Notes under the pieces: model-generated
What the model saw: only the letters and a program-made list of their open reading frames with translations
What the model was told of the DNA's origin: nothing
The model's database searches: none
Translations under genes and position numbers: made by a program
DNA from: Sneathiella sedimenti
GTDB lineage: Bacteria > Pseudomonadota > Alphaproteobacteria > Sneathiellales > Sneathiellaceae
DNA: 64,000 nt
Assembly: GCF_017313765.1 (NCBI RefSeq)
Contig: NZ_JAFLNC010000002.1
Location: forward strand, 124,001 to 188,000
Reading direction: 5' to 3'
In this document: one piece after another, positions 1 through 64,000 of the stretch
Layout of the letters: each line of letters opens with the position of its first letter
Position numbering within the stretch: position 1 is the stretch's first letter

Positions 1-1
1 C

Positions 2-1684
2 GAGTTTGTAAAGCAGACGGAAGGGGTGGCTTTTCCGGAGGCGGTAGAACGGCTTGCGGCGCTTGCCGGCCTCGAGATGCCGGTTGAACGACCGGAGGAG
101 AAAGCCCGTCAGCAACGCGCGGCAACCCTGCATGACGCCATGGAGCTTGCCGGCAAATGGTTTTCCTCTCAACTGGCTGGACAGGCGGGGGCATCTGCGC
201 GGGCGTATCTCTCCCGCCGCCAGGTGTCCGAGGCGGCGGTGGCCTCCTTTCGGTTGGGTTATGCGTCGAACAGCCGGACTGCCTTGAAAGAAGCACTGAT
301 CGCCCGCGGCGTGACTGAGTCAACGCTGATCGAGGGCGGGCTTATCATCAAGCCCGACGATGGCCGCGAGAGCTATGACCGATTTCGCGATCGCCTGATG
401 TTTCCCATCACCGATCAGCGGGGTCGCATTATCGCCTTTGGCGGCCGGGCGCTCGGTGATGCGCCGGCAAAGTATCTCAATTCCCCGGAAACACCGCTTT
501 TTCATAAGGGGCATGTTCTTTACAATATGGCGTTGGCGCGCCAGAAGGCATATGACACCGGGACGATTATCGTTGCCGAAGGTTATATGGACGTGATTGC
601 CTTAAGTGAGGCAGGGTTCACCCAATCGGTCGCGCCATTGGGAACAGCCATTACGGAGGATCAGCTGCAAATCTTGTGGAAGATGGCAGCGGAACCTATT
701 TTGTGCCTGGATGGGGATACAGCGGGGTGGCGAGCCGCCTTGCGGACGTCCGAACGCGCACTGCCGCTATTAAAGCCCGGTCATTCATTAAGATTTGCAC
801 TCCTGCCAGCGGGACTAGATCCTGACGATCTAATCCGCAAGGAAGGGGCAGGAGCGATAAAAGACATTCTGGACAAGGCCCTGCCGCTTTCGGAAATCCT
901 TTGGCGCAAGGAGACGGACGGCCGTTCCGTTGATACGCCGGAACGGAAAGCCGCCCTTGAAAAGGCTTTATACGGATTGTGCGATGAAATGCGCGATCCG
1001 GCCGTGCAGGGACATTATCGTAATTTTTTCAAGGACAAACTCTGGCAGGCTTTTCGACGCAAGCAGGAGGTTTCGGGACGGCCGGCTAACGGACGTTCAG
1101 ACCATACCCGATTCGGCCGATTCGCGAATCGGTCGCGTGATTCGCAAAAATTGCCGTCCACCTCGCTTCGAAAGCCGTCCGTGCCGGATGGCGGCCGACG
1201 CGAGGAATTAATCCTGCTAACCGTGGTAAACCACCCGAAAATAATAGAAAATCACTTTGACACATTGGCGTCCCTGCAGCTTTCCAGCCCTCAACTTGAC
1301 AGAGTGCGGCGGGCGATAATAGATATTGCAACGGTCGAATCATCACTTGACTATTCAGGCATGGCGCACCATCTAGCTAAGCGTAATTTGTCTGGACAGA
1401 TAACGAGATTGCAAGGGCCGACAACAAAGTCACTGGACTGGTTCGTCGACCCTGCTGCGGCTTATGAGGACGCGCTGAACGCCTGGTTGCATATTGTGGC
1501 CCGCCACAAGTTAGAGGCGCTGCAGAAAGAACTTGAAGCAGCAGAACGTCAATTGGGAGAAAATGCGACAGCGGAAAATCTTGATCGATTGAAGATGGCG
1601 AAAAAAGCATTGGAGGATGCGTCGGGTAACGAGGCAAATCTTGACGGTTTCGGATTTGCGTCCGGCCGCAATACAATTGTTTAG
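2..1684 (+). CDS. dnaG: DNA primase DnaG, 5' end outside the window
   Basis: Primase that makes RNA primers for replication and works with the DnaB helicase. The frame is open from base 2, so the gene starts upstream. The N-terminal zinc-binding domain is missing from view and the visible part begins just before the [10 protein letters not shown] segment. The TOPRIM core is clear: EGYMDV carries the catalytic glutamate and LDGDTAG supplies the metal-binding aspartates. The C-terminal third is variable and should be the DnaB-interaction domain. An internal GTG at 26 is not the real start. rpoD follows on the same strand about 70 bases later, the usual bacterial macromolecular-synthesis arrangement. 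Nothing in the visible part looks broken. Confidence 0.96.
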
Positions 1685-1752
1685 ACAAGCAAGATCCATT
1701 CGGACTCGCAGTGCGGGGCGGATACACCGGAATATTTCAGGAGTTAAATTTT

Positions 1753-3819
1753 ATGGCGACAAAGAGTGCGGAAGCCGTTGATACGTCGGATCAGGGTGAC
1801 GAAAGTCCCGATAGCCCACTAATTGATGCCTCGCAAGCAGCCGTTAAGAAGATGCTCGCGAAAGCGAAGGACAAAGGATATGTGACCTTCGACGAATTGA
1901 ATGCGGTTCTGCCTCAGGACCAGATGTCGTCGGAGCAGATCGAGGACACGATGTCACTGCTTTCTGAAATGGGTATCAATGTTGTCGAAAACGACGAGGA
2001 GGGCTCGGATGACGCGCCTGCCGAAACGGCGGAAGATGATGACAGCGATGACGAAGTCGAGGAAAAAGCTGTAAAAGAGACGCCGGAAAAACCCGCGTCA
2101 ACGGCTGGCGACCGCACGGACGATCCTGTCCGGATGTACTTGCGTGAAATGGGCACGGTGGAATTGCTCTCGCGCGAAGGCGAAATTGCCATCGCAAAAC
2201 GGATCGAGGCAGGTCGCGGCAAGCTTATCGGCGCCATTTGTGAAAGCCCGCTTACCATCCGCGCCATTCTGAACTGGCGCGAATTGATGCTTCAGGAAAA
2301 ACTTCTGCTTCGTGACGTGATCGACCTTGATGCGACATACGGCGCGGGAGCGGCCGCTGAAAAGGCACTGCAGGAAGGGTTCAGCGAAGATAGCGAGGAC
2401 GACGACCTTCCAGCCAAGGGCCTGAGCGATGACGAAGAAGACTCTGATTCTGACGCCGAGGAGAGTGAGGGCGACAGCGAGGAGGAAGATGGCGAGGAAG
2501 GCAGCAGCCGGGACAAAGAGGATGACGACGAGGATGACGCCGAAGAGAACACGATGTCACTCGCGGCTCTTGAAGAGACTCTGAAGCCGGAAGTTTTCGA
2601 GCGCTTCGACGAAATCGCCAAGACATACAAAAAACTGCACAAGCTTCAGGAGGCCCGTCTGACGGCGGCGCTTGAAAATGAGGCTGTCCCCAGTTCACAG
2701 GAAAAGAAGTACGATAAGCTGAAACTTGAGCTGGTGAAGCTCATGGATGACGTCCATCTTACCAATAACCGGATCGAGGCGCTGGTTGACCAGCTGTACG
2801 GTATCAACCGCAGACTGATGAGCCTGGAAGGCAAGCTGTTGCGCCTTGCCGAACGTCACAAGGTTTCGCGCGCGAGTTTCCTCGAGAATTATTTCGGAAA
2901 TGAACTTGACCCGGGCTGGGTCGACAAAATGGGAACCCTCAAGGCAAAGGGATGGAAAGATTTTGTCGTCAATGAGACGACTAATATTAGCGAAATCAGG
3001 AGCGAGATCATCAAGATCAGCTCTGAATTCGGCATGCCGATGAATGAATTCCGCCGCATTGTGAGTACGGTGCAGCAGGGCGAGCGGGAGGCAAGCCGGG
3101 CCAAGAAGGAAATGGTCGAAGCCAATCTTCGACTGGTTATCTCGATTGCCAAGAAATATACCAACCGTGGCCTGCAATTCCTCGACCTCATCCAGGAAGG
3201 GAATATCGGCCTGATGAAGGCGGTGGATAAGTTCGAGTATCGTCGCGGCTACAAATTCTCGACCTATGCGACCTGGTGGATTAGGCAAGCGATTACACGC
3301 TCAATCGCCGATCAGGCCCGCACCATCCGTATTCCAGTGCATATGATCGAGACGATCAACAAGCTGGTCCGGACGTCACGGCAGATGCTGCATGAAATCG
3401 GGCGCGAGCCGACACCGGAAGAACTGGCGGTCAAGCTCGGGATGCCGCTTGAAAAAGTCCGTAAGGTCATGAAGATCGCCAAGGAACCGATCAGTCTGGA
3501 AACGCCCATCGGGGATGAAGAGGACAGCCATCTCGGTGATTTCATTCAGGACGAAAATGCGGTGCAGCCGCTGGATGCGGCGATCCAGTCTAACCTGCGG
3601 GAAACGACAACCCGGGTCCTGGCATCGCTGACCCCGCGGGAAGAGCGTGTCTTGCGTATGCGTTTTGGTATCGGCATGAACACCGATCATACACTGGAGG
3701 AGGTCGGGCAGCAGTTTTCTGTTACCCGTGAACGTATCCGCCAGATTGAGGCAAAGGCACTTCGCAAGTTGAAGCATCCGAGCCGTTCCCGCAAACTGAG
3801 AAGCTTCCTTGATACCTGA
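1753..3819 (+). CDS. rpoD: RNA polymerase primary sigma factor RpoD (sigma-70)
   Basis: Housekeeping sigma factor. I chose the ATG at 1753 (MATKSAEAV) because an AGGAG lies just upstream; an in-frame GTG at 1711 would add 14 residues without a clear ribosome site. The product is about 688 aa. Region 1.1 is at the N-terminus, the [11 protein letters not shown] segment opens region 1.2, and the core has [12 protein letters not shown] and [16 protein letters not shown] (region 2), then region 3 and the C-terminal helix-turn-helix [17 protein letters not shown] (region 4.2). An unusually acidic Asp/Glu/Ser stretch lies in the non-conserved region (about 2380-2550). A strongly paired hairpin follows the stop. 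Confidence 0.98.
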
Positions 3820-3841
3820 TTGAATGCGGACGCTCCGATAA

Positions 3842-3868
3842 AATTGGCGAAATTTCATTTCGCCAATT
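3842..3868 (+). terminator. Hairpin after rpoD, possible terminator
   Basis: A perfect 11-bp stem, AATTGGCGAAA paired with TTTCGCCAATT around a TTTCA loop, 23 bases after the rpoD stop. The T-tract is weak (CCCTTTT eight bases on), so this may be an imperfect rho-independent terminator or an mRNA 3' end stabiliser. Confidence 0.5.
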
Positions 3869-3944
3869 GCGTCCCTTTTCCGAACAGGCTAAATAGTCAC
3901 GGATAAACGCTCTTCACGTCAGTTTCTATGGCGGAACATAATTC

Positions 3945-4021
3945 GGGCCTGTAGCTCAGCTGGTTAGAGCCGTCCGCTCATAACGGACTGGTCGTAGGTT
4001 CAAGTCCTACCGGGCCCACCA
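3945..4021 (+). tRNA. tRNA with CAT anticodon, probably tRNA-Ile2 (lysidine type)
   Basis: A 77-nt cloverleaf with encoded CCA. The acceptor stem GGGCCTG pairs with CGGGCCC (one T-G pair). The D arm is GCTC/GAGC. The anticodon stem GTCCG/CGGAC encloses the loop CTCATAA with the anticodon at 3979-3981. The T arm contains GGTTCAAGTCC. A CAT anticodon is shared by initiator Met, elongator Met and lysidine-modified Ile2. The lack of initiator features and the TGGTCG variable region resemble bacterial tRNA-Ile2, read as AUA after TilS modification. Elongator Met is the main alternative. The 3' end abuts a direct repeat. Confidence 0.93.
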
Positions 4022-4094
4022 CTCATTCATTGGCGAACCTGGATCAAGTCCAGGTTCGCCAATGAACCCCGCAGAACCGGGGCTTTTGAGGTTA
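4018..4094 (+). repeat. Left copy of a 77-nt direct repeat at the tRNA 3' end, containing a terminator
   Basis: Starts in the tRNA CCA end and aligns without gaps to 10551-10627 (about 65 of 77 identical by hand count). It contains a perfect 18-bp inverted repeat, TTCATTGGCGAACCTGGA (4026-4043) and its complement (4049-4066), with a 5-nt loop. A second stem, CCCCG/CGGGG (4067-4082), is followed by CTTTT and is a credible tRNA terminator. The placement at a tRNA end suggests an attachment-site scar, but decay prevents proof. Confidence 0.75.
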
Positions 4095-4198
4095 TGCTCT
4101 GATCTCAGAGAAGCTTGGAGTGACTCCATAAGACCGCAAATTCCCATTCGTCTCTGACGCCCTGTTTCAGGGTCCAGTTCATGGGATATTACGATGGA

Positions 4199-4342
4199 CT
4201 ATTGATGGAACCCGAGCCGTTTCCGCTGCTCATTCCAATCAGTTGGAAGAGGACTTATTCTGTTGAGATATTTAACATTCAACCTCTCCGGCAGATGACC
4301 GTTTAGAATATCCTCAATGATAGAGGCCGCCAGGAAGGCGAG
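4199..4342 (-). pseudogene. C-terminal remnant of a site-specific recombinase
   Basis: Reading the minus strand down to a TAG at 4199-4201 gives an open tail of about 47 residues: an LAFLAASIIEDILNG segment, then a PLPTDWNEQRKRLGF end. This pattern of a predicted helix plus a P..W.EQR terminus is, from memory, typical of the extreme C-terminus of large serine recombinases and related resolvases in Alphaproteobacteria. The reading frame runs straight into the left inverted repeat of the IS element at 4344, so the rest of the gene was lost or displaced by that insertion. With the tRNA-linked direct repeat it points to a former integrated element. Only a database alignment can confirm the family. 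Confidence 0.6.
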
Positions 4343-4343
4343 G

Positions 4344-5147
4344 GGCAATGTCACATTAATTTCCTGTAGGCGCGAAGAAGCCGAAGTAGCAATATTTATG
4401 CAGTGGTACTTGCAGAATCCCAGACGGCAAATGCTTCAGCGCGACATTCCTTGAAATGAGACCGATTGATTAAGTGACGTTGTAGATAGAAATTGTTGTA
4501 AGTCGCTGAGTGAATATTGAGGAATTTCTGAGTCGATCCTGGTGATTTATACTTTTACATTTTTCGCTTTTTTCGCCGCACCGCGAGATGAGAGTTTTCC
4601 GCTCGATTGTTCGACCATTTGTTATCAATATGCTTGTCAGTTAAGCCAAGTTCTCGGAAGGCCTTGTGATAGGACTTCGGCTTATCTGTGACGATTTGTG
4701 TAGGCGCAAAACCTCGTTTCTTGAGTAGTTTGCGCATCAGCTTCAAGGCTGATTTCGTATTCCGCTTTGATTGTACGAGGAAATCCAAGACCTCTCCTTC
4801 ACTATCAACAGCGCGCCAAAGCCAATATCGCTTTCCTCTAATAATGATGACCATTTCGTCCAAATGCCAGATATCATTGGGAGTAGGGCGGCAAGATCTC
4901 AGGTTTCTGGCGATTGGTTCGCCGAACTTCAGAAACCATCTTCTATCTGTTTCGTAGGAAATATCCAGACCACGTTAGGCCAAAAGATCTTCAATTTCCC
5001 GATAGCTCAGCGTAAATCGGGCATACAGCCAAACAGCATGTTGAATGATATGAGATGGAAATCGGTGCCGGGAATAGGAGATCTTTTGCATTAACTGAGA
5101 TTAGCGCAGCATTAAATTACTCACCACAAAGTTAATGTGACAACACC
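4344..5147 (-). mobile_element. IS6-family insertion sequence, decayed
   Basis: About 804 bp, the usual size of the family. The left end GGCAATGTCACATTAATTT (4344-4362) is matched by an inverted right end, AAAGTTAATGTGACAACACC (5128-5147), sharing TGTCACATTAA. The interior is filled by one transposase reading frame with two stops. The 8-bp flanks (AGGCGAGG and GAAATACT) do not match, so there is no target duplication. That fits replicative transposition followed by an adjacent deletion, as IS6-type elements often produce. Confidence 0.8.
4396..5091 (-). pseudogene. IS6-family DDE transposase with two in-frame stop codons
   Basis: A single minus-strand frame from an ATG at 5089-5091 to a TAA at 4396-4398 spans 232 codons, the full family length. 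It is interrupted by TAA at codon 39 (4975-4977) and TAA at codon 179 (4555-4557). Both look like one-base changes from GAA and CAA, and homology continues in the same frame across each. The N-terminal part includes LSYREIEDLL. The catalytic core is intact by eye: WHLDEM (first Asp), IVTDK (second Asp) and NRAENSH (Glu). The product cannot be made without readthrough. Sequencing error could explain one stop but hardly both. Confidence 0.88.
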
Positions 5148-5193
5148 GAAATACTACTACCAGCATATTAGTAAACATCGAGGTTTTTCGTCT

Positions 5194-5215
5194 AGAAAGT
5201 TAGTGTGACATCACC
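5194..5215 (-). repeat. Second IS6-type inverted-repeat end
   Basis: AGAAAGTTAGTGTGACATCACC closely resembles the right end of the IS ending at 5147 (AAAGTTAATGTGACAACACC). It sits 68 bases outside that element with no transposase attached. It is probably the leftover end of another copy of a related IS. A further TGTGACAACGC lies at 5221. Confidence 0.5.
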
Positions 5216-5303
5216 AAAAATGTGACAACGCGCAAGCTTGGTCACTGACACTAACGAATCTCAAAAAGGCTGCGTTTATTGCACTCGGCGATAATTGTTT
5301 CGC

Positions 5304-5360
5304 TTGACTCCATACCCATTAGTAGGTACGTAATAAACCAACTAGTAGGTATGGAGTCAA
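5304..5360 (+). promoter_or_regulatory. Promoter and probable operator of the TetR operon
   Basis: TTGACT (5304-5309) is a good -35; the -10 is weak (TACGTA after 17 bp, or TAATAA slightly later). The -35 lies inside TTGACTCCATACC (5304-5316), which recurs as a perfect inverted copy at 5348-5360, running into the tetR start. A direct repeat TAGTAGGTA also occurs at 5320 and 5343. This nested symmetry is what an autoregulated TetR gene would carry. Confidence 0.6.
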
Positions 5361-5983
5361 TGACTGACGATTTTCATCCATCCAAGACGAAGCTGCTAGA
5401 CGCGGCGCTGCAGGTCATCCGCGCAAAGGGGTATTCAACGACGCGGATCGAGGACATCTGCGCGGCGGCGGGGGTAACCAAGGGCAGCTTCTTCCATCAC
5501 TTCAAGAGCAAGGAAGATCTGGCGCTGGCGGCGGCGGATTACTGGTCCTCGACGACCGCGGAGTTATTCGCCGGCGCGCCCTATCACGATCATGCCGACC
5601 CGCTCGACCGCGTGCTCGCTTATGTGGAGTTCCGCAAGTCGCTACTACAGGGCACGGTCGAGGAATTCACCTGTCTCGTTGGAACCATGGTGCAGGAGAC
5701 CTTTGCGACCGACCCAGCGATCCGCGACGCTTGCGACGCCAGCATCTCGGGACATGCCGCGACCCTGGAAGACGACATCGCGGCGGCGATGACGCTCTAC
5801 GGTGTCAAGGCGGACTGGACCGCGAAAAGTCTCGCGCTCCACACCCAGGCGGTGCTCCAGGGCGCCTTCATCCTCGCCAAGGCGAAGGGCGGACCCGCCG
5901 TTGCCATCGACAGTGTCGATCATCTGAAACGCTACATCAAATTGTTGTTCACGGCGGACAGCACGGCGGAACCTTCAGGATGA
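5360..5983 (+). CDS. TetR/AcrR-family transcriptional regulator
   Basis: A 207-aa repressor-type protein. The N-terminal helix-turn-helix is clear (AAGVTKGSFFHHFKSKEDLA, the canonical TetR recognition helix). The C-terminal all-helical ligand domain has no recognisable ligand signature. The start at 5360 (MTDDFHPSK) follows a GGAG very closely; ATG 5351 is a nearby alternative. The stop overlaps the next start (ATGA), so it is co-transcribed with the glutathione transferase and probably controls the whole 5360-8184 cargo operon through the dyads at 5304-5360. The gene looks richer in GC than the genes around the island, which suggests recent transfer. The inducer is unknown; an electrophile or xenobiotic would fit the downstream enzymes. 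Confidence 0.9.
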   Translation: MTDDFHPSKTKLLDAALQVIRAKGYSTTRIEDICAAAGVTKGSFFHHFKSKEDLALAAADYWSSTTAELFAGAPYHDHADPLDRVLAYVEFRKSLLQGTVEEFTCLVGTMVQETFATDPAIRDACDASISGHAATLEDDIAAAMTLYGVKADWTAKSLALHTQAVLQGAFILAKAKGGPAVAIDSVDHLKRYIKLLFTADSTAEPSG

Positions 5984-6642
5984 CCTCCCGACCCAAACCT
6001 ATCATTACCGTCTTCGAACGTTCGCCCGATGAAGGCAGGGGATTGGCGCGTGACATGCGCGTGCGCTGGGCGCTGGAGGAAGTCGGCCAGCCCTACGAAG
6101 TCCGTCCCGTCTCATTTGCCGCCATGAAGGAACCCGCCCACCGGACTCTTCATCCCTTCGGGCAGATCCCGACTTTCGAGGAAGGTGATCTCTGCCTTTT
6201 CGAGACGGGCGCGATCGTGTTCCACATCGCGAATAGCTACGCCGGCCTCCTTCCGGACGAAGCGAATGCAAGAGCACGCGCGATCACCTGGATGTTTGCG
6301 GCACTCAGTACGATCGAGCCGGTGATTGTCGACCGCGAAGTGGTCCACTATCTCGAACGGGATGAAACTTGGTTCGAGCGGCGCCTGCATACTGTCGAGG
6401 ATCGTATCCGCGCAAAGCTGACCGATCTATCACGGTGTCTCGGCGATGCAGACTGGCTCGACGGTATGTTCAGCGCCGGCGATCTGATGACGGCCGATGT
6501 TCTACGCCGATTGGATGGATCGGGAATGCTCGAAGAACATCCCAACCTCTCGGCTTTCGTCGCTCGTGCCGAAGCGCGCCCGGCTTTCAGGCGGGCGTTC
6601 GAGGCACAACGCGCTTTCTTCAATGCCGCTGTATCGGTTTGA
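5980..6642 (+). CDS. Glutathione S-transferase family protein
   Basis: A 220-aa cytosolic protein with a thioredoxin-fold N-terminal domain. The conserved QIPTFEEGDLCLFETGAIV stretch contains the cis-proline (IPTF) and the ET pair that binds the glutathione gamma-glutamyl group. A helical C-terminal domain follows, with FSAGDLMTADV as the N-capping box region of GST C-domains. Expected activity is conjugation or glutathione-dependent reduction of an electrophile; the substrate is not deducible. The start ATG overlaps the tetR stop, indicating translational coupling. An upstream in-frame GTG would run through tetR and is rejected. Confidence 0.9.
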   Translation: MTSRPKPIITVFERSPDEGRGLARDMRVRWALEEVGQPYEVRPVSFAAMKEPAHRTLHPFGQIPTFEEGDLCLFETGAIVFHIANSYAGLLPDEANARARAITWMFAALSTIEPVIVDREVVHYLERDETWFERRLHTVEDRIRAKLTDLSRCLGDADWLDGMFSAGDLMTADVLRRLDGSGMLEEHPNLSAFVARAEARPAFRRAFEAQRAFFNAAVSV

Positions 6643-6693
6643 GCCATGGCAAGCCCTCACGACCACACATCAACACCAAAGGAGACATCAGAA

Positions 6694-7116
6694 ATGGAAC
6701 CGACAATATACCTGTTCTTCAAAGGGAACTGCCTTGAGGCGATGTCCCGCTATGCCGAAGTTCTCGGCGGCGAGATCATCGGAGTTTTCCGCAATGGCGA
6801 CGTTCCTGATCCCGAAAGCCGCATGCCCGGCAGCGACGATATTGTGATGCATATGGCTATGAAGCTCGGCAGCACCACTGTGATGGCTTCCGACAATAGC
6901 GAAGAAATGTATGACAAGCCGCAGGGCTTCCGCGTTTCCATCGCACCGTCATCGCGCGCCGAATTCGACCGTATCTATGCCGCACTTGCGAAGGACGCTC
7001 AATCCGTCGAGATGGAACCGGGCGAGACATTCTGGGCCGAGCGATTTGCCATGTTCACCGACAGATACGGCACACCCTGGATGCTGAGTTTCGACGGCGC
7101 CAAGGCTCAGAACTGA
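6694..7116 (+). CDS. VOC-superfamily protein, PhnB-like (first copy)
   Basis: A 140-aa protein of the glyoxalase/VOC fold. It opens with a beta strand (IYLFFKGNCLEAMSRYAEVL) typical of PhnB-like proteins and ends with the FGT-type strand (TDRYGTPWMLSFDG). A GGAGA lies 8 bases before the ATG at 6694. An in-frame upstream ATG at 6646 lacks such a site. Members of this family are often metal-binding but uncharacterised. In this operon it stands next to a second, divergent VOC gene, suggesting two related small-molecule-binding or resistance functions. Confidence 0.85.
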   Translation: MEPTIYLFFKGNCLEAMSRYAEVLGGEIIGVFRNGDVPDPESRMPGSDDIVMHMAMKLGSTTVMASDNSEEMYDKPQGFRVSIAPSSRAEFDRIYAALAKDAQSVEMEPGETFWAERFAMFTDRYGTPWMLSFDGAKAQN

Positions 7117-7128
7117 AGGAGAAACCAG

Positions 7129-7611
7129 ATGACGGAACTTGCTACATGTCTGTGGTTCGACCATGGCGAAGCACGCAAAGCCGCTGAATTTTATGCGGTG
7201 ACATTTCCTGACAGCTATGTCGGCCGGATAAACTCGGCGCCCGGCGATTTTCCGGGCGGTCGGGAAGGGAGTGAACTGACCGTCGAATTTACCGTCCTGG
7301 GGCGTACATTTGTCGGGCTGAATGGCGGCCCTATTTTCACGCCGAATGAATCGGTCAGCTTCATGATTATCACCGAAAATCAGGAACAGACCGACCGCTA
7401 CTGGAACGCAGTCATTACCAACGGTGGTATGGCGAGCGAATGCGGCTGGTGCAAGGACCGTTGGGGTTATTCCTGGCAGATTACGCCAAGACGGCTCATT
7501 GACCTGACGACCAGCGCCGACCGCGCACAGGCCAAGCGCGCCTTTAATGCGATGATGAAGATGCAGAAGATTGATATCGCAGCGCTCGACGCTGCGGTCG
7601 AAGAAAACTGA
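7129..7611 (+). CDS. VOC-superfamily protein, PhnB-like (second copy)
   Basis: A 160-aa VOC-fold protein of the group often mislabelled 3-demethylubiquinone-9 3-methyltransferase. The first strand [20 protein letters not shown] and the segment [19 protein letters not shown] are hallmarks of this group. No SAM-binding motif is present, so the methyltransferase name should not be used. A GGAG precedes the ATG. It lies 12 bases after the previous gene and 12 bases before the next, a compact operon. Confidence 0.88.
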
Positions 7612-7623
7612 AGGAGATATGAC

Positions 7624-8028
7624 ATGAGTTACATCGACGGTTTCGTGATCGCTGTGCCGACCGCGAACAAGCAGAAATTTATCACCCGCGCCGAAATGGG
7701 CGACAGCGTTTTTGTTGACCTCGGCGCAACGCGAGTCACGGAATGCTGGGGTGATGATCTGCCGGTTGGCAAAGTCACGGATTTCCGCAAGGCCGTGCAG
7801 GCCAGAGACGATGAAACGGTCGTCTTTTCCTGGATCGAATGGCCCGACAAGGAAACCCGTGATGCGGCCATGAAAACGATGACCGGCTGGATGGAAAATC
7901 CGGAAAAGGGCGATCCGCGCATGAACCCGGAAAAGAATCCGATGCCGTTTGACGGTATGCGGCTGATCTATGGTGGCTTCACGCCGCTGGTCGTCGTCGG
8001 AAACAATGCGCAAGGAAAGGAGAAGTAA
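7624..8028 (+). CDS. DUF1428 family protein (YbaA-like)
   Basis: A 134-aa protein. The opening YIDGFVIAVP, the ECWGDDLPVGKVTDF segment and the end-region FDGMRLIYGGF are characteristic of DUF1428, a dimeric alpha/beta-barrel-fold family without an assigned reaction. A GGAG lies before the start. DUF1428 genes frequently accompany VOC and SRPBCC genes in transferred cassettes, as here. No catalytic residues can be proposed. Confidence 0.9.
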   Translation: MSYIDGFVIAVPTANKQKFITRAEMGDSVFVDLGATRVTECWGDDLPVGKVTDFRKAVQARDDETVVFSWIEWPDKETRDAAMKTMTGWMENPEKGDPRMNPEKNPMPFDGMRLIYGGFTPLVVVGNNAQGKEK

Positions 8029-8029
8029 C

Positions 8030-8184
8030 ATGCTCGGCACCGTAACTTTGCACCGCGTTTTCACCGCCAAGCCAGAGAAGGTCTATCGCGCCTTTCTTGA
8101 GCCAGACGCGGTGGCAAGCTGGCTCCCACCTTTTGGTTTCACCTGTACAGTGCATGGGCATTGTCAGAGGAAAATCGCTGAGTA
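8030..8184 (+). pseudogene. SRPBCC (AHSA1-like) gene truncated by an IS
   Basis: The frame starts at ATG 8030, two bases after the DUF1428 stop, and reads LHRVFTAKPEKVYRAFLEPD, the first strand and helix of the SRPBCC/AHSA1 hydrophobic-ligand fold. Homology stops at the left end of the IS at 8157. The last nine codons are IS sequence and the stop is at 8182-8184. Family members are about 140-160 aa, so two thirds are missing. The remainder is not found beyond the IS right end at 8965, which implies an adjacent deletion. Confidence 0.82.
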
Positions 8185-8965
8185 ATAAAAGGGGGTAAGG
8201 TGTTGCCATTTAGGCGGCAAGCTGGCGCCATTCGGCAAGGCCCGCTTCACGTTTGAGCTTGAAGTTTTGACGACTTTGGAGATGACGTTCCTGATTTAAA
8301 TGGTTGTGGACGGACGAATGAATTGAGACGAATTTTTGTAATGATTTTGTACTTCGGAATTTGGTCATTGCCCGCTCTCGTCGCCGGAAAGGTTGATGCG
8401 AATTTTCCGCTCGATTATTGAGCCAACGTCCAGTCTCTTGGCGGACTTCGTTACCAATCACTTTCATTGCTGCGCCGTAGGAACGGAGCTTATCTGTTAC
8501 AATGATCTTTGGTGAACCATATCGCTTCATGGTTTTCTTCAAAAACCTCATCGCAGCCCTGCGATCCCGCCACTTCGTGACGAAAGCTTCTAGAACTTCT
8601 CCTTCGTTATCAACGGCGCGCCATAGATAATGCAATTCACCGTCGATCCGTACGAAAACCTCATTCAGATGCCATCTCTATTGTGGTGTGTTATGGAGGG
8701 AGGTAGCGCGGGTTTTTCTGATTTCTGCTGTAAATATTGGCCCGAACCGATTCCACCAAACGCGAACCGTTTCATAGCTAACATCGATGCCTCGTTCATG
8801 CAGAAGGTCTTCGACCTGACGTAATGACAATGGATATCGGACATACATCATGACGGCAAGGCGAATGATCTCGGGCGAATTCTTGAAATAACGGAATGGA
8901 TTTTTCATAAGATGATCGTAGATTCCGGATCATCCTCGCTCAAGCCATTTTCCTCTGACAAAGCC
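8157..8965 (-). mobile_element. Second IS6-family insertion sequence
   Basis: About 809 bp bounded by 23-bp imperfect inverted repeats. The left end begins GGCATTGTCAGAGGAAAAT (8157 on) and the right end (8943-8965), read inward, begins GGCTTTGTCAGAGGAAAAT. The 8-bp flanks AGTGCATG and ACAGAGAA differ, so no target duplication. It separates the truncated SRPBCC gene from a dioxygenase. The inverted repeats differ from those of the element at 4344, so this is a different IS type in the same family. Confidence 0.85.
8210..8908 (-). pseudogene. IS6-family transposase with an internal stop and altered catalytic Asp
   Basis: One continuous minus-strand frame of 233 codons from ATG 8906-8908 to the stop at 8210, broken only by TAG at 8678-8680. 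The sequence resumes immediately in the same frame (RWHLNEVFV), so TGG to TAG is likely. N-terminal SLRQVEDLLHERGIDVSYET and C-terminal IIVTDK and NRAENSHQ are typical. The first catalytic position, usually Asp in WHLDE, is Asn here, a second inactivating change. The element should be immobile unless helped in trans. Confidence 0.9.
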
Positions 8966-9112
8966 ACAGAGAAGCATTCAAACTTCAGAGAAATGCTGCA
9001 CTGGCGTAGTGGCAGCAACTTAGTGCGGCATAACGGTATCACTTTTGTGCCATTTTATGCCATACAGAGACGACGTAGCATTCATCTGACAGCACCCTTT
9101 GAACTGATCCGG

Positions 9113-9988
9113 TCAGTCCCGGTTTCTTGATTTCAGAAAAAGGGCCAGTTGTCTGTCGTGACGGCTGATGGCAGATCGTCGGTCGTCATTCAGCCAGGCA
9201 GGCCATCTTGCGCCCTCGCCCGTTGGCTGATCCCCGACAACCGTGACCCGTTGAATGACGCGTTCTTCGGAAAAATCGTTCAACACATAATGCTGGGTGC
9301 ACCGATTATCCCAGATTCCGATGGCGCCTTCCGACCAGCGGTATCGCACCGTGAAACGCGGATTCTGCACCCAGCCTGTCAGAAAGTCGAGTAAGACTGC
9401 ACTTTCTGGCGCATTCATTTCGACGATACGCCGGGTAAAATGCTCATTCACATAGAGCGCTTTCCGGCCCGTTTCGGGGTGAATTCTGACGACCGGATGA
9501 ATGGCCATCTGTTCGGGGTGATTATGCGGTAGCGCATCATGCAGTGCTGTCAATCCGGCACATAATTCTTGGATCGGCGGGGATAACGCATCGAACGCGG
9601 CACAAAGGTTTGCCCACATCGTATCGCCCCCGGTTGCGGGACATTTGACCATGTTCAGAATGGACATCAAAGACGGTTGTTCCTGAAATGTCAGGTCCGT
9701 GTGCCACTCATCGGCTACGCCGCCATTGCTTGCCGCCAGTTCAAAAACTTCCGGATGATCCAGATACGGGTTTTTCAGGTTTGGATGCCCCTCCAGTTTG
9801 CCGAAATGACGCCCAAGGGCGACGTGATCCTCAACAGAGAGATTTTGCTGCGGAAAAAACAGCACCATATGCTCGGCCAACAGACGCCGTATTTCCGCAA
9901 TATCGTTGCTACTAACAGTCGCCAGATCGATGCCCTGTACTTCTGCGCCCAATGCACCGGACAGTCGGTTGATATCCCAGTTTTTCAT
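9113..9988 (-). CDS. TauD/TfdA-family Fe(II)/2-oxoglutarate dioxygenase
   Basis: A 291-aa cytosolic oxygenase. The iron facial triad is visible as H96 and D98 in EWHTDLTF and a distal H233 in WDNRCTQHYVLND; R247 is the likely 2-oxoglutarate anchor. GGDTMWAN and the HPVVR..P..G..ALYVNE stretch match taurine and 2,4-D type dioxygenases. The start at 9988 (MKNWDINRL) has GAGG upstream; a longer frame to 10024 exists. The substrate could be a sulfonate, aryloxyalkanoate or similar. It lies alone on the minus strand inside the island, so it may be cargo unrelated to the tetR operon. Confidence 0.9.
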   Translation of the reverse strand: MKNWDINRLSGALGAEVQGIDLATVSSNDIAEIRRLLAEHMVLFFPQQNLSVEDHVALGRHFGKLEGHPNLKNPYLDHPEVFELAASNGGVADEWHTDLTFQEQPSLMSILNMVKCPATGGDTMWANLCAAFDALSPPIQELCAGLTALHDALPHNHPEQMAIHPVVRIHPETGRKALYVNEHFTRRIVEMNAPESAVLLDFLTGWVQNPRFTVRYRWSEGAIGIWDNRCTQHYVLNDFSEERVIQRVTVVGDQPTGEGARWPAWLNDDRRSAISRHDRQLALFLKSRNRD

Positions 9989-10345
9989 GTCAGCCTCGAT
10001 TTTTTTGTTTAATTGTAACCCCAATCCGCTGATTTGATAAATGTTTCTTTTCGTTGTTAAGGTTTGTGCATTCCTGAATTTAACGTTCGCTGTCCCCCGT
10101 CAGCAGACCTTTTCCGGCCCAACGTAATTGCTCTATTATGTTCCTGTAGTGGAAGTTTACAGAGTTCAAATTTCTCTAGCATACAAGACCACAAACGACC
10201 CCTAGGGGAAATTTGAGTGGTCGTTAGCTGACAACGCCCGTCAGCTCGTTACCTGAAAAGCATCGCATAATTCCTTTTTTTTATTTTAATCATTTTACTG
10301 TGACAACGCCCACCAGCAGTTTCTAGAGTGATGACTGATAAACTG

Positions 10346-10514
10346 TTCCCTGTTCTCGAAAATTATTTCCCTGATAGGAACTTAATTTTCCCTGATAATT
10401 TTCTTGCGGAAATTGAAGAAACATTAATAAAAATAGGGAGTTACCTCGGAGACACGGCTGATTTTGGGTCAAAATCGCCAAAAATCCCTGTTTTTTCCCT
10501 GTTAAACAGGGAAA
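10346..10514 (+). repeat. TTCCCTG repeat cluster ending in a palindrome
   Basis: TTCCCTG occurs at 10346, 10367, 10388 and 10495. The first three are spaced exactly 21 bp apart, two helical turns. The last is one arm of a perfect odd-centred palindrome, TTTCCCTGTT and AACAGGGAAA around one A (10494-10514). The block is AT-rich and an open frame across it has no recognisable protein similarity. It sits directly before the right-hand direct repeat and could be a recombinase or other protein binding array. Confidence 0.6.
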
Positions 10515-10550
10515 TTTGCAGAGACAGGTTCGCATGAGACTGCTACCTCC

Positions 10551-10627
10551 ACCACTTATTCATAGGCGAACCTGGATCCAGTCCGGGTTCGCCCCTGAAT
10601 CCCGCAGAACCAGGCCTTTCGGAGTTA
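10551..10627 (+). repeat. Right copy of the 77-nt direct repeat
   Basis: Same orientation and length as 4018-4094, with the inverted-repeat arms now imperfect. It is preceded by GGTTC and then CTACCTCCACCA (10528-10553), reminiscent of a tRNA T-loop and CCA end. The two copies bound about 6.5 kb of accessory DNA. Confidence 0.7.
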
Positions 10628-10640
10628 CCCGGGTATTGAA

Positions 10641-10818
10641 GGAATCGGCGCGGGTTGTTCGGATTTCTTCCCCAAACACTGGCCCGAACCGACGCCTCAC
10701 GACGCACACCGTGTTATAGCAAATATCCGCACATTGTTGATTGGGAGGTTTTCGACCTAAAGCAATGACAGGCGACATTTTCAAGTGAAGCCTTGAAATG
10801 GTGGAAGGGATTTTTCAT
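10641..10818 (-). pseudogene. N-terminal remnant of an IS6-family transposase
   Basis: Minus-strand similarity to the first 70 codons of the transposase at 8210-8908: MKNPFHHFK (from 10818), then in another frame RRRFGPVFGEEIRTTRADS against RFGPIFTAEIRKTRATS. At least one frameshift is needed and nothing matches further downstream. It marks the right edge of the island-like segment. Confidence 0.72.
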
Positions 10819-11004
10819 CGAAAAATCAGGAATTCAGACTGCTTATTACTCAAGATTTATGACTGGCAACACCAGGGTGTGCCGATAATTCACTGCATTA
10901 TTTATGAGCATTTCAGTCTAGTAATTAATCAATAATCGCGTAATAGCAGTGACTTAAATGATAATTTCTATAAAAATGTAACTACTATAGTAGTAAATAC
11001 GACA

Positions 11005-11021
11005 TTGGCATGCTTCTTGCT
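11005..11021 (+). promoter_or_regulatory. Sigma-54 (-24/-12) promoter for the first binding protein
   Basis: TTGGCATGCTTCTTGCT has the invariant GG and GC with exactly 10 bases between them. The preceding 17 bases (ATAGT...TACGAC) are conserved at the second such promoter (13442). A 14-bp palindrome ACTACTATAGTAGT (10981-10994) and a dyad near 10864-10883 lie upstream and could bind an activator. Sigma-54 control implies an enhancer-binding protein, possibly NtrC under nitrogen limitation. Confidence 0.72.
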
Positions 11022-11091
11022 GTGTTTTCCGGGATTGGCCGGCTGTCGCCGAGCTGACACTGGAAGGCATTTATCAGGAAGGATGGAGAAA

Positions 11092-12297
11092 ATGGTGAAG
11101 GGGTTTTTAAATCGTCTCAAGTTGGCGACCGCCGCGGTGGGCGTGGTCACTCTCGGCTTGGTGACGCAAGGTGTAGCGGCGGATGGTGTTGTAAAGATCG
11201 GTGCTCCCTTGGCGCTTTCCGGTGGTCTCGCGGCGGAAGGGGCAAAACAGAAGCTCGCATATGATCTGTGGCTTGCGCGGGTTAATGCGGATAGCGGCAT
11301 CAATGTCGGTGGCGTGAAGATGCCGGTGGAGCTGATCACTTATGACTATCAGACCGACGGCAAGCGGGCCAGCCAGCTGGCCGAGAAGCTGATTATTGAT
11401 GATAAGGTTGACTTTTTAACCGCTCCATTCGGGTCCGGGCATTCCAAGATCACCGCTGGGGTGGCGGAACGATACGGCATTCCAATTATTGCAGTGGCAT
11501 CTTCCGAGCCAGTCCATAACCAGGGCTTCAAGAACCTCTTTGGAACCCTCGCACCATCTGGTGGCCTAATTGACGGCATGCTGGATTTGTTCCTGAAAAA
11601 GAAACCAGACACAAAGAAAATCGCCATCTACGGCCGAGATGACGTTTTTCCAAAAATCATGGCGACCCTGATGTCGAAGGGGGCGACCGCACGCGGCCTT
11701 GAGGTCGTTTATGAGGAGCTGTACCCGGTCGGAACGCTGGATCACGCGACGGCTACGGTAGGTATGCGCTCCGCCGAGCCGGACTGGATTTATGTCACCG
11801 GATATACAGAAGATCTGGTGCTGGTCCGCAAGCAGATGGCAGAGCAGGGCGCCAGCGCGCCAATCATTACGATGATTACCGGCCCGGCATATCGTGAGTT
11901 TGTCGAAAACCTTGGTCCGCTTGCGGAAAACATCACGAGCGCAACATGGTGGCATTATTCCGCTGCCTATACCGGCGACGATGTGTTCGGTACGACACAG
12001 GCGTTCTATGATGCGGTTAAAGACGCCTCTGGTGAAGAGCCGGACTATGTTCACGCATCCTCTGCCGCTGCTATGATCGCCCTGCAAAAAGCAATTGAAA
12101 CAGCAGGATCCCTGGACAGGGATGCGGTTCGCAAAGCACTTCAAGAGCTTAAAATCCAGACGTTCTATGGTCCCATAAGTTTTCGTGAAGACGGCCTGAA
12201 CGATAACCGCAATCTTCCCATTATCCAGATTCAGGATGGCAAGCCAGTTATTTTGGCTCCTGCTGATCTTACAACGTCGGAAATGCGGTTGAACTAG
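11092..12297 (+). CDS. Periplasmic binding protein of a Liv-type ABC importer (copy 1)
   Basis: Type I periplasmic binding protein of about 401 aa. The start at 11092 has AGGAAGG 9 bases upstream; ATG 11083 is an alternative. An N-terminal signal peptide ends near GVAA-DGVVKIG. The mature part begins with the typical VKIGAPLALSGGLA strand and has the DYQTDGKRA loop. It is a close paralogue of the protein at 13531: both share GRDDVFPK and MITGPAYREF-like segments. Liv-family proteins bind branched amino acids, urea, amides or aromatic acids, and the ligand is unknown here. It is read from a sigma-54 promoter and is followed by the PhyH gene. Confidence 0.9.
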   Translation: MVKGFLNRLKLATAAVGVVTLGLVTQGVAADGVVKIGAPLALSGGLAAEGAKQKLAYDLWLARVNADSGINVGGVKMPVELITYDYQTDGKRASQLAEKLIIDDKVDFLTAPFGSGHSKITAGVAERYGIPIIAVASSEPVHNQGFKNLFGTLAPSGGLIDGMLDLFLKKKPDTKKIAIYGRDDVFPKIMATLMSKGATARGLEVVYEELYPVGTLDHATATVGMRSAEPDWIYVTGYTEDLVLVRKQMAEQGASAPIITMITGPAYREFVENLGPLAENITSATWWHYSAAYTGDDVFGTTQAFYDAVKDASGEEPDYVHASSAAAMIALQKAIETAGSLDRDAVRKALQELKIQTFYGPISFREDGLNDNRNLPIIQIQDGKPVILAPADLTTSEMRLN

Positions 12298-12322
12298 TAT
12301 CTCGAGATCAAGGATTACAATA

Positions 12323-13150
12323 ATGAGTGGATACCTGACACCAGAGGAAGTGGCGGCTTTCGAGCGTGATGGATACTTTATGAAGAAGCGAGCAATTTCA
12401 GAAGCCCATGCGTTGGATTGCCGCCGCCGACTTGAGGCGATGGAAGAGAGCCTTCAGGAGGAATGCAACAAGCGCATGAAAATCAAAGCGCATGTTGTCT
12501 CCCCCTGGATGGTCGATTTGGCGCGTAACCCGATTATTCTGGATGCGGTTGAATCGCTTCTCGGTCCAAATATCATGCTATTTGGCTCTTCCATGTTTGC
12601 AAAGGCCGCGCAGAGCGACAGGTTCGTGTCCTGGCATCAGGATTCAGCCTACTATGGTTTATCGCCGAATGACTCGGTGACGGTCTGGCTTGCCTTTACG
12701 CCCAGTAATAAGGGAAATGGGGGGCTTCGCGTACTTCCAGGATCGCAGCAAGGCGATAATATGGAGCATGACGAAACCTATGACCCCAAGAACCTTCTTG
12801 CAAAAGGTCAGACAATTCGTGGCGTGGATGACGATAGAGCCGTTTATCTGGAATTGGAGCCGGGTGAGTTTTCCATCCATCATGTCAAGACAGCCCATGG
12901 CAGCCTTGGTAATTTTTCCGATGATCGCCGGATCGGATTGGCATTTTTCTATATCGGAGCTCATGTGGACTCTACACTCGGGCGACGCACCGCACTGCAG
13001 GTTCGCGGAGAGGATCAGTTTAATTACTGGGATGAGGATCCACTGCCACGCTATGACATGGATCCGGTCACCCTCGATTTCCTCACCAATATGTGGACGC
13101 AGTACCAAAGCAAGGAGGTCCAGCAAGCAGCGAAGGCTGGTAAACTCTAA
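12323..13150 (+). CDS. Phytanoyl-CoA dioxygenase (PhyH) family protein
   Basis: A 275-aa Fe(II)/2-oxoglutarate oxygenase. The metal ligands are visible: H105 and D107 in FVSWHQDSAYYGL and H192 in TAHGSLGNFSDDRR, where the following Arg should hold 2-oxoglutarate. GGLRVLPGSQ is a standard PhyH segment. Family members hydroxylate very different small molecules, so no substrate is named. It lies 25 bases after the binding-protein gene, in the same sigma-54-driven unit, and a strong terminator follows, so binding protein and oxygenase form a two-gene transcript. The imported ligand may be its substrate, which is inference. Confidence 0.88.
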   Translation: MSGYLTPEEVAAFERDGYFMKKRAISEAHALDCRRRLEAMEESLQEECNKRMKIKAHVVSPWMVDLARNPIILDAVESLLGPNIMLFGSSMFAKAAQSDRFVSWHQDSAYYGLSPNDSVTVWLAFTPSNKGNGGLRVLPGSQQGDNMEHDETYDPKNLLAKGQTIRGVDDDRAVYLELEPGEFSIHHVKTAHGSLGNFSDDRRIGLAFFYIGAHVDSTLGRRTALQVRGEDQFNYWDEDPLPRYDMDPVTLDFLTNMWTQYQSKEVQQAAKAGKL

Positions 13151-13254
13151 CTGCTTTTTACAGGGCATTTAATTGAATTAATTGCGCAAAACTTCCAATC
13201 AGAAGTACAGCGCTAAGCAACTACATAGCTGGATACGTTTATTCGGTGTTTGGG

Positions 13255-13297
13255 AAAAGTGGGCGGGTCGTACGACAGAAAACCGCCCACTTTTTTT
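13255..13297 (+). terminator. Rho-independent terminator after PhyH
   Basis: AAAAGTGGGCGG (13255-13266) pairs with CCGCCCACTTTT (13283-13294), and seven T follow the stem start. It ends the binding protein-PhyH transcript before the second sigma-54 promoter. The rest of the 13151-13530 gap holds a CATGATCATG palindrome (13342-13351) and the promoter at 13442. Confidence 0.88.
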
Positions 13298-13441
13298 GTG
13301 CGAAATTCGATTTCCTCCATCCCGACTTTCGTTGCTCATTTCATGATCATGCGAACAAAAAATGGCTAAAAATTAGACAAATTTCAATGCCTTAAAACCT
13401 CCTGTCTTAAAATTTCGGTTATGATAGTTGTAGTTACGACT

Positions 13442-13458
13442 TTGGCATATCTCTTGCT
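13442..13458 (+). promoter_or_regulatory. Sigma-54 (-24/-12) promoter for the second binding protein
   Basis: TTGGCATATCTCTTGCT, again with GG and GC 10 bases apart. The upstream 17 bases match those at 11005 in about 14 positions. The pair of near-identical promoters suggests duplication of promoter plus gene and shared control. Confidence 0.74.
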
Positions 13459-13530
13459 AGTTCTTGGGCGAGACACTGCCTTGGACACCGCCGTCCGGGG
13501 ATTTATTAGGTAAGAAAGAAAGGGATGGTT

Positions 13531-14745
13531 ATGGAAATGACACTCAAAAGAAGTTTGACGGTCGCCGCCGTGGCAATGGGTATGGCGATGGCCGGAAGCA
13601 TGAGCGTCGCCGCTGCGGATGATGATACGCTGGTGATCGGTGCGCCCCTGGCCTTGACGGGTGGCTTGGCCGATGAAGGGAAGAAGCAGAAGGACGTCTG
13701 GAAGCTGTGGCTCGATAAAATCAATGCAGCCGGTGGTATCGATGTGGCCGGCAAGAAAATGCAGGTCAAATTCGTTGAATATGACTATCAGACGGATGGC
13801 AAACGCGCCGGACAGCTGGCTGAAAAACTGATTACCGATGATGGTGTGGATGTTCTGATGGCGCCTTTCGGCTCCGGTCACACGAAAATCATTGCCGCCG
13901 TGGCAGAACGTTATCAGGTCCCGATGCTGGCCTGCGTTGCTTCCTCCGTTTCCGTTTATGACCAGGGATTTAAATATCTCTTTGGAACCTTGGCGCCCAA
14001 TACTGGCATGACGGAATCCATGGTCGAATTCTTTAAGGAGAAAAATCCAGACCTGAAGAAGGTCGCGGTTTATGGCCGGGATGACGTGTTCCCGAAATCC
14101 ATGGCAACGGCCTTGGCGAACTCAGCAGAAACTGGCGGCCTCGATGTTGTGTATAACGAACTTTACGCCGTTGGTACAATGGATCACTCAGCGGCTATTT
14201 CTGCCATAAAATCGGCGGACCCGGATTGGGTTTACATGACCGGCTATACGCAGGACCTGATCCTGGGTCGCAAGCAGCTGGCTGATATGGGCGTAAGCGC
14301 CCCGATCGTCACCATGGTGACGGGGCCGGCCTATCGTGAATTCACTGAAGGCCTGGGGAAACTGGCCGACGGGATCACAAGTTCGACCTGGTGGCATCAC
14401 TCAACAGCCTACACCGATGCAGTTGGGGCATGGAGCTCCACCGCTGATTTCTATGAAGACTTCACAGCCGCGTATAAATCTGATCCGGATTATATAGCTG
14501 CGTCATGTGCCGCAGCGGCGGACGTTCTTGTGAATGCTGTTAAGGTCGCGGGTTCCAAGGATAAACAGGCGGTGCGCGATGCTTTGGCAGCAACGGATAT
14601 CCTGACATTCTATGGCCCAATTGACTTTGGCGACAACGGAATGAATCAGGGCCGGGAAATGCCCATCATTCAGGTGCAGGGAGAAGACATTAAAGTTCTC
14701 TACCCCGAGTCAATCGTGAACGCTGACATGAAAATGATCAAGTAA
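13531..14745 (+). CDS. Periplasmic binding protein of a Liv-type ABC importer (copy 2)
   Basis: Type I periplasmic binding protein, about 404 aa, with a signal peptide ending near SVAAA-DDDTL. The mature start VIGAPLALTGGLADEG parallels copy 1. Shared segments include DYQTDGKRAGQLAEKLI and VYGRDDVFPK. ATG 13531 has AGGG upstream; ATG 13525 and ATG 13537 are possible too. This copy is followed, after a hairpin, by the permease and ATPase genes, so it is the main partner; copy 1 may widen the ligand range of the same transporter. Ligand unknown. Confidence 0.9.
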   Translation: MEMTLKRSLTVAAVAMGMAMAGSMSVAAADDDTLVIGAPLALTGGLADEGKKQKDVWKLWLDKINAAGGIDVAGKKMQVKFVEYDYQTDGKRAGQLAEKLITDDGVDVLMAPFGSGHTKIIAAVAERYQVPMLACVASSVSVYDQGFKYLFGTLAPNTGMTESMVEFFKEKNPDLKKVAVYGRDDVFPKSMATALANSAETGGLDVVYNELYAVGTMDHSAAISAIKSADPDWVYMTGYTQDLILGRKQLADMGVSAPIVTMVTGPAYREFTEGLGKLADGITSSTWWHHSTAYTDAVGAWSSTADFYEDFTAAYKSDPDYIAASCAAAADVLVNAVKVAGSKDKQAVRDALAATDILTFYGPIDFGDNGMNQGREMPIIQVQGEDIKVLYPESIVNADMKMIK

Positions 14746-14760
14746 GCCTCGTCCAAATCT

Positions 14761-14797
14761 GACCGGTCGGGTAACGGAAAAGAAACCCCGACCGGTC
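14761..14797 (+). terminator. Intercistronic hairpin between binding protein and permease
   Basis: GACCGGTCGG (14761-14770) and CCGACCGGTC (14788-14797) form a strong stem without a T-tract. In Liv-like operons such structures usually attenuate downstream expression or stabilise the upstream mRNA, giving excess binding protein. An equivalent hairpin lies at 46334. Confidence 0.7.
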
Positions 14798-14853
14798 TCA
14801 CGACACAGTAATTTACTTCGCCCACCTGCGAGCATTTCTGGGAAACAATCACA

Positions 14854-15714
14854 GTGGACATCATACAAATACTACTCAACGGCATTGTACTGGGATCACT
14901 CTACGCCTGTATCGCCATCGGCTTTTCGCTGGTCTGGGGCGTGTTGAATATCATCAATATGCTGCATGGGTCTTTCATCATTCTCGGTGGATACCTCGCG
15001 TTTTTTGCGTGGCAATATTCGCACATAAACCCCATTTTCCTGCTGCCTATCATCGCCACGTTGCTGTTCGGCCTGGGTTACCTTTTACAATATTTTTTCA
15101 TCAACAAGGTTGTCATGTCACCTGTGCTGACGACCCTGACGCTGACCTTTGGTCTCGACATGATCCTCTACAATCTGATGACCGTCTTTTTCACAGCCAC
15201 TCCGCGAAGGGTAACCCTAGACCTCGGGTCATTGAACCTGGGGGATATGTACCTTCCCGTTGACCGTTTGATGGGCATGGGGCTGGCGCTGCTCCTGACC
15301 GGCTTGCTTTTCCTGGTGATGCGGGCGTCAAAAATCGGTCGGGCAATCGTCGCCGTCCGCATGGACCGGCAGGCCGCCACTTTGATGGGCATTCGCGTGA
15401 ATAACGTTTATGCCATCACCTTTGGAATAGGGGCTTTCATGGCCGGTGCCGCGGGGGTCATCTTTTCCTTGGTTTTCCCGATCACGACGAACCTGACCGG
15501 CACCTTCCTTGGCAAGGCCTTTGTCATCTGCGTGATTGGCGGCCTTGGCAGTGTGCCCGGCGCCTTGATCGGCGGGATAGCCTTGGGCCTCATTGAGAGC
15601 TTCGCCGGCTACACGATCGGCCCGCAAAACGCGACGACGGTTGGCTTTGTCCTCATGTTATTTCTTTTGATTGTCCGGCCAACAGGTCTTGTTGGCGTTA
15701 AGGGATACGAGTAA
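14854..15714 (+). CDS. Liv-type ABC permease, LivH-like
   Basis: A 286-aa inner-membrane permease with about eight hydrophobic segments. The opening LLNGIVLGSLYACIAIGFSL and the LNIINMLHGSFIILGGYL loop are family hallmarks, as is VIGGLGSVPGALIGGIALGL near the C-terminus (the ATPase-coupling region). The start is GTG at 14854 with a weak GGGAAA upstream. Its TAA shares one base with the next ATG. It forms the membrane channel with the LivM-like partner. Confidence 0.92.
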   Translation: MDIIQILLNGIVLGSLYACIAIGFSLVWGVLNIINMLHGSFIILGGYLAFFAWQYSHINPIFLLPIIATLLFGLGYLLQYFFINKVVMSPVLTTLTLTFGLDMILYNLMTVFFTATPRRVTLDLGSLNLGDMYLPVDRLMGMGLALLLTGLLFLVMRASKIGRAIVAVRMDRQAATLMGIRVNNVYAITFGIGAFMAGAAGVIFSLVFPITTNLTGTFLGKAFVICVIGGLGSVPGALIGGIALGLIESFAGYTIGPQNATTVGFVLMLFLLIVRPTGLVGVKGYE

Positions 15715-16688
15715 TGAAACAGTTCCTTTATTTTGGCGCCTTCGCGCTCTGGATCGTGATGATTGCGGCCACACCACTGTTGGCTGACAATTACACAATC
15801 CGGGTTGCTATCTCCATTGCCATGTTCTCGGCAATGGCGGTTTCCTGGAATTTTATCGGTGGCTTTACCGGTTATCCCTCCTTCTCGACGGCGGCCTTTT
15901 TCGGCCTTGGATGCTATGCTGGCGCCCTGGCGCAGCGGAACGGTGTTCCCTTGGTCCTGGCCTGGGTCTTTGCGACATTGTTTGTGGCAGTCTTTGCCGC
16001 GATGCTGGGGGCGATTATCCTGCGCCTGAAGGGGCATTATTTTGCTATCGGCTCTATCGCGATTGTCGACCTGACACGTTTGATAACTTCATCATGGGGA
16101 AGCTTGACAGGGGGCGGCGATGGATTGAATGTCCCGCTTTTGCAAGGCAATCCGCAGGAGGTTTCGGCACTTGTCCTGTACGTCATGCTGACCATTTTGA
16201 TTATTGCCTTCCTGACGTCCATCTATGTGGATCGATCGCGGCTTGGCTTCGGGCTTAAATGCATCAGCCAGAATGAAGACGCGGCGGACATGGTCGGGGT
16301 CAATACGACCTCCTTCAAGATCGTTGCCTATACCTTGTCGGCCGTGTTCTGCGGTGCGATTGGGGCGGTCTATGCCTCCTGGGTGGGTTATATCGACCCA
16401 ACTGACAGTTTCTCCATCCTGCTGACCCTGAAAGTGCCGGTTATGGTGTTGCTGGGCGGCGCAGGCACGTTGCTTGGTCCGGTTTTGGGCGCCGGCGTGT
16501 TCGTTCTGCTGGAAGAAGTCTTCTGGGCCAACTTCCTTGAATGGAACCGGGCGATCCTCGGTGGGATTATCGTATTCCTGATCTTCTTCCTGCCCAACGG
16601 TTTGCTGAAAATCCAGTATCGCGATCTGTTCAAAAAGCTGATGGACAAAATAGGTGATGCCCCCAAACAAGTGGAGAAGAGTTCATGA
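15714..16688 (+). CDS. Liv-type ABC permease, LivM-like
   Basis: A 324-aa multi-pass membrane protein. VSWNFIGGFTGYPSFSTAAFFGLGCY and LRLKGHYFAIGSIAI match the LivM group, as does the VLLGGAGTLLGPVLGAGVFV coupling segment. It partners the LivH-like permease. The start overlaps the livH-like stop by one base (TAATG), and the stop overlaps the ATPase start (ATGA), so the four-gene set is translationally coupled. Confidence 0.92.
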   Translation: MKQFLYFGAFALWIVMIAATPLLADNYTIRVAISIAMFSAMAVSWNFIGGFTGYPSFSTAAFFGLGCYAGALAQRNGVPLVLAWVFATLFVAVFAAMLGAIILRLKGHYFAIGSIAIVDLTRLITSSWGSLTGGGDGLNVPLLQGNPQEVSALVLYVMLTILIIAFLTSIYVDRSRLGFGLKCISQNEDAADMVGVNTTSFKIVAYTLSAVFCGAIGAVYASWVGYIDPTDSFSILLTLKVPVMVLLGGAGTLLGPVLGAGVFVLLEEVFWANFLEWNRAILGGIIVFLIFFLPNGLLKIQYRDLFKKLMDKIGDAPKQVEKSS

Positions 16689-17443
16689 CTGAAATTCTGA
16701 GACTGGAGAATGTCAGCAAAAGTTTTGGCGGTAACCTTGCAGTCAATGACGTCTCATTTAGCCTTGAGGAAGGCGAGATCATTGGCCTGATCGGTCCTAA
16801 CGGTGCTGGCAAAACTACATTGGTCAACCTGATAACAGGCGTACACCCCCTTACCTCCGGCAAAGTGATTTTCGCGGGTGAGGATGTGAGTAATCAACAG
16901 GCATATCAGGCAGCAAGGCGAGGGCTGGCAAGAACTTTTCAAATTGTACAACCTTTTCCCAATATGACGGTTCTTGAGAATGTTGCCGCAGGCGCCTTGT
17001 TTGGCGGGGGTACCGGCTCGGTTCAGGAGGCTATGGCTTTGGCTCATGACGAATTGAAGTTCGTTGGCTTGGCTGCTGTTGCCGATACGCCGGCATCGTC
17101 ACTGGCATTGCCCAACCGGAAGCGACTGGAACTTGCAAAGAGTCTGGCAATGCGTCCGAAGTTTCTTTTGCTGGACGAGGTCAATGCAGGCCTAAATGCC
17201 TCTGAAATTGACGGTGCTCTCGAATTGATCCGCAAGATCGCGGCAAGGGGGGTTACAATCCTGATTATCGAGCATCTGATGAAGGTCGTGCTGTCAATTT
17301 CCCAAAGAATTCTGGTGTTGCATCATGGGGAGCTGATCGCGCAAGGGGATCCGCGAACGGTCATTGAAGATCCTCAAGTGGTAGAAGCCTATCTGGGTTC
17401 CAAATTTGCAGCGCGCGTTAAAGCGGAGTCTCATCATGTCTGA
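16685..17443 (+). CDS. Liv-type ABC ATPase, LivG-like
   Basis: A 252-aa cytosolic ATPase. Walker A is GPNGAGKTT and Walker B is FLLLDEVNAGL, with the switch histidine in IIEHLMKVV. The signature position is degenerate: SLALPNRKRLELA replaces the usual LSxGQ. Similar LxLPxRKRLELA forms occur in a subgroup of alphaproteobacterial LivG proteins, so it is probably functional, supported by the canonical partner LivF. It overlaps both neighbours, in operon. Confidence 0.9.
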   Translation: MTEILRLENVSKSFGGNLAVNDVSFSLEEGEIIGLIGPNGAGKTTLVNLITGVHPLTSGKVIFAGEDVSNQQAYQAARRGLARTFQIVQPFPNMTVLENVAAGALFGGGTGSVQEAMALAHDELKFVGLAAVADTPASSLALPNRKRLELAKSLAMRPKFLLLDEVNAGLNASEIDGALELIRKIAARGVTILIIEHLMKVVLSISQRILVLHHGELIAQGDPRTVIEDPQVVEAYLGSKFAARVKAESHHV

Positions 17444-18152
17444 GTCATTTCTTGAAGTTAATGGCGTTCAAGCCGGTTACGGTGACGTGCGCGTTCTGTG
17501 GGACATTTCCCTTTCGGTCAACAAGGGAGAAATTGCTTGTATCGTCGGCTCCAACGGAGCCGGCAAGACAACTCTGCTCAACACTATTTCCGGGATTGTA
17601 AAACCGACAGCGGGCAGTATCAAGCTGGAAGGGAAAGAGCTCGTTGGCGCACAGCCGGACGAAGTTTTGAGCACTGGCATCGCACATGTTCCGGAGGGGC
17701 GTCGTTTGTTCAAAGGGCTTTCGGTACAGGATAACCTGATGCTCGGGGCCTATTTGCGCAACGACCGGGAAGCGATCAAGGAAGATCTGGAGTTTGTCTA
17801 TGAAATCTTTCCGAGATTGAAAGAACGGGCGACACAGGATGCAACGACAATGTCCGGCGGAGAACAGCAAATGTGCGCCATCGGACGGGGCATCATGTCC
17901 AGACCGCGCCTGTTGATGATCGACGAACTGTCTCTTGGGTTGGCGCCGCGACTTGTCGACCGTTTGAGCGAAACCCTGCTGGAAATCAATAAGGCCGGTC
18001 TCACCATCCTTCTGGTGGAGCAGGATGTGATGACAGCGTTTGAGATTGCGCAGCATGGCTTTGTTATCGAGACGGGTCGTGTTTCCATTTCCGACACGAC
18101 AGAGGCCCTCGGCGATAATCCGAAGATCAAGGAAGCCTATATGGGAATTTAA
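17436..18152 (+). CDS. Liv-type ABC ATPase, LivF-like
   Basis: A 238-aa ATPase with a canonical Walker A (GSNGAGKTT), signature (MSGGEQQMCAIGRGI), Walker B (LLMIDELSLGLAP) and a VEQD switch region. ATG 17436 lies inside the end of the LivG-like gene. It is the last gene of the importer operon and runs convergently into the phosphoribosyltransferase gene, with the two 3' ends overlapping by 4 bases. Confidence 0.9.
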   Translation: MSESFLEVNGVQAGYGDVRVLWDISLSVNKGEIACIVGSNGAGKTTLLNTISGIVKPTAGSIKLEGKELVGAQPDEVLSTGIAHVPEGRRLFKGLSVQDNLMLGAYLRNDREAIKEDLEFVYEIFPRLKERATQDATTMSGGEQQMCAIGRGIMSRPRLLMIDELSLGLAPRLVDRLSETLLEINKAGLTILLVEQDVMTAFEIAQHGFVIETGRVSISDTTEALGDNPKIKEAYMGI

Positions 18153-18895
18153 GGATGATCGGTGTCAATTGTTTCGGCAATTGGCACCCATCCCTCGTCG
18201 GCGCGTTCAAACAGCGGCGCAGCAATAACACTTCTGACCTTGCTCGCCATTCCCGGCATTGCACTTTCCAGTTTGCTTTTCCACAAAACGCCCTGGCGCA
18301 TCGCAACGAGTATTCCCACCACGTCACAATCAATGCGTTGAAGGAGCTTCAGAACAGATACGATGGTAGATCCGCTGGAAATAGCATCATCCACGATGAC
18401 AACGCGTTTTTTCTTCAGCCGCGGCAGCATATTTGGGTCCAGGAAGATTTTCTTCGTCTTGTCCGGGCTGGTAATGGAATGAACCGGTTCCGCGAACTCA
18501 TCTGCGTACCAGAATTTGCGGGAATACCCGAGGGGAATGAAGTTCTGCTGGCCAAGCCCATCGGCAATCATGGGTGCAAAGGCGAGACCCAGTGTCGGCA
18601 GGCCGACAATCTGGTCAGGGTCAAAGGACTTCGCGATCTCCACCATCGCTGCCGACAAGGAGTTTATGACCGGAAAACTTGCCTGATTGGCGATAAGGGA
18701 AGCAACGGCGCGATCCCCTTCGGGCAATTTGCGCAAGGGCAGCAACAACGCGCGTCCATCGGGCAGGGGGGCGGGGTACCCATACTGATACGGAGGCTCC
18801 TGTGGTATTTTTGGATCACCGGCGGGGATCAGTTCCTGCCAAAAGCCGGTTGTCGGCATGATATAGTCGGAAGAATTCGGCGGCTGTTGAGTCAT
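18149..18895 (-). CDS. Phosphoribosyltransferase family protein
   Basis: A 248-aa protein with the PRPP-binding signature VVIVDDAISSGST (residues 165-177), the two adjacent acids and the Gly/Ser loop of type I phosphoribosyltransferases. Upstream, IVGLPTLGLAFAP resembles the small-molecule-proximal loop of adenine/xanthine-type enzymes. The 80-residue N-terminal extension is longer than in simple purine enzymes, so either base salvage or a regulatory PRTase-fold protein is possible. It is divergent from the Rieske gene with only 33 bases between starts. In this locus it may handle a purine-like product (inference). Confidence 0.82.
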   Translation of the reverse strand: MTQQPPNSSDYIMPTTGFWQELIPAGDPKIPQEPPYQYGYPAPLPDGRALLLPLRKLPEGDRAVASLIANQASFPVINSLSAAMVEIAKSFDPDQIVGLPTLGLAFAPMIADGLGQQNFIPLGYSRKFWYADEFAEPVHSITSPDKTKKIFLDPNMLPRLKKKRVVIVDDAISSGSTIVSVLKLLQRIDCDVVGILVAMRQGVLWKSKLESAMPGMASKVRSVIAAPLFERADEGWVPIAETIDTDHP

Positions 18896-18928
18896 CTGTA
18901 AAACTCTTCGTTAGGACATCGCGATAAA

Positions 18929-19279
18929 ATGAAAAAAGAGACAGTTGAATGGCGAACAGTCGCTTCGATTGAGGACATAGCCGCCGATCGGCCCTTGGAG
19001 ATTATCATCGATGAAACCTTCCTTCTCCTCGTGAAAGTAAAAGGCGACATCAAGACCTATCAGGGCTTGTGCCCCCATCAGTTTGCCAAACTATCCATGG
19101 GTACAATTTCCGAAGGTTTTATACATTGTCCGCGTCATAAAGCATGTTTTGATGCTTACAACGGCAAGTGTGGGCCCGGTTGGCAACTACCAGCGCTCCG
19201 CCAGTATCATATCCGTGTGGACGCAGGGGAGGTGGCCATTGCATATCCTCTGTCGGTGATATCTCCCGGTAGTGAATGA
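18929..19279 (+). CDS. Rieske-type [2Fe-2S] ferredoxin-like protein
   Basis: A 116-aa soluble protein with the Rieske motif C48-x-H50 (LCPHQ) and C67-x2-H70 (CPRHKACFD), binding a [2Fe-2S] cluster with two Cys and two His. There is no membrane anchor or catalytic oxygenase domain, so it resembles Rieske ferredoxins or small subunits such as NirD. Its partner is not evident; the molybdenum hydroxylase encoded nearby would be a plausible redox neighbour. The 3' end lies one base from the end of the convergent MarR-DUF1116 gene. Confidence 0.9.
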   Translation: MKKETVEWRTVASIEDIAADRPLEIIIDETFLLLVKVKGDIKTYQGLCPHQFAKLSMGTISEGFIHCPRHKACFDAYNGKCGPGWQLPALRQYHIRVDAGEVAIAYPLSVISPGSE

Positions 19280-19280
19280 A

Positions 19281-20951
19281 TTAGCCCTCCGGCCAGGGAG
19301 ACACACCGCGCCCGATCAGGCCAGTCGTTCCGGTTCTCTCCACCATACCCAGATTGACCCCCAGGCATGTCCGGGGTCGCGTCAAGTCCAGACCGACCAT
19401 TATGCTTTTATCCGACAGGGCAGGATGCGGGCCGATGAACGGGGCATGGGCGGCGGGGCTGAAAAAATCGGGATGAACATGGTCGCGATATCCTTCGGCC
19501 AGACTAGGCGTAGACCGGAGACAAGCCGCCCCAAAGCCAAGGGCGTCGATGACGGCACTATCGCCAATCGCGGGCAAGGCTTTGGCCATTTCCTGACCTT
19601 CGAATTTGACGCCCACGGGCGGTAGCGCCGGACGGGTAATCCAACTGTCTGGATTTGATGCCAGCTTATAGCCCATCTCCAAACCGTTACCGCCACAGGC
19701 AACAACCATATCACTATCGGCAATAGCCGCGCCGGCGCCAATCATCAGAGACGAAGCCGCCATAATGATATTCAGGGCGAACTGACCCGCCGACGCGAGA
19801 TAATCGTTTGTTTCCGCATCATCGGTATCTGGAAACAGGGTGCGCACCTTTTCTTGCGCGGCGGCAACCTGACCATGCAGATCATCGCCATTTTTTAAAC
19901 CGTGATCCAGTATCGGCAGCAACGCTATGGGCGTCGTGATCATGTCCGCCAGTTTCGGGCCAATATGTGTCGACAGACGGCGGAGCAGGGCAAGCCCCTC
20001 CGGATGCCCGTTTCCAAGCCGGAGCGCATAAGGCGCGGGCCCATCATTCAAGGGAGAAAAGCGGCGATTGCCGGGAGCAGCCTGATCCACAACTTCCAGA
20101 CAATAAACACTGGGACCGACGATAAAGGCCAAGGGTGTCACCACGTCGAAATCCTGCGCTGGACGAAGGTGAAGATCGCCATTTTGTAGCTTGGCGAATA
20201 CGTCTTCCTCGGATGTTGCCCAGCCTTCAAGGCTTGCCGTCGCGACAATCGAATGACGCATGGGTTTGGGTATATTATTAAAATCAGAGAAGGGAGGGCC
20301 AGCATGCAGCAAGGTCCGATCCGGCAACGTCGGGATAAGTTCTGCAAGTTTGGCAATACGCTGTAATATGGGTTCAACCGCAATCAGTTTTTGATAGGAT
20401 TTCTGCGTGGTCGCAGAGGATTTTGAGATGCTCTCTGCACTTCTGTCGCCAGACGTCACAAACGGGATTTTTTGGTCACCGTTAGGCGTGTTCGCATTGA
20501 TTATCTGGGTCATCATTTCGATAAGGCGAGTACGGTCCTCCGGTGCGAGGCTTTCAACTGTCCGTTCATGCGCGCGTTGCGCCTTTTCATCGAGAATATC
20601 GAGGATATGCTCCCCTTCTTCGGTAAGCGAGGTGAGGCGAACGCGTCTGTCGCTGTTGGAAACGCGACGCTTTATGAGACCCCGTCGTTTCAAACGATCC
20701 AGAATATCCGTCATGTTGGTCTTATCGATCGCAACGGCCTTGGCCAAAGTCGTTTGGTCCATGGCGCCGCCTTGCTGAAGCGCCGACAAGACAGAATACA
20801 TCACTGGTGTAATGTTCTGATCACCGCATTCCAGCGCAAAAAGGGCCGTATGAATTTGATGTAATCGTCTAATCAGAACTCCCGGCCGCGATGTCAGGGA
20901 TCCATTACGCCAAGGATCGGAGGAGGCAGTTTGTGTATTGTCATGGGTCAT
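19281..20951 (-). CDS. MarR-family regulator fused to a DUF1116 (AllG/YlbE-like) domain
   Basis: A 556-aa two-domain protein. Residues about 25-150 are a winged helix of the MarR type (TTLAKAVAIDKTNMTDILDR, then the wing SDRRVRLTSLTEEG). Residues about 185-556 match DUF1116: LLHAGPPF, PMRHSI, FSPLNDGPAPYALR, the GQFALNIIMAASSL helix, CGGNGLEMG, PAIGDSAVIDALGFGA and a closing GLIGRGV. DUF1116 proteins (AllG in E. coli) are part of oxamate carbamoyltransferase. Where I recall a His-rich P-CHHH stretch in enzymes, this protein reads PAQDFDVVTP, so the domain may sense rather than catalyse. It sits downstream of the molybdenum hydroxylase genes on the same strand. Confidence 0.85.
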   Translation of the reverse strand: MTHDNTQTASSDPWRNGSLTSRPGVLIRRLHQIHTALFALECGDQNITPVMYSVLSALQQGGAMDQTTLAKAVAIDKTNMTDILDRLKRRGLIKRRVSNSDRRVRLTSLTEEGEHILDILDEKAQRAHERTVESLAPEDRTRLIEMMTQIINANTPNGDQKIPFVTSGDRSAESISKSSATTQKSYQKLIAVEPILQRIAKLAELIPTLPDRTLLHAGPPFSDFNNIPKPMRHSIVATASLEGWATSEEDVFAKLQNGDLHLRPAQDFDVVTPLAFIVGPSVYCLEVVDQAAPGNRRFSPLNDGPAPYALRLGNGHPEGLALLRRLSTHIGPKLADMITTPIALLPILDHGLKNGDDLHGQVAAAQEKVRTLFPDTDDAETNDYLASAGQFALNIIMAASSLMIGAGAAIADSDMVVACGGNGLEMGYKLASNPDSWITRPALPPVGVKFEGQEMAKALPAIGDSAVIDALGFGAACLRSTPSLAEGYRDHVHPDFFSPAAHAPFIGPHPALSDKSIMVGLDLTRPRTCLGVNLGMVERTGTTGLIGRGVSPWPEG

Positions 20952-21008
20952 GAAATCGGCCGTTGCATTGTCATCATTGTCATTTTTTTCTTTAAGAGTG
21001 AAACAAAG

Positions 21009-22178
21009 TTAGCGAAACCTCAAGGTCCTTTTTATCCAGCCCATGAACACTGACGCCATCAGAGACAGGCCATTCAGATTGCGGGGCTGCGTTTCGTGGG
21101 GATCCTCCCCCTTGGCAAGGGCTTCGATTGAGGCGGCAACCTGATCCAGAATGCGATCTGCAATCTCTGCGACGAGCGCGGGCCGACTGAATTGTGAAAG
21201 CGGACCCGTCAGTTTGTAGACCATATCCAGTGTAAGTTCCGATCCCTTTTCCGGAAGGCCGGTCATTTTGAAATCAAGCATCCCATCCAGTTGCGAACGG
21301 CTGAGCCCATCCTTGCCACGACCGATAACATGACCGGACTTCTCGGCCTCATTCAGGTCCATCCTGGCGGTTCCGGCAAAGGCAGCCTTGATCGGGCCCA
21401 TGGAAACGGCGCATTTTCCCTGCAACAGGTTGCCGTCCGTGATGCTGTCGAGTTGGCCGCCCGGAATGCAAGATACGATCTTTTCCGGGTCGGACACAAT
21501 GGCCCAGATGTCAGACGCAGAGACATTGAAACGTATCGTTCGTGAGAGAGAGGGTGCACCCGCAAGGGACGACTTCGCTGGTATGCTGGCTGGGACGTTT
21601 CTTTCTGCCGCAGCAGGAGACGCAACGCCTGAAGCGGTCCCGATTGACCCAGCGGCACTTTTCTCGGTTTTCTGCGGGGTTCTTGCGTGAGGTTGCACTT
21701 TGGCCGCCGGAGGATTGTTTTCCAAAACATCCATAATCGCGGCCACAATGCCGGCATATCCTGTACAACGGCATAAATTGCCCGAGAGTTCCTTGCGGAC
21801 ACGTTCCGCATCCGCATCGGGCAGTCGCCTGACAATATCATAACCCGTCACCAGCATTCCGGGCGTGCAATAACCACATTGAAGGCCATGGTGTCGTTTG
21901 AATGCATCGCGCAGTGCTTTCATCAAGGGATCATCATCAAACCCTTCTACGCTTCGAACCTCGGCACCCTTGCAGGATGCAGCGAGAGTAATACAGGATC
22001 GTGTCGGACGTCCGTCAACAAATACGGTACAGGCGCCGCAAACGCCCTGTTCGCATCCCAGATGAGTCCCGCTCAGGAGCAGATCTTCCCGCAAAAAATC
22101 AGCCAGATGGGTCCGGGGTTCCGTGAGCTCGGAAACTGGCGCCCCATTGACGACAAGGTCGACTGTCGTTTCGGTCAT
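21009..22178 (-). CDS. Molybdenum hydroxylase [2Fe-2S] small subunit fused to a CoxG-like SRPBCC domain
   Basis: A 389-aa fusion. Residues 1-155 are the iron-sulfur subunit: plant-type cluster cysteines C42, C47, C50 and C62, and the second cluster C101, C104, C136 and C138 (CGYCTPG, NLCRCTGY). After an Ala/Pro linker, residues about 205-360 are an SRPBCC domain of the CoxG type (carbon monoxide dehydrogenase subunit G: IVSDPEKIVSCIPGG, GKCAVSMGPIKAAF). A short hydrophobic/basic tail could be a membrane contact. The small subunit carries electrons from molybdopterin to FAD; CoxG-like proteins assist maturation or membrane attachment. It overlaps the FAD-subunit gene by 4 bases. Confidence 0.92.
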   Translation of the reverse strand: MTETTVDLVVNGAPVSELTEPRTHLADFLREDLLLSGTHLGCEQGVCGACTVFVDGRPTRSCITLAASCKGAEVRSVEGFDDDPLMKALRDAFKRHHGLQCGYCTPGMLVTGYDIVRRLPDADAERVRKELSGNLCRCTGYAGIVAAIMDVLENNPPAAKVQPHARTPQKTEKSAAGSIGTASGVASPAAAERNVPASIPAKSSLAGAPSLSRTIRFNVSASDIWAIVSDPEKIVSCIPGGQLDSITDGNLLQGKCAVSMGPIKAAFAGTARMDLNEAEKSGHVIGRGKDGLSRSQLDGMLDFKMTGLPEKGSELTLDMVYKLTGPLSQFSRPALVAEIADRILDQVAASIEALAKGEDPHETQPRNLNGLSLMASVFMGWIKRTLRFR

Positions 22179-23002
22179 GCTGAAAACTCCTTGGCTACTT
22201 TTATCTGCTCGAGGGCTCTGGAAAGCGCAACTGCATGGAGATGAAGCGCCGTTGCAGGCTGATCCGGAATTGCCACCGACAGGGCTTCCATCGGGGATTT
22301 GCTTCCGTCGAGAATAGTTTCGGGGTTCGAGATCAACGCGGGCTGACGGCCCAGTGCTCCAATGGTAATGCGGGTACGATTGTTTGCCGGGTCAATAAGT
22401 ATAGCTGCGCTGGCTTTTGCAAATTCCCCGACTTGCCGAGTGTATTTCCAATAAGACCAGCGCGCGCCTTGACCCGGTTTCGGTACATCTATCGCCGTCA
22501 GAATGTCCTCTGGACCCAGCGCAGTGCTATAGGGGCCAGTGATGAATTCCTCCATCGGAATTGTGCGCAGTGTTGCGTCTGGGGCAGCCCCTTTTACAAC
22601 AGCCATTGCACAAAGCCCGGTCATTACGATCACCCAGTCCGCTGCGGGATCCGCATGGGCAAGACTGCCACCAATTGTTCCGCGATTTCGGACGGCCCGA
22701 TAGGCAATATTGGCTGCTGCATTACGCATCCAGTGACCTGTCGGGTCCGGAACCTCCCCGTCCTCAATTTCCGCATGGGTAACGGCGGCGCCAAATCGGA
22801 CATAATTTTCATGTTCCTCAACTGCGCGTAATTCCGGCACTCGGGAGATATCAACCAGTCCGGCTGGTCGGGTCAATCGCAAGTTCAACATCGGCCCCAA
22901 AGATTGGTTTCCGGATACCAGCTTGTTCTGTCCCCCAAGAAGGGCGCTCTGGGCGTCGGAAAGGGATTGTGCAACCGCAAAGTCAAACAGTGCTGGCTTC
23001 AT
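22175..23002 (-). CDS. Molybdenum hydroxylase FAD-binding medium subunit
   Basis: A 275-aa protein of the CoxM/XdhB type. FAD-binding segments are visible: AGGQNKL-like LLGGQNKLVSGNQSL and the pyrophosphate-binding RNRGTIGGSLAHADPAAD. It passes electrons from the iron-sulfur subunit to an acceptor. It overlaps both neighbouring genes (large subunit upstream, small subunit downstream), so the complex is made from one message. Confidence 0.93.
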   Translation of the reverse strand: MKPALFDFAVAQSLSDAQSALLGGQNKLVSGNQSLGPMLNLRLTRPAGLVDISRVPELRAVEEHENYVRFGAAVTHAEIEDGEVPDPTGHWMRNAAANIAYRAVRNRGTIGGSLAHADPAADWVIVMTGLCAMAVVKGAAPDATLRTIPMEEFITGPYSTALGPEDILTAIDVPKPGQGARWSYWKYTRQVGEFAKASAAILIDPANNRTRITIGALGRQPALISNPETILDGSKSPMEALSVAIPDQPATALHLHAVALSRALEQIKVAKEFSA

Positions 23003-25377
23003 GCTACGTCTCCTTCAGTTGTTTTGGAGAATTCTGCCTGAGCAATTGCTGACAACACCCGCTCCGGCGTCATGGGAACCTCCGCTACTTCCGCTCCGAT
23101 GAAGGAAAGGGCATCATTAACGGCATTTGCAATTGCCGCCGGCGGACCAATTGCCCCGCTTTCTCCAATACCTTTCTGACCAAACCTGCTCAGAGGGGAA
23201 GGGGTTTCCATATGCTCAATCCGGATGTTCGGCAGATCGGAGGCGAGCGGCAAATGATAATCCGCAAGGGTTGAGGCTAGCGGCTGGCCGGAGGCATCAA
23301 AGCACATCTCCTCGAACAGGGCCGTACCGATTCCCTGTGCGGCGCCGCCATAGACCTGACCATCCACAACCATCGGGTTGATCATCGTGCCGGCATCCTC
23401 AACAATGACATAGTCGAGCAATCGGATATGACCTAGATCCATATCAACCTCGACCTTCACCGCATGGCAGGCATAGGAAAAGGTGCCCGTATCCTTGGTG
23501 GTTTTATAACCTGCGACGACATCCAGACCTCTTGGATCGACATCATCGGGTAGTAACTGGGGTTTGAGGTACCAGGTTCGGGCTACCTCCTCAATACTGA
23601 TGGTGCTCCTACCGGCAGATGCCATACCACCTTCGAGTTTGATATCCGCAGGATCAGCCTGCATTAAATGTCCCGCGATTTTACGGATACGCTCCCCCAG
23701 CAACTCACAGGCCGACCCGACCGCCCCGCCTGCCATGACAATGCAACGCGATCCCCAGGTGCCGGTGGAGTAGGGGGTATAAGCCGTATCCCCGTGAACA
23801 AGTTTGATTTTTTCCGGGTCAATTCCTATTTCAGTATTGGCGATTTGGGCCAGGGTGGTTTCCAGACTCTGACCGTGGCTGTGAACCCCAACCCGTAATT
23901 CAAGTCCACCGTCAGGCGTCAGACGGGCAGTGGCCTGCTCAAACCCCGGGACCATCGGAATTCCCCAGCCGTGATAGACTGAAGTTCCGTGTGCTCCTTG
24001 TTCGCAAAATATTGACAGACCGACGCCGATCCGGGTGCGTCCGGTTTGGCCCTTTTGCTCTTTGCGGATGCCGTCCAAATCGATTGCGGTAACAGCGCGT
24101 TTCAAGGCCTCTGGATAATCGCCACTATCGAAGAATTTGTTGGTTATATTGGTAAAGGGCATCTGTTCCGGCTGCACGAGATTGCGGGCTCGAATGGCTT
24201 CGGGCGTAATCTTTAACTCTCTTGCGATACCGTCCAGCAAAACCTCCAATGCAAAACACACCCCGGTCCGGGCGACGCCCCTAAAGGGTAGGATGGGCGG
24301 TTTGTTGGTTGCAACTGACCAGGTCTTGCAACGAAATCCCTTCATAACATAGGGGCCCGGTAATATGCTGGCGACCTGCGCAGCCTCAAGGCAGGCAGAG
24401 AAAGGATAGCTGGAATAAGCGCCGGAATCGACGATGGCCGTACAGTCCACAGCCAGCAATTCACCATCCGCTTTTGCATAGCCTGTAATTTCATAGCTAT
24501 GTTCCCGGCAATTGGCTCCCGCGATCAAATGTTCACGCCGATCCTCAATCCATCGGATTGGGCGGTCGAGCTTCATGGCGAGGTAACAGGCGCAAACCTC
24601 TTCGGCAAGCAGGATGCCTTTATAACCGAATCCGCCCCCCACATCCGGCGCAATCACCCGAATTTGGCCATGATCCATATTCAGGCAATCCGCAAGGCCA
24701 GTGCGCACAATATGGGGCATTTGCGTTGCGGAGTAGAGAGTAAGGAGTTCCAGGTTCCTGTCCCAGACCGCGATAAGGCCGCGCCCTTCAATGGGCGCCA
24801 TACATTGCCGTGCTGTCTTGAAGCTGCGCTTGATAATAACGTCAGCCTCTGCGATAGCCGCCTCAAAATTGATATCGGCGTTGCTTTCAAGGAAGGAATT
24901 TTCCTCCCAATCCTCATGCAGCAAGGGGCTCTCCTTGTCACGAGCTTTGGTCATGTCATGGACCGCCGGCAATTCATCAAAGACAACATCGATTTTTTCT
25001 GCCAGGTCTTCGGCTTTTGCTCTGCTATCGGCAAGACAGGCTGCAATTGGCTCGCCTACATGGCGAACTTTCTCATCTGCCAGTATGGGCTGGGTTGAAG
25101 GGCGAAAACCCGGCAGCCCGGATACGGCTCGAATCCCGGATACGCCGTCAAGATCCCGGCCAAAAAACACCCAGCTGTCCGTCTGGTCCGGTTTCGCTTG
25201 GGAGATTATTCGGGCGTGAGCAAGCGGGCTCCTTAAAAAGGCCAACTCCAGCATGCCCGGCATCCGTATATCGGCAACATAGCGCCCCTTGCCATTCAAA
25301 TAGCGATCATCTTCTTTTCGCATAAGGCGTGCGCCGATACCCTTGCTGCGCTCTTTGACATCCTGACCGTCCGCCAT
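22999..25377 (-). CDS. Molybdenum hydroxylase large subunit (xanthine dehydrogenase/CoxL family)
   Basis: A 792-aa molybdopterin-cytosine-dinucleotide-type subunit from ATG 25377 (AAGG upstream); the frame stays open to 25488. GKGRYVADI opens the hammerhead domain, DVGGGFGYKG binds the cofactor, and GIGESGAIGPPAAIANAV near the C-terminus holds the catalytic glutamate. The active-site loop reads PFRGVARTGVCF, not the form I VAYRCSFR of true CO dehydrogenase, so CO is unlikely. The expected reaction is water-derived hydroxylation of an aromatic N-heterocycle or aldehyde. In this locus a purine- or pyrimidine-like ring is the natural candidate (inference). Confidence 0.92.
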   Translation of the reverse strand: MADGQDVKERSKGIGARLMRKEDDRYLNGKGRYVADIRMPGMLELAFLRSPLAHARIISQAKPDQTDSWVFFGRDLDGVSGIRAVSGLPGFRPSTQPILADEKVRHVGEPIAACLADSRAKAEDLAEKIDVVFDELPAVHDMTKARDKESPLLHEDWEENSFLESNADINFEAAIAEADVIIKRSFKTARQCMAPIEGRGLIAVWDRNLELLTLYSATQMPHIVRTGLADCLNMDHGQIRVIAPDVGGGFGYKGILLAEEVCACYLAMKLDRPIRWIEDRREHLIAGANCREHSYEITGYAKADGELLAVDCTAIVDSGAYSSYPFSACLEAAQVASILPGPYVMKGFRCKTWSVATNKPPILPFRGVARTGVCFALEVLLDGIARELKITPEAIRARNLVQPEQMPFTNITNKFFDSGDYPEALKRAVTAIDLDGIRKEQKGQTGRTRIGVGLSIFCEQGAHGTSVYHGWGIPMVPGFEQATARLTPDGGLELRVGVHSHGQSLETTLAQIANTEIGIDPEKIKLVHGDTAYTPYSTGTWGSRCIVMAGGAVGSACELLGERIRKIAGHLMQADPADIKLEGGMASAGRSTISIEEVARTWYLKPQLLPDDVDPRGLDVVAGYKTTKDTGTFSYACHAVKVEVDMDLGHIRLLDYVIVEDAGTMINPMVVDGQVYGGAAQGIGTALFEEMCFDASGQPLASTLADYHLPLASDLPNIRIEHMETPSPLSRFGQKGIGESGAIGPPAAIANAVNDALSFIGAEVAEVPMTPERVLSAIAQAEFSKTTEGDVA

Positions 25378-25622
25378 ATCAACCTTTCCCTTGCAAAAAC
25401 CGGCACCCAACTGCCTAGAATTAACGCGATGCCCTGACGGGAGAGAGATGTCGGAGATCTTCTCAAACCCACAGATATTGCATTGCACAAAATCACATTA
25501 ACGGAATTTAAAAAATAATTGTAGATATTATTTTAGCTATTACAACTTTTTTTCTTTTCCCATTATGCGCCGCGGGATATATTCCCTTTAACGCGTTGTC
25601 ACAAAGTAAAAGGAAGCCATCG
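25378..25622 (+). promoter_or_regulatory. Divergent intergenic region, hydroxylase versus amidohydrolase
   Basis: 245 bp between two divergent start codons, AT-rich at 25495-25560. It must hold promoters for both units. I see no sigma-54 element and no clear dyad; a weak TTGTCA-like box near 25600 is not convincing. Confidence 0.35.
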
Positions 25623-26888
25623 ATGAGCAACATGAAACCCCTTGATGTCGTGCTGGAGAACGGCACATTAATTGATCCGGCAACTGGATTGAGCGGACAA
25701 TATGACATCGGGATTCAGGACGGCATCATCACGGCAGTGAGCGAAAGCCTCAAATCCGTAGCGGCGGAAGAGCGGATGGATGTCACCGATCATCATGTCA
25801 TTCCCGGAATGATCGACACCCACGCTCATGTGTATGAACATGTGACCGGAAAATTCGGTTTGTCACCCGATTTAGTCGGGGTCTATTCCGGCGTGACGAC
25901 TCTGATCGATCAGGGTGGGCCGAGTTGCATGACGATAGGGGGTTTCCGCAAATTTATCGCGGAACCTTCGGCGAGCCGCGTCCTTGCCTTTATTTCAGCC
26001 TATCTTGTCGGCGGCCTTGAGGGTCATTTGTATCCTGATCTCTATGGACCGAACGGTGTCAATGCCGAGCATACTATCTCTGTGGCAAAGAAAAACCTCG
26101 ATATCGTCAAAGGGATAAAAGCCCATGCGGAAATTGGCGGCCAGTCGCGTTGGGGCATGGAAGTCATCAAGATCGGACAGGAAATCGCGACCGCTGTTAA
26201 TCTCCCGCTCTATATCCATCTAGGTCAGCTTTGGCCGACAGCCGACAGCGCGCCAATCCCGTCATCAGAGGAGCTTATTAGAGAATTGCTGCCGATCATG
26301 AAGGAAGGGGATGTGCTGGCGCATCCATTCACCCGTCATCCCGGAGGATTTGTTTCCGATGAAGGGGAGATCCATCCGATTTTGCTCGAAGCTGTGAAGC
26401 AGAAACAGATTCTGGTGGATGTCGGGCATGGCTCGCATTTCAGTTTTGAAGTCGCCCGCCGCATTCTGGATGCCGGTATCATACCTTATACGCTCGGAGC
26501 GGATATGCATGGCTATAATGTCGCTATTCCCGACGCTGCCGATAAATCTGAACGCGCTGCAAATCCGTTTTCCGGCGTTGCGCCGTTTAACCTGACGATT
26601 GCCATGTCGGAGCTCTTGCATCTCGGTGTTGCATTAGAACAAGTCATTGAGATGGTTACCTCTCATCCAGCAAAATTACTGCGAATGGAAGATGAACTCG
26701 GCAGCATTGCCGTGGGTCGAGAAGCGGATATCTCGGTCCTGAAAATTGAAACAGGACGCTTCAAGCTATCTGACAACAGCGGAGAAAGCGTGATCGCGGA
26801 AAAACTCATCAGGCCGACATTTTGCTTGCGTGCCGGTAAAAGATTTGATGCGACTTCAGTCTTTGTGCCTGAAGCTATTGTGGCATAA
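25623..26888 (+). CDS. Amidohydrolase/deacetylase-family metallohydrolase (dihydroorotase-like)
   Basis: A 421-aa TIM-barrel hydrolase. The metal site HxH is H67 and H69 in PGMIDTHAHVYEHV. Further ligands are likely in IYIHLG, LAHPFTRHPGG and the GADMHGYN aspartate segment; a Lys in IVKGIKAHAEIGG could be the carboxylated bridge. It closes with the family NGTLIDPATG-type composite domain at the N-terminus. It groups with dihydroorotase/cyclic amidase-like and D-amino-acid deacetylase-like enzymes of unknown substrate. The ATG at 25623 has AGGA upstream. It reads toward atzF (convergent). Opening a cyclic amide would fit the biuret pathway beside it. Confidence 0.87.
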   Translation: MSNMKPLDVVLENGTLIDPATGLSGQYDIGIQDGIITAVSESLKSVAAEERMDVTDHHVIPGMIDTHAHVYEHVTGKFGLSPDLVGVYSGVTTLIDQGGPSCMTIGGFRKFIAEPSASRVLAFISAYLVGGLEGHLYPDLYGPNGVNAEHTISVAKKNLDIVKGIKAHAEIGGQSRWGMEVIKIGQEIATAVNLPLYIHLGQLWPTADSAPIPSSEELIRELLPIMKEGDVLAHPFTRHPGGFVSDEGEIHPILLEAVKQKQILVDVGHGSHFSFEVARRILDAGIIPYTLGADMHGYNVAIPDAADKSERAANPFSGVAPFNLTIAMSELLHLGVALEQVIEMVTSHPAKLLRMEDELGSIAVGREADISVLKIETGRFKLSDNSGESVIAEKLIRPTFCLRAGKRFDATSVFVPEAIVA

Positions 26889-27009
26889 AACGGGTTCCAG
26901 CGCAGTGTTATGTGTCGGGCCCGTTACAACAATACGGAGGAGCGCGGCCCCTGGGTAGTCTAACCATCGGAACACTACTCAGAGGAACGGGCTTGATGGT
27001 CTGGCGCCG

Positions 27010-28800
27010 CTAATCCGCGTGGAGGAAATTTCGCCAGCCGCCATATTTGGTAATATCGGTGGCGCCTTCCAGGCCAGCGGGTTCGCAGATAAATCCATTA
27101 ACTGTCGTCCCATCGGAAAGCAATACCGAGCCAATTCCCAGTGGCGACGGAATACCACGAAGGAATTCACCGAATTTCCTAGCGGGAATTGCCCAGATTT
27201 CCAGATCGATCATATTTCCAGTCTTCTCACGCATGAGGCCGGGGCGAAACGGCGGGCCGCCGGCAAGACTGTAGAGCCGATAATTCGGCGCGGTCTTTGC
27301 CTTCTTAAGAAACCGACCGCCAAGACTAACGAGTTCACCATTCAACGGTAAGCCGGACATATGTGCGCCGACCGCTGCGAGACAGATTTCATTCTCGGAA
27401 GTGACGGATTTGATCTCTGGAGGTAACAGTAGTGGCCAGTTAGTTGCGCCGAGACGAACCTCTGAGCGATAGTGCAGAAGCGCGGCAAGGCTGGCAACAA
27501 GTGAATCCTTGCCGGCTTTGGCGAGAAGTGTGACGCTTCCAGGTCGTCCATCTGTGCGGGCGGCGACAGGAACAGCAATCCCACAAAGATCGAGAAGATT
27601 TACGAAATTGGTATAGGTGCCAAGCCGCGCATTTGGCCCGATAGGGTCTTCTTCGAGATCCGCAAGCGAATAGAATGTCGGGATTGACGGGACGCAGAAC
27701 ATATCCACGGACTCGATGAGAGGGGCGACGATACGCTTCAGTTCCTGGAGCCTATACATTCCAAGAAATGCATCGGCCGCCGATAGATCATTCGCCTTGT
27801 TTATTATTGCCCGCGTTACAGGATGTACGGCTTCGGGATTTTCTTGCAGAAGATTGGCGATGACGGTGAAACGCTCCGCCACCCAGGCTCCTTCGTAGAG
27901 CATGTTCGCCACATCGTAGAAGGGGGTAAAATCAATCTCGACAATGTCACCGCCAAGCGCCCCGATGGAGACAATTGCGTCGTCGAACGAAGCGGACTGA
28001 ATCGCATCACCGAAGAACTCTCGTGTTTCTCTTGTTGGTACACCAACGCGAAATGCCGGGGGTACTTCCTGCAGATCATTGACAGGCAATTCGCGTGAAT
28101 AGGCATCACGCGGATCATACACGCTTGCCACCTGAAAGGCACGATAGGCATCCTCAACTGTCAGCGCGAAAATAGAAATTGTATCAAGGGTCCTGCAGGC
28201 AGGAACGACACCAGAAGCCGAGAGTGCGCCAAGGGTCGGTTTAAGGCCAACAATGTTATTCAGGGCGGCGGGTACCCGCCCGGAACCTGCTGTATCGGTG
28301 CCAAGTGAGAAGCTTACCAGCCCCCGGGCGACAGCCACGCTGGATCCCGAGCTTGATCCGCCGGGAACGATTTTCGGATCAACTGCATTTTTGGGCGGTG
28401 GGTAAGGTGAGCGAATACCCACCAGACCGGTCGCAAACTGATCAAGATTAGTCTTGCCAACCAGGATCGCTCCGGCCTTTCTAAGCTGGGCGACGACAAA
28501 GGCATCGGCATCGGCCTTATAATCATAAGCAGGACAGGCCGCTGTCGTCGGCATGTCGCCAACATCTATGTTGTCCTTGACGGCAAAGGGAATACCCCAC
28601 AACGGTTTTGTAATCGGATTGAACGTACCGAGCTTTTTAGCGTCTTCCTGTGCCATATCAGGGTCGATCAACTGCAGGAAAATGCCGGGATCAGCCGCCT
28701 CCTCTATGCGTCGATAGCATTCGGAAATTATTTCGGATACATGCATTCCATTGCCATAGGCGCGGTGCAGGCTGGTTATATCAAAAGGTATATCAATCAT
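27010..28800 (-). CDS. atzF: Allophanate hydrolase
   Basis: A 596-aa amidase-signature enzyme that turns allophanate into carbon dioxide and ammonia. The Ser-cisSer-Lys triad is K75 (PFAVKDN), S149 (GGSSSGSS) and S173 (GTDTAGSGRVPA), exactly the spacing of AtzF (K91, S165, S189). NIVGLKPTLGALSASGVVPACRTLD is diagnostic of allophanate hydrolases rather than general amidases (quoted in two parts: NIVGLKPT and SGVVPACRTLD). The C-terminal 170 residues match the extra AtzF domain. ATG 28800 overlaps the cupin stop; a GTG at 28812 is possible. It is last in the biuret operon and supplies the final nitrogen release. Confidence 0.95.
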   Translation of the reverse strand: MIDIPFDITSLHRAYGNGMHVSEIISECYRRIEEAADPGIFLQLIDPDMAQEDAKKLGTFNPITKPLWGIPFAVKDNIDVGDMPTTAACPAYDYKADADAFVVAQLRKAGAILVGKTNLDQFATGLVGIRSPYPPPKNAVDPKIVPGGSSSGSSVAVARGLVSFSLGTDTAGSGRVPAALNNIVGLKPTLGALSASGVVPACRTLDTISIFALTVEDAYRAFQVASVYDPRDAYSRELPVNDLQEVPPAFRVGVPTRETREFFGDAIQSASFDDAIVSIGALGGDIVEIDFTPFYDVANMLYEGAWVAERFTVIANLLQENPEAVHPVTRAIINKANDLSAADAFLGMYRLQELKRIVAPLIESVDMFCVPSIPTFYSLADLEEDPIGPNARLGTYTNFVNLLDLCGIAVPVAARTDGRPGSVTLLAKAGKDSLVASLAALLHYRSEVRLGATNWPLLLPPEIKSVTSENEICLAAVGAHMSGLPLNGELVSLGGRFLKKAKTAPNYRLYSLAGGPPFRPGLMREKTGNMIDLEIWAIPARKFGEFLRGIPSPLGIGSVLLSDGTTVNGFICEPAGLEGATDITKYGGWRNFLHAD

Positions 28801-29167
28801 CGGATTTAACACTTTCCGAAATTATCTCAGGGTCCTCGACAAAAACGACAGGCTGTTGCCATTGAATTAGAACGACGCAGCCTTCGTCGGACCAGACGGT
28901 ATGTTCGCTGTCGTTGGGATTGGCTACATAAGTTCCTTTGGTATAGTGACCGTTCACATCGGATTGCGATCCATCCAGGACGAGAATGGTCTCCAAACCG
29001 GCATGGCGGTGCCTTGGAACCTTTGCGCCAGGTGCGTATTTCAGCAGGGCAACCCCTGGTTCGCCCTCAAGCAGCCAGCAGATTTCGACGCCTGGCTGAA
29101 AGGGTTCAAAAACATAATCTTTCCACCTGTCCGGAACGAGATCACTGAATATGGCTGGTTTAGTCAC
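28793..29167 (-). CDS. Small cupin-domain protein (ChrR-like)
   Basis: A 124-aa single cupin. The first motif GAKVPRHRHAGLETILVLDG supplies the usual two His and a Glu, and PNDSEHTVWSDEGC supplies the third His. It starts at GTG 29167 behind a good GGAGG. It overlaps atzF, so the two are coupled. Cupins of this kind resemble the metal-sensing C-terminal domain of anti-sigma factor ChrR but there is no sigma-binding part here. Role unknown; isomerase, hydrolase helper or sensor are all possible within biuret metabolism. Confidence 0.8.
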   Translation of the reverse strand: MTKPAIFSDLVPDRWKDYVFEPFQPGVEICWLLEGEPGVALLKYAPGAKVPRHRHAGLETILVLDGSQSDVNGHYTKGTYVANPNDSEHTVWSDEGCVVLIQWQQPVVFVEDPEIISESVKSDD

Positions 29168-29297
29168 TCATTGCCTCCAACACTGTATCTGGTGCCGCCG
29201 TGCGACGTCATTGCCGCGACTGGCGCTGAAGCCGCCGGGTTTGACAGAGCTTCGATGCATATCAAGCGGAAAGTGAAGCGGTTCTGCATTGTGGATT

Positions 29298-30833
29298 TCA
29301 TGCGTGATGGCCCGCCATGTATCGGCCGATCTCACCAACGTCAGCTTGTGCCGCAAGGGTCTCATAGGCAAGGCGACCCTCGGACATCACGATGATCCGG
29401 TCGGACAACTCGAGGATTTCATCGAGATCCTCGCTCATCAGCAACACCGCCGATCCAGAATTGCGCGCTGTGATAATACGAGAGCGGATTTCCGCCACGG
29501 CTGAGAAATCGAGCCCGAAACAGGGGTTTGAGATAACCAGAAGATCAACCTGTCCGGTAAGTTCTCGTGCCAGCACAGCGCGTTGGACATTACCGCCGGA
29601 GAGAGAGGAAATGAGGCTGTCCAATGAAGTTGTTTTTACCTTAAAAGCGGACACCAGGTCGGCCGCCCTATTTCGGATTTCTCGGTTATTGATCCAGAAG
29701 CGTGTACTGCCGCCATTTTTAACATCGAAATAGCGAAAGCCGATATTTTCTGCGACCGTCATATTGGCCACACAGGCATTGCGCAGAGGTTCTTCAGGCA
29801 ATACGCGCACGCATAATTCCCGCGCTTCGGTGCGTGTCGCGGAATAGGATAACCCTTTAATTGAAATCGACCCTTCAGAATATTTTCGTTGACCGTTGAG
29901 GATCTCCATTAATTCCATCTGGCCGTTTCCGGAGATGCCGGCAATGCCGACGATTTCACCCGCACAGACATCAAGCTTGTCAATTTCGATCGACTTCAGA
30001 CCAGACCGGTCGATGGCGCGGATACCCGAAACAGATAGAATTTTATGACCAGGCGATCCGGTTCTGTCGGAATTGCGTTCGGGCAGGTCTGCGCCGACCA
30101 TCATTGACGCCATTTGATCCGTCGAGAGGTCACTGACTTTTCCGCCGCCGACCATGACGCCCCGACGTAGAACGGATACTTCGTCTGCGAACATTGTTAC
30201 TTCCCGGAACTTATGGGAGATCATCAGGACGCTGATCTTCCCGGCCTTGCAAAGATTGCGCACCAGTCCGAGGACCTCATCAGCCTCGGCGGGCGTAAGA
30301 ACCGAGGTCGGTTCGTCCAGGATCAGGAAGCGTCGGCCGAGATAAAGTTGTTTCAGAATTTCCAGTTTCTGCTTTTCTCCGGCAGCGAGACTCATTACCG
30401 GCTGATCGAGCGGGACCTTGAAGGGCATGGTGTTCAGAAAGTCGGCCAAGGCCTCGCGTTCTTTGCGCCAGTCTATGATGGCAGGCGCGTCATCGCGGCT
30501 GATGACAAGGTTTTCCGCCGCGGTCAAGGATGGAACAAGGGTGAAATGCTGATAGACCATCCCAAGACCGATGGCATGTGCCGCACGTGGGTCGGGTATC
30601 TCCACTTCATGATTATTGACCATAAGCTGGCCTTTGGTGGCGTGGTAAAATCCCATGATGCATTTGACCAGGGTAGATTTTCCGGCGCCATTCTCACCGA
30701 GCAGGGCATGGAAGCTGCCGGGCTTCACCTTGATCGACACGTCATCAAGGGCGGTGAAATTGCCAAACTGCATTGTCATGCCGACGGTTTCAATACCGAT
30801 CGCATCGTCTGCTTTTACTTTATCGCCGGTCAT
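29298..30833 (-). CDS. Duplicated ABC ATPase of a BMP-type (nucleoside-like) importer
   Basis: A 511-aa protein with two ATPase halves, as in sugar and nucleoside (BMP) importers. The first half has Walker [10 protein letters not shown], signature [13 protein letters not shown] and Walker [13 protein letters not shown]. The second half has the weak Walker [10 protein letters not shown] and signature [12 protein letters not shown]. The normal asymmetry of this family is therefore kept. It works with the two permeases and the lipoprotein-like binding protein encoded upstream. The start overlaps the biuH stop (ATGA). Confidence 0.93.
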
Positions 30834-31507
30834 GGCAATTGACTCACGAAAGTAGCGCTGTTGGAAACTGTGCCAAAAACGCCCCCCTGCATCTTGACCA
30901 TTTTAACCGCGGCGGCGTGGTTGCCGGGGTCAGTCGCGGCGCAGCAATCCTCCAACAGCAGGCATTCAAACCCCCGGTCGTTGGCTTCGCGCATTGTCGT
31001 ATGGACGCAGACATCGGTTGTGATACCCGTAAGTACCAGATTCTCGATCCCGCGGACCCGTAACATCAACTCAAGATCCGTGGCGCAGAAGGATCCCTTG
31101 CCAGGCTTGTCGATAATTGCTTCAGCAGGTTGCGGCGCCAGTTCATCAATGATTTCCCAGCCAGGCTCGCCTCGAACAAGGATCTTGCCGCAAGGACCCG
31201 GATCGCCGATACCCGCGCCAATTTGCCGGGATCGCCAACGCTTGTTGTCAGGAAGGTCGGCAAGGTCAGGTCGGTGGCCTTCCCGGGTGTGGAAGATATG
31301 ATACCCCTTGGCGCGCATGGCGCTGAGGACGTTGGAAATGGGCTCAATCGGTGCTCTCGTCAGACTAAGATCATATCCCATCTGGTCGACATATCCGCCG
31401 ACGCCGCAGAAGTCGGTCTGCATGTCGATGATAATTAAGGCTGTATTGTCGGGCCTCAGGTCGCCATTGTAGGGCCAGGGATAAGGATCTGCGTCTATAG
31501 TACTCAT
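30830..31507 (-). CDS. biuH: Biuret hydrolase (isochorismatase-like cysteine hydrolase)
   Basis: A 225-aa cytosolic enzyme that hydrolyses biuret to allophanate and ammonia. It strongly resembles the Rhizobium biuret hydrolase as I recall it: [45 protein letters not shown] and [20 protein letters not shown]. The catalytic triad D28, K134 and C167 keeps the spacing of the characterised enzyme (D36, K142, C175). A near-perfect Shine-Dalgarno, GGAGGTGATT, precedes the ATG. It sits between transporter genes in an operon that ends with atzF, the next enzyme of the pathway. Confidence 0.95.
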
Positions 31508-31562
31508 TCAATCACCTCCAATATTGATCCCGCTTTTGTCGTCTGCTTGCTCATTCCTGCCG

Positions 31563-32486
31563 CTATTTCGTTATGCTTAGTTCTGCAGGCGCACCGGTCA
31601 TGGTTTTCGCGGCCGAGCTCGTAAAGATCATGACAACAAGCGTCAGCACATAAGGGGCGGCGTAGAAAAGATAATAACCTTGCGTCACTCCAACTGATTG
31701 CAGGGCTGGTCCCAATGCGCCCGCGCCACCAAAAAGGAGGGCTGCCCAGAAGCAGTAGATCGGGTTCCAGCGGGCAAAGATCACGAGCGCCACCGCCATC
31801 AGGCCTTGTCCGGACGAGATGCCCTCGTTCCAGCTTCCCGGATAATAAAGGGAAAGATAGGCACCGCCGACGCCGGCAAACGCACCACCGGCCGCAGTTG
31901 ACAGAAGTTTCACTACGTTCGGACGCAGACCCATAGCGCGGGCGGCATCGGTGCTATCGCCAACAACGCGAATGCGCAGTCCGATTTTCGTATTTCGCAG
32001 CATCCACCAAAGCCCGAGCGAGGCAGCGATCCCGATCAGGAACAGGATATTCACCTTTAGCGCGGCTTGAACCTGTGGGTAATCCGACCAAAAGCCGAAA
32101 CTGATTGCAGGCAAATCCGGTGCGACGGGCTGGATAAATGATTTGCCGAAAAAGAAGGCAAGACCCATTCCGAACAGCATCAACGCTATCCCGATGGCAA
32201 TATCGTTGACTTTCGGAAGGCTGCAAATCCAGCCATGCAGGAGCCCGAAAATCGTGCCCGCGATCATCGCTGCCAGGACGCCCAGCCAGGGCGACCCGGT
32301 TTCATAAGCGATTGCATAAGCGGACATGGCGCCGAACACGAGCGTTCCTTCCAGCCCCAGATTGATCCGCCCGGACCGTTCCGTCAGACACTCTCCGAGG
32401 CTGACAAAAAGAAACGGGGTGGAGACGCGGATTGCGCCGCCGATAATTGCGAGAGGCACGCCCCACAGGCCGATATCTTCTCCCAT
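31563..32486 (-). CDS. BMP-type ABC importer permease (second)
   Basis: A 307-aa membrane permease of the nucleoside/BMP importer group. GRINLGLEGTLVFGAMSAYA is the conserved N-terminal loop, and ALVIFARWNPIYCFWAALLFGGA lies near the C-terminus. ATG 32486 has GGAGG upstream and shares one base with the preceding permease stop (TAATG); an ATG at 32498 is less likely. It pairs with the permease encoded at 32486-33589. Probable cargo is biuret or a related small nitrogenous compound. Confidence 0.92.
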   Translation of the reverse strand: MGEDIGLWGVPLAIIGGAIRVSTPFLFVSLGECLTERSGRINLGLEGTLVFGAMSAYAIAYETGSPWLGVLAAMIAGTIFGLLHGWICSLPKVNDIAIGIALMLFGMGLAFFFGKSFIQPVAPDLPAISFGFWSDYPQVQAALKVNILFLIGIAASLGLWWMLRNTKIGLRIRVVGDSTDAARAMGLRPNVVKLLSTAAGGAFAGVGGAYLSLYYPGSWNEGISSGQGLMAVALVIFARWNPIYCFWAALLFGGAGALGPALQSVGVTQGYYLFYAAPYVLTLVVMIFTSSAAKTMTGAPAELSITK

Positions 32487-33589
32487 TACGACCTCCATCC
32501 ATCCGGATCAAAAATCCGGAGTTTTCCGTAAAAAGTTTCGCTGATCAGGATCGCAATGAAAATAAATCCCTGCATGACCAGGACGGTGGCATCCGGCAAA
32601 TCCATGCGCCGCTGAATAAGGCCGCTGGACGCCTCGATACCACCGAGAAGGATGGCAACAGGAATAATCGCCAAAGGATTCTGCCGCGCGAGAAAGGCGA
32701 TCAGGATGCCTGTATACCCAAACCCAGCAGCAATCGAGGCATTGGCCGCACCCTGCACAGCAGAAACCTCGAACATGCCCGCCAATCCTCCGAATGCGCC
32801 CCCTAGCGCCGTAAAGCCGACAATGAGCTTGCCGACGGGAAGCCCCTGGATCTGGGCCGCGCGCACATTTCCGCCAGCAATCCGCGCGGCAAATCCCCAG
32901 CTTGTCTTCTCGATGAGTATCCAGGAAAATACACAGGCGATGATCCCGGCTGCGAGGCCCCAATGGACATCCATTCCCGGCAAACTGCCTACCCGCAGAT
33001 GTTCGGCAAGCGGCAGTGTCGACGGCTTGTTCAGGCTGGCCGGGTCACGAAGTGGGCCTTCGACAAGCTGGTTCATGATGGCAATAGCGATATAGGCCAT
33101 TAGCAGGCTTGAGATGGTTTCATTGACGCCACGATAATGCCGCATGGCGCCGACTGCGCCAATCCAGACGGCGCCCGCCAACGCGCCGGCGGCCATCATT
33201 GTGGGGATCGCCAGAAGGGCGGGGGCATTCATCAACAGGGATGCACACGCACCTGTCGCGACACCGCCCAGAACGATTGCCCCTTCGCCACCGATAATGA
33301 CCAGCCCGAGCCGTGCGGGCAGGGCGACGCACAGCGCCGCGAGCAGAAGCGGCGCGGAACGGGACAACGTGTTTTGCCAGGAGAAGGCTGTCCCGAAACC
33401 CGCTTTATAAATCAATTGGTAGAATTCAATCGGTGATTTGCCGACAACGAGCAGAAAGAGGCTGAAAGCGAGCAACCCACATAACAGGGCCGCGATCGGA
33501 ATAACCACCCCCTCCGACCGCCGAACCGCTTTGGATAAGGGACCGGACGCCGCAGTTATGGGTAATTGAGCCAATGATTGCTCGGCCAT
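32486..33589 (-). CDS. BMP-type ABC importer permease (first)
   Basis: A 367-aa membrane permease. GLVIIGGEGAIVLGGVATGA is the GEG-containing conserved loop of this family, and GVNETISSLLMAYIA and GFGYTGILIAFLARQNPLA are also characteristic. About ten hydrophobic segments are apparent. It lies 12 bases downstream of the binding-protein gene and is coupled to the second permease. Confidence 0.92.
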   Translation of the reverse strand: MAEQSLAQLPITAASGPLSKAVRRSEGVVIPIAALLCGLLAFSLFLLVVGKSPIEFYQLIYKAGFGTAFSWQNTLSRSAPLLLAALCVALPARLGLVIIGGEGAIVLGGVATGACASLLMNAPALLAIPTMMAAGALAGAVWIGAVGAMRHYRGVNETISSLLMAYIAIAIMNQLVEGPLRDPASLNKPSTLPLAEHLRVGSLPGMDVHWGLAAGIIACVFSWILIEKTSWGFAARIAGGNVRAAQIQGLPVGKLIVGFTALGGAFGGLAGMFEVSAVQGAANASIAAGFGYTGILIAFLARQNPLAIIPVAILLGGIEASSGLIQRRMDLPDATVLVMQGFIFIAILISETFYGKLRIFDPDGWRS

Positions 33590-33601
33590 TGCTCTGCCCG
33601 C

Positions 33602-34729
33602 CTAGTTGGTGGATCCGATGACGCCTTCAACGAGGTAGTTCATGCTTTCGAGCGCAACATCTGTTTCTACAAAGGATTGGCCTGCTGTAGCGATGACATT
33701 TCCTTTGTTGTCATTCAGCGGTCCCTTGATAGCCGCAAAGCCGCCCTTGAGGATTTCGGCTTGTGTTTCCTCAAATTGCTTGCGTCCGGCCTCTGGGACG
33801 GCAGGGCCGAGAGGGCTCATCTTGATAAAGCCTTCCTTAAGGCCGCCGCGGATGAAGTTATCGATGGTGCCGCCGTCCTTCATCGTATTCACCATATCCG
33901 TATAGACCTTTGCCCAGTTCCACTCTGCGCCGGTCAGATATTTATCCGGTGCGAGCGAGCTTTGGTTCGCGTGATAGCCGCAGACAAAGGCACCACGGCC
34001 AGCCGCCGTTTCCATAACCACCTTCGGTCCGTCGACATGGCAAGTGATGACATCTGCGCCCTGGTCTGCCAGGGCATTGGTCGCTTCCGCCTCCTTGACG
34101 GCGAGGGACCATTCCCCGGTGAAAATAACCTGACAGGTGATAGTCGGATCGACGGCCCGTGCTCCCAGCAGGAAGGAGTTGATATTGAGAAGAACCTGCG
34201 GGATCGGTTTCGCGGCAACAAAGCCAATTTTTTTGGTTTTCGTCGCGTGACCCGCGGCGATGCCATTCAGATATTGCCCCATGCCAATATAACCGAAATA
34301 GGAGCCGACATTCATGGGATGCTTGTCCGCCTGCCACATACCGCCAGCATGTTCAAAACGGACATCGGGATATTTCTTGGCCATAGTGAGAATATGCGGG
34401 TCGAAATAACCAAACGATGTTGGGAATATGAGAGAAGCACTGTCGAAATTGATCATCGACTCCATGGTTTTCTGGACGCTGACGTCTTCCGGAACATTTT
34501 CCTCTTCAACAACAGTTACACCTTCAATTGCCTTGACGGCGGCTGCGCCCTCCGCATGGGCCTGATTATAACCATAGTCATCCTTTGCGCCGACATAGAT
34601 AAAGCCGACGGTCAAGTCGGCGGCAAAGGCCCGGTTCACCGGAAGGATTGAGCTCATTGTGGCCAAGCCGGCAAGACCGACCGTTGATTTTAGAAGGTTA
34701 CGACGGGAGGTTTTGTTTTGGATGCTCAT
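33602..34729 (-). CDS. BMP-family substrate-binding protein with Tat signal
   Basis: A 375-aa periplasmic binding protein of the BMP (basic membrane protein) family, which usually binds nucleosides, purines or related compounds. The N-terminus TSRRNLLKSTVGLAGLATM carries a twin-arginine motif and a cleavage site after NRAFA. The mature start LTVGFIYVGAKDDYGYNQAHAEG is typical. ATG 34729 has AGGAG upstream; an open frame further upstream lacks one. It is the first gene of the biuret operon, which suggests the operon's importer brings in biuret or a biuret precursor. Confidence 0.92.
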   Translation of the reverse strand: MSIQNKTSRRNLLKSTVGLAGLATMSSILPVNRAFAADLTVGFIYVGAKDDYGYNQAHAEGAAAVKAIEGVTVVEEENVPEDVSVQKTMESMINFDSASLIFPTSFGYFDPHILTMAKKYPDVRFEHAGGMWQADKHPMNVGSYFGYIGMGQYLNGIAAGHATKTKKIGFVAAKPIPQVLLNINSFLLGARAVDPTITCQVIFTGEWSLAVKEAEATNALADQGADVITCHVDGPKVVMETAAGRGAFVCGYHANQSSLAPDKYLTGAEWNWAKVYTDMVNTMKDGGTIDNFIRGGLKEGFIKMSPLGPAVPEAGRKQFEETQAEILKGGFAAIKGPLNDNKGNVIATAGQSFVETDVALESMNYLVEGVIGSTN

Positions 34730-34861
34730 GGAATTTCTCCTGATATTGAGCGATCTGAAATTTTGAGTGCAGGGCGGGTCAACTGCTCTAAATCCAGCGC
34801 CGGAGCACAATCTTTCATCTCTGATAAATCTAATTTTGCAGGTGCGAGCGTCTCTGTCTTC

Positions 34862-34900
34862 TGCTATAAATTCATCAAGATGCTGCAAAAAATGCAGCAG
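34862..34900 (-). promoter_or_regulatory. LysR-type binding region, left site
   Basis: TGCTGCAAAAAATGCAGCA (34881-34899) is a perfect dyad with 7-bp arms. A CTGCTAT element lies about 19 bases before it at 34861. The same pair occurs inverted at 35871. Located between the divergent lysR gene and the biuret operon, it is the likely recognition site controlling both. Confidence 0.72.
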
Positions 34901-34923
34901 TAGTTGCTCCGGGAGGGGCGTTT

Positions 34924-35826
34924 ATGAAGCATCTGACCACAATACGTTATATCGATACAGTCGCCCGTGTCGGGTCGATCCGAAAGGCGGCAGACGTACT
35001 GGCGATAACGTCTACGGCTCTGAATCGCCGCATCCTGGCCATAGAAGAGGAGCTTGGCGTTCCTATTTTCGAGCGGCTGCCGCGTGGCGTACGGCTTAAT
35101 AGCGCCGGGGAAATTCTCGTCCATCATATTCGCAATCAGCTCTCGGACATGGAACGGGTCAGGTCACAAATCGCCGATCTCTCAGGTATCCGGCGGGGGC
35201 ATGTATCGATTGCCTGCAGTCAGGCTTTGCTTCCCTATTTCCTTCCGCAACAAATTGCCACTTACAGAAAAGAGCATCCGGCGGTGACATTTGGCGTTTA
35301 CTTGCGTGACAGGGCCGCGGCCGAGCAGGCGCTTGTCGATCATACCGCCGACCTCGCGTTAGTGTTCGAACCCGTAAGGCTCGCGGAGTTTCAGACAATT
35401 CTTACCGTTCGTCAGCAAGTCTATGGTGTGATGTCCGATAGCCATCCGCTTGCCAGCCATGAAACACTGAGACTGCGGGACTGCCTTCAACACCCCATTG
35501 CCTTGCCGACCAATCCCTATGGTGTGAGGTATTTGTTGGAACTCGCGCTCGTGGATTCGCCCATTGTCTTGAATCCAGTTATTGAATCGGACAGTTTCGA
35601 GTTCCTGCGCAATCATACGCAGGCCGAAGGTGTCATATCGTTCCAGATTCCGATTGGCTTGCCGATGGAAGATATACCCAAAGGGTCTGTCGCGCGCCCG
35701 ATTGACCTTCGTGATGTGCCTACTGGGCTGATTTATATTGGCCAGCTACGCGGCCGTACATTGCCTGTTGCCGTGGCGCGTTTCGCCGATCAAATAACCA
35801 AGTCACTTCAACTTCGCTACGAATAA
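34924..35826 (+). CDS. LysR-family transcriptional regulator
   Basis: A 300-aa LysR-type regulator. The N-terminal winged helix-turn-helix is clear (SIRKAADVLAITSTALNRRI, then LGVPIFERLPRGVRLNSAGE). The C-terminal periplasmic-binding-like domain spans about 90-300 and should bind a pathway metabolite. It is divergent from the biuret/BMP operon and precedes a peptide-type importer. The paired near-identical dyads at 34862-34900 and 35871-35910 flank the gene, suggesting it controls both operons and itself. Biuret, allophanate or a precursor may be the coinducer (inference). Confidence 0.93.
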   Translation: MKHLTTIRYIDTVARVGSIRKAADVLAITSTALNRRILAIEEELGVPIFERLPRGVRLNSAGEILVHHIRNQLSDMERVRSQIADLSGIRRGHVSIACSQALLPYFLPQQIATYRKEHPAVTFGVYLRDRAAAEQALVDHTADLALVFEPVRLAEFQTILTVRQQVYGVMSDSHPLASHETLRLRDCLQHPIALPTNPYGVRYLLELALVDSPIVLNPVIESDSFEFLRNHTQAEGVISFQIPIGLPMEDIPKGSVARPIDLRDVPTGLIYIGQLRGRTLPVAVARFADQITKSLQLRYE

Positions 35827-35870
35827 TGTGACCGGTCTTTCCATATTTATCCCCTGAAAATTTAGTCTGA

Positions 35871-35910
35871 TGCATTTTTTGCAGCATTGGTGAAAAAAAA
35901 TAGCAGCATA
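35871..35910 (+). promoter_or_regulatory. LysR-type binding region, right site
   Basis: TGCATTTTTTGCAGCAT (35871-35887) is the inverted copy of the left site. Over 21 bases the two differ at one position. ATAGCAGCA near 35900 matches the spaced CTGCTAT element of the left site. It sits ahead of the peptide-type importer operon. Confidence 0.72.
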
Positions 35911-36035
35911 CTGCACCGCTATATCCTGTTGTAGTGCTCCTTGAGTAATGGTCGCATGGAATTCTGTTCCCGCAGGCCGCTATACAAAAGACCTTGAGCT
36001 TAAAATCGACATGAGTTCTATCCAGGAGACGAAGC

Positions 36036-37658
36036 ATGCGAAGAAGAGATTTTCTTAAAACAATGGGCGCCGCAGGTGGTGCCGCCGTCATTCCCTTTCT
36101 TAGATTTTTACCGGCCGAAGCGGCGGGGAGGGACGATACGCTTGTCGTCGTGAGCGGAAACGGTCCGAACAGCATGGATATTCAGCGTAAAGGCACAAAC
36201 CGGCCAAGTTACCAGATCGCTGTCAATCTGTACGACCGATTAGTCGGGTATTCGACGAAGACGCTGGCCAATGGCACCTTGATGTATGACTATTCCAAAT
36301 TGGAGCCGGAAGCCGCGGAATCATGGGTTGTATCGCCGGACGGAATGACGATTACCTTCAAGATGCGTAAGGGCGCAACCTTCTGGGACGGTGCCCCGAT
36401 TACCGCCTATGACGTGAAGTGGTCGTTTGACAGGGCTGTAAGCCTTGGTGGTTTCCCGACAGTGCAGATGAAAGCCGGTTCGCTAGAAAAGCCTGAGCAG
36501 TTTGAAGCTATCGATGCGGATACTTTTGTCATTAAGCTGACGCGCCCGGATAAGATGACGCTGCCCGATCTGGGCGTGCCGGTGCCGATTATTTTTAACT
36601 CCGAGCTCGCAAAAAAACACGCGACGGCCGACGATCCCTGGGCAACCGAATATTTACATCGCACACCTGCAGGCAGTGGCGCCTTTATGCTGGAGCGCTG
36701 GGATCCAGGCCAGCAGGTAGTGTATAAGCGATTTGAGGAATGGAAAAACGGTGAGCTACCCGGCATATCGCGCGTGATTATCCGCGAAATCCCATCGGCC
36801 TCGACGCGCCGCGCGTTGCTTGAAAAAGGCGATGCGGATGTCTCCCTTGAAATGCCGCCAAAAGATTTCGCGGAACTAAATGCGTCCGGTAAGTACACAA
36901 TCACCGGTGTGCCAATCGAAAACTCCATGATCTCCATCGGTCTGAATTTGAATTTTGAGCCTTTCGCCAACAAACTGGTCCGCCAGGCAATTGCCTACTC
37001 AGTGCCCTACGACCAGATTTTCAAGCAGGCAGCTTTTGAACGCGGAATTCCGTTATGGGGCGGCAAGTCCCTGACACCGGCGACAATCGAATGGCCACAA
37101 CCGTTTCCGTATAATACGGATTACGACAAGGCGAAGGCTCTGTTGAAGGAAGCCGGTTATGAGCAGGGGTTTGAAGTCCCCCTATCTTTTAATCTTGGTC
37201 TCGCGCAATGGTCAGAGCCCATGTGTCTGCTGCTTCAGGAAAGTCTTGAGAAAGTTGGAATCAAGGCAACGATCGAGAAGATTCCGGGCGCAAACTGGCG
37301 AACGGCGGCATTGGTCGAAAAGAAACTGCCAATGCACATCAAGGACTTTGGCGGCTGGCTGAACTATCCAGACTATTATTCATTCTGGGTTTATCAGAAG
37401 GATCGGCTATTCAACTCGATGAATTACTCCAATCCGGAAGTCGAGAAAATTACGGATGCCACTTTGAAAATGGAAGTGAGTGATCCGCAATATGAGCCGA
37501 ATATTAAAAAGCTCCTGAGTATCTTCTTTGAAGATGTTCCGTTGATCCCGGTATACCAGCCTTATCTTGACGTCGCGATGCAGAAAAACATCACGGGCTA
37601 TGAGTATTATGCTCACCGGCAGCTTGATTGCCGCTCGTTCAACAAGGCGAGCGTATAA
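36036..37658 (+). CDS. Family 5 (peptide-type) ABC substrate-binding protein
   Basis: A 540-aa extracytoplasmic solute-binding protein of the oligopeptide/nickel (DppA/OppA) type. It begins MRRRDFLKTMGAAGG, a twin-arginine signal. The mature domain has LEPEAAESWVVSPDGMTITF and the GATFWDGAPITAYDVKWSFD block diagnostic of the family. AGGAG precedes the ATG. Members bind peptides, opines, amides, heme or metal chelates. Proximity to the biuret operon suggests a small amide or ureide ligand, which is inference. Confidence 0.93.
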   Translation: MRRRDFLKTMGAAGGAAVIPFLRFLPAEAAGRDDTLVVVSGNGPNSMDIQRKGTNRPSYQIAVNLYDRLVGYSTKTLANGTLMYDYSKLEPEAAESWVVSPDGMTITFKMRKGATFWDGAPITAYDVKWSFDRAVSLGGFPTVQMKAGSLEKPEQFEAIDADTFVIKLTRPDKMTLPDLGVPVPIIFNSELAKKHATADDPWATEYLHRTPAGSGAFMLERWDPGQQVVYKRFEEWKNGELPGISRVIIREIPSASTRRALLEKGDADVSLEMPPKDFAELNASGKYTITGVPIENSMISIGLNLNFEPFANKLVRQAIAYSVPYDQIFKQAAFERGIPLWGGKSLTPATIEWPQPFPYNTDYDKAKALLKEAGYEQGFEVPLSFNLGLAQWSEPMCLLLQESLEKVGIKATIEKIPGANWRTAALVEKKLPMHIKDFGGWLNYPDYYSFWVYQKDRLFNSMNYSNPEVEKITDATLKMEVSDPQYEPNIKKLLSIFFEDVPLIPVYQPYLDVAMQKNITGYEYYAHRQLDCRSFNKASV

Positions 37659-37699
37659 AGATCGTCGTTTAAATACCGTCAAGGCCGTGGGTTGGAAAT

Positions 37700-38728
37700 A
37701 TGAAACGCAGTGACAAGCTCCGCATAATCTTTGGACGCCTTATTCAGGCTATACCTTCGATAATTGGTATTATCATTGTGACCTTCATCCTGACCCGCGC
37801 CTTGCCAGGCGATCCGGCGGTGTATTTTGCAGGTCCTGCGGCTACCGAGAAGTCCATACAGGAAATCAGAACATCTCTCGGCTTAGACAAAAGTATGCTT
37901 GAACAGTTCTGGATTTACGCGAGCAATCTTGCCCGCGGAGACCTTGGCGTGTCGGTCAGCACAGGGCTGTCGGTCAAGGAGGAGTTAATCAGGCGGCTGC
38001 CAGCCTCCCTGGAGCTCACCTTTCTGGCCCTCCTGTTTTCGATTGGTGTGGCCCTTCCGCTCGGAATAGCGGCGGCGACACGGCCCAATAGCTGGGTTGA
38101 CCAGTTTTGCCGGATTGTGGTGACCGCCGGCGTTTCCCTGCCGGTCTTTTTCACCGGCCTGTTTATGGTTTATCTGTTCTACTATATTCTCGGAATTGCT
38201 CCGGCTCCGTTAGGGCGCCTGGATATCATATACCTGTCACCTCCGTCGATAACCGGTTTTTATACTATCGATGCTCTACTTGACGGTGATTTCGAGACTT
38301 TTGGCGCGGCCCTGTCGCAAATGATACTTCCCGCCATTACGTTGGGCATTTTTACCCTCGCACCGCTCGCCCGGATGACCCGCGGCGCGATGCTGCAGGT
38401 TCTGTCGTCTGACTTTATTCGAACGGCACGCGCCTCAGGTCTCAAGCGCTCGACTGTTTTGTATACCTATGCGTTCCGAAATGCATTACTCCCCATCCTG
38501 ACGACGTTGGGGATGGTGTTCTCCTTTATGCTGGGATCGAATGTTCTGGTGGAAAAAGTCTTTGCCTGGCCGGGCATCGGTTCCTTCGCCATTGAAGCAT
38601 TGATCGTGTCCGACTATGCGGCGGTGCAGGGGTTTGTACTGGCAATGGCAATTCTTTATGTCCTGCTCAACCTAACGATCGATATCGTCTATACGCTGGT
38701 GGATCCACGCGTCGGCCTTGAAAGCTAA
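37700..38728 (+). CDS. Peptide-type ABC permease, DppB-like
   Basis: A 342-aa permease. RLIQAIPSIIGIIIVTFILTR is the classic N-terminal segment and LPGDPAVYFAG follows. The C-terminal coupling region (LTTLGMVFSFMLGSNVLVEKVFAWPGIG, described here in words as the EAA-like loop before VEKVFAWPG) is normal. It has about six membrane spans and forms the channel with the DppC-like partner, 9 bases downstream. Confidence 0.93.
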   Translation: MKRSDKLRIIFGRLIQAIPSIIGIIIVTFILTRALPGDPAVYFAGPAATEKSIQEIRTSLGLDKSMLEQFWIYASNLARGDLGVSVSTGLSVKEELIRRLPASLELTFLALLFSIGVALPLGIAAATRPNSWVDQFCRIVVTAGVSLPVFFTGLFMVYLFYYILGIAPAPLGRLDIIYLSPPSITGFYTIDALLDGDFETFGAALSQMILPAITLGIFTLAPLARMTRGAMLQVLSSDFIRTARASGLKRSTVLYTYAFRNALLPILTTLGMVFSFMLGSNVLVEKVFAWPGIGSFAIEALIVSDYAAVQGFVLAMAILYVLLNLTIDIVYTLVDPRVGLES

Positions 38729-38737
38729 ACCTCTACG

Positions 38738-39583
38738 ATGAAAGAATTTATTAAACACCTCCGCTACGTTCTTACCGAGAATCCGGTAACTCTGATTGCG
38801 GGAGCCATGTTTGTACTGTTGATTATCGCCGCCGTTATCGGCCCATCAATCGTTCCATATGATCCGATGGCGAGCAACGCGTCGCAAAGTTTGAAAGCTC
38901 CTTCCTGGGACCATTGGTTCGGTACGGATCAACTGGGCCGGGATGTCTTCAGCCGGATCGTTGTCGCGACCCGTCTTGATCTCTCTATTGCCGTTTCGGC
39001 GGTCGCGATCTCCTTTATTTTCGGGAGTATTTTAGGGTCACTTGCCGGCTTCTTCGGGGGCTGGGTGGACCGTATTGTCGGCCGGATCACGGATACGATT
39101 ATGGCCTTTCCTCTCTTCGTGCTTGCCATGGGGATCGTCGCGGCACTTGGCAATAGTGTGGAAAATATTGTTTACGCTACAGCTATCATCAACCTGCCAT
39201 TTTACGCCCGGGTGTCGCGTACAGAGGTCAATGTCCGTCGCTCCGCGGATTTTGTGCTGGCGGCGCGCCTTGCCGGAAATTCGTCGCTCCGTCTGCTTGC
39301 CACGCATATATATCCGAACACCCTGCCGCCGTTGATGGTGCAGGTCTCGCTGAACATGGGGTGGGCGATCCTGAATGCGGCTGGCTTGTCCTTTATCGGG
39401 CTTGGCGTTCGTCCTCCAACCGCGGAATGGGGGATTATGGTCGCGGAGGGCGCCGGATACATCGTTTCAGGCGAGTGGTGGCTCGCTATCTTCCCGGGTC
39501 TTGCCCTGATGCTGGCTGTATTCACGTTTAACCTGCTTGGAGATGGATTGCGCGACCTTATCGATCCAAGGCGACGGACATGA
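38738..39583 (+). CDS. Peptide-type ABC permease, DppC-like
   Basis: A 281-aa permease. HWFGTDQLGRDVFSRIV is the family hallmark after the first membrane span, and GLSFIGLGVRPPTAEWG is the conserved C-terminal segment. It forms the channel with the DppB-like protein. The stop overlaps the next ATG (ATGA). Confidence 0.94.
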   Translation: MKEFIKHLRYVLTENPVTLIAGAMFVLLIIAAVIGPSIVPYDPMASNASQSLKAPSWDHWFGTDQLGRDVFSRIVVATRLDLSIAVSAVAISFIFGSILGSLAGFFGGWVDRIVGRITDTIMAFPLFVLAMGIVAALGNSVENIVYATAIINLPFYARVSRTEVNVRRSADFVLAARLAGNSSLRLLATHIYPNTLPPLMVQVSLNMGWAILNAAGLSFIGLGVRPPTAEWGIMVAEGAGYIVSGEWWLAIFPGLALMLAVFTFNLLGDGLRDLIDPRRRT

Positions 39584-40566
39584 CGGAGAAAAAAATGTCG
39601 AATACCTTTCCCCTTCTGGATATCAAAAATCTGTCTGTCGAATTCCGTACCCGAAGTGGCGTTGTAAAGGCTCTTGAGGATGTCTCTCTGGAGGTGTTTC
39701 GCGGCGAGATTGTCGGTATCGTTGGTGAGAGTGGATCAGGTAAATCTGTTTCGGCACTCACGGCGATGGGAATTCTTGATCCTGCCGGCCATGTCACTGC
39801 GGGTTCGATTTCGCTCGGTGGGCTGGATGTCCTTGGTGCCGGTGAAGCAGTGTTGCAGACGATGCGAGGTCAACAGGCGTCGATGATTTTTCAAAGTCCC
39901 CGAACGTCTCTTAATCCCATCCGCACTGTAGGCAAGCAAATAGGCGATGTGCTGCACCGCCATAATATGGCTGACCGGCAGAACCTCCGCGAAAAAGTGA
40001 TTAAGTCTCTGAAAACGGTGCGTATTCCCGATCCCGACCGCCGCTTCGATGCCTATCCTTTCGAGTTGTCGGGCGGTATGTGTCAGCGGATCATGATCGC
40101 TATGGCGCTGGCCTGCAGCCCGGAGCTGCTGATCGCGGACGAGCCGACGACCGGACTTGATGTCACGACGCAGGCGGCAATCATGGATTTGATCCGGGAT
40201 CTATCGCGGGAACGAAATATGGCGACAGTTTTGATAACCCATGACCTGGCAATGGCGGCGGACTATTGCGACAGGATTATTGTCATGCATGCGGGCCATG
40301 TTGTGGAAAGCGGCTCCTCTCATGACCTGTTCACGTCGCCGCGTCATCCCTACACGGCCAAGCTCATGAAAGCGACGCCACACGGAGGCGGCAATCTGGA
40401 CGATATTGCGTCAATCCCGGGCGGGTTGCCGGACCTGCGTGGCGTGCTCCCGCCTTGCCGCTTTTCGGGTCGCTGCGAAAGACATGAGGCAATCTGCGAC
40501 TCATCCGCCATGATTAGCAAAGAAGTTTCGCCAAATCATTTCGTCAACTGTCAGAGGCCGCTATGA
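39580..40566 (+). CDS. Peptide-type ABC ATPase, DppD-like
   Basis: A 328-aa ATPase. Walker A is GESGSGKSV, the signature is LSGGMCQRIMIAMAL and Walker B is LLIADEPTTGLD. The C-terminal Cys-rich oligopeptide segment (LPPCRFSGRCERHEAICD) is present. The start overlaps the permease stop and its own stop overlaps the next gene. Confidence 0.94.
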   Translation: MTEKKMSNTFPLLDIKNLSVEFRTRSGVVKALEDVSLEVFRGEIVGIVGESGSGKSVSALTAMGILDPAGHVTAGSISLGGLDVLGAGEAVLQTMRGQQASMIFQSPRTSLNPIRTVGKQIGDVLHRHNMADRQNLREKVIKSLKTVRIPDPDRRFDAYPFELSGGMCQRIMIAMALACSPELLIADEPTTGLDVTTQAAIMDLIRDLSRERNMATVLITHDLAMAADYCDRIIVMHAGHVVESGSSHDLFTSPRHPYTAKLMKATPHGGGNLDDIASIPGGLPDLRGVLPPCRFSGRCERHEAICDSSAMISKEVSPNHFVNCQRPL

Positions 40567-41594
40567 GCGCATTGCTGGAAGTATTTGACCTTAAAAAGTA
40601 CTATACGCTTGGCGGCAAGGGCCTTTCCGATGGCTCCTTAGTATCGTGGATTAGAAACCGGTTCACCAATGCACCGAAAGATACCCAAGTGCTTCATGCG
40701 GTTGATGGTGTGAATTTTGTGATTTCCAAGGGCGAGAGTCTGGGTCTGGTCGGTGAATCCGGCTGTGGAAAATCGACATTGGTGGGCATGCTGGCCAGGC
40801 TTTCCGATAGCACGAGCGGATCAATCAAATTTGCAGGCAAGGATATCGGCTCGGTGCGGGCGAAACAGTTTCATGCTGAGCCTGAAAGAAGTGAGCTACA
40901 AATAGTTTTTCAGGATCCTCACGAAAGTCTGAACCCACGCTTTACGGCCTTTGATACCATTGCGGAACCGCTTCGCCGGTTGGCGGGCCTATCAAGCAAA
41001 GCGGAACTGCGGGCGCGTGTTGAGGCCGTTGCGACGCAGGTCGATCTTCCTCTGCAGTTGCTCGGCAGGTTTCCACACCAGCTTTCCGGTGGGCAGAAGG
41101 CGCGGGTGAATATCGCCCGGGCGATCGCCCTGTCTCCCAAATTGCTTATTCTCGATGAACCGACTTCCGCACTGGATGTCTCGGTTCAGGCTGTCATCCT
41201 GAAACTACTGGTGCGGCTGAAGCAGGAGCTCGGCATGAGTTATCTGTTCGTGTCACATGACCTTAACGTCGTGCGGTTGCTCTGTGACCGTGTAATTGTC
41301 ATGTATCTGGGGCAGATTGTAGAGGAAGGGCCAGCAGAAGATATTTTCACAAAGCCATTGCACCCCTATACACGGGCTCTGACTTCAGCCATTCCCGGTC
41401 ACAACAAAGAGGATGCCTCTGCGTTTCGCCTGGAAGGGGATCCGCTCAGTCCCGTCGATCCGAATCCGAATGCTTGCCGCTTCTACGGGCGATGCCCGAA
41501 TGGCAGCGAACTCTGCATCAAAGCGGCACCACCGAAATTTTCATCGAGTTCTGATCATTATGCGGTTTGTCACTTCCCTGTGCAGCCACATTAG
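40563..41594 (+). CDS. Peptide-type ABC ATPase, DppF-like
   Basis: A 343-aa ATPase. Walker A is GESGCGKST, the signature is LSGGQKARVNIARA and Walker B is [12 protein letters not shown]. The Cys-containing C-terminal segment (CRFYGRCPNGSELC) is the usual peptide-transporter extension. It closes the five-gene importer operon. Confidence 0.94.
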   Translation: MSALLEVFDLKKYYTLGGKGLSDGSLVSWIRNRFTNAPKDTQVLHAVDGVNFVISKGESLGLVGESGCGKSTLVGMLARLSDSTSGSIKFAGKDIGSVRAKQFHAEPERSELQIVFQDPHESLNPRFTAFDTIAEPLRRLAGLSSKAELRARVEAVATQVDLPLQLLGRFPHQLSGGQKARVNIARAIALSPKLLILDEPTSALDVSVQAVILKLLVRLKQELGMSYLFVSHDLNVVRLLCDRVIVMYLGQIVEEGPAEDIFTKPLHPYTRALTSAIPGHNKEDASAFRLEGDPLSPVDPNPNACRFYGRCPNGSELCIKAAPPKFSSSSDHYAVCHFPVQPH

Positions 41595-41984
41595 TTTCCA
41601 GTGGGGGAAATTCTCAGCGATACTTTAGAGCCAGCCCACTTGCATTCGTCCATTTGAACAACGCGAACACACCTATCGTTGACGTCGTCATAGCAGTTCC
41701 AGTTCGCTAAATTGCCGCCCGTTTATTTCAGTTTTCGGAATAGCTGGTGTAAATATCTGCATTATTGTTTTTTCATTTATTATCGCTGTTCTTTACAAGC
41801 GTGCATGTCAGTTTCAAAAGCAGCCAAGACGTTGCATTTTGACTGTGTAGGAAAGTTCAAAATTTCCCGTAAACATCACTTATACGCCCAAAAAAATACC
41901 GATTTTCAAGGCGGCGATTTAAGCGGCATTATTGAGTTCAAAAAGCCTGTGTTTCCGGAAATTCCGCATGACTACAATTTTTAG
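41595..41984 (+). other. Intergenic region without a supported gene
   Basis: 390 bp between the importer operon and a convergent TetR gene. A 90-codon open frame here has no ribosome site, biased composition and no recognisable similarity, so it is not called. No clear terminator was found. Confidence 0.5.
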
Positions 41985-42602
41985 TTAATCACGCACGCGC
42001 AAGCCATTCAGGAAGATAGTGAGAAAACTCTCCCCGATCTCGGCGTAGGATTCACTGTTCCCGTTCAATCGCCAATGCGGCACCCAGTTGAAGGCACCGA
42101 AAAGAGCAGCCGTTGCAGTTCTGGGCTCGCACGGTGCGATTGAGCCGTCTTCAATACCTTTTTGCAGTAGGTCCCGCACAGCATGATCGAGCTTGCGCCG
42201 TCCGTCCCGAAGAAGCTTCTGGCTCTCTTTGGAAAGGACCGTATCCTTTGATAAAACTAGGCAGGCGCCGAAATCGTTGGAGAGCAATTCCATATAGTGC
42301 GTCATGATCATTGCAATGCGATCGAGGGGAGGGAGGTCATTGTTCTGGCTATTCGCCATGGTTTCCTGCATGAATTCAAGTGCCAGCCGATTGCACTCAA
42401 AGAGTATATCGTCTTTGTTCTTCACGTAATAATACAGCGTTCTTTTGGACACATTAAGTTCTGAAGCTATATCGTCCAGCGACGTCCTGTCGAAACCATG
42501 TTCATTGAATAATCTGGCGCCGGTTCGCAAAACAGCCATACGCTTTTGCTCCCGGAGATCATCCTGGTCAAATGTCACCTCGCTCCAAATATCCGATGCC
42601 AT
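41985..42602 (-). CDS. TetR-family regulator divergent to a thiolase
   Basis: A 205-aa repressor-type protein. The HTH is SELNVSKRTLYYYVKNKDDI within GARLFNEHGFDRTSLDDIA. The C-terminal domain resembles the large TetR group that controls fatty-acid and acyl-CoA catabolism (a long helical pocket, no signature). It is divergent from the SCPx-type thiolase gene, and a near-perfect palindrome at 42701-42722 lies in the spacer of a promoter between them, a strong argument that it represses that gene and perhaps itself. An acyl-CoA is the natural inducer (inference). Confidence 0.9.
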   Translation of the reverse strand: MASDIWSEVTFDQDDLREQKRMAVLRTGARLFNEHGFDRTSLDDIASELNVSKRTLYYYVKNKDDILFECNRLALEFMQETMANSQNNDLPPLDRIAMIMTHYMELLSNDFGACLVLSKDTVLSKESQKLLRDGRRKLDHAVRDLLQKGIEDGSIAPCEPRTATAALFGAFNWVPHWRLNGNSESYAEIGESFLTIFLNGLRVRD

Positions 42603-42694
42603 CTTTTGCGCCCTTACTTACTGTCTCAGGTCTCATCTAAACGACGTCTGTAGCATATGCAAGCTGCCACAGACAGGAGTATATATCATATAAA

Positions 42695-42724
42695 TTGACA
42701 TGTAACCCACTAGTGGGATACATA
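42695..42724 (+). promoter_or_regulatory. Thiolase promoter with overlapping TetR operator
   Basis: TTGACA (42695-42700) and TACATA (42719-42724) with an 18-bp spacer. The spacer and -10 hold a 22-bp palindrome, arms TGTAACCCAC (42701) and GTGGGATACA around a central TA, with one mismatch. Binding here would block polymerase. Confidence 0.72.
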
Positions 42725-42770
42725 TAGAAAACGAATATATAGGGCCGAAAACAGAGAAGAGAAAAAAACT

Positions 42771-43952
42771 ATGGCAAATAAAATTGTGGTTGCGGGCGTC
42801 GGAATGACGCCGTTCGTAAAACCGGGCCAGAATGAGCCTTATACCGTCATGGGCGCTAAGGCGATTAACATGGCGCTTGCGGACGCCGGTATCGATTATG
42901 ATAAAATTCAGCAGGCCTATGCGGGCTATGTTTATGGCGATAGCACCTGCGGTCAGAGAGTCCTGTATGAAGTCGGGATGTCCGGTATTCCGATTGTTAA
43001 TGTAAATAACAACTGCTCGACCGGATCGTCTGCCCTTTTCCTGGCGCGTCAGGCGGTTGAATCTGGTGTGGTTGATTGTGCGCTGGCAGTCGGTTTCGAA
43101 CAGATGACGCCAGGCGCCCTAGCCGACGTCTGGACAGATCGTCCAAGCCCTCTGGGTAAGTTCAATAGCATGACCGATGAACTGACACAGGATTTTACCT
43201 CGCCAATGGCGATCAAGATGTTTGGAGGGGCTGGCCTCGAGCATCAGAGGAAATACGGTACCAAGGGCGAAACTTTCGCCAAGATCCGGGCCAAGGCGAG
43301 CAGTCATGCGGTTCACAATGAGAAGGCCATATTCCGCAAGGAAATAACTGTCGAAGATGTGATGGAATCGCCGAGAATGACCACTCTTCTGACGCGTCTG
43401 CAATGCTGCCCGCCGACGTGTGGGGCGGGTGCCGCTATCGTTTGTTCCGAAGCATTCGCAAAAAAGCATGGCATTGACACCGGTGTCGTGATTGCCGGCC
43501 AGGCCATGACGACCGATTTCAGTTCTACATTCGACATGAACGACATGATGCGTATTGTTGGGTATGATATGACGGCCGCGGCCGCCCAGAAGGTTTATGA
43601 ACAATCGGGAGTGGGACCTGAGGATGTCGATGTCGCAGAACTCCATGACTGCTTCACTGCAAATGAGCTCATCACTTACGAAGGTCTCGGTTTTGCGCCG
43701 GAAGGCGGTGCGGAGAAATTTATCTGGGATGCGGACAATACCTATGGCGGTCAGGTGGTGACAAATCCGTCCGGTGGATTGCTGTCAAAAGGACATCCGC
43801 TTGGCGCGACGGGGCTTGCCCAGTGTTATGAGCTCGTCAATCAGCTACGCGGAAATTCCGGAAAGAGACAGGTAGAGGGAGCCAAAATCGCCCTTCAACA
43901 CAACCTTGGTCTTGGGGGAGCTTGCGTTGTAACCCTTTACCAGGCGGCTTAA
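42771..43952 (+). CDS. SCP2/SCPx-type thiolase (3-oxoacyl-CoA thiolase-like)
   Basis: A 393-aa thiolase. The nucleophilic Cys is C82 in NNNCSTGSSALF and the catalytic His lies in SKGHPLGATGLAQ; the HNLGLGGACVVTLY end supplies the second Cys. It closely follows the thiolase part of animal SCPx (ELHDCFTANELITYEGLGF, LQCCPPTCGAG). Expected reaction: CoA-dependent cleavage of a branched or bulky 3-oxoacyl-CoA, although some relatives are called lipid-transfer proteins. It is a single-gene unit controlled by the divergent TetR gene and followed by a terminator. Confidence 0.92.
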   Translation: MANKIVVAGVGMTPFVKPGQNEPYTVMGAKAINMALADAGIDYDKIQQAYAGYVYGDSTCGQRVLYEVGMSGIPIVNVNNNCSTGSSALFLARQAVESGVVDCALAVGFEQMTPGALADVWTDRPSPLGKFNSMTDELTQDFTSPMAIKMFGGAGLEHQRKYGTKGETFAKIRAKASSHAVHNEKAIFRKEITVEDVMESPRMTTLLTRLQCCPPTCGAGAAIVCSEAFAKKHGIDTGVVIAGQAMTTDFSSTFDMNDMMRIVGYDMTAAAAQKVYEQSGVGPEDVDVAELHDCFTANELITYEGLGFAPEGGAEKFIWDADNTYGGQVVTNPSGGLLSKGHPLGATGLAQCYELVNQLRGNSGKRQVEGAKIALQHNLGLGGACVVTLYQAA

Positions 43953-43965
43953 TTCCTTTTTCCAC

Positions 43966-43998
43966 GGCATGTCTTGCGATAGCAAGGCATGCCATCAG
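43966..43998 (+). terminator. Rho-independent terminator after the thiolase
   Basis: GGCATGTCTTGC (43966-43977) pairs with GCAAGGCATGCC (43982-43993), loop GATA, one G-T pair. TCTTTTT follows after a short gap. Confidence 0.7.
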
Positions 43999-44051
43999 TC
44001 TTTTTCGCAAGAGAAAATGAATATAAGTTTCCTAGGAATGGATATCCTGGA

Positions 44052-44561
44052 TTATCTTTCATAATCATCGAGAAAAAATGTTTTATCCTTCCAGACTACT
44101 TCGAGCTGGCGTTGGTTTTTCTCGTTCATCATCGCATATGCCGTATAGGCATATCCTTTCGCGTTTTCGAATCCAACTTTTTGATAGGCCTGTTTCAGAT
44201 AAGCTCTTTGGGTATCAATCACGCCGCGCCAGGCCGCACGACCTTTTTTCGTTAGATACAGATGTCGGCTGCGGCGATCTTTAAGGTCCTCTTTCTGCGT
44301 TATAAAGCCGTCCGCGATCAAGGTTTTGATGATCGGGCTAATTGATTGTTGGGTAATATTCAGAAAAGCAAGCACCTCCCTAACCGTCGCCCCGGGCTTA
44401 CGCTGGATCACGTAAAGCACTCGGAAATGCGGACGGCGGAGGCCGATGGATTTGAGGTGTTCGTCTCCTACCTCAAGCATACTATTGTATCCTAGATACA
44501 TGACCGAAAATAGCCAATGCGCGTGATCCTCCGGGCAAAGGTCGTCTTCATCCAATGACAT
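44052..44561 (-). CDS. MarR-family regulator
   Basis: A 169-aa winged-helix regulator. VREVLAFLNITQQSISPIIK is the recognition region and KEDLKDRRSRHLYLTKKGR is the wing. The gene is divergent from the Liv-type importer operon that starts near 45126, with a 564-bp spacer, so it probably controls that operon and itself. The ligand is likely an aromatic acid or its CoA thioester, by analogy with other MarR proteins next to CoA ligases. Confidence 0.9.
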   Translation of the reverse strand: MSLDEDDLCPEDHAHWLFSVMYLGYNSMLEVGDEHLKSIGLRRPHFRVLYVIQRKPGATVREVLAFLNITQQSISPIIKTLIADGFITQKEDLKDRRSRHLYLTKKGRAAWRGVIDTQRAYLKQAYQKVGFENAKGYAYTAYAMMNEKNQRQLEVVWKDKTFFLDDYER

Positions 44562-45125
44562 ACTGGCGCATACTCCTTAAACTGGGGGGGGCCGCTACGC
44601 TTGAGTGGCCCCATGTTATATCTATACGTTCTGTACCCGATGATAACCGTACATATCATACCTTACACAAAATCGAAAAAGTCTGTTGGCCAGTCCCTGA
44701 CTTTCGAGGTGTAGTGTCGACTAAAAGAAATGGTTAAGCCAATTAATAGAATCATTGGCATACGAACCGGGTGCAATCCTCTAAAAGCGGTTTTATAACA
44801 GTATGACTTATTAGGTCAATTTCATTGTTATATTTTCTGGCCCAGTAATGACGACCGGAAGTCGGTTGCTCATGCAATTAGAGAGTCAAGTAAAAATATA
44901 CTCTTATAAATAGTATATAATTTGACTTTACTGAGGTCAATATCTTCCGAAGAAAAGCCTCTCGTCATATATAACAAACAATTTGACTTAAACAGGTTAG
45001 CTGTTATATAATTTCAGGTATCTGAGGGGTCGTGCTGTGAAAAACGCATGCGCGATAAATATCAAGAAAATCGGACGGCGAAATCAGTCCGCAAACGAAC
45101 CTTCTGTGTTCTTAAGGGAGACGTC
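44562..45125 (+). promoter_or_regulatory. MarR-to-importer intergenic region with a strong promoter
   Basis: A 564-bp AT-rich spacer. The clearest promoter is TTGACT (44983-44988), 18 bp, TATAAT (45007-45012). Repeated TTGACT elements occur (44922, 44983), and the first forms an inverted pair with GTCAA (TTGAC...GTCAA, 44922-44940). Another AGGTCAA is at 44815. These are candidate MarR sites overlapping the promoter region. No additional gene is supported. Confidence 0.6.
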
Positions 45126-46316
45126 ATGAATATTGTTAAATCTACGATTCTAACGGCTGCTTGCGCTGCCGTGCTCGCTTTTACGGGCAGCAACTACGCA
45201 ATGGCTGATGAGCCGGAATCCTTTAAAATTGGCGCTGTATTGCCATTTTCTGGGCCTTACGGAATTATTGGCAAGGGTATGAAACAGGGTGCCGAGCTTG
45301 CGATTGAGATGCGCGGCGGCAAGGTTCTCGGTAAACCTGTCGAGGTAACATGGGAAGATAGTGAAACGAAGCCGCAGCCGGCTGTTCAAAAAGCGACTCG
45401 CTTGATTTCCTCCGGGGCGCAAATGATTTTTGGGGCGGCGAGTTCCGCGTCAACAGCAGCATTGCAGGGTATTACAGAGCAGCGTAAAATTCCGCTTCTC
45501 GTGACCATTTCAGCGGATGACAAAATTACCCGTAAAAATGGTTATCGCTATACTTTTCGGACATCCAATACGCTCGGTATGGAGATCCGTATGGCGCTGG
45601 AATTCACCAAGGCAGCAGGCTTGAAGAAGGTCTATGGTGTCGGTGCCGACTATGCCGTGACCCGGGATGGTTGGGATGCTTATAAGGCTGCTGCGGAAGC
45701 GGCTGGCGTTGAGATTGTCGGTGTTGATTATCCCCCGCTCGGAAATCGTGACTATTCGGTCATCATCGATAAAATCTCTAAAACGGACGCTGATGGTGTC
45801 ATCCTGATTGTAACCGGTAGTGACGGTGTTACCTTCCTTAAGCAGGCGGGTCAGGCCGGCCTTGGGAAAAACAAGGTCCTGTTCGGCCCGGTCTTGCAAG
45901 ATGAGGTTCTTGCTGCGGCAGTTGGTCCCGACGCAATCGGGGCGGCTTCTGGTGTGCGGTATCACTACTCCCTGGATAATCCCGCTAACAAAGCATTTGT
46001 TGAAGCCTATCGCGCGAAATATAACGAATGGCCAGACAGCTTCGCCGGTGAGGCATTTGATGGCATGAGCTGGTTCCTTGATGCAGTGGACAGCACCAAC
46101 TCCTGGGACCGGGAAGAATGGGTTAAAGCCTTTGAGGGAAGCGTCCGCGAAAATTCTGTCGAGGGCAGAAAAGAAATGCGGGCCTGTGATCATCAGGCGC
46201 TGCAGGTTGGTCTCTGGGGTGTCGTGGAAAAAGGCGAGGCGCCTTACCCTGATCTCAAGATGAAGATCACCAATATATTCCAGCCTGAGGTTCTCTTCCC
46301 GGAATGTGAAGAATAG
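45126..46316 (+). CDS. Periplasmic binding protein of the second Liv-type importer
   Basis: A 396-aa type I binding protein. The signal peptide runs MNIVKSTILTAACAAVLAF to a cleavage after YAMA. The mature start FKIGAVLPFSGPYGIIGKGM and the DSETKPQPAVQKATRLI block are typical. GGGAG precedes the ATG. It is more distant from the binding proteins at 11092 and 13531 and belongs to a different Liv subgroup. Next to two acyl-CoA ligases, an aromatic or other carboxylic acid is the likely ligand. Confidence 0.93.
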   Translation: MNIVKSTILTAACAAVLAFTGSNYAMADEPESFKIGAVLPFSGPYGIIGKGMKQGAELAIEMRGGKVLGKPVEVTWEDSETKPQPAVQKATRLISSGAQMIFGAASSASTAALQGITEQRKIPLLVTISADDKITRKNGYRYTFRTSNTLGMEIRMALEFTKAAGLKKVYGVGADYAVTRDGWDAYKAAAEAAGVEIVGVDYPPLGNRDYSVIIDKISKTDADGVILIVTGSDGVTFLKQAGQAGLGKNKVLFGPVLQDEVLAAAVGPDAIGAASGVRYHYSLDNPANKAFVEAYRAKYNEWPDSFAGEAFDGMSWFLDAVDSTNSWDREEWVKAFEGSVRENSVEGRKEMRACDHQALQVGLWGVVEKGEAPYPDLKMKITNIFQPEVLFPECEE

Positions 46317-46333
46317 GCGGACTTAAATAACGG

Positions 46334-46363
46334 GCGGTCGTGGGCTTGCCACGGCCGCTTTTA
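46334..46363 (+). terminator. Hairpin after the second binding protein (attenuating terminator)
   Basis: GCGGTCGTGG (46334-46343) pairs with CCACGGCCGC (46349-46358), one G-T pair, followed by TTTTA. It has a T-tract, so partial termination before livHMGF is likely, raising binding-protein yield. Confidence 0.72.
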
Positions 46364-46391
46364 TTTCCATTCCAGGTTAGGTGATACGGCT

Positions 46392-47249
46392 ATGTCTACG
46401 ATCGTGATAGGCCTGTCCATGGGTATGCTGCTGTTCCTGCTGGCGGCGGGGTTAACCCTTATTTTCGGCATGCTGCGTGTAATCAATTTTGCTCATGGAT
46501 CGCTATATATGCTCGGCGCATATCTCGCTTTCCAGATGGTGAATGTTACAGGTAACTTCTGGGCGGGATTGGTCGCGGCCCCTATCATTGCGGCTGCTAT
46601 CGGTGCGTTGATGGAGCGTGTCGCCCTTCGGCCAGTTTATAACCGAGATCATGTCTATCAGCTGTTGTTAACCTTTGGCTTTATTCTGGTGCTGGATGAA
46701 GCTGTTCGGATTATCTGGGGGCTGGAATACAAGCAGATGTATCCACCGGAATTATTCGCCGGCGCAATAGAGATGTTTGGCAGTTCGGTCCCGAGCTATC
46801 GCCTGTTTATTATCGGCTTTGGCGCCGCTGTCTCGGCGGCCCTGTTTTTCATTCTGGACCGCAGCCGGTACGGAATGATTATCCGCGCGGCCAGCGGCGA
46901 TCCCGAAATGGTACGGACCCTAGGTATCAATGTTTCTTTGGTTCGTACGGGGGTTTTCTCCTTCGGCGCTGGCCTCGCGGCCCTTGGCGGTGCGGTTGCC
47001 GGACCCTTGTTCCCGATTGAGCTAGGCATGGGTTTCAATATCATCATCGACAGTTTTATTGTCGTGATCATTGGCGGCCTTGGGAATATTCGCGGAGCTG
47101 TATTGGCGGCACTCCTGATCGGGATGACTCGTGCGCTCGGCTATAGCTATGCGCCGAGCTGGGTCGATTTTCTTACCTTTATTCTGTTGATTGGAACACT
47201 CATCCTCCGGCCGGAAGGATTGTTCAGTCGCAAGGGGCGTACGGCATGA
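46392..47249 (+). CDS. Liv-type ABC permease, LivH-like (second operon)
   Basis: A 285-aa membrane permease. GMLLFLLAAGLTLIFGMLRV and INFAHGSLYMLGAYL are family marks; VVIIGGLGNIRGAVLAALLI is the coupling region. It overlaps the LivM-like gene by 4 bases. It belongs with the binding protein at 45126. Confidence 0.93.
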   Translation: MSTIVIGLSMGMLLFLLAAGLTLIFGMLRVINFAHGSLYMLGAYLAFQMVNVTGNFWAGLVAAPIIAAAIGALMERVALRPVYNRDHVYQLLLTFGFILVLDEAVRIIWGLEYKQMYPPELFAGAIEMFGSSVPSYRLFIIGFGAAVSAALFFILDRSRYGMIIRAASGDPEMVRTLGINVSLVRTGVFSFGAGLAALGGAVAGPLFPIELGMGFNIIIDSFIVVIIGGLGNIRGAVLAALLIGMTRALGYSYAPSWVDFLTFILLIGTLILRPEGLFSRKGRTA

Positions 47250-48193
47250 ACGCGCAACGCTTAATGGCACTGATCGTCGCCATCGTAATTTCTGTGCCCT
47301 TGATGTTTCCGGAAGGGCACAGCATTGGCATGGTGAACGCCATACTCATTTGGTCGATATTCGCCATCGGGTTTGACTTGGTATTTGGTGTTGCCGGGAT
47401 GCTCTCCTTCGGGCACGCGGCATTCTTCGGGGTCGGCGCCTATACCCTTTCCCTGCTGACAATGCGCATGGGATGGGATTTCCTTCCGGCACTAGGTGCG
47501 GCAGGCGTGATCGGTGGTGCATTGGCGTTGGTATTCAGCTATTTCGCGATCCGGGTGTCAGGGTTGTTCTTCGCACTTCTTACGCTCGCCCTGTCTCAGT
47601 TGATCTATATCATGGCGGGAACGAAGTTGCGAATGCTGACCGGTGGCGTCGACGGTATCGCGGGTGTGCCTCGTCCGGACCTGTTTGGTATCGATTTCTA
47701 TGATGATGGCAATTATTACTTCTTTTTGCTGGCGCTCTTTGTCCTTGCGCTGTTGATCTCCGGTCTTATCCGTATTTCGCCACTGGGCCAGGCTCTGAAG
47801 GCAATTAAATCCAACGAAGTAAGGGCGGAGCAGATCGGTTTCAATGTCCAGCGACTGCAACGTTCGGTGTTCACGATTTCCGGCATTTATGCCGGGGTGA
47901 GCGGAGGCTTGCTTGCGTCACTGATTTTCTATGTCGGCCCGCAAATGCTGCACTGGAGCACGTCCGGGGACGTCGTGATCATGGTGCTGCTGGGCGGTAT
48001 GGGCACCTTGTTTGGGCCCATTCTCGGCGTTGCCATCTTCGAGATCATGCGCGAATGGCTGTCGACCCAGACCTCTCACTGGTACGGCATTCTCGGCCTT
48101 ATCTTCATCATTTCAACAATTGGAATGCCGAAGGGTATTGCGGGACTGATTCAACAGCTTTGGAACCGTATCATGCCGGGAGGGAAGTCATGA
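47246..48193 (+). CDS. Liv-type ABC permease, LivM-like (second operon)
   Basis: A 315-aa membrane permease. FDLVFGVAGMLSFGHAAFFG is the standard segment, and MVLLGGMGTLFGPILGVAIF is the coupling region. It overlaps the ATPase start (ATGA). Together with the LivH-like protein it builds the channel. Confidence 0.93.
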   Translation: MNAQRLMALIVAIVISVPLMFPEGHSIGMVNAILIWSIFAIGFDLVFGVAGMLSFGHAAFFGVGAYTLSLLTMRMGWDFLPALGAAGVIGGALALVFSYFAIRVSGLFFALLTLALSQLIYIMAGTKLRMLTGGVDGIAGVPRPDLFGIDFYDDGNYYFFLLALFVLALLISGLIRISPLGQALKAIKSNEVRAEQIGFNVQRLQRSVFTISGIYAGVSGGLLASLIFYVGPQMLHWSTSGDVVIMVLLGGMGTLFGPILGVAIFEIMREWLSTQTSHWYGILGLIFIISTIGMPKGIAGLIQQLWNRIMPGGKS

Positions 48194-48954
48194 GCGGCAT
48201 AGCTGAAAATAAATCCATACTGCGCTGTGAGGAAATCGAAGTTTCCTACGGCGCGTTCAAGGCCGTCACCAATGTCACTTATGAGTTTAAGCCCGGTTTT
48301 CTTTATGGCCTGATTGGCCCCAATGGTGCCGGGAAAACAACATTGATGAATGCGCTTTCGGGGCGTGCTCAGCTCAGCAAGGGACGCGTGTTTCTCAATG
48401 ACCAGGAGATAACTGGTCAGTCGCCTCATGCACGCACATGGGCAGGGCTGGGCCGGAGTTTCCAGATCACACAGATTTTTGCCGAAATGACGGTCTTTGA
48501 GAATCTGCGACTTGCGGCACAGGCCCACCGTTTCAGGCTACAACCTTTTTGGCGACCGGTTGGCAAATTCAAGGAAATTGCCAATGACGCGGAACGTGTC
48601 CTTTCCGAGATCGGTCTGGAAGGGTTTGGGCATGTCAACGCCGGGAGCCTTTCGCATGGGGATCAGCGTGCACTCGAAATAGGTCTGGCACTGCTTAGTG
48701 AGCCGAAAGTTCTGCTGCTGGATGAGCCTCTCGCCGGAGTTGGACATGATGTTGCGGAGAAGGCTGTTGAATTGATCCGCAAGGTATCGCAAGGCCGGAC
48801 TGTCTTGCTGATTGAGCATAACATGGATGTGGTTATGGAAATTTCCGACGAGATCATTGTCATGCTCGCGGGTGAGATTCTGGCATCTGGCGAGGCCGAA
48901 ACGATCAAGCGTGATCCGCGCGTCCGCACAGCTTATCTGGGAGAGGAAGAATGA
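48190..48954 (+). CDS. Liv-type ABC ATPase, LivG-like (second operon)
   Basis: A 254-aa ATPase with Walker A (GPNGAGKTT), signature (LSHGDQRALEIGLAL) and Walker B (VLLLDEPLAGV), and the switch IEHN. Both ends overlap neighbours. Unlike the LivG-like protein at 16685 its signature motif is conventional. Confidence 0.93.
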   Translation: MSGIAENKSILRCEEIEVSYGAFKAVTNVTYEFKPGFLYGLIGPNGAGKTTLMNALSGRAQLSKGRVFLNDQEITGQSPHARTWAGLGRSFQITQIFAEMTVFENLRLAAQAHRFRLQPFWRPVGKFKEIANDAERVLSEIGLEGFGHVNAGSLSHGDQRALEIGLALLSEPKVLLLDEPLAGVGHDVAEKAVELIRKVSQGRTVLLIEHNMDVVMEISDEIIVMLAGEILASGEAETIKRDPRVRTAYLGEEE

Positions 48955-49652
48955 GCCTTCTGGAAATGCAGAATTGCGATGTATTCTACGGCAAGGCACA
49001 GGCGCTGCATGACGTCTCGATCACGGTGGGTGAGGGGGAAATCGTCTCCCTCATCGGTCGCAATGGCGCTGGTAAAAGTACATTGTTGAAGGCGATCATG
49101 GGGTTGAACCCGATCGCCTCCGGCAAGCGTATGTATGACGGCCGGGATGCAACCAGGGTTTCCACTGAAATGCTGGGTCGTTCGGGCATTGCCTTCGTGC
49201 CGGAGGACCGGCGGATATTTGCAACATTAAGCGTTGATGAAAACTTACGCATCGCAACGGTGATGGGCCGGAAAGGCGCATGGAACCTAGAGCGCGTATA
49301 TGAACTGTTCCCGCGCCTGAAGGAGCGGATGACATCGCGCGGCGACACATTATCTGGAGGGGAGCAGCAAATGCTGGCCGTTGGGCGCGGCCTGCTGACC
49401 AATCCGAAACTGTTGCTGATGGACGAGCCGACAGAAGGTCTTGCGCCGCTTGTTGTCGAGGATCTTATCAAGGCCATGGCTTTGATCAATGCTGAGGGCG
49501 TGGCAATTCTTCTTGTAGAACAGAATTTGAAGGTGCCGCTCAAATTGGCGACACGACAGTACCTGATCGACAACGGGCATATCCGCTGGTCCGGCAAGAC
49601 GGAAGACCTCTTGGCGGAACGGGAGAAAATCGAAGGACTTATAAGTCTCTAA
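48951..49652 (+). CDS. Liv-type ABC ATPase, LivF-like (second operon)
   Basis: A 233-aa ATPase. Walker A is GRNGAGKST, the signature is LSGGEQQMLAVGRGL and Walker B is LLLMDEPTEGLAP. It ends 17 bases before the thiolase start, so the importer and the catabolic genes probably share a transcript. Confidence 0.93.
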   Translation: MSLLEMQNCDVFYGKAQALHDVSITVGEGEIVSLIGRNGAGKSTLLKAIMGLNPIASGKRMYDGRDATRVSTEMLGRSGIAFVPEDRRIFATLSVDENLRIATVMGRKGAWNLERVYELFPRLKERMTSRGDTLSGGEQQMLAVGRGLLTNPKLLLMDEPTEGLAPLVVEDLIKAMALINAEGVAILLVEQNLKVPLKLATRQYLIDNGHIRWSGKTEDLLAEREKIEGLISL

Positions 49653-49669
49653 AATTGGGAGTTAGACAT

Positions 49670-50908
49670 ATGTCAGACGCATATATCATCGGCATCGGAA
49701 TGACGCAGTTTGGTAAGTTTTTGAACCGCTCCGTCAAGGATATGACGAGAGAGGTGGTTGCCGAGGCGCTGGAAGACGCCGGGTTGGACCGAGACAGCAT
49801 TCAAGCAGCCTATTTTGCCAATGCCTCCCAGGCGGCAGTTGAGGCGCAGTATTTGGTGCCAGGGCAGATTGCCCTGCGATCTGCTGGATTCGAGGGGATT
49901 CCGATTACCAATATCGAGAATGCCTGCGCCAGTGCGAGTACTGCCCTCAACTCAGCCTGTGCCTTTGTCCAGTCAGGGCAGGGCGATATTGCGTTGGCAA
50001 TCGGAACAGACAAGATGAACTCGACCGACCGAGCGCGATCCTTCGCTGTATTCGATGGCGGTTGGGACGTCCATACGGCAGACGAGTCTATTGCCCGGTT
50101 ACAGGCTATGTCTAAAGACTTGCCGTTGCCGCCAGAAGCGGAAGACAATGGTGGACAACGCAGCGTCTTTATGGACGTCTACGCATCACTGGCGCGTAAT
50201 CATATGAACGCATTCGGCATTACACAGGCCCAGATTGCGGCCGCCTGTGCAAAAAATCATACGCATTCCCAATATAACCCCAAGGCGCAATATCAGAACA
50301 AGATGACAGTGGAAGAAGTTCTGCAGGACCGGCCCGTTGCCTGGCCGCTGACACTTGCCATGTGCGCCCCGATCAGTGATGGCGCGGCAGCGGCTATTGT
50401 GGTTTCGGAAGAGAAAGCGCGCCAGCTTGGCTTGGGACGTGCCGTAAGGATCGCGGCGTCTGTCCTCCGGTCGGGCACCAACCGCAAGCATGACGAATTC
50501 AACAAGCAGATCACCCATCTGGCCGCAAATGCTGCCTATGAAAAGGCGGGCCTGTCCCCGAAAGATATGGACGTAGCCGAAGTCCATGATGCAACGGCTT
50601 TTGCGGAGCTGCTTCAGGTTGAAGCCTTGGGATTCTGTGAGTTTGGGGAAGGCGGTCGCCTGTCCGAAGAGGGTCATACAACGGTTGGCGGTCGCATTCC
50701 TGTTAATCCCTCCGGGGGGCTGGAATCCCGCGGGCATCCCATCGGGGCAACCGGCCTTGCGCAGGTTTATGAACTCGTCAAGCAGCTGCGCGGGGAGGCG
50801 GGCCCTCGTCAGGTGGATGGGGCGCGGACAGCCATCGCTGAAAACGGCGGCGGATTCCTTGGCTATGAGGAGGCCGCCGCCTGCATCACCATTCTGCAGA
50901 AGAATTAA
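49670..50908 (+). CDS. Thiolase-family protein (lipid-transfer/acetyl-CoA acetyltransferase-like)
   Basis: A 412-aa thiolase-fold protein. The nucleophile position is C86 in NACASASTAL and the His is in SRGHPIGATGLAQ; near the C-terminus the usual second Cys segment reads NGGGFLGYEEAAACI. ATG 49670 has GGGAG upstream. Placed right after the importer and before two acyl-CoA ligases. It may perform the thiolytic step on the imported acid's CoA ester. Confidence 0.88.
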   Translation: MSDAYIIGIGMTQFGKFLNRSVKDMTREVVAEALEDAGLDRDSIQAAYFANASQAAVEAQYLVPGQIALRSAGFEGIPITNIENACASASTALNSACAFVQSGQGDIALAIGTDKMNSTDRARSFAVFDGGWDVHTADESIARLQAMSKDLPLPPEAEDNGGQRSVFMDVYASLARNHMNAFGITQAQIAAACAKNHTHSQYNPKAQYQNKMTVEEVLQDRPVAWPLTLAMCAPISDGAAAAIVVSEEKARQLGLGRAVRIAASVLRSGTNRKHDEFNKQITHLAANAAYEKAGLSPKDMDVAEVHDATAFAELLQVEALGFCEFGEGGRLSEEGHTTVGGRIPVNPSGGLESRGHPIGATGLAQVYELVKQLRGEAGPRQVDGARTAIAENGGGFLGYEEAAACITILQKN

Positions 50909-50929
50909 TAGACGACGGGAGAGAATTTC

Positions 50930-52480
50930 ATGCGTGTAATTGATTACTTCGATCGCGGCGTTGCGCTGGACCCGGAAAGGATCTGCCTGAAAGACAGCAG
51001 CATTTCGCGCAGCTATGCGGAGGTGCAGGAACGCAACTACAGGATCGCCAATGCGCTGATCCGTCTGGGTGTGAAGCCTCAGGTGAAAGGCGCAGTTTTT
51101 AGTTCCAACGCCGTGCCGGCATTTGAATGTTGCCTAGGTATGTTACGCGCGGCCGTCGTATGGGTCCCACTCAACGCGAAAAATGAAGTCAAGGAAAACG
51201 CCTATATCCTTGATAACTGTGATGTTGAAGTTCTTTTCTATCATAGTGAGTTTGAAGAAAAAGCGGGTGAGTTCGCCAAACTCTGTCCGAAAATTAAGTA
51301 TTTTGTCTGTATCGATAAGTCGGGTGGTCGCGGCGTTTATCTGGAAGACTGGATAAACGGCGAGGAGAGCACCGATCCGGACATCGCAAGCGATCAGGAT
51401 ACATTAGCTTCTATCTTTTCATCCGGTGGAACTACGGGCCTTCCAAAGGGTGTGCTCTGGACCAACCGTATATGGGATGCCATGATTACGGCCTTCTATA
51501 CTACGATGCCGATGAAGAAGCCGCCGGTTCATCTGGTTGTTGCCCCGATGTCCCATGCGGCGGGTGTGCTTGCCATTCTCTCTATGGCGAATGGCGGAAC
51601 TCAGGTCATCCTGCCGCAGTTTGATGCGGAAATGGTTGCGAAGACAATCGAGAGCGAAGGAGTCACGCATCTCTTCCTGCCGCCGACGGCGATCTATATG
51701 CTGCTGGCTCATCCGGACGTGAAAAAATATGACTACAGCAGCCTGGAGCATTTCATCTATGCGGCGGCGCCGATGTCAGTCGACAAGCTGAAGGAATGTC
51801 TGGAAATTTTTGGTCCGGTCATGAGCCAGTCTTTCGGGCAGGCCGAGGCCCCCATGTTCTGCACTTATCTTTCACCTCAAGATCATCTCGTAATAGGCAG
51901 TAATACAAAGGAAAAGCGTCTGGCAAGTTGCGGACGCCAAACCCTGCAAACCCGTGTCCGGATCATGGATGATGAAGGCAATCTTCTGCCGCCGAATGAA
52001 CGCGGGGAAATTGTCGTTCAGGGCAATCTGGTTATGACGGGCTATTACAAGAACCCCGAAGCGACGGAAGAGGTCTCCACCTTCGGTTGGCACCATACCG
52101 GCGATATCGGCTATATCGATGAAGACGGGTATGTCTACATTGTCGACCGCAAGAAGGACATGATCATCACCGGTGGATTCAACGTCTACCCGAGTGAAAT
52201 CGAGCAGGTGATCTGGGGCCACCCTTCCGTTCAGGATTGTGCCGTCATTGGTGCCCCCGATGAAAAATGGGGCGAGGCGGTAAAGGCGGTGATTGAGCTG
52301 AAACCAGGCTGCACACTAGAGGAAGAGGAGATTATCAGCCTCTGTAAGAAAACCCTTGGCAGTGTGAAGGCACCGAAGTCCGTTGAAATCTGGAAAAGCC
52401 TCCCCCGGACACCGGTTGGAAAAGTGCGCAAGAAAGATATTCGTGCGAGCTTCTGGACCGATAAAGAGCGGGCAATCTAG
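50930..52480 (+). CDS. AMP-forming acyl-CoA ligase (first)
   Basis: A 516-aa adenylate-forming enzyme. The P-loop-like motif SSGGTTGLPKG, the adenine-binding QSFGQAEAP and the HHTGDIGYIDEDGYVYIVDR hinge are visible, and the catalytic Lys is in PVGKVRKKD near the C-terminus. It activates a carboxylic acid to its CoA thioester. The glutamine in SFGQAE replaces the commoner YGxTE, as also in the next ligase. It lies 22 bases after the thiolase. Confidence 0.93.
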   Translation: MRVIDYFDRGVALDPERICLKDSSISRSYAEVQERNYRIANALIRLGVKPQVKGAVFSSNAVPAFECCLGMLRAAVVWVPLNAKNEVKENAYILDNCDVEVLFYHSEFEEKAGEFAKLCPKIKYFVCIDKSGGRGVYLEDWINGEESTDPDIASDQDTLASIFSSGGTTGLPKGVLWTNRIWDAMITAFYTTMPMKKPPVHLVVAPMSHAAGVLAILSMANGGTQVILPQFDAEMVAKTIESEGVTHLFLPPTAIYMLLAHPDVKKYDYSSLEHFIYAAAPMSVDKLKECLEIFGPVMSQSFGQAEAPMFCTYLSPQDHLVIGSNTKEKRLASCGRQTLQTRVRIMDDEGNLLPPNERGEIVVQGNLVMTGYYKNPEATEEVSTFGWHHTGDIGYIDEDGYVYIVDRKKDMIITGGFNVYPSEIEQVIWGHPSVQDCAVIGAPDEKWGEAVKAVIELKPGCTLEEEEIISLCKKTLGSVKAPKSVEIWKSLPRTPVGKVRKKDIRASFWTDKERAI

Positions 52481-52553
52481 CCTCCCGAAGTGAGGGGCTG
52501 ACGGTCGAAACATATGACCCTGAAACAGCAATAATAACTGGGGACGTAATGTA

Positions 52554-54083
52554 ATGAATATTTCAGATTTTCTATCGCGTGTAGCACGGGTTTATGGCGA
52601 TAAACCCGCCGTCTCCCTCGGGACGACACAGCTCCATACCTACAGCGAGTTTGCCGATCGTGTACAAGGCCTCGCGGGGGCTCTTCGCGGTGAGCTTGGG
52701 CTGGGCGTGGGGGATCGGGTTGGTCTCGCCATGTTGAACACGCCGCAGTATCTGGAAATTCTGGTGGCCTGCTGGCATGCGGGACTATGTGTCGTCCCCA
52801 TGAATTCCAAACTCCACCCCAAGGAATTTGCCTATATTATTGATAATGCAGGCGTAAAAGTTTGCTTCGTCACTGGAAATCTGATTGACGGTATCAGCGA
52901 GTCTTTGGAAGCGATCGACGGGTTTGAGCGGATGTTATGCGTAAATGACGATGCATATGAAGCTCTGCTAAGACACCCCCCGATTGAGATGGTGGATGTC
53001 TCAGAGACGGACCCTGCCTGGATCTTCTATACAAGCGGAACGACGGGGCAACCGAAAGGGGCGACGCTCACACACCGGACTTTACTGGGTATGACACTCA
53101 GATATTACGCGGACGTCGATCAGCTTTCCCCGGAGGATACCTATTTTCACACGGCCCCGATGTCTCATGCGGATGGATTATATGCCATTCCACATCTAAT
53201 CAAGGCGTCGCACCATGTCGTGCCGGAAAGTGGCGGTTTCGACGTAGAGGAAATTTTCGGGCTTCTTGAAACCTACAAAAATGCGACCTTCATGGCGGCA
53301 CCGACAATGCTGACGCGGATGACGAACCATCCGAAGGCAGGCTCTGCCAAGTCTGAGAATATCAAGACAATCTACTACGGTGGCGCGCCGATGTATCTGG
53401 AGGATACCAAACGCGCCCTTGCGACATTTGGGCCCTGCCTGATCCAGATTTTCGGTCAGGGTGAGTCCCCGAATACGGGAACCAGTCTTAGCAAGGAACT
53501 TCACGCCGATAACAATAACCCGAAATATGAAAAGCGCCTCTCCAGCGTTGGTCTGCCACGCACAGGTGTGGAGGTCCGAATTGTCGATGAGGAGGACAAT
53601 GAAGTTCCGACCGGAGAAATTGGCGAGATTGTCTTAAAGAGTGATGTCGTCATGGCGGGGTATTGGAACAATTCGGAGGCAACAAGCCAGGCGATCCGGG
53701 ATGGATGGCTTCATACCGGGGATATAGGGTTTTTGGATGAAGATGGATTTCTCACCCTGAAAGACCGTTCGAAGGATATGATCATCAGCGGTGGGACTAA
53801 CATATACCCCCGAGAAATTGAAGAAGTCCTGCTCATGGACAGCCGGCTGGATGAAGTCTCGGTGGTCGGGCGGCCGGAGCCAGACTGGGGAGAAGAAGTT
53901 GTCGCCTTTGTTGTCCTGAGGGAAGGGGCCTCGGCTACTCCGGAGGAGTTAGAAGAGCTCTGCCTGAACCATATTGCCAGGTTCAAGCGGCCGAAGGAGT
54001 ATTTCTTCGTTGATGAATTGCCGAAAAGTAACTACGGAAAAATCCTGAAAACCGAACTCAGGAAACAGTTACTGGAAAAATGA
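52554..54083 (+). CDS. AMP-forming acyl-CoA ligase (second)
   Basis: A 509-aa adenylate-forming enzyme. Motifs: YTSGTTGQPKG, QIFGQGESPNTG, LHTGDIGFLDEDGFLTLKDR and the C-terminal Lys in SNYGKILKTELR. It is only moderately related to the ligase just upstream, so the two may act on different pathway acids. It is the last plus-strand gene of the unit and ends 11 bases before the convergent hydratase gene. Confidence 0.93.
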   Translation: MNISDFLSRVARVYGDKPAVSLGTTQLHTYSEFADRVQGLAGALRGELGLGVGDRVGLAMLNTPQYLEILVACWHAGLCVVPMNSKLHPKEFAYIIDNAGVKVCFVTGNLIDGISESLEAIDGFERMLCVNDDAYEALLRHPPIEMVDVSETDPAWIFYTSGTTGQPKGATLTHRTLLGMTLRYYADVDQLSPEDTYFHTAPMSHADGLYAIPHLIKASHHVVPESGGFDVEEIFGLLETYKNATFMAAPTMLTRMTNHPKAGSAKSENIKTIYYGGAPMYLEDTKRALATFGPCLIQIFGQGESPNTGTSLSKELHADNNNPKYEKRLSSVGLPRTGVEVRIVDEEDNEVPTGEIGEIVLKSDVVMAGYWNNSEATSQAIRDGWLHTGDIGFLDEDGFLTLKDRSKDMIISGGTNIYPREIEEVLLMDSRLDEVSVVGRPEPDWGEEVVAFVVLREGASATPEELEELCLNHIARFKRPKEYFFVDELPKSNYGKILKTELRKQLLEK

Positions 54084-54093
54084 TCTTTCGCGT

Positions 54094-54876
54094 TTATTCG
54101 CCTTTAAACACCGCCGGTCGCTTTTCCAGAAATGCGGCGACCCCTTCTTTTGAGTCATATTTTTCCCGTAACTCCGCATTTACTTCCAGTTCCCGGCGAA
54201 ACTGTGTCTTGAAATCGTTATGGGCACTTTCATCAACGGTCTTGCGGGTCATCTCAAGCGCGTAGGTAGGGCCACTCGCCAACTTGGCGGCGAGAGCCCT
54301 TGCCTCGTCCATGAGCTTGTCATCGTCATAGACGTCACTGACAAGACCCCAATCGAAGGCCTGATCTGCGGAGACAGGTTCATTGGTCATCATCATTCTC
54401 AATGCCCGTGCCCTGCCGATGGCCTGCGGCAACAGATAGGTTGACCCAAGATCAGGGCTGAGACCGATCCGGCTGAATACCTGGATGAATTTTGCCGATT
54501 TGCCGGCTATCAGAATGTCCCCGGCGAGCGCGAGAGAGAAGCCGCCACCGGCGGCTGCTCCGTTGACAGCAGTGATAACAGGCACCCGACAGATGCGGAT
54601 GGCATTGATCGCGTCGAAATAGCAACCGGTGTATAATTCGACAATATCGCTTCCCTCGGGGGGGCGGTTGCGCAGATCCTGACCCGCACAGAAGCCGCGC
54701 CCGGAGCCCGTGAGGATAAGCGCGCGGATGCTCTTATCCTCGTCGATAATTTTCAACGCGTCCTGGATTTCATACATCAGCTCGAAGGTCATGGCGTTTA
54801 ATGCCTCTGGCCTGTTCAAGGTGAGTGTTGCAACACTATTATCGACTTCAAAAATAATATTCTTGAAATTTTCCAT
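54094..54876 (-). CDS. Enoyl-CoA hydratase/isomerase family, PaaG-like
   Basis: A 260-aa crotonase. The CoA-binding loop is FCAGQDLRNRP and the oxyanion-hole segment is NGAAAGGGFSLALAGD. RIGLSPDLGSTYLLP has the Asp position used by isomerases such as PaaG instead of the double-Glu of plain hydratases, so isomerisation is as likely as hydration. It is the distal gene of the minus-strand catabolic operon. Confidence 0.88.
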   Translation of the reverse strand: MENFKNIIFEVDNSVATLTLNRPEALNAMTFELMYEIQDALKIIDEDKSIRALILTGSGRGFCAGQDLRNRPPEGSDIVELYTGCYFDAINAIRICRVPVITAVNGAAAGGGFSLALAGDILIAGKSAKFIQVFSRIGLSPDLGSTYLLPQAIGRARALRMMMTNEPVSADQAFDWGLVSDVYDDDKLMDEARALAAKLASGPTYALEMTRKTVDESAHNDFKTQFRRELEVNAELREKYDSKEGVAAFLEKRPAVFKGE

Positions 54877-54918
54877 CTTTGAACTCCGGAAACGTTGACG
54901 GTTATCGGGGGCGACCGG

Positions 54919-56112
54919 TTACGACTGTTGTGTGACCTTCTCTTCTATGAACTGACTGATTTCCGTTTCGGAATAGCCCGCTTCGCGAAGAATGTCGCTG
55001 CTTTGTTCCCCGAGGTGGGGGGGCAAGCTGCGAATGGTTGACGGCGTTTTTGAAAACCGGATAGGCGGGTCAACCATGCGCAAAGTACCCTCGGTCGGAT
55101 GCTGTTCAAGGCGCCAGAAGCCCGTTGCATTCAATTGTTCGTCTTCCAGCAGCATTTCCTTTGTCATGACCGTTTGAACAGGAATATTCCGGGCGTCTAA
55201 CTCTCGTTGCCACTCCGCGGAGGACCGGGTTGCAATAATATCAGCGAGCAGGCCATATATTTCCTGGGAATGGTCGACACGGGAGGCATGGCTTTCAAAT
55301 CTGGGATCATTCTTGAGGTCGTCTCGTCCTGCGACGTCAAAGAGGTCCTGCCAGTTGCGGTCCGTGTAAGGCAGAACAGCGAGATATCCGTCCGTGGTTG
55401 CATAGGGTTTGCGCATGGTGTTCAGCAGTCGTTCGTATCCCATCTTGGCGATGGGGGGCTCGAAACAGGCGCCGTACAGATGTTCAACCATAACAAAATC
55501 GACCAGGGCCTCGAACATGGGCACTTCTATCGCCTGGCCGCCGCCGCCGCGCTCGCGACTTACGAGGCCGGCCAATATCGCCGATACAAGATTGAGCGAG
55601 GAGGCTTTGTCGGCAATGATCGTGGGCACATAGCGCGGTTGATCAGAGGTGATTGTCAAAAGGTCGGCGAGGCCAGACGCCGCCTGAATGATGTCATCAT
55701 AGGCCGGCTTGTCCGCCATCGGGCCACCAGCCCTGAATCCATACGCGGCACAATAAACCAGATCGGGAAATTCATCCTTGAACTTGTCATATTCCAGACC
55801 AAGCTTTTTTGCGACTTTCGGACGTAGATTATGAACAAAGACGTCGGCGGTCTTGATCACCTTGAACAAGGCTTCGCGGCCAGACTCCTTGGTGAGGTCC
55901 AGAACAATGCTGCGCTTGTTGCGGTTCGTCGCGAGATACAGCGAGCCCATTCCGGGATTTTTTCTAGGTCCGGTATGGCGCGTTGTGTCGCCAGACGGCG
56001 TCTCCACCTTGATCACATCCGCTCCCATGTCGCCCAGCATCTGAGTGGCCCATGGACCTAGTATTACAGTGGTCAGTTCAACCACGCGTATACCGTCTAA
56101 TACACCCGCCAT
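54919..56112 (-). CDS. Family III CoA-transferase (CaiB/BaiF), first
   Basis: A 397-aa CoA-transferase. VVELTTVILGPWATQMLGDM and GADVIKVETPSGD are the N-terminal hallmarks; YDDIIQAASG holds the catalytic aspartate. The family transfers CoA between carboxylic acids without ATP. A second paralogue lies at 57610, possibly with a complementary donor or acceptor. A CitE-like lyase and a MaoC hydratase gene lie between the two copies, an arrangement reminiscent of C4/C5 dicarboxylate (itaconate or mesaconate) routes. Confidence 0.92.
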   Translation of the reverse strand: MAGVLDGIRVVELTTVILGPWATQMLGDMGADVIKVETPSGDTTRHTGPRKNPGMGSLYLATNRNKRSIVLDLTKESGREALFKVIKTADVFVHNLRPKVAKKLGLEYDKFKDEFPDLVYCAAYGFRAGGPMADKPAYDDIIQAASGLADLLTITSDQPRYVPTIIADKASSLNLVSAILAGLVSRERGGGGQAIEVPMFEALVDFVMVEHLYGACFEPPIAKMGYERLLNTMRKPYATTDGYLAVLPYTDRNWQDLFDVAGRDDLKNDPRFESHASRVDHSQEIYGLLADIIATRSSAEWQRELDARNIPVQTVMTKEMLLEDEQLNATGFWRLEQHPTEGTLRMVDPPIRFSKTPSTIRSLPPHLGEQSSDILREAGYSETEISQFIEEKVTQQS

Positions 56113-56233
56113 TTCCTTGTAACATCCTTTTTATTATCCGCGTTACCGCGGTGTTTTTCTATAAGGCCGGGCTTATATGCGCCCGTAAAATATTGAGGCG
56201 ACACAGGTCTACCCTGATGCCGCCCCGAATTAG

Positions 56234-57127
56234 CTAGTTCCTTGCTTTGATCTGCTCTGCGAGTGTTACCACATTTCGCGCCTGTTTCAAATGCGGCATA
56301 TCCAGCATTTTCCCATCAAGACCAACAGTGCCAAGTCCCGGGTTCTGCTCAAAAACGTCAATGACTTTCTGGGCATAGGCGATGTCTTCATCCGACGGTG
56401 TGAAGGCGTCGTTGATGATTTCGCATTGCGCGGGATGAATGGCAATTTTGCCGATGAACCCCGACCGGCGATCCCGCAGGCAGTCTGCCTTTAACGCATC
56501 GAGTGCACGGTAATCAACAAAGACAACCCCGACCGGCTGGACATTAATGGCGCGCGCTGTCGCAAGGCAGAAGGATTTTGCGAGCAGGAACGGATCATCA
56601 TACTCACCCGTTGTCGGATTGCGATTATCGCTGGCACCAAGAGCAGCAGCGAGATCTTCGCCGCCCCAGGTCATGCCGATCAGTCGGTCGCTGACATTGT
56701 CGAGGTAGGTGTGGAAGGTGAGTAGCGACGCGGCGGTTTCCGTGGCGACACACAGTATCTTCGTGGAACCCGGTTCAATGCCTTCGCGAACTTCCAAAAC
56801 CGACAGGTATTTATCAAGCGTATTTACCTCTTCGGCCGAATATACCTTGGGAAGGACAATACCATTCGGCTTGCCTGGCATGACGGCTGTCAGGTCTGGC
56901 AGGGATAGCGGATTATCGAGGGGATTAATTCGCACCCAAAGCTGTTGACGCGACCGTTCCGTATTGGCTTTCAGAAAATCGCATACCATTCCCCGAGCGA
57001 TTTCCTGCCGGTTATCGGCAACGGAATCCTCGAGGTCCAGAATGAGGGCATCTGCCGGATTTTCAAGACCCTTGCTGAGTTTTCGTTCGTTATCTCCTGG
57101 CACGAACAGCCATGACCGGATGATCAT
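56234..57127 (-). CDS. HpcH/HpaI aldolase-citrate lyase family (CitE-like)
   Basis: A 297-aa CoA-ester lyase of the malyl/citramalyl-CoA type. RSWLFVPGDNERKL and ALILDLEDSVADNRQ are the metal-site N-terminus; VRINPLDN holds the conserved Arg and KIAIHPAQCEIINDAF the C-terminal lid. Such enzymes cleave 3-hydroxyacyl-CoAs such as citramalyl-CoA or beta-methylmalyl-CoA. The start overlaps the MaoC stop (ATGA), so hydration and cleavage are coupled. Confidence 0.9.
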   Translation of the reverse strand: MIIRSWLFVPGDNERKLSKGLENPADALILDLEDSVADNRQEIARGMVCDFLKANTERSRQQLWVRINPLDNPLSLPDLTAVMPGKPNGIVLPKVYSAEEVNTLDKYLSVLEVREGIEPGSTKILCVATETAASLLTFHTYLDNVSDRLIGMTWGGEDLAAALGASDNRNPTTGEYDDPFLLAKSFCLATARAINVQPVGVVFVDYRALDALKADCLRDRRSGFIGKIAIHPAQCEIINDAFTPSDEDIAYAQKVIDVFEQNPGLGTVGLDGKMLDMPHLKQARNVVTLAEQIKARN

Positions 57128-57576
57128 ACCGGTTTCTTCTTCATGAGGCCCGTCCGCACAACATAGGCGACTTCCTCATCCCGCTGGTTGATGCCGATAT
57201 GCTCGAACACCACGAGCCCGGTCGTCGGCCGGGACGCGCTCTCGCGCATTTCTTTGATGCGGGTAACCACGCGAATGGTGTCGCCATGGAAAACCGGGTT
57301 CTTGAACCGTATATCCGTCATGCCCAGATTTCCGAGCGTGGTTCCCAGGGTGGTGTCGGCCACTGTTACGCCAATGACCAGTCCCAATGTAAACAGGCTG
57401 TTGACGATCCGCTGACCGTACATGGTCTCCTTGCTATATTCCTCGTCAAGGTGAAGCGGTTGGGGGTTATGGGTCATGGCGCAGAACATGACGTTATCCA
57501 TTTCCGTAACAGTTCTCCGCAGTGGGTGTTCAAATTCCATTCCTGGTTTGAATTCTTCGTAATAAAGACCTGACAT
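57124..57576 (-). CDS. MaoC-family (hot-dog) hydratase
   Basis: A 150-aa hot-dog-fold hydratase. The MaoC hydratase motif is present as MTHNPQPLHLDEEYSKET, with the usual Asp/His region, and MTDIRFKNPVFHGDTIRV follows. Members hydrate enoyl-CoAs, and homologues act on mesaconyl- or itaconyl-CoA. It is coupled to the CitE-like lyase: hydration then retro-aldol cleavage is the expected sequence. Confidence 0.9.
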   Translation of the reverse strand: MSGLYYEEFKPGMEFEHPLRRTVTEMDNVMFCAMTHNPQPLHLDEEYSKETMYGQRIVNSLFTLGLVIGVTVADTTLGTTLGNLGMTDIRFKNPVFHGDTIRVVTRIKEMRESASRPTTGLVVFEHIGINQRDEEVAYVVRTGLMKKKPV

Positions 57577-57609
57577 GGTTCTTACTTTCTCCTGTTGAAT
57601 TTAAATTTG

Positions 57610-58815
57610 TTAGTTTGTTGGGAGTGCAGTGATGCCCTTGTTTAAAAGGGATGAAATTTTCTCTTCGCTGTAGCCAATTTCGGCCAGTACTTCTGCGCTG
57701 TGCTCTCCAAGGCGCGGCGCTGGCCGCGTTGCGGAGGGCTGGGTTTCCGACCATTGACTAGGAACTTCCATGTCCAATAGTTTTCCTTCGCTTGGATGAT
57801 CAATTGATTTGAAGAAATTTGTAGCTTTCAAATGCGGATCTTCCAGCAGGGTGTCCGGCGTATGCAATGGCATCGCCGGAATATCTGCATCATCGAAGAG
57901 TTTCAGCCATTCAGCAGTTGTACGGGTCGCAATTAACTTGGCCAGCTCCGCGTATATTTCTTTTATGTTTTCCGTGCGGGTGGTCATCGATTTAAAGCGT
58001 GGGTCGGCGTCGAGTTCAGCCTCCCGACCCAGCGCCTGATAGAATGAGCGCCAGTGACGATCGGTATAGATCATAACGCAGACATAGCTGTCCTTCGTCT
58101 GATACGGACGACGATCCGGGTTAATCATCCTGTCGTAACCGAGCGGTCCAATCGGTGGATCGAACGTATGTCCGGCCAGGTGGTCGGCGAGGACAAAGCT
58201 CGCCATAAATTCAAACATCGGCATATCAATTTGCTGACCCTTGCCCGTGCGGCTCTGATAGTAAAGGGCCGCGTTGATCTGGCCGACGGCCCACAGGCCG
58301 ACCCCGCGATCGACAAGAGCTGTCGGCGCATAGGTCGGTTCGCTTCCATCCGCCATATGCGAGAGCCAGGGAATGGAAACAGCGCCCTGGATAAGATCAT
58401 CAAAGGCTGGCTTCCTTTCGTACGGGCCGCCCTGTCCATACCCAAAAAGGCCTGCAAAAATAATACGCGGATTAACCTTTGCAACGCTCTCGTAAGAAAG
58501 GCCAAGGCGCGCCATCACCTGTGGGCGGCGATTATAGACCAGCACATCTGCATCCCGCATCAGATCAAGCGCGGCTGTCAAACCTTCCGGTTGTTTGAGG
58601 TCCAGAAGAATGCTGCGTTTGCTGCGATTGCAATTTAGAAAGATTGGCCCCATTTCCGAATGTCGAGAGGGGCCGATACCCCGGACAGGATCACCGCCCG
58701 GAGCCTCGATTTTTATGACATCTGCTCCCATATCGCCCAGAATCTGGGTTGTATAGGGAGCCATCAGCATATTGGACAGGTCAATAACCCTGACGCCGTC
58801 GAGTGGCCTGGTCAT
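57610..58815 (-). CDS. Family III CoA-transferase (CaiB/BaiF), second
   Basis: A 401-aa CoA-transferase. VIDLSNMLMAPYTTQILGDM and GADVIKIEAPGGDPV are clear; the catalytic-aspartate segment is FDDLIQGAVS. ATG 58815 has GGAG upstream; the open frame extends to 58941 without one. It is upstream of maoC-citE in the same operon. Confidence 0.92.
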   Translation of the reverse strand: MTRPLDGVRVIDLSNMLMAPYTTQILGDMGADVIKIEAPGGDPVRGIGPSRHSEMGPIFLNCNRSKRSILLDLKQPEGLTAALDLMRDADVLVYNRRPQVMARLGLSYESVAKVNPRIIFAGLFGYGQGGPYERKPAFDDLIQGAVSIPWLSHMADGSEPTYAPTALVDRGVGLWAVGQINAALYYQSRTGKGQQIDMPMFEFMASFVLADHLAGHTFDPPIGPLGYDRMINPDRRPYQTKDSYVCVMIYTDRHWRSFYQALGREAELDADPRFKSMTTRTENIKEIYAELAKLIATRTTAEWLKLFDDADIPAMPLHTPDTLLEDPHLKATNFFKSIDHPSEGKLLDMEVPSQWSETQPSATRPAPRLGEHSAEVLAEIGYSEEKISSLLNKGITALPTN

Positions 58816-58834
58816 GAGGAAACTCCTTCGAGGA

Positions 58835-59230
58835 TTATTTACAAAGCCGGAAAACAGGCAAGGATTGGTTTCCTTCGGTTTTCCGGAAAGTGACTTCGAC
58901 AGCCTTGCCGATTTTGACGTCGTCGAAATCACTTTCAACAATGTTCGACATCATCGTTATCCCTTCATCAAGGGTCACATAGGCCATGACATAAGGAATC
59001 TCCGACCGTCGCATGATGGAATAGCTGTAAATCTTGCCTTTGCCGCTTGCTTCATACCATTCCGTATCGCTGCTCGAGCAAACAGGACAGATGGCGCGCG
59101 GGTAAAAATGGGTCTTGCCGCAGGAGTTGCATTTTTTCATTAGCAGCTTGCCATTTTTTGCCCCTTCCCAGTAGCGTTCGGTCTCCATGTTGATATCGGG
59201 GTCTTTATAAACTCTTTCCTGCTGGCTCAT
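58835..59230 (-). CDS. DUF35 OB-fold protein with rubredoxin-like zinc ribbon
   Basis: A 131-aa protein. The N-terminal ribbon has C34, C37, C48 and C51 (CNSCG...CPVC) and the rest is the OB fold. DUF35 proteins partner SCP2-type thiolases or HMG-CoA-synthase-like enzymes. In actinobacterial steroid degradation a DUF35 partner with a Cys-lacking thiolase forms a retro-aldolase. Its start overlaps the end of the thiolase gene by 4 bases, supporting a complex. Confidence 0.93.
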   Translation of the reverse strand: MSQQERVYKDPDINMETERYWEGAKNGKLLMKKCNSCGKTHFYPRAICPVCSSSDTEWYEASGKGKIYSYSIMRRSEIPYVMAYVTLDEGITMMSNIVESDFDDVKIGKAVEVTFRKTEGNQSLPVFRLCK

Positions 59231-60399
59231 GCGTCGTTCCTTCCCAAAATAACGGTTCCTGCGCCTGTGCGCGTTGAGATCTGTCCGCCTGTGCCATGGG
59301 CGAGGGCGAGGGTGCAGTCTGGGACCTGGACCCTGGGGTGGGCTTCGCCGCGCAGTTGCCGGACAGCCTCGATTACCTTGGTCATGCCGCCGCGGTTACT
59401 CGGATGGTTGTTGCATAGACCGCCACCGTCTGTATTGAAGGGGAGTTTGCCGACACCGGAAATCAGGTTCCCGTCGGATACAAATTTACCACCCTGGCCT
59501 TTTTCGCAAAAGCCGAGATCTTCTATGGTTTCCAGAACCGTAATCGTAAAGCTGTCGTAGATTGAGGCATAATCGATATCTGCCGGCTTTACGTTGGCTT
59601 CGGCAAACGCAATCGGGCCGGATTTGGCGGCACCGGTATAGGTCAGGTCAAAATTGCCGCCGTTCAGGTGTTTTACCGCCTCGCCATGTCCAAGTACCTT
59701 AACGCAGCGATCCCCAAGAGATTTTGCGATTTCCGGGCTGACGACAATCAATGCGCCACCCCCATCACTGATAACGCAGCAGTCAAGACGGTGGAGCGGA
59801 TCGGAAATCATGGGCGAGTTGACAACATCTTCCACGGTTACTACATCGCGCAACATGGCGTGCTCGTTATGCTGCGCATGATGAGAGGCAGCAACCTTTA
59901 TCCAGGCAAGTTGTTCGCTGGTCGTTCCATATTCATACATGTGCCGCATCGCCGCCATGCCGTACATATTGGTTATGACCGGTGCATAAGGGATTTCAAA
60001 TCCGCGCTCCGGCAATTCACCACCGCGATCCCGCGCGCCGAGCGTCGTGAGGCCTTCCGCCCGTGGCCGTCCGGCAAGGGTGATCAGGGCCACATTGCAT
60101 TTGCCGGCGGCAATCGCTTCGACCGCATGTCCGACATGGACAACATAGGAGGACCCGCCTGTTTCGGTGGTATCCGTATAGGTTATGTTCAGGCCCATAT
60201 ACTCGGCCATTGACATGCCGCCCAAGCCGGGCGCATCTCCATCACAGAAATATCCGTCAACATCGTCTTTCGTCAGGCCCGCGTCTTTCAGCGCGCCAAT
60301 GGCGACTTCGGCATGCAATTGGGGAATTGTCTTGTCGACTGCCTTGCGGGTTGGGTGCTCATATATACCCGCAATATAGGCCTTGCTCATTCGGCTCAT
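59227..60399 (-). CDS. SCP2-type thiolase lacking the nucleophilic Cys, DUF35 partner
   Basis: A 390-aa thiolase-fold protein. At the nucleophile position it reads TTETGGSSYVVH, with Glu79 where C82 of the thiolase at 42771 stands, so ordinary thiolysis is improbable. The His segment is CNNHPSNRGG. The coupled DUF35 gene suggests an Ltp2-like aldolase or other C-C cleaving enzyme. The start at 60399 (MSRMSK) has AGAGGT upstream; ATG 60390 is an alternative. Confidence 0.88.
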   Translation of the reverse strand: MSRMSKAYIAGIYEHPTRKAVDKTIPQLHAEVAIGALKDAGLTKDDVDGYFCDGDAPGLGGMSMAEYMGLNITYTDTTETGGSSYVVHVGHAVEAIAAGKCNVALITLAGRPRAEGLTTLGARDRGGELPERGFEIPYAPVITNMYGMAAMRHMYEYGTTSEQLAWIKVAASHHAQHNEHAMLRDVVTVEDVVNSPMISDPLHRLDCCVISDGGGALIVVSPEIAKSLGDRCVKVLGHGEAVKHLNGGNFDLTYTGAAKSGPIAFAEANVKPADIDYASIYDSFTITVLETIEDLGFCEKGQGGKFVSDGNLISGVGKLPFNTDGGGLCNNHPSNRGGMTKVIEAVRQLRGEAHPRVQVPDCTLALAHGTGGQISTRTGAGTVILGRNDA

Positions 60400-60444
60400 G
60401 TTTTAACCTCTGTTTTTGTTTTATTTTAGGTCGTGGCTACTATT

Positions 60445-61611
60445 TCAGTATGATTTCGGGAGGTCCAGCGCATTTTCTGCAAGATAACTCAGAATTAGCT
60501 GCGGACTAATTGGCGCAAGGCGATGTATCAGGGATTCACGCAAATATCTTTCAACGTGAAATTCCTTGGCATATCCCATTCCACCGTGGGTCATGACGGC
60601 GTTTGTACATGATTTAAAGGTAGCTTCCGCCGCAAGATATTTTGCTGCGTTGGCCTGAAGGCCGCATTCCTTCCCCTCGTCATACATATTCGCTGCCTGG
60701 AAGGCCATGAGGTTAGCCGCTTCCAGTTCCGCCCAGGATTCGGCAAGGGGGTGCTGGATTGACTGGTTCATGCCAATTGGCCGTCCGAAAACCACGCGAT
60801 CACGGGCATATTGCGCAGCTTTCTTGAGTGCCGCGCGCCCCAATCCAACCATAGAGGCGGCTATCAGGATTCTTTCTGCGTTCAATCCGTGCAGAAGGTA
60901 CCGAAAACCCTTGCCTTCCTCACCAACCAGATGTTCTTTCGGGATACGGAGGCCGTCGATAAACATTTGATTGGAATCGACGCATTTCCGGCCCATTTTG
61001 TCGATAGGGCGAATTTCGACATAATCGCGATCAAGATCGGTATAGAAAAGGGAGAGACCATCTATGGGCCGTTCCGTTTCTTCTTCCCTTTTTGTCCGGG
61101 CAATGAGCAGCATTTTGTTGGCGCGAAGGGCAGTCGACGTCCAGATTTTCTCCCCCTTGACGACATAATCCTTCCCGTCCCAAACGGCGCGGGTTTTTAG
61201 TCTCGTCGTATCAAGGCCGGTGTTCGGTTCGGTCACAGCAAAACATGCGACGTCCTCCCGCTTGATGATAGGGGGCAGCCATTTTTGCTTCTGTTCTTCC
61301 GTGCCGAAAACCACGACGGGATTAAGACCGAAAATACCGATAATGAGCGCGGCAAAACCGGCATTCGCGGCGCCCGATTCCGTGATTGCCTGCGCCATGA
61401 CTGCCGCATCCGCGATACCAAGTCCGCTGCCGCCGTATTTCTCCGGCATGGCAATCCCCATGAAGCCCTCATCAACAATAGCCTGACAGAACTCCTCGGG
61501 AAATTCTCCGTCCGTATCCCGTTGGAGCCAGTAATCATCTCCAAACGGCTTGCATATTCGTGCAATACTTTCCTTGATTTGCTCTTGTTCTGGTGTAAGT
61601 GCGAAACTCAT
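60445..61611 (-). CDS. Acyl-CoA dehydrogenase
   Basis: A 388-aa FAD enzyme. VACFAVTEPNTGLDTTRLKT binds substrate and FAD, and GGMGYAKEFHVERYLRES is the classic C-terminal segment. The Glu position of the medium-chain group is not where I expect it; the enzyme may use the alternative glutamate. Reaction: alpha,beta-desaturation of an acyl-CoA. It lies 45 bases upstream of the thiolase. Confidence 0.92.
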   Translation of the reverse strand: MSFALTPEQEQIKESIARICKPFGDDYWLQRDTDGEFPEEFCQAIVDEGFMGIAMPEKYGGSGLGIADAAVMAQAITESGAANAGFAALIIGIFGLNPVVVFGTEEQKQKWLPPIIKREDVACFAVTEPNTGLDTTRLKTRAVWDGKDYVVKGEKIWTSTALRANKMLLIARTKREEETERPIDGLSLFYTDLDRDYVEIRPIDKMGRKCVDSNQMFIDGLRIPKEHLVGEEGKGFRYLLHGLNAERILIAASMVGLGRAALKKAAQYARDRVVFGRPIGMNQSIQHPLAESWAELEAANLMAFQAANMYDEGKECGLQANAAKYLAAEATFKSCTNAVMTHGGMGYAKEFHVERYLRESLIHRLAPISPQLILSYLAENALDLPKSY

Positions 61612-61683
61612 TTCCTGTCCTTATATTTATTGTTTTTATTAGATCCGACGCGAGTGGGAGACTGCTTAAGACTATATTTCCAA

Positions 61684-62508
61684 TTACGTCGGTAACGTTG
61701 AATCTATCGGAACGCCGCCGGTCGCAACTGTGCATTCCTTCGCCGCCCGAATTACAAGTTTTTCATTTTGTGCGGCGTTGGCGCGCATGCGCTCTGACGG
61801 TCCCGCGATTAATATTGCCGCGATAACCTCGCCTGTATTTGAGTAGATCGGTCCTGCCAGACCGCTGGATCCGTGAACTTGTTCATCCGATGTTCTGGCG
61901 ATGCCTTCCTGCCGGATTTTCTCAAGTGCCGCCTTGATCTCGGACTTGCCGGTAAGCGTGGTCTCGGTATAGCGCTTGCGTTTATGTGAGCGCAGATAGG
62001 TCTCCAGCCGTTCGGACTCAAAAAACGCTAAAAGAAGCTTTCCCCCAACGGTACAATAAAGTTCGCGATTTTCCCCGATAGGGACGGAATAACGTATGGA
62101 ATTTGTGCTTTCCACCTTATCAAGATAGGTCACCATATCGCCTTCATGGTTTAACGCCGCGATTACTGCCGTTTCCCCAGTTTCCCGCGCAAGGTCAACT
62201 AGAGTAGGGCGCGCCAGTTTCAGAAATTCCCGGCCTGAAACGGCTCGCATCGCGAGTGTAATGAACCGAGGGCCAAGATAGTATCGGCCGTTCTCATCAC
62301 GGCTGACGCATCCCTCCTCGGTTAAGCCGGCGAGGAGGCCGACAAGGCTTGTTTTCGGTGCAGAGGCGGAAATAGCCAATTGAGACAGTGTCGCACCTGT
62401 ATCCATGGAGGCGAGTGATTCGAGAATTGAAAATATCCGTCCTACCGACTGCGGACCGCCCCGTGACGCCGATTTTTCGGGCTTTCTGTTCTGGCCGTCA
62501 GGCGCCAT
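61684..62508 (-). CDS. IclR-family transcriptional regulator
   Basis: A 274-aa regulator. The N-terminal winged helix (ATLSQLAISASAPKTSLVGL) is followed by the effector domain with GENRELYCTVGGKLLLAFF and a C-terminal SGLAGPIYSNTGEVIAAI. It lies between the SDR gene and the acyl-CoA dehydrogenase on the same strand. IclR proteins often bind the first aromatic or organic-acid intermediate of a pathway. It may act on the AT-rich region at 63347-63669. Confidence 0.92.
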   Translation of the reverse strand: MAPDGQNRKPEKSASRGGPQSVGRIFSILESLASMDTGATLSQLAISASAPKTSLVGLLAGLTEEGCVSRDENGRYYLGPRFITLAMRAVSGREFLKLARPTLVDLARETGETAVIAALNHEGDMVTYLDKVESTNSIRYSVPIGENRELYCTVGGKLLLAFFESERLETYLRSHKRKRYTETTLTGKSEIKAALEKIRQEGIARTSDEQVHGSSGLAGPIYSNTGEVIAAILIAGPSERMRANAAQNEKLVIRAAKECTVATGGVPIDSTLPT

Positions 62509-62572
62509 ATTTCAATTCTCCGTATAAGAGGCAGGCATAGAAGTATGACCCTGTGCCTGCCTCGAGATTCAA

Positions 62573-63346
62573 CTAAACGCCAATCGTGTAACCGCCATTG
62601 ACGGACAGATGCTGACCAGTGATATAGCTGGCAGCGGGCGAGAGCAGGAAGCAAACAGGTTGCGACACCTCGTCCGGCGTCGAGAAACGGCCCATGGGAA
62701 CTTGTGCCATTACACCATCGCGGAATTTGTCCGAGCGGATCGTTTCGGTCATTTCAGTTTCGACGACACCGAAGCAAATCGTATTGACGCGGATCTGTTT
62801 TGCCGACCATTCACGTGCAGCGCTCATCGTCAGGCCCATAACACCTGATTTTGCGGCCCCGTAGTTGATTTGCCCGATAGTCCCGCGACGTCCTGCGTCG
62901 GAAGAAATATTGACGATCGAAGCAGGGCTCGTATCGCCATCCATCGCTCTTTGATACATGTGCCGACCTACGGCCTGCAAACAATAGAAGACGCCAGACA
63001 AGTTAACGTCGATAACCTGCTGCCAGGTCTCGATCGGCATTTTGGTGGCCATAGCAGCGCGGACAATGCCGGCATTATTGACGAGCCCATGGATTGCGCC
63101 ATTGCGTGCGACCGCTTTTTCCACCATGTCCTGAACAAATCCCGGATCAGCAACGGAGCCGACGTAAACCTCCGCCTTGTCGCTTCCCAATTCATCGGCG
63201 ATTGCATTCACCTTGTCTCCCTGCAGGTCGACCAAAATCGCCTTGCCACCGAGATCAACGACGAGTCTGGCAACGGCCTCGCCAATTCCCTGACCTGCAC
63301 CGGTCACGATCACGTTCTGGTTTTCAAGTGACATTGGGTTTATCAT
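62573..63346 (-). CDS. Short-chain dehydrogenase/reductase
   Basis: A 257-aa SDR. TGAGQGIGEAVA binds NAD(P), NNAG follows, and the catalytic Ser and Tyr-x3-Lys lie in VNISSDAGRRGTIGQINYGAAKSG (Tyr in INYGAAKSG). The Asp after the second strand (LVDLQGD) favours NAD. It ends GQHLSVNGGYTIG. Start 63346 has GGAGAAG upstream. It could oxidise a 3-hydroxyacyl-CoA of the pathway. Confidence 0.92.
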   Translation of the reverse strand: MINPMSLENQNVIVTGAGQGIGEAVARLVVDLGGKAILVDLQGDKVNAIADELGSDKAEVYVGSVADPGFVQDMVEKAVARNGAIHGLVNNAGIVRAAMATKMPIETWQQVIDVNLSGVFYCLQAVGRHMYQRAMDGDTSPASIVNISSDAGRRGTIGQINYGAAKSGVMGLTMSAAREWSAKQIRVNTICFGVVETEMTETIRSDKFRDGVMAQVPMGRFSTPDEVSQPVCFLLSPAASYITGQHLSVNGGYTIGV

Positions 63347-63669
63347 TATTTTTCTTCTCCATTTATTGAAAAGCCTGTCGGCGCCGCCGATGCAATAGGC
63401 CATCTGAGTTTTGGCGATTATATTCATATGCGTAATGAATACGTATATCGATACAAACATAATGTGCGCCTGTCAATATCATTACGTTGGAATTTTGTAC
63501 GGGCCGCCGCTGATCTCTCGCCAGTTAATTGAAGGATTTCAATCAAAAAAGCGGATTGACAGTTTAGATATATCAAATATTATATTCGCATAAATATATT
63601 ATATACGCATATACGAACAAAAAAGATAGATAAATAAGTGCGTACTATTATAAGAAAAGGTGAGTAAAC
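63347..63669 (+). promoter_or_regulatory. Divergent promoter region with CGCATA repeats
   Basis: 323 bp, AT-rich. TTGACA (63556-63561) and TATATT (63581-63586, 19 bp on) fit a sigma-70 promoter for the plus-strand gene. CGCATA recurs at 63587 and 63606, 19 bases apart, and TATGCG, its complement, is at 63427. These are candidate IclR sites shared by the divergent SDR and MaoC genes. Confidence 0.5.
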
Positions 63670-64000
63670 ATGATCCCGCAAAAAGTTATCGATTACAGTT
63701 TTCCGGATACCGAGGTCAGTTATACAGAGCGTGACGTCATACTTTACGCTCTCGGTGTAAATGTTGGCTTGGATCCGATGAACGAGCGGGAGCTGAAATA
63801 TCTTTTTGAGGACGGGCTGCAGGCATTGCCTTCCTATTCAATGGTCTTGGGGCACCCGGGATTCTGGCTGCGTGATCCCGCCTTGGAAGTTGATTGGGTC
63901 AAACTTTTGCATGCAGAGCAATTCCTCAGCATATCCCGGCCGTTGCCTGCAAAAGGAACGGTACTGGCCAGTCACAAAGTGCTGGGAATTACGGACAAAG
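63670..64000 (+). CDS. MaoC-like (hydratase 2 type) protein, 3' end outside the window
   Basis: The first 110 residues are visible, from ATG 63670 with GGTGAG upstream. VSYTERDVILYALGVNVG, the ELKYLFEDG segment and PSYSMVLGHPGFW are the hallmarks of the N-terminal hot-dog domain of 2-enoyl-CoA hydratase 2 / multifunctional-enzyme-2 dehydratases. The catalytic C-terminal motif lies beyond the end. It is divergent from the SDR gene and opens another plus-strand unit of the CoA catabolic cluster. Confidence 0.88.
   Translation, partial: MIPQKVIDYSFPDTEVSYTERDVILYALGVNVGLDPMNERELKYLFEDGLQALPSYSMVLGHPGFWLRDPALEVDWVKLLHAEQFLSISRPLPAKGTVLASHKVLGITDK

Follow-up and report, generated by a model that had tools for sequence, protein, structure and literature searches.

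One gene of Sneathiella sedimenti encodes a 556-aa protein in which a MarR-type DNA-binding domain is joined to a complete AllG/DUF1116 domain, and this fused gene lies in a conserved cluster of catabolic genes built around a molybdenum (Mo) hydroxylase. With moderate confidence, we read the protein as a BpsR-like repressor with a ligand pocket of its own that has merged with a DUF1116 pathway enzyme still under constraint, one that would need neither AllF nor AllH. The analysis covered a stretch of 64,000 nucleotides, here called the window, together with related loci in other genomes; the features of the window are collected in Table 1.

A MarR domain and a complete DUF1116 domain in one protein

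In Pfam profile searches the N-terminal half of the protein matches PF01047 (3.6e-12; 46.4 bits against a cut-off of 24.6) and shows the winged-helix MarR fold, with helix 1 at low confidence in the structure model. The C-terminal half matches PF06545 (1.5e-37; 129.6 bits against a cut-off of 27) and is predicted to form a complete AllG fold with a pLDDT of 95. It retains residues H216, E242, R311, D356, H359, N394, N422, D464 and S465. The DUF1116 structure 3clq superposes on the modelled half over 374 residues, and no fold analogue besides 3clq was found in this comparison, which by its nature excludes none. The linker between the two halves is variable in sequence, and its first part has a low pLDDT and is modelled as disordered. 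That MarR and DUF1116 share a single 556-aa protein had been proposed in a sequence-only reading of this DNA and is borne out both by the Pfam matches and by open frames in five genomes; the DUF1116 assignment of the C-terminal part likewise held in the profile search, and the domain is complete.

Table 1. Features of the window, with positions counted from its first nucleotide
Feature	Position	Strand	Remark
PhyH-type dioxygenase	12323..13150	+	found in some of the clusters
Liv-type ABC importer: binding protein, two permeases, two ATPases	13525..18152	+	conserved cluster member
Phosphoribosyltransferase PRK06031	18149..18895	-	conserved cluster member
Rieske-type ferredoxin	18929..19279	+	conserved cluster member
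MarR-DUF1116 fusion gene	19281..20951	-	556 aa
Complete lone-type DUF1116/AllG-fold domain, residues 181-556	19284..20411	-	profile and model
Linker, residues 156-180	20412..20486	-	occupies the place of stop codon and spacer in unfused relatives
MarR winged-helix domain, residues 20-155	20487..20894	-	R28/H34 align with the 6-hydroxynicotinate-binding Arg26/His32 of BpsR
Mo hydroxylase 2Fe-2S subunit fused to CoxG domain	21009..22178	-	family match
Mo hydroxylase FAD subunit	22175..23002	-	family match
Mo hydroxylase large subunit	22999..25488	-	first gene of the presumed operon, the fusion gene being the last
Candidate promoter/operator TTGTA-N17-TACAA	25519..25545	-	between amidohydrolase and Mo hydroxylase
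Amidohydrolase/deacetylase, PRK09237 type	25596..26888	+	divergent from the Mo hydroxylase genes

Occurrence of the fusion

The whole fused frame is present in five of the 24 Sneathiella genomes searched, the window's own included. A search for further MarR-DUF1116 fusions, which the sequence-only reading had called for, thus succeeded within the genus, where four more genomes carry relatives 80-83% identical to the protein described here, but yielded none outside Sneathiella among the sampled genomes, 25 from the order, 385 from the class and 398 from the phylum. Nor was the fusion found in the one additional genome of the family. The search also took in 61, 4 and 14 genomes from the orders of the relatives; all of these sets are samples and they overlap. 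Nine additional long DUF1116 open frames showed no second Pfam domain, a 703-aa frame in genome G067 lying outside that scan. Among the 15 records listed, out of 402, in a search of plasmids, one match from Azospirillum spans both parts in one piece, and a second (H14) is also covered over more than 80%, at 24.6% identity. We rejected the Azospirillum match as a fusion, the record showing two same-frame genes with a short spacer, that is, an unfused arrangement. Literature searches, with most subscription journals outside their scope, found no publication naming both MarR and DUF1116 and nothing relevant on trigger enzymes with a MarR fusion or on MarR-enzyme fusions.

The sequence-only reading had also considered that sister genomes might show two separate genes. 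Unfused neighbouring genes for MarR and DUF1116 do occur in 15 loci recovered from whole genomes and plasmids, sister lineages included, but the fusion itself is an open frame in five genomes.

Origin and constraint of the fusion

A tree built from 53 DUF1116 domains groups the five fusions in a single clade (99/94), which lies within the unfused sequences; adding the domains of loci L037 and L039 gives a clade of seven (100/99). The canonical AllG group, represented by 19 of the aligned rows (14 linked to FdrA and five without FdrA in the flank), sits on a separate branch (98/96); L069, which had been grouped beforehand as lone, falls on the canonical side.

The junction itself is informative. 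Four unfused relatives (L037, L038, L039 and L040) have the two parts as separate genes next to each other. The MarR frame of L037 and L039 stops at a TGA, followed after 39 nt by a same-frame GTG that is preceded by AGGAG, and L039 has in addition a TTG 6 nt ahead of that GTG. All five fusions have no stop and a linker two codons longer, and the aligned GTG place reads ATC, ATA or TTA, so the old DUF1116 start is gone. Given both the nesting in the tree and this junction sequence, the fusion is, as far as the genomes compared tell, derived, and arose once in this Sneathiella lineage. In-frame GTG or TTG codons do occur elsewhere in three of the five linkers; since they share no place, a separate DUF1116 product from the fusion gene appears unlikely. 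In L038 the spacer is longer and contains a second stop, and in L040 the two genes lie in different frames, and therefore the same-frame arrangement is not general among unfused loci. On an Azospirillum argentinense plasmid (L129, 1459-3192) MarR and DUF1116 are two annotated same-frame genes with a short spacer, and an arrangement of this kind seems to be the apparent precursor of the Sneathiella fusion. In our preferred reading, two adjacent and probably co-transcribed genes were joined in the ancestor of the five genomes: the stop codon of MarR disappeared along with the former start of DUF1116, and the spacer turned into a flexible linker.

Both halves are constrained. Across the ten pairs of fused genes, dN/dS was 0.016-0.11 for the MarR half and 0.04-0.13 for the DUF1116 half, rough values since dS is near saturation in many pairs. 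The linker gave 0.17-0.44 in eight of the ten pairs, with one undefined and one zero, and the unfused pair L037/L039 gave 0.047 for MarR and 0.099 for DUF1116. These values bear on the suspicion that the fusion is decaying or is an assembly error. No selective benefit is required for a stop codon to be lost, and the distribution is patchy at five of 24 genomes of the genus; the frame is nevertheless open in five genomes and dN/dS is well below 1 in both halves, and we regard decay or error as highly improbable. A neutral fusion of two working halves is possible and would be compatible with our main reading, and the retention of the fusion in five genomes may mean that coupling the halves is useful. 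The lineage offers a natural experiment, with the same regulator and pathway protein apart in sister lineages and joined in Sneathiella across a junction that can be read base by base.

DUF1116 in molybdenum hydroxylase clusters

We compared 24 distinct clusters of at least 12 kb containing a lone or fused DUF1116 gene (tblastn, E 1e-8). They were found through similarity to this protein and are not a random sample of DUF1116; L078 and L079 (from the same genomes as L034 and L033) and L036 (too short) stand outside the 24. The Mo hydroxylase large subunit is encoded in 21 of these clusters (it is absent from L082, L084 and L118), a MarR matching that of the window in 19, and a PRK09237-type amidohydrolase in 18. 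The window's own copy of the last we take to be cog3964. FdrA (AllF) or AllH lies beside DUF1116 in none of the 24, which sets these domains apart as a 'lone' DUF1116 subfamily and agrees with the earlier remark that the FdrA and DUF2877 partners are missing beside the fusion, and the gene content supports the nitrogen-compound catabolic setting that had been proposed for it.

Several further features of the neighbourhood deserve mention. The presumed operon holds a second fusion, between the 2Fe-2S subunit and a CoxG/SRPBCC domain, for which Azospirillum (L080, L085) and Caballeronia (L083) have two annotated genes. At the phosphoribosyltransferase locus two 248-aa frames overlap, one on each strand. 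The true gene is the minus frame, which matches PRK06031 with 299.9 bits and is conserved in relatives; the plus frame (18155-18901), without a family match, is its antisense shadow. Farther along, at 27010-34888, genes for allophanate hydrolase, the biuret amidohydrolase BiuH and a Bmp/PnrA-type ABC importer are grouped, a set that resembles published biuret/triuret loci (PMC12625717).

The company that DUF1116 keeps varies in an instructive way. In L075, L076, L081, L083, L119 and L121 it stands with a Mo hydroxylase, and the MarR gene is either kilobases away or not found in the stretch. Two Mo hydroxylase clusters, L122 (Methylobacterium, 6832-18531) and L123 (Geminicoccaceae, 6909-18192), are without DUF1116 and carry an alpha/beta hydrolase found in none of the 24 DUF1116 clusters; a third, L120 (Sinorhizobium), has neither. 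Possibly the hydrolase is a non-orthologous replacement of DUF1116 and a lead to its reaction, a suggestion that comes from two loci and against which L120 counts. Because DUF1116 stays with the Mo hydroxylase where no MarR is adjacent, and the hydrolase appears instead in L122 and L123, the pattern across clusters is, by gene content, that of a pathway protein and not of a ligand-binding domain belonging to a regulator.

Some relatives' clusters (L071, L080, L083, L085, L088) also encode an AtzE-related amidase with AtzH/HpxZ, which points to amide or ureide chemistry. The AtzH-like gene (HpxZ) was found in eight of 15 genomes overall and in none of the five Sneathiella genomes, and we rejected this oxalurate-pathway helper as an explanation of the cluster on the latter count. 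In the reading we favour, the DUF1116 half would carry out a step of the same pathway, probably a cleavage of the amide or ureide type. Twelve polar or Trp positions are conserved across the lone DUF1116 sequences, so a pocket is likely there, and the residues conserved in the lone subfamily are still there in the fused domain, which is under similar constraint and shows few fusion-specific changes. We know of no experiment on any member of this subfamily.

Relation to AllG and oxamic transcarbamylase

The oxamic transcarbamylase of Escherichia coli is made up of AllF, AllG and AllH together (PMC11326118). A complete operon, allH-fdrA-allG-carbamate kinase, lies elsewhere in the genome of the window, and the AllG encoded there shares 29% identity with the fused DUF1116 domain. 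FdrA and AllH occur elsewhere in the genome in this and two others of the 15 genomes with lone or fused DUF1116. In the remaining 12, among which are the genomes of the four other fusions, AllH gave no match and FdrA none above 39.1 bits, a level that we ascribe to succinyl-CoA ligase.

The residue counts refer to 36 AllG rows whose flank contains FdrA; rows lacking it in a short flank were dropped. Eleven Arg, Lys or His positions are at least 90% conserved in these FdrA-linked AllGs. Three of them (H216, R311 and H359) are kept in all 20 lone or fused MarR-linked sequences and six in only 0 to 3 of the 20; K429 is mostly conservative, and one position is half kept (Q361 in the fusions). At the 11 Asp/Glu positions, four are kept in the lone and fused sequences, three are swapped between D and E, and four are lost. 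The GDxH, NG and GDS cores are present in 34/34 lone or fused rows, and all five fusions have Gln where E. coli AllG has its invariant Arg189. The positions that were lost may have served to bind carbamoyl phosphate or to contact AllF or AllH. The fused DUF1116 thus has neither the adjacent partners nor the full set of conserved charged residues of the AllFGH system, and the earlier suggestion of oxamate or carbamoyl phosphate as its ligand finds no support here, with the partners absent from most genomes and six of the 11 cationic positions gone from nearly all sequences.

A role as the AllG subunit of oxamic transcarbamylase, acting in trans with AllF and AllH, is very improbable. The fold and Pfam family are the same, and the partners do exist elsewhere in three of the genomes; against this, most of the 15 genomes lack both, the window's genome already has a canonical AllG, and the tree separates the lone and fused sequences from the canonical group. 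DUF1116 as a family is not tied to oxamic transcarbamylase, having a divergent branch without AllF and AllH that is linked to Mo hydroxylases and amidohydrolases, and the name 'oxamate carbamoyltransferase subunit' is therefore unfounded for these genes.

The same losses could be taken to mean that the domain is not catalytic at all and serves, with no part in sensing, as a partner in structure or maturation, of the Mo hydroxylase for example, or as an oligomerisation platform. The six cationic and four acidic positions lost, the Gln at the Arg189 place and the linkage to the Mo hydroxylase large subunit all suit such a role, but the universal GDxH, NG and GDS cores and the existence of related Mo hydroxylase clusters without DUF1116 (L120, L122, L123) do not, and we think it distinctly improbable.

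The replacement of a His-rich stretch had been offered in the sequence-only reading as a sign of a sensor. This argument does not survive comparison: the same replacement is found in unfused relatives and, in part, in the genome's own FdrA-linked AllG (L077, 7657-9060, on contig 3 of genome G000), which reads PAQHLNAVGP with Gln at the place of E. coli H93. His is 94% conserved there in the 36 FdrA-linked AllGs and, given the Gln of the genome's own AllG, is dispensable for a place in an allFGH operon. The DUF1116 genes of L056-L064 are about 41-43% identical to canonical AllG, with no FdrA within the short flank covered.

A proposed BpsR-like pocket and a candidate operator

The best PDB sequence relatives of the MarR half are BpsR (6pco/6pcp) and PcaV (4fht); ligand contacts were compared with those of BpsR. 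BpsR leaves DNA on binding 6-hydroxynicotinate, the first product of nicotinate breakdown, and contacts it with three residues of one monomer (Tyr15, His23 and Arg26) and with His32 of the partner monomer (PMC6837509). By alignment, Arg26 and His32 are R28 and H34 in the MarR half, and both are invariant in 19/19 MarRs of these clusters, as is R103 in the wing. His23 is V25, and Tyr15 would fall on G17 if the offset is carried on beyond the aligned range, so that the full set of four contacts is not present. Because two of the four are not kept, the ligand is probably not 6-hydroxynicotinate itself, and the MarR half may act in the manner of BpsR but on a different ligand. Nicotinate breakdown, too, begins with a Mo hydroxylase, and the parallel with BpsR and this pathway suggests that what the MarR half senses is a carboxylated N-heteroaromatic produced by the neighbouring Mo hydroxylase.

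The dyad TTGTA-N17-TACAA occurs once in the window, where no second copy was found. In 100 shuffles it occurred with a mean of 0.02, at least once in two of them, for a pattern that had been picked after looking. Of the 19 regions inspected, 12, all of them from closer relatives, have a like box (GTTGTAA; GTAGTAAT in L037 and L039); the remaining seven have none, save one edge match in L075. The dyad overlaps promoter-like hexamers, and the element may therefore be a promoter, an operator or both; a promoter scan gave no more sites than in shuffles. In the mechanism we prefer, the N-terminal half would be a BpsR/PcaV-like repressor with its own small-molecule pocket, acting from this element on the Mo-hydroxylase operon and perhaps on the divergent amidohydrolase, and would let go of it on binding an N-heteroaromatic carboxylate, of which the Mo hydroxylase product is the likeliest candidate. 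The fusion may couple the enzyme to the operator but need not.

A closer coupling would make the protein a trigger enzyme or sensor, in which the DUF1116 half binds a pathway metabolite and signals to the MarR half, so that the fusion senses flux or substrate. Such a role would fit the single polypeptide in five genomes with both halves constrained, the adjacency of the two genes before fusion in 15 loci and the likely pocket of the lone sequences. It fits less well with the same kind of cluster lacking an adjacent MarR in six loci, with the MarR half having pocket residues of its own, with a variable linker whose start is modelled as disordered and with the few fusion-specific changes in the DUF1116 domain. 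We consider it unlikely overall, and the bifunctional trigger enzyme that the sequence-only reading had entertained is in our view a minority reading, although its single polypeptide and constrained halves stand. Its companion idea, that an enzyme domain was recruited as a sensor, we likewise do not favour: DUF1116 was already a separate gene of the cluster before the fusion, the MarR half has effector-pocket residues of its own, and the domain has retained what is conserved in the lone subfamily. Doubtful, too, is the combined picture of a young fusion, close to its origin while sister lineages still have the two genes apart, in which a catalytic pocket reports flux to MarR at its own operon, along with a partner-free DUF1116 enzyme subfamily in Mo-hydroxylase clusters.

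Comparison with known systems

Like AllG (YlbE, DUF1116), the oxamic transcarbamylase subunit, the C-terminal half matches PF06545 and has the GDxH, NG and GDS cores; the fused and lone domains differ from it in being only about 25-30% identical, in their separate branch, in a cluster without AllF and AllH, and in changes at E. coli H93, K238, R258 and H385. The Enterococcus faecalis structure 3clq, of unknown function, is a one-domain chain with 23% identity to the fused domain. The MarR regulators BpsR (of Bordetella) and PcaV are likewise chains without a second domain, whereas here a 376-residue enzyme-like domain follows. Regulator-enzyme fusions and trigger enzymes are familiar from PutA, NadR and MarR-GNAT proteins, which also combine a DNA-binding and an enzyme-type part in one polypeptide; the Sneathiella fusion differs from these in being lineage-restricted and in having come from two adjacent genes.
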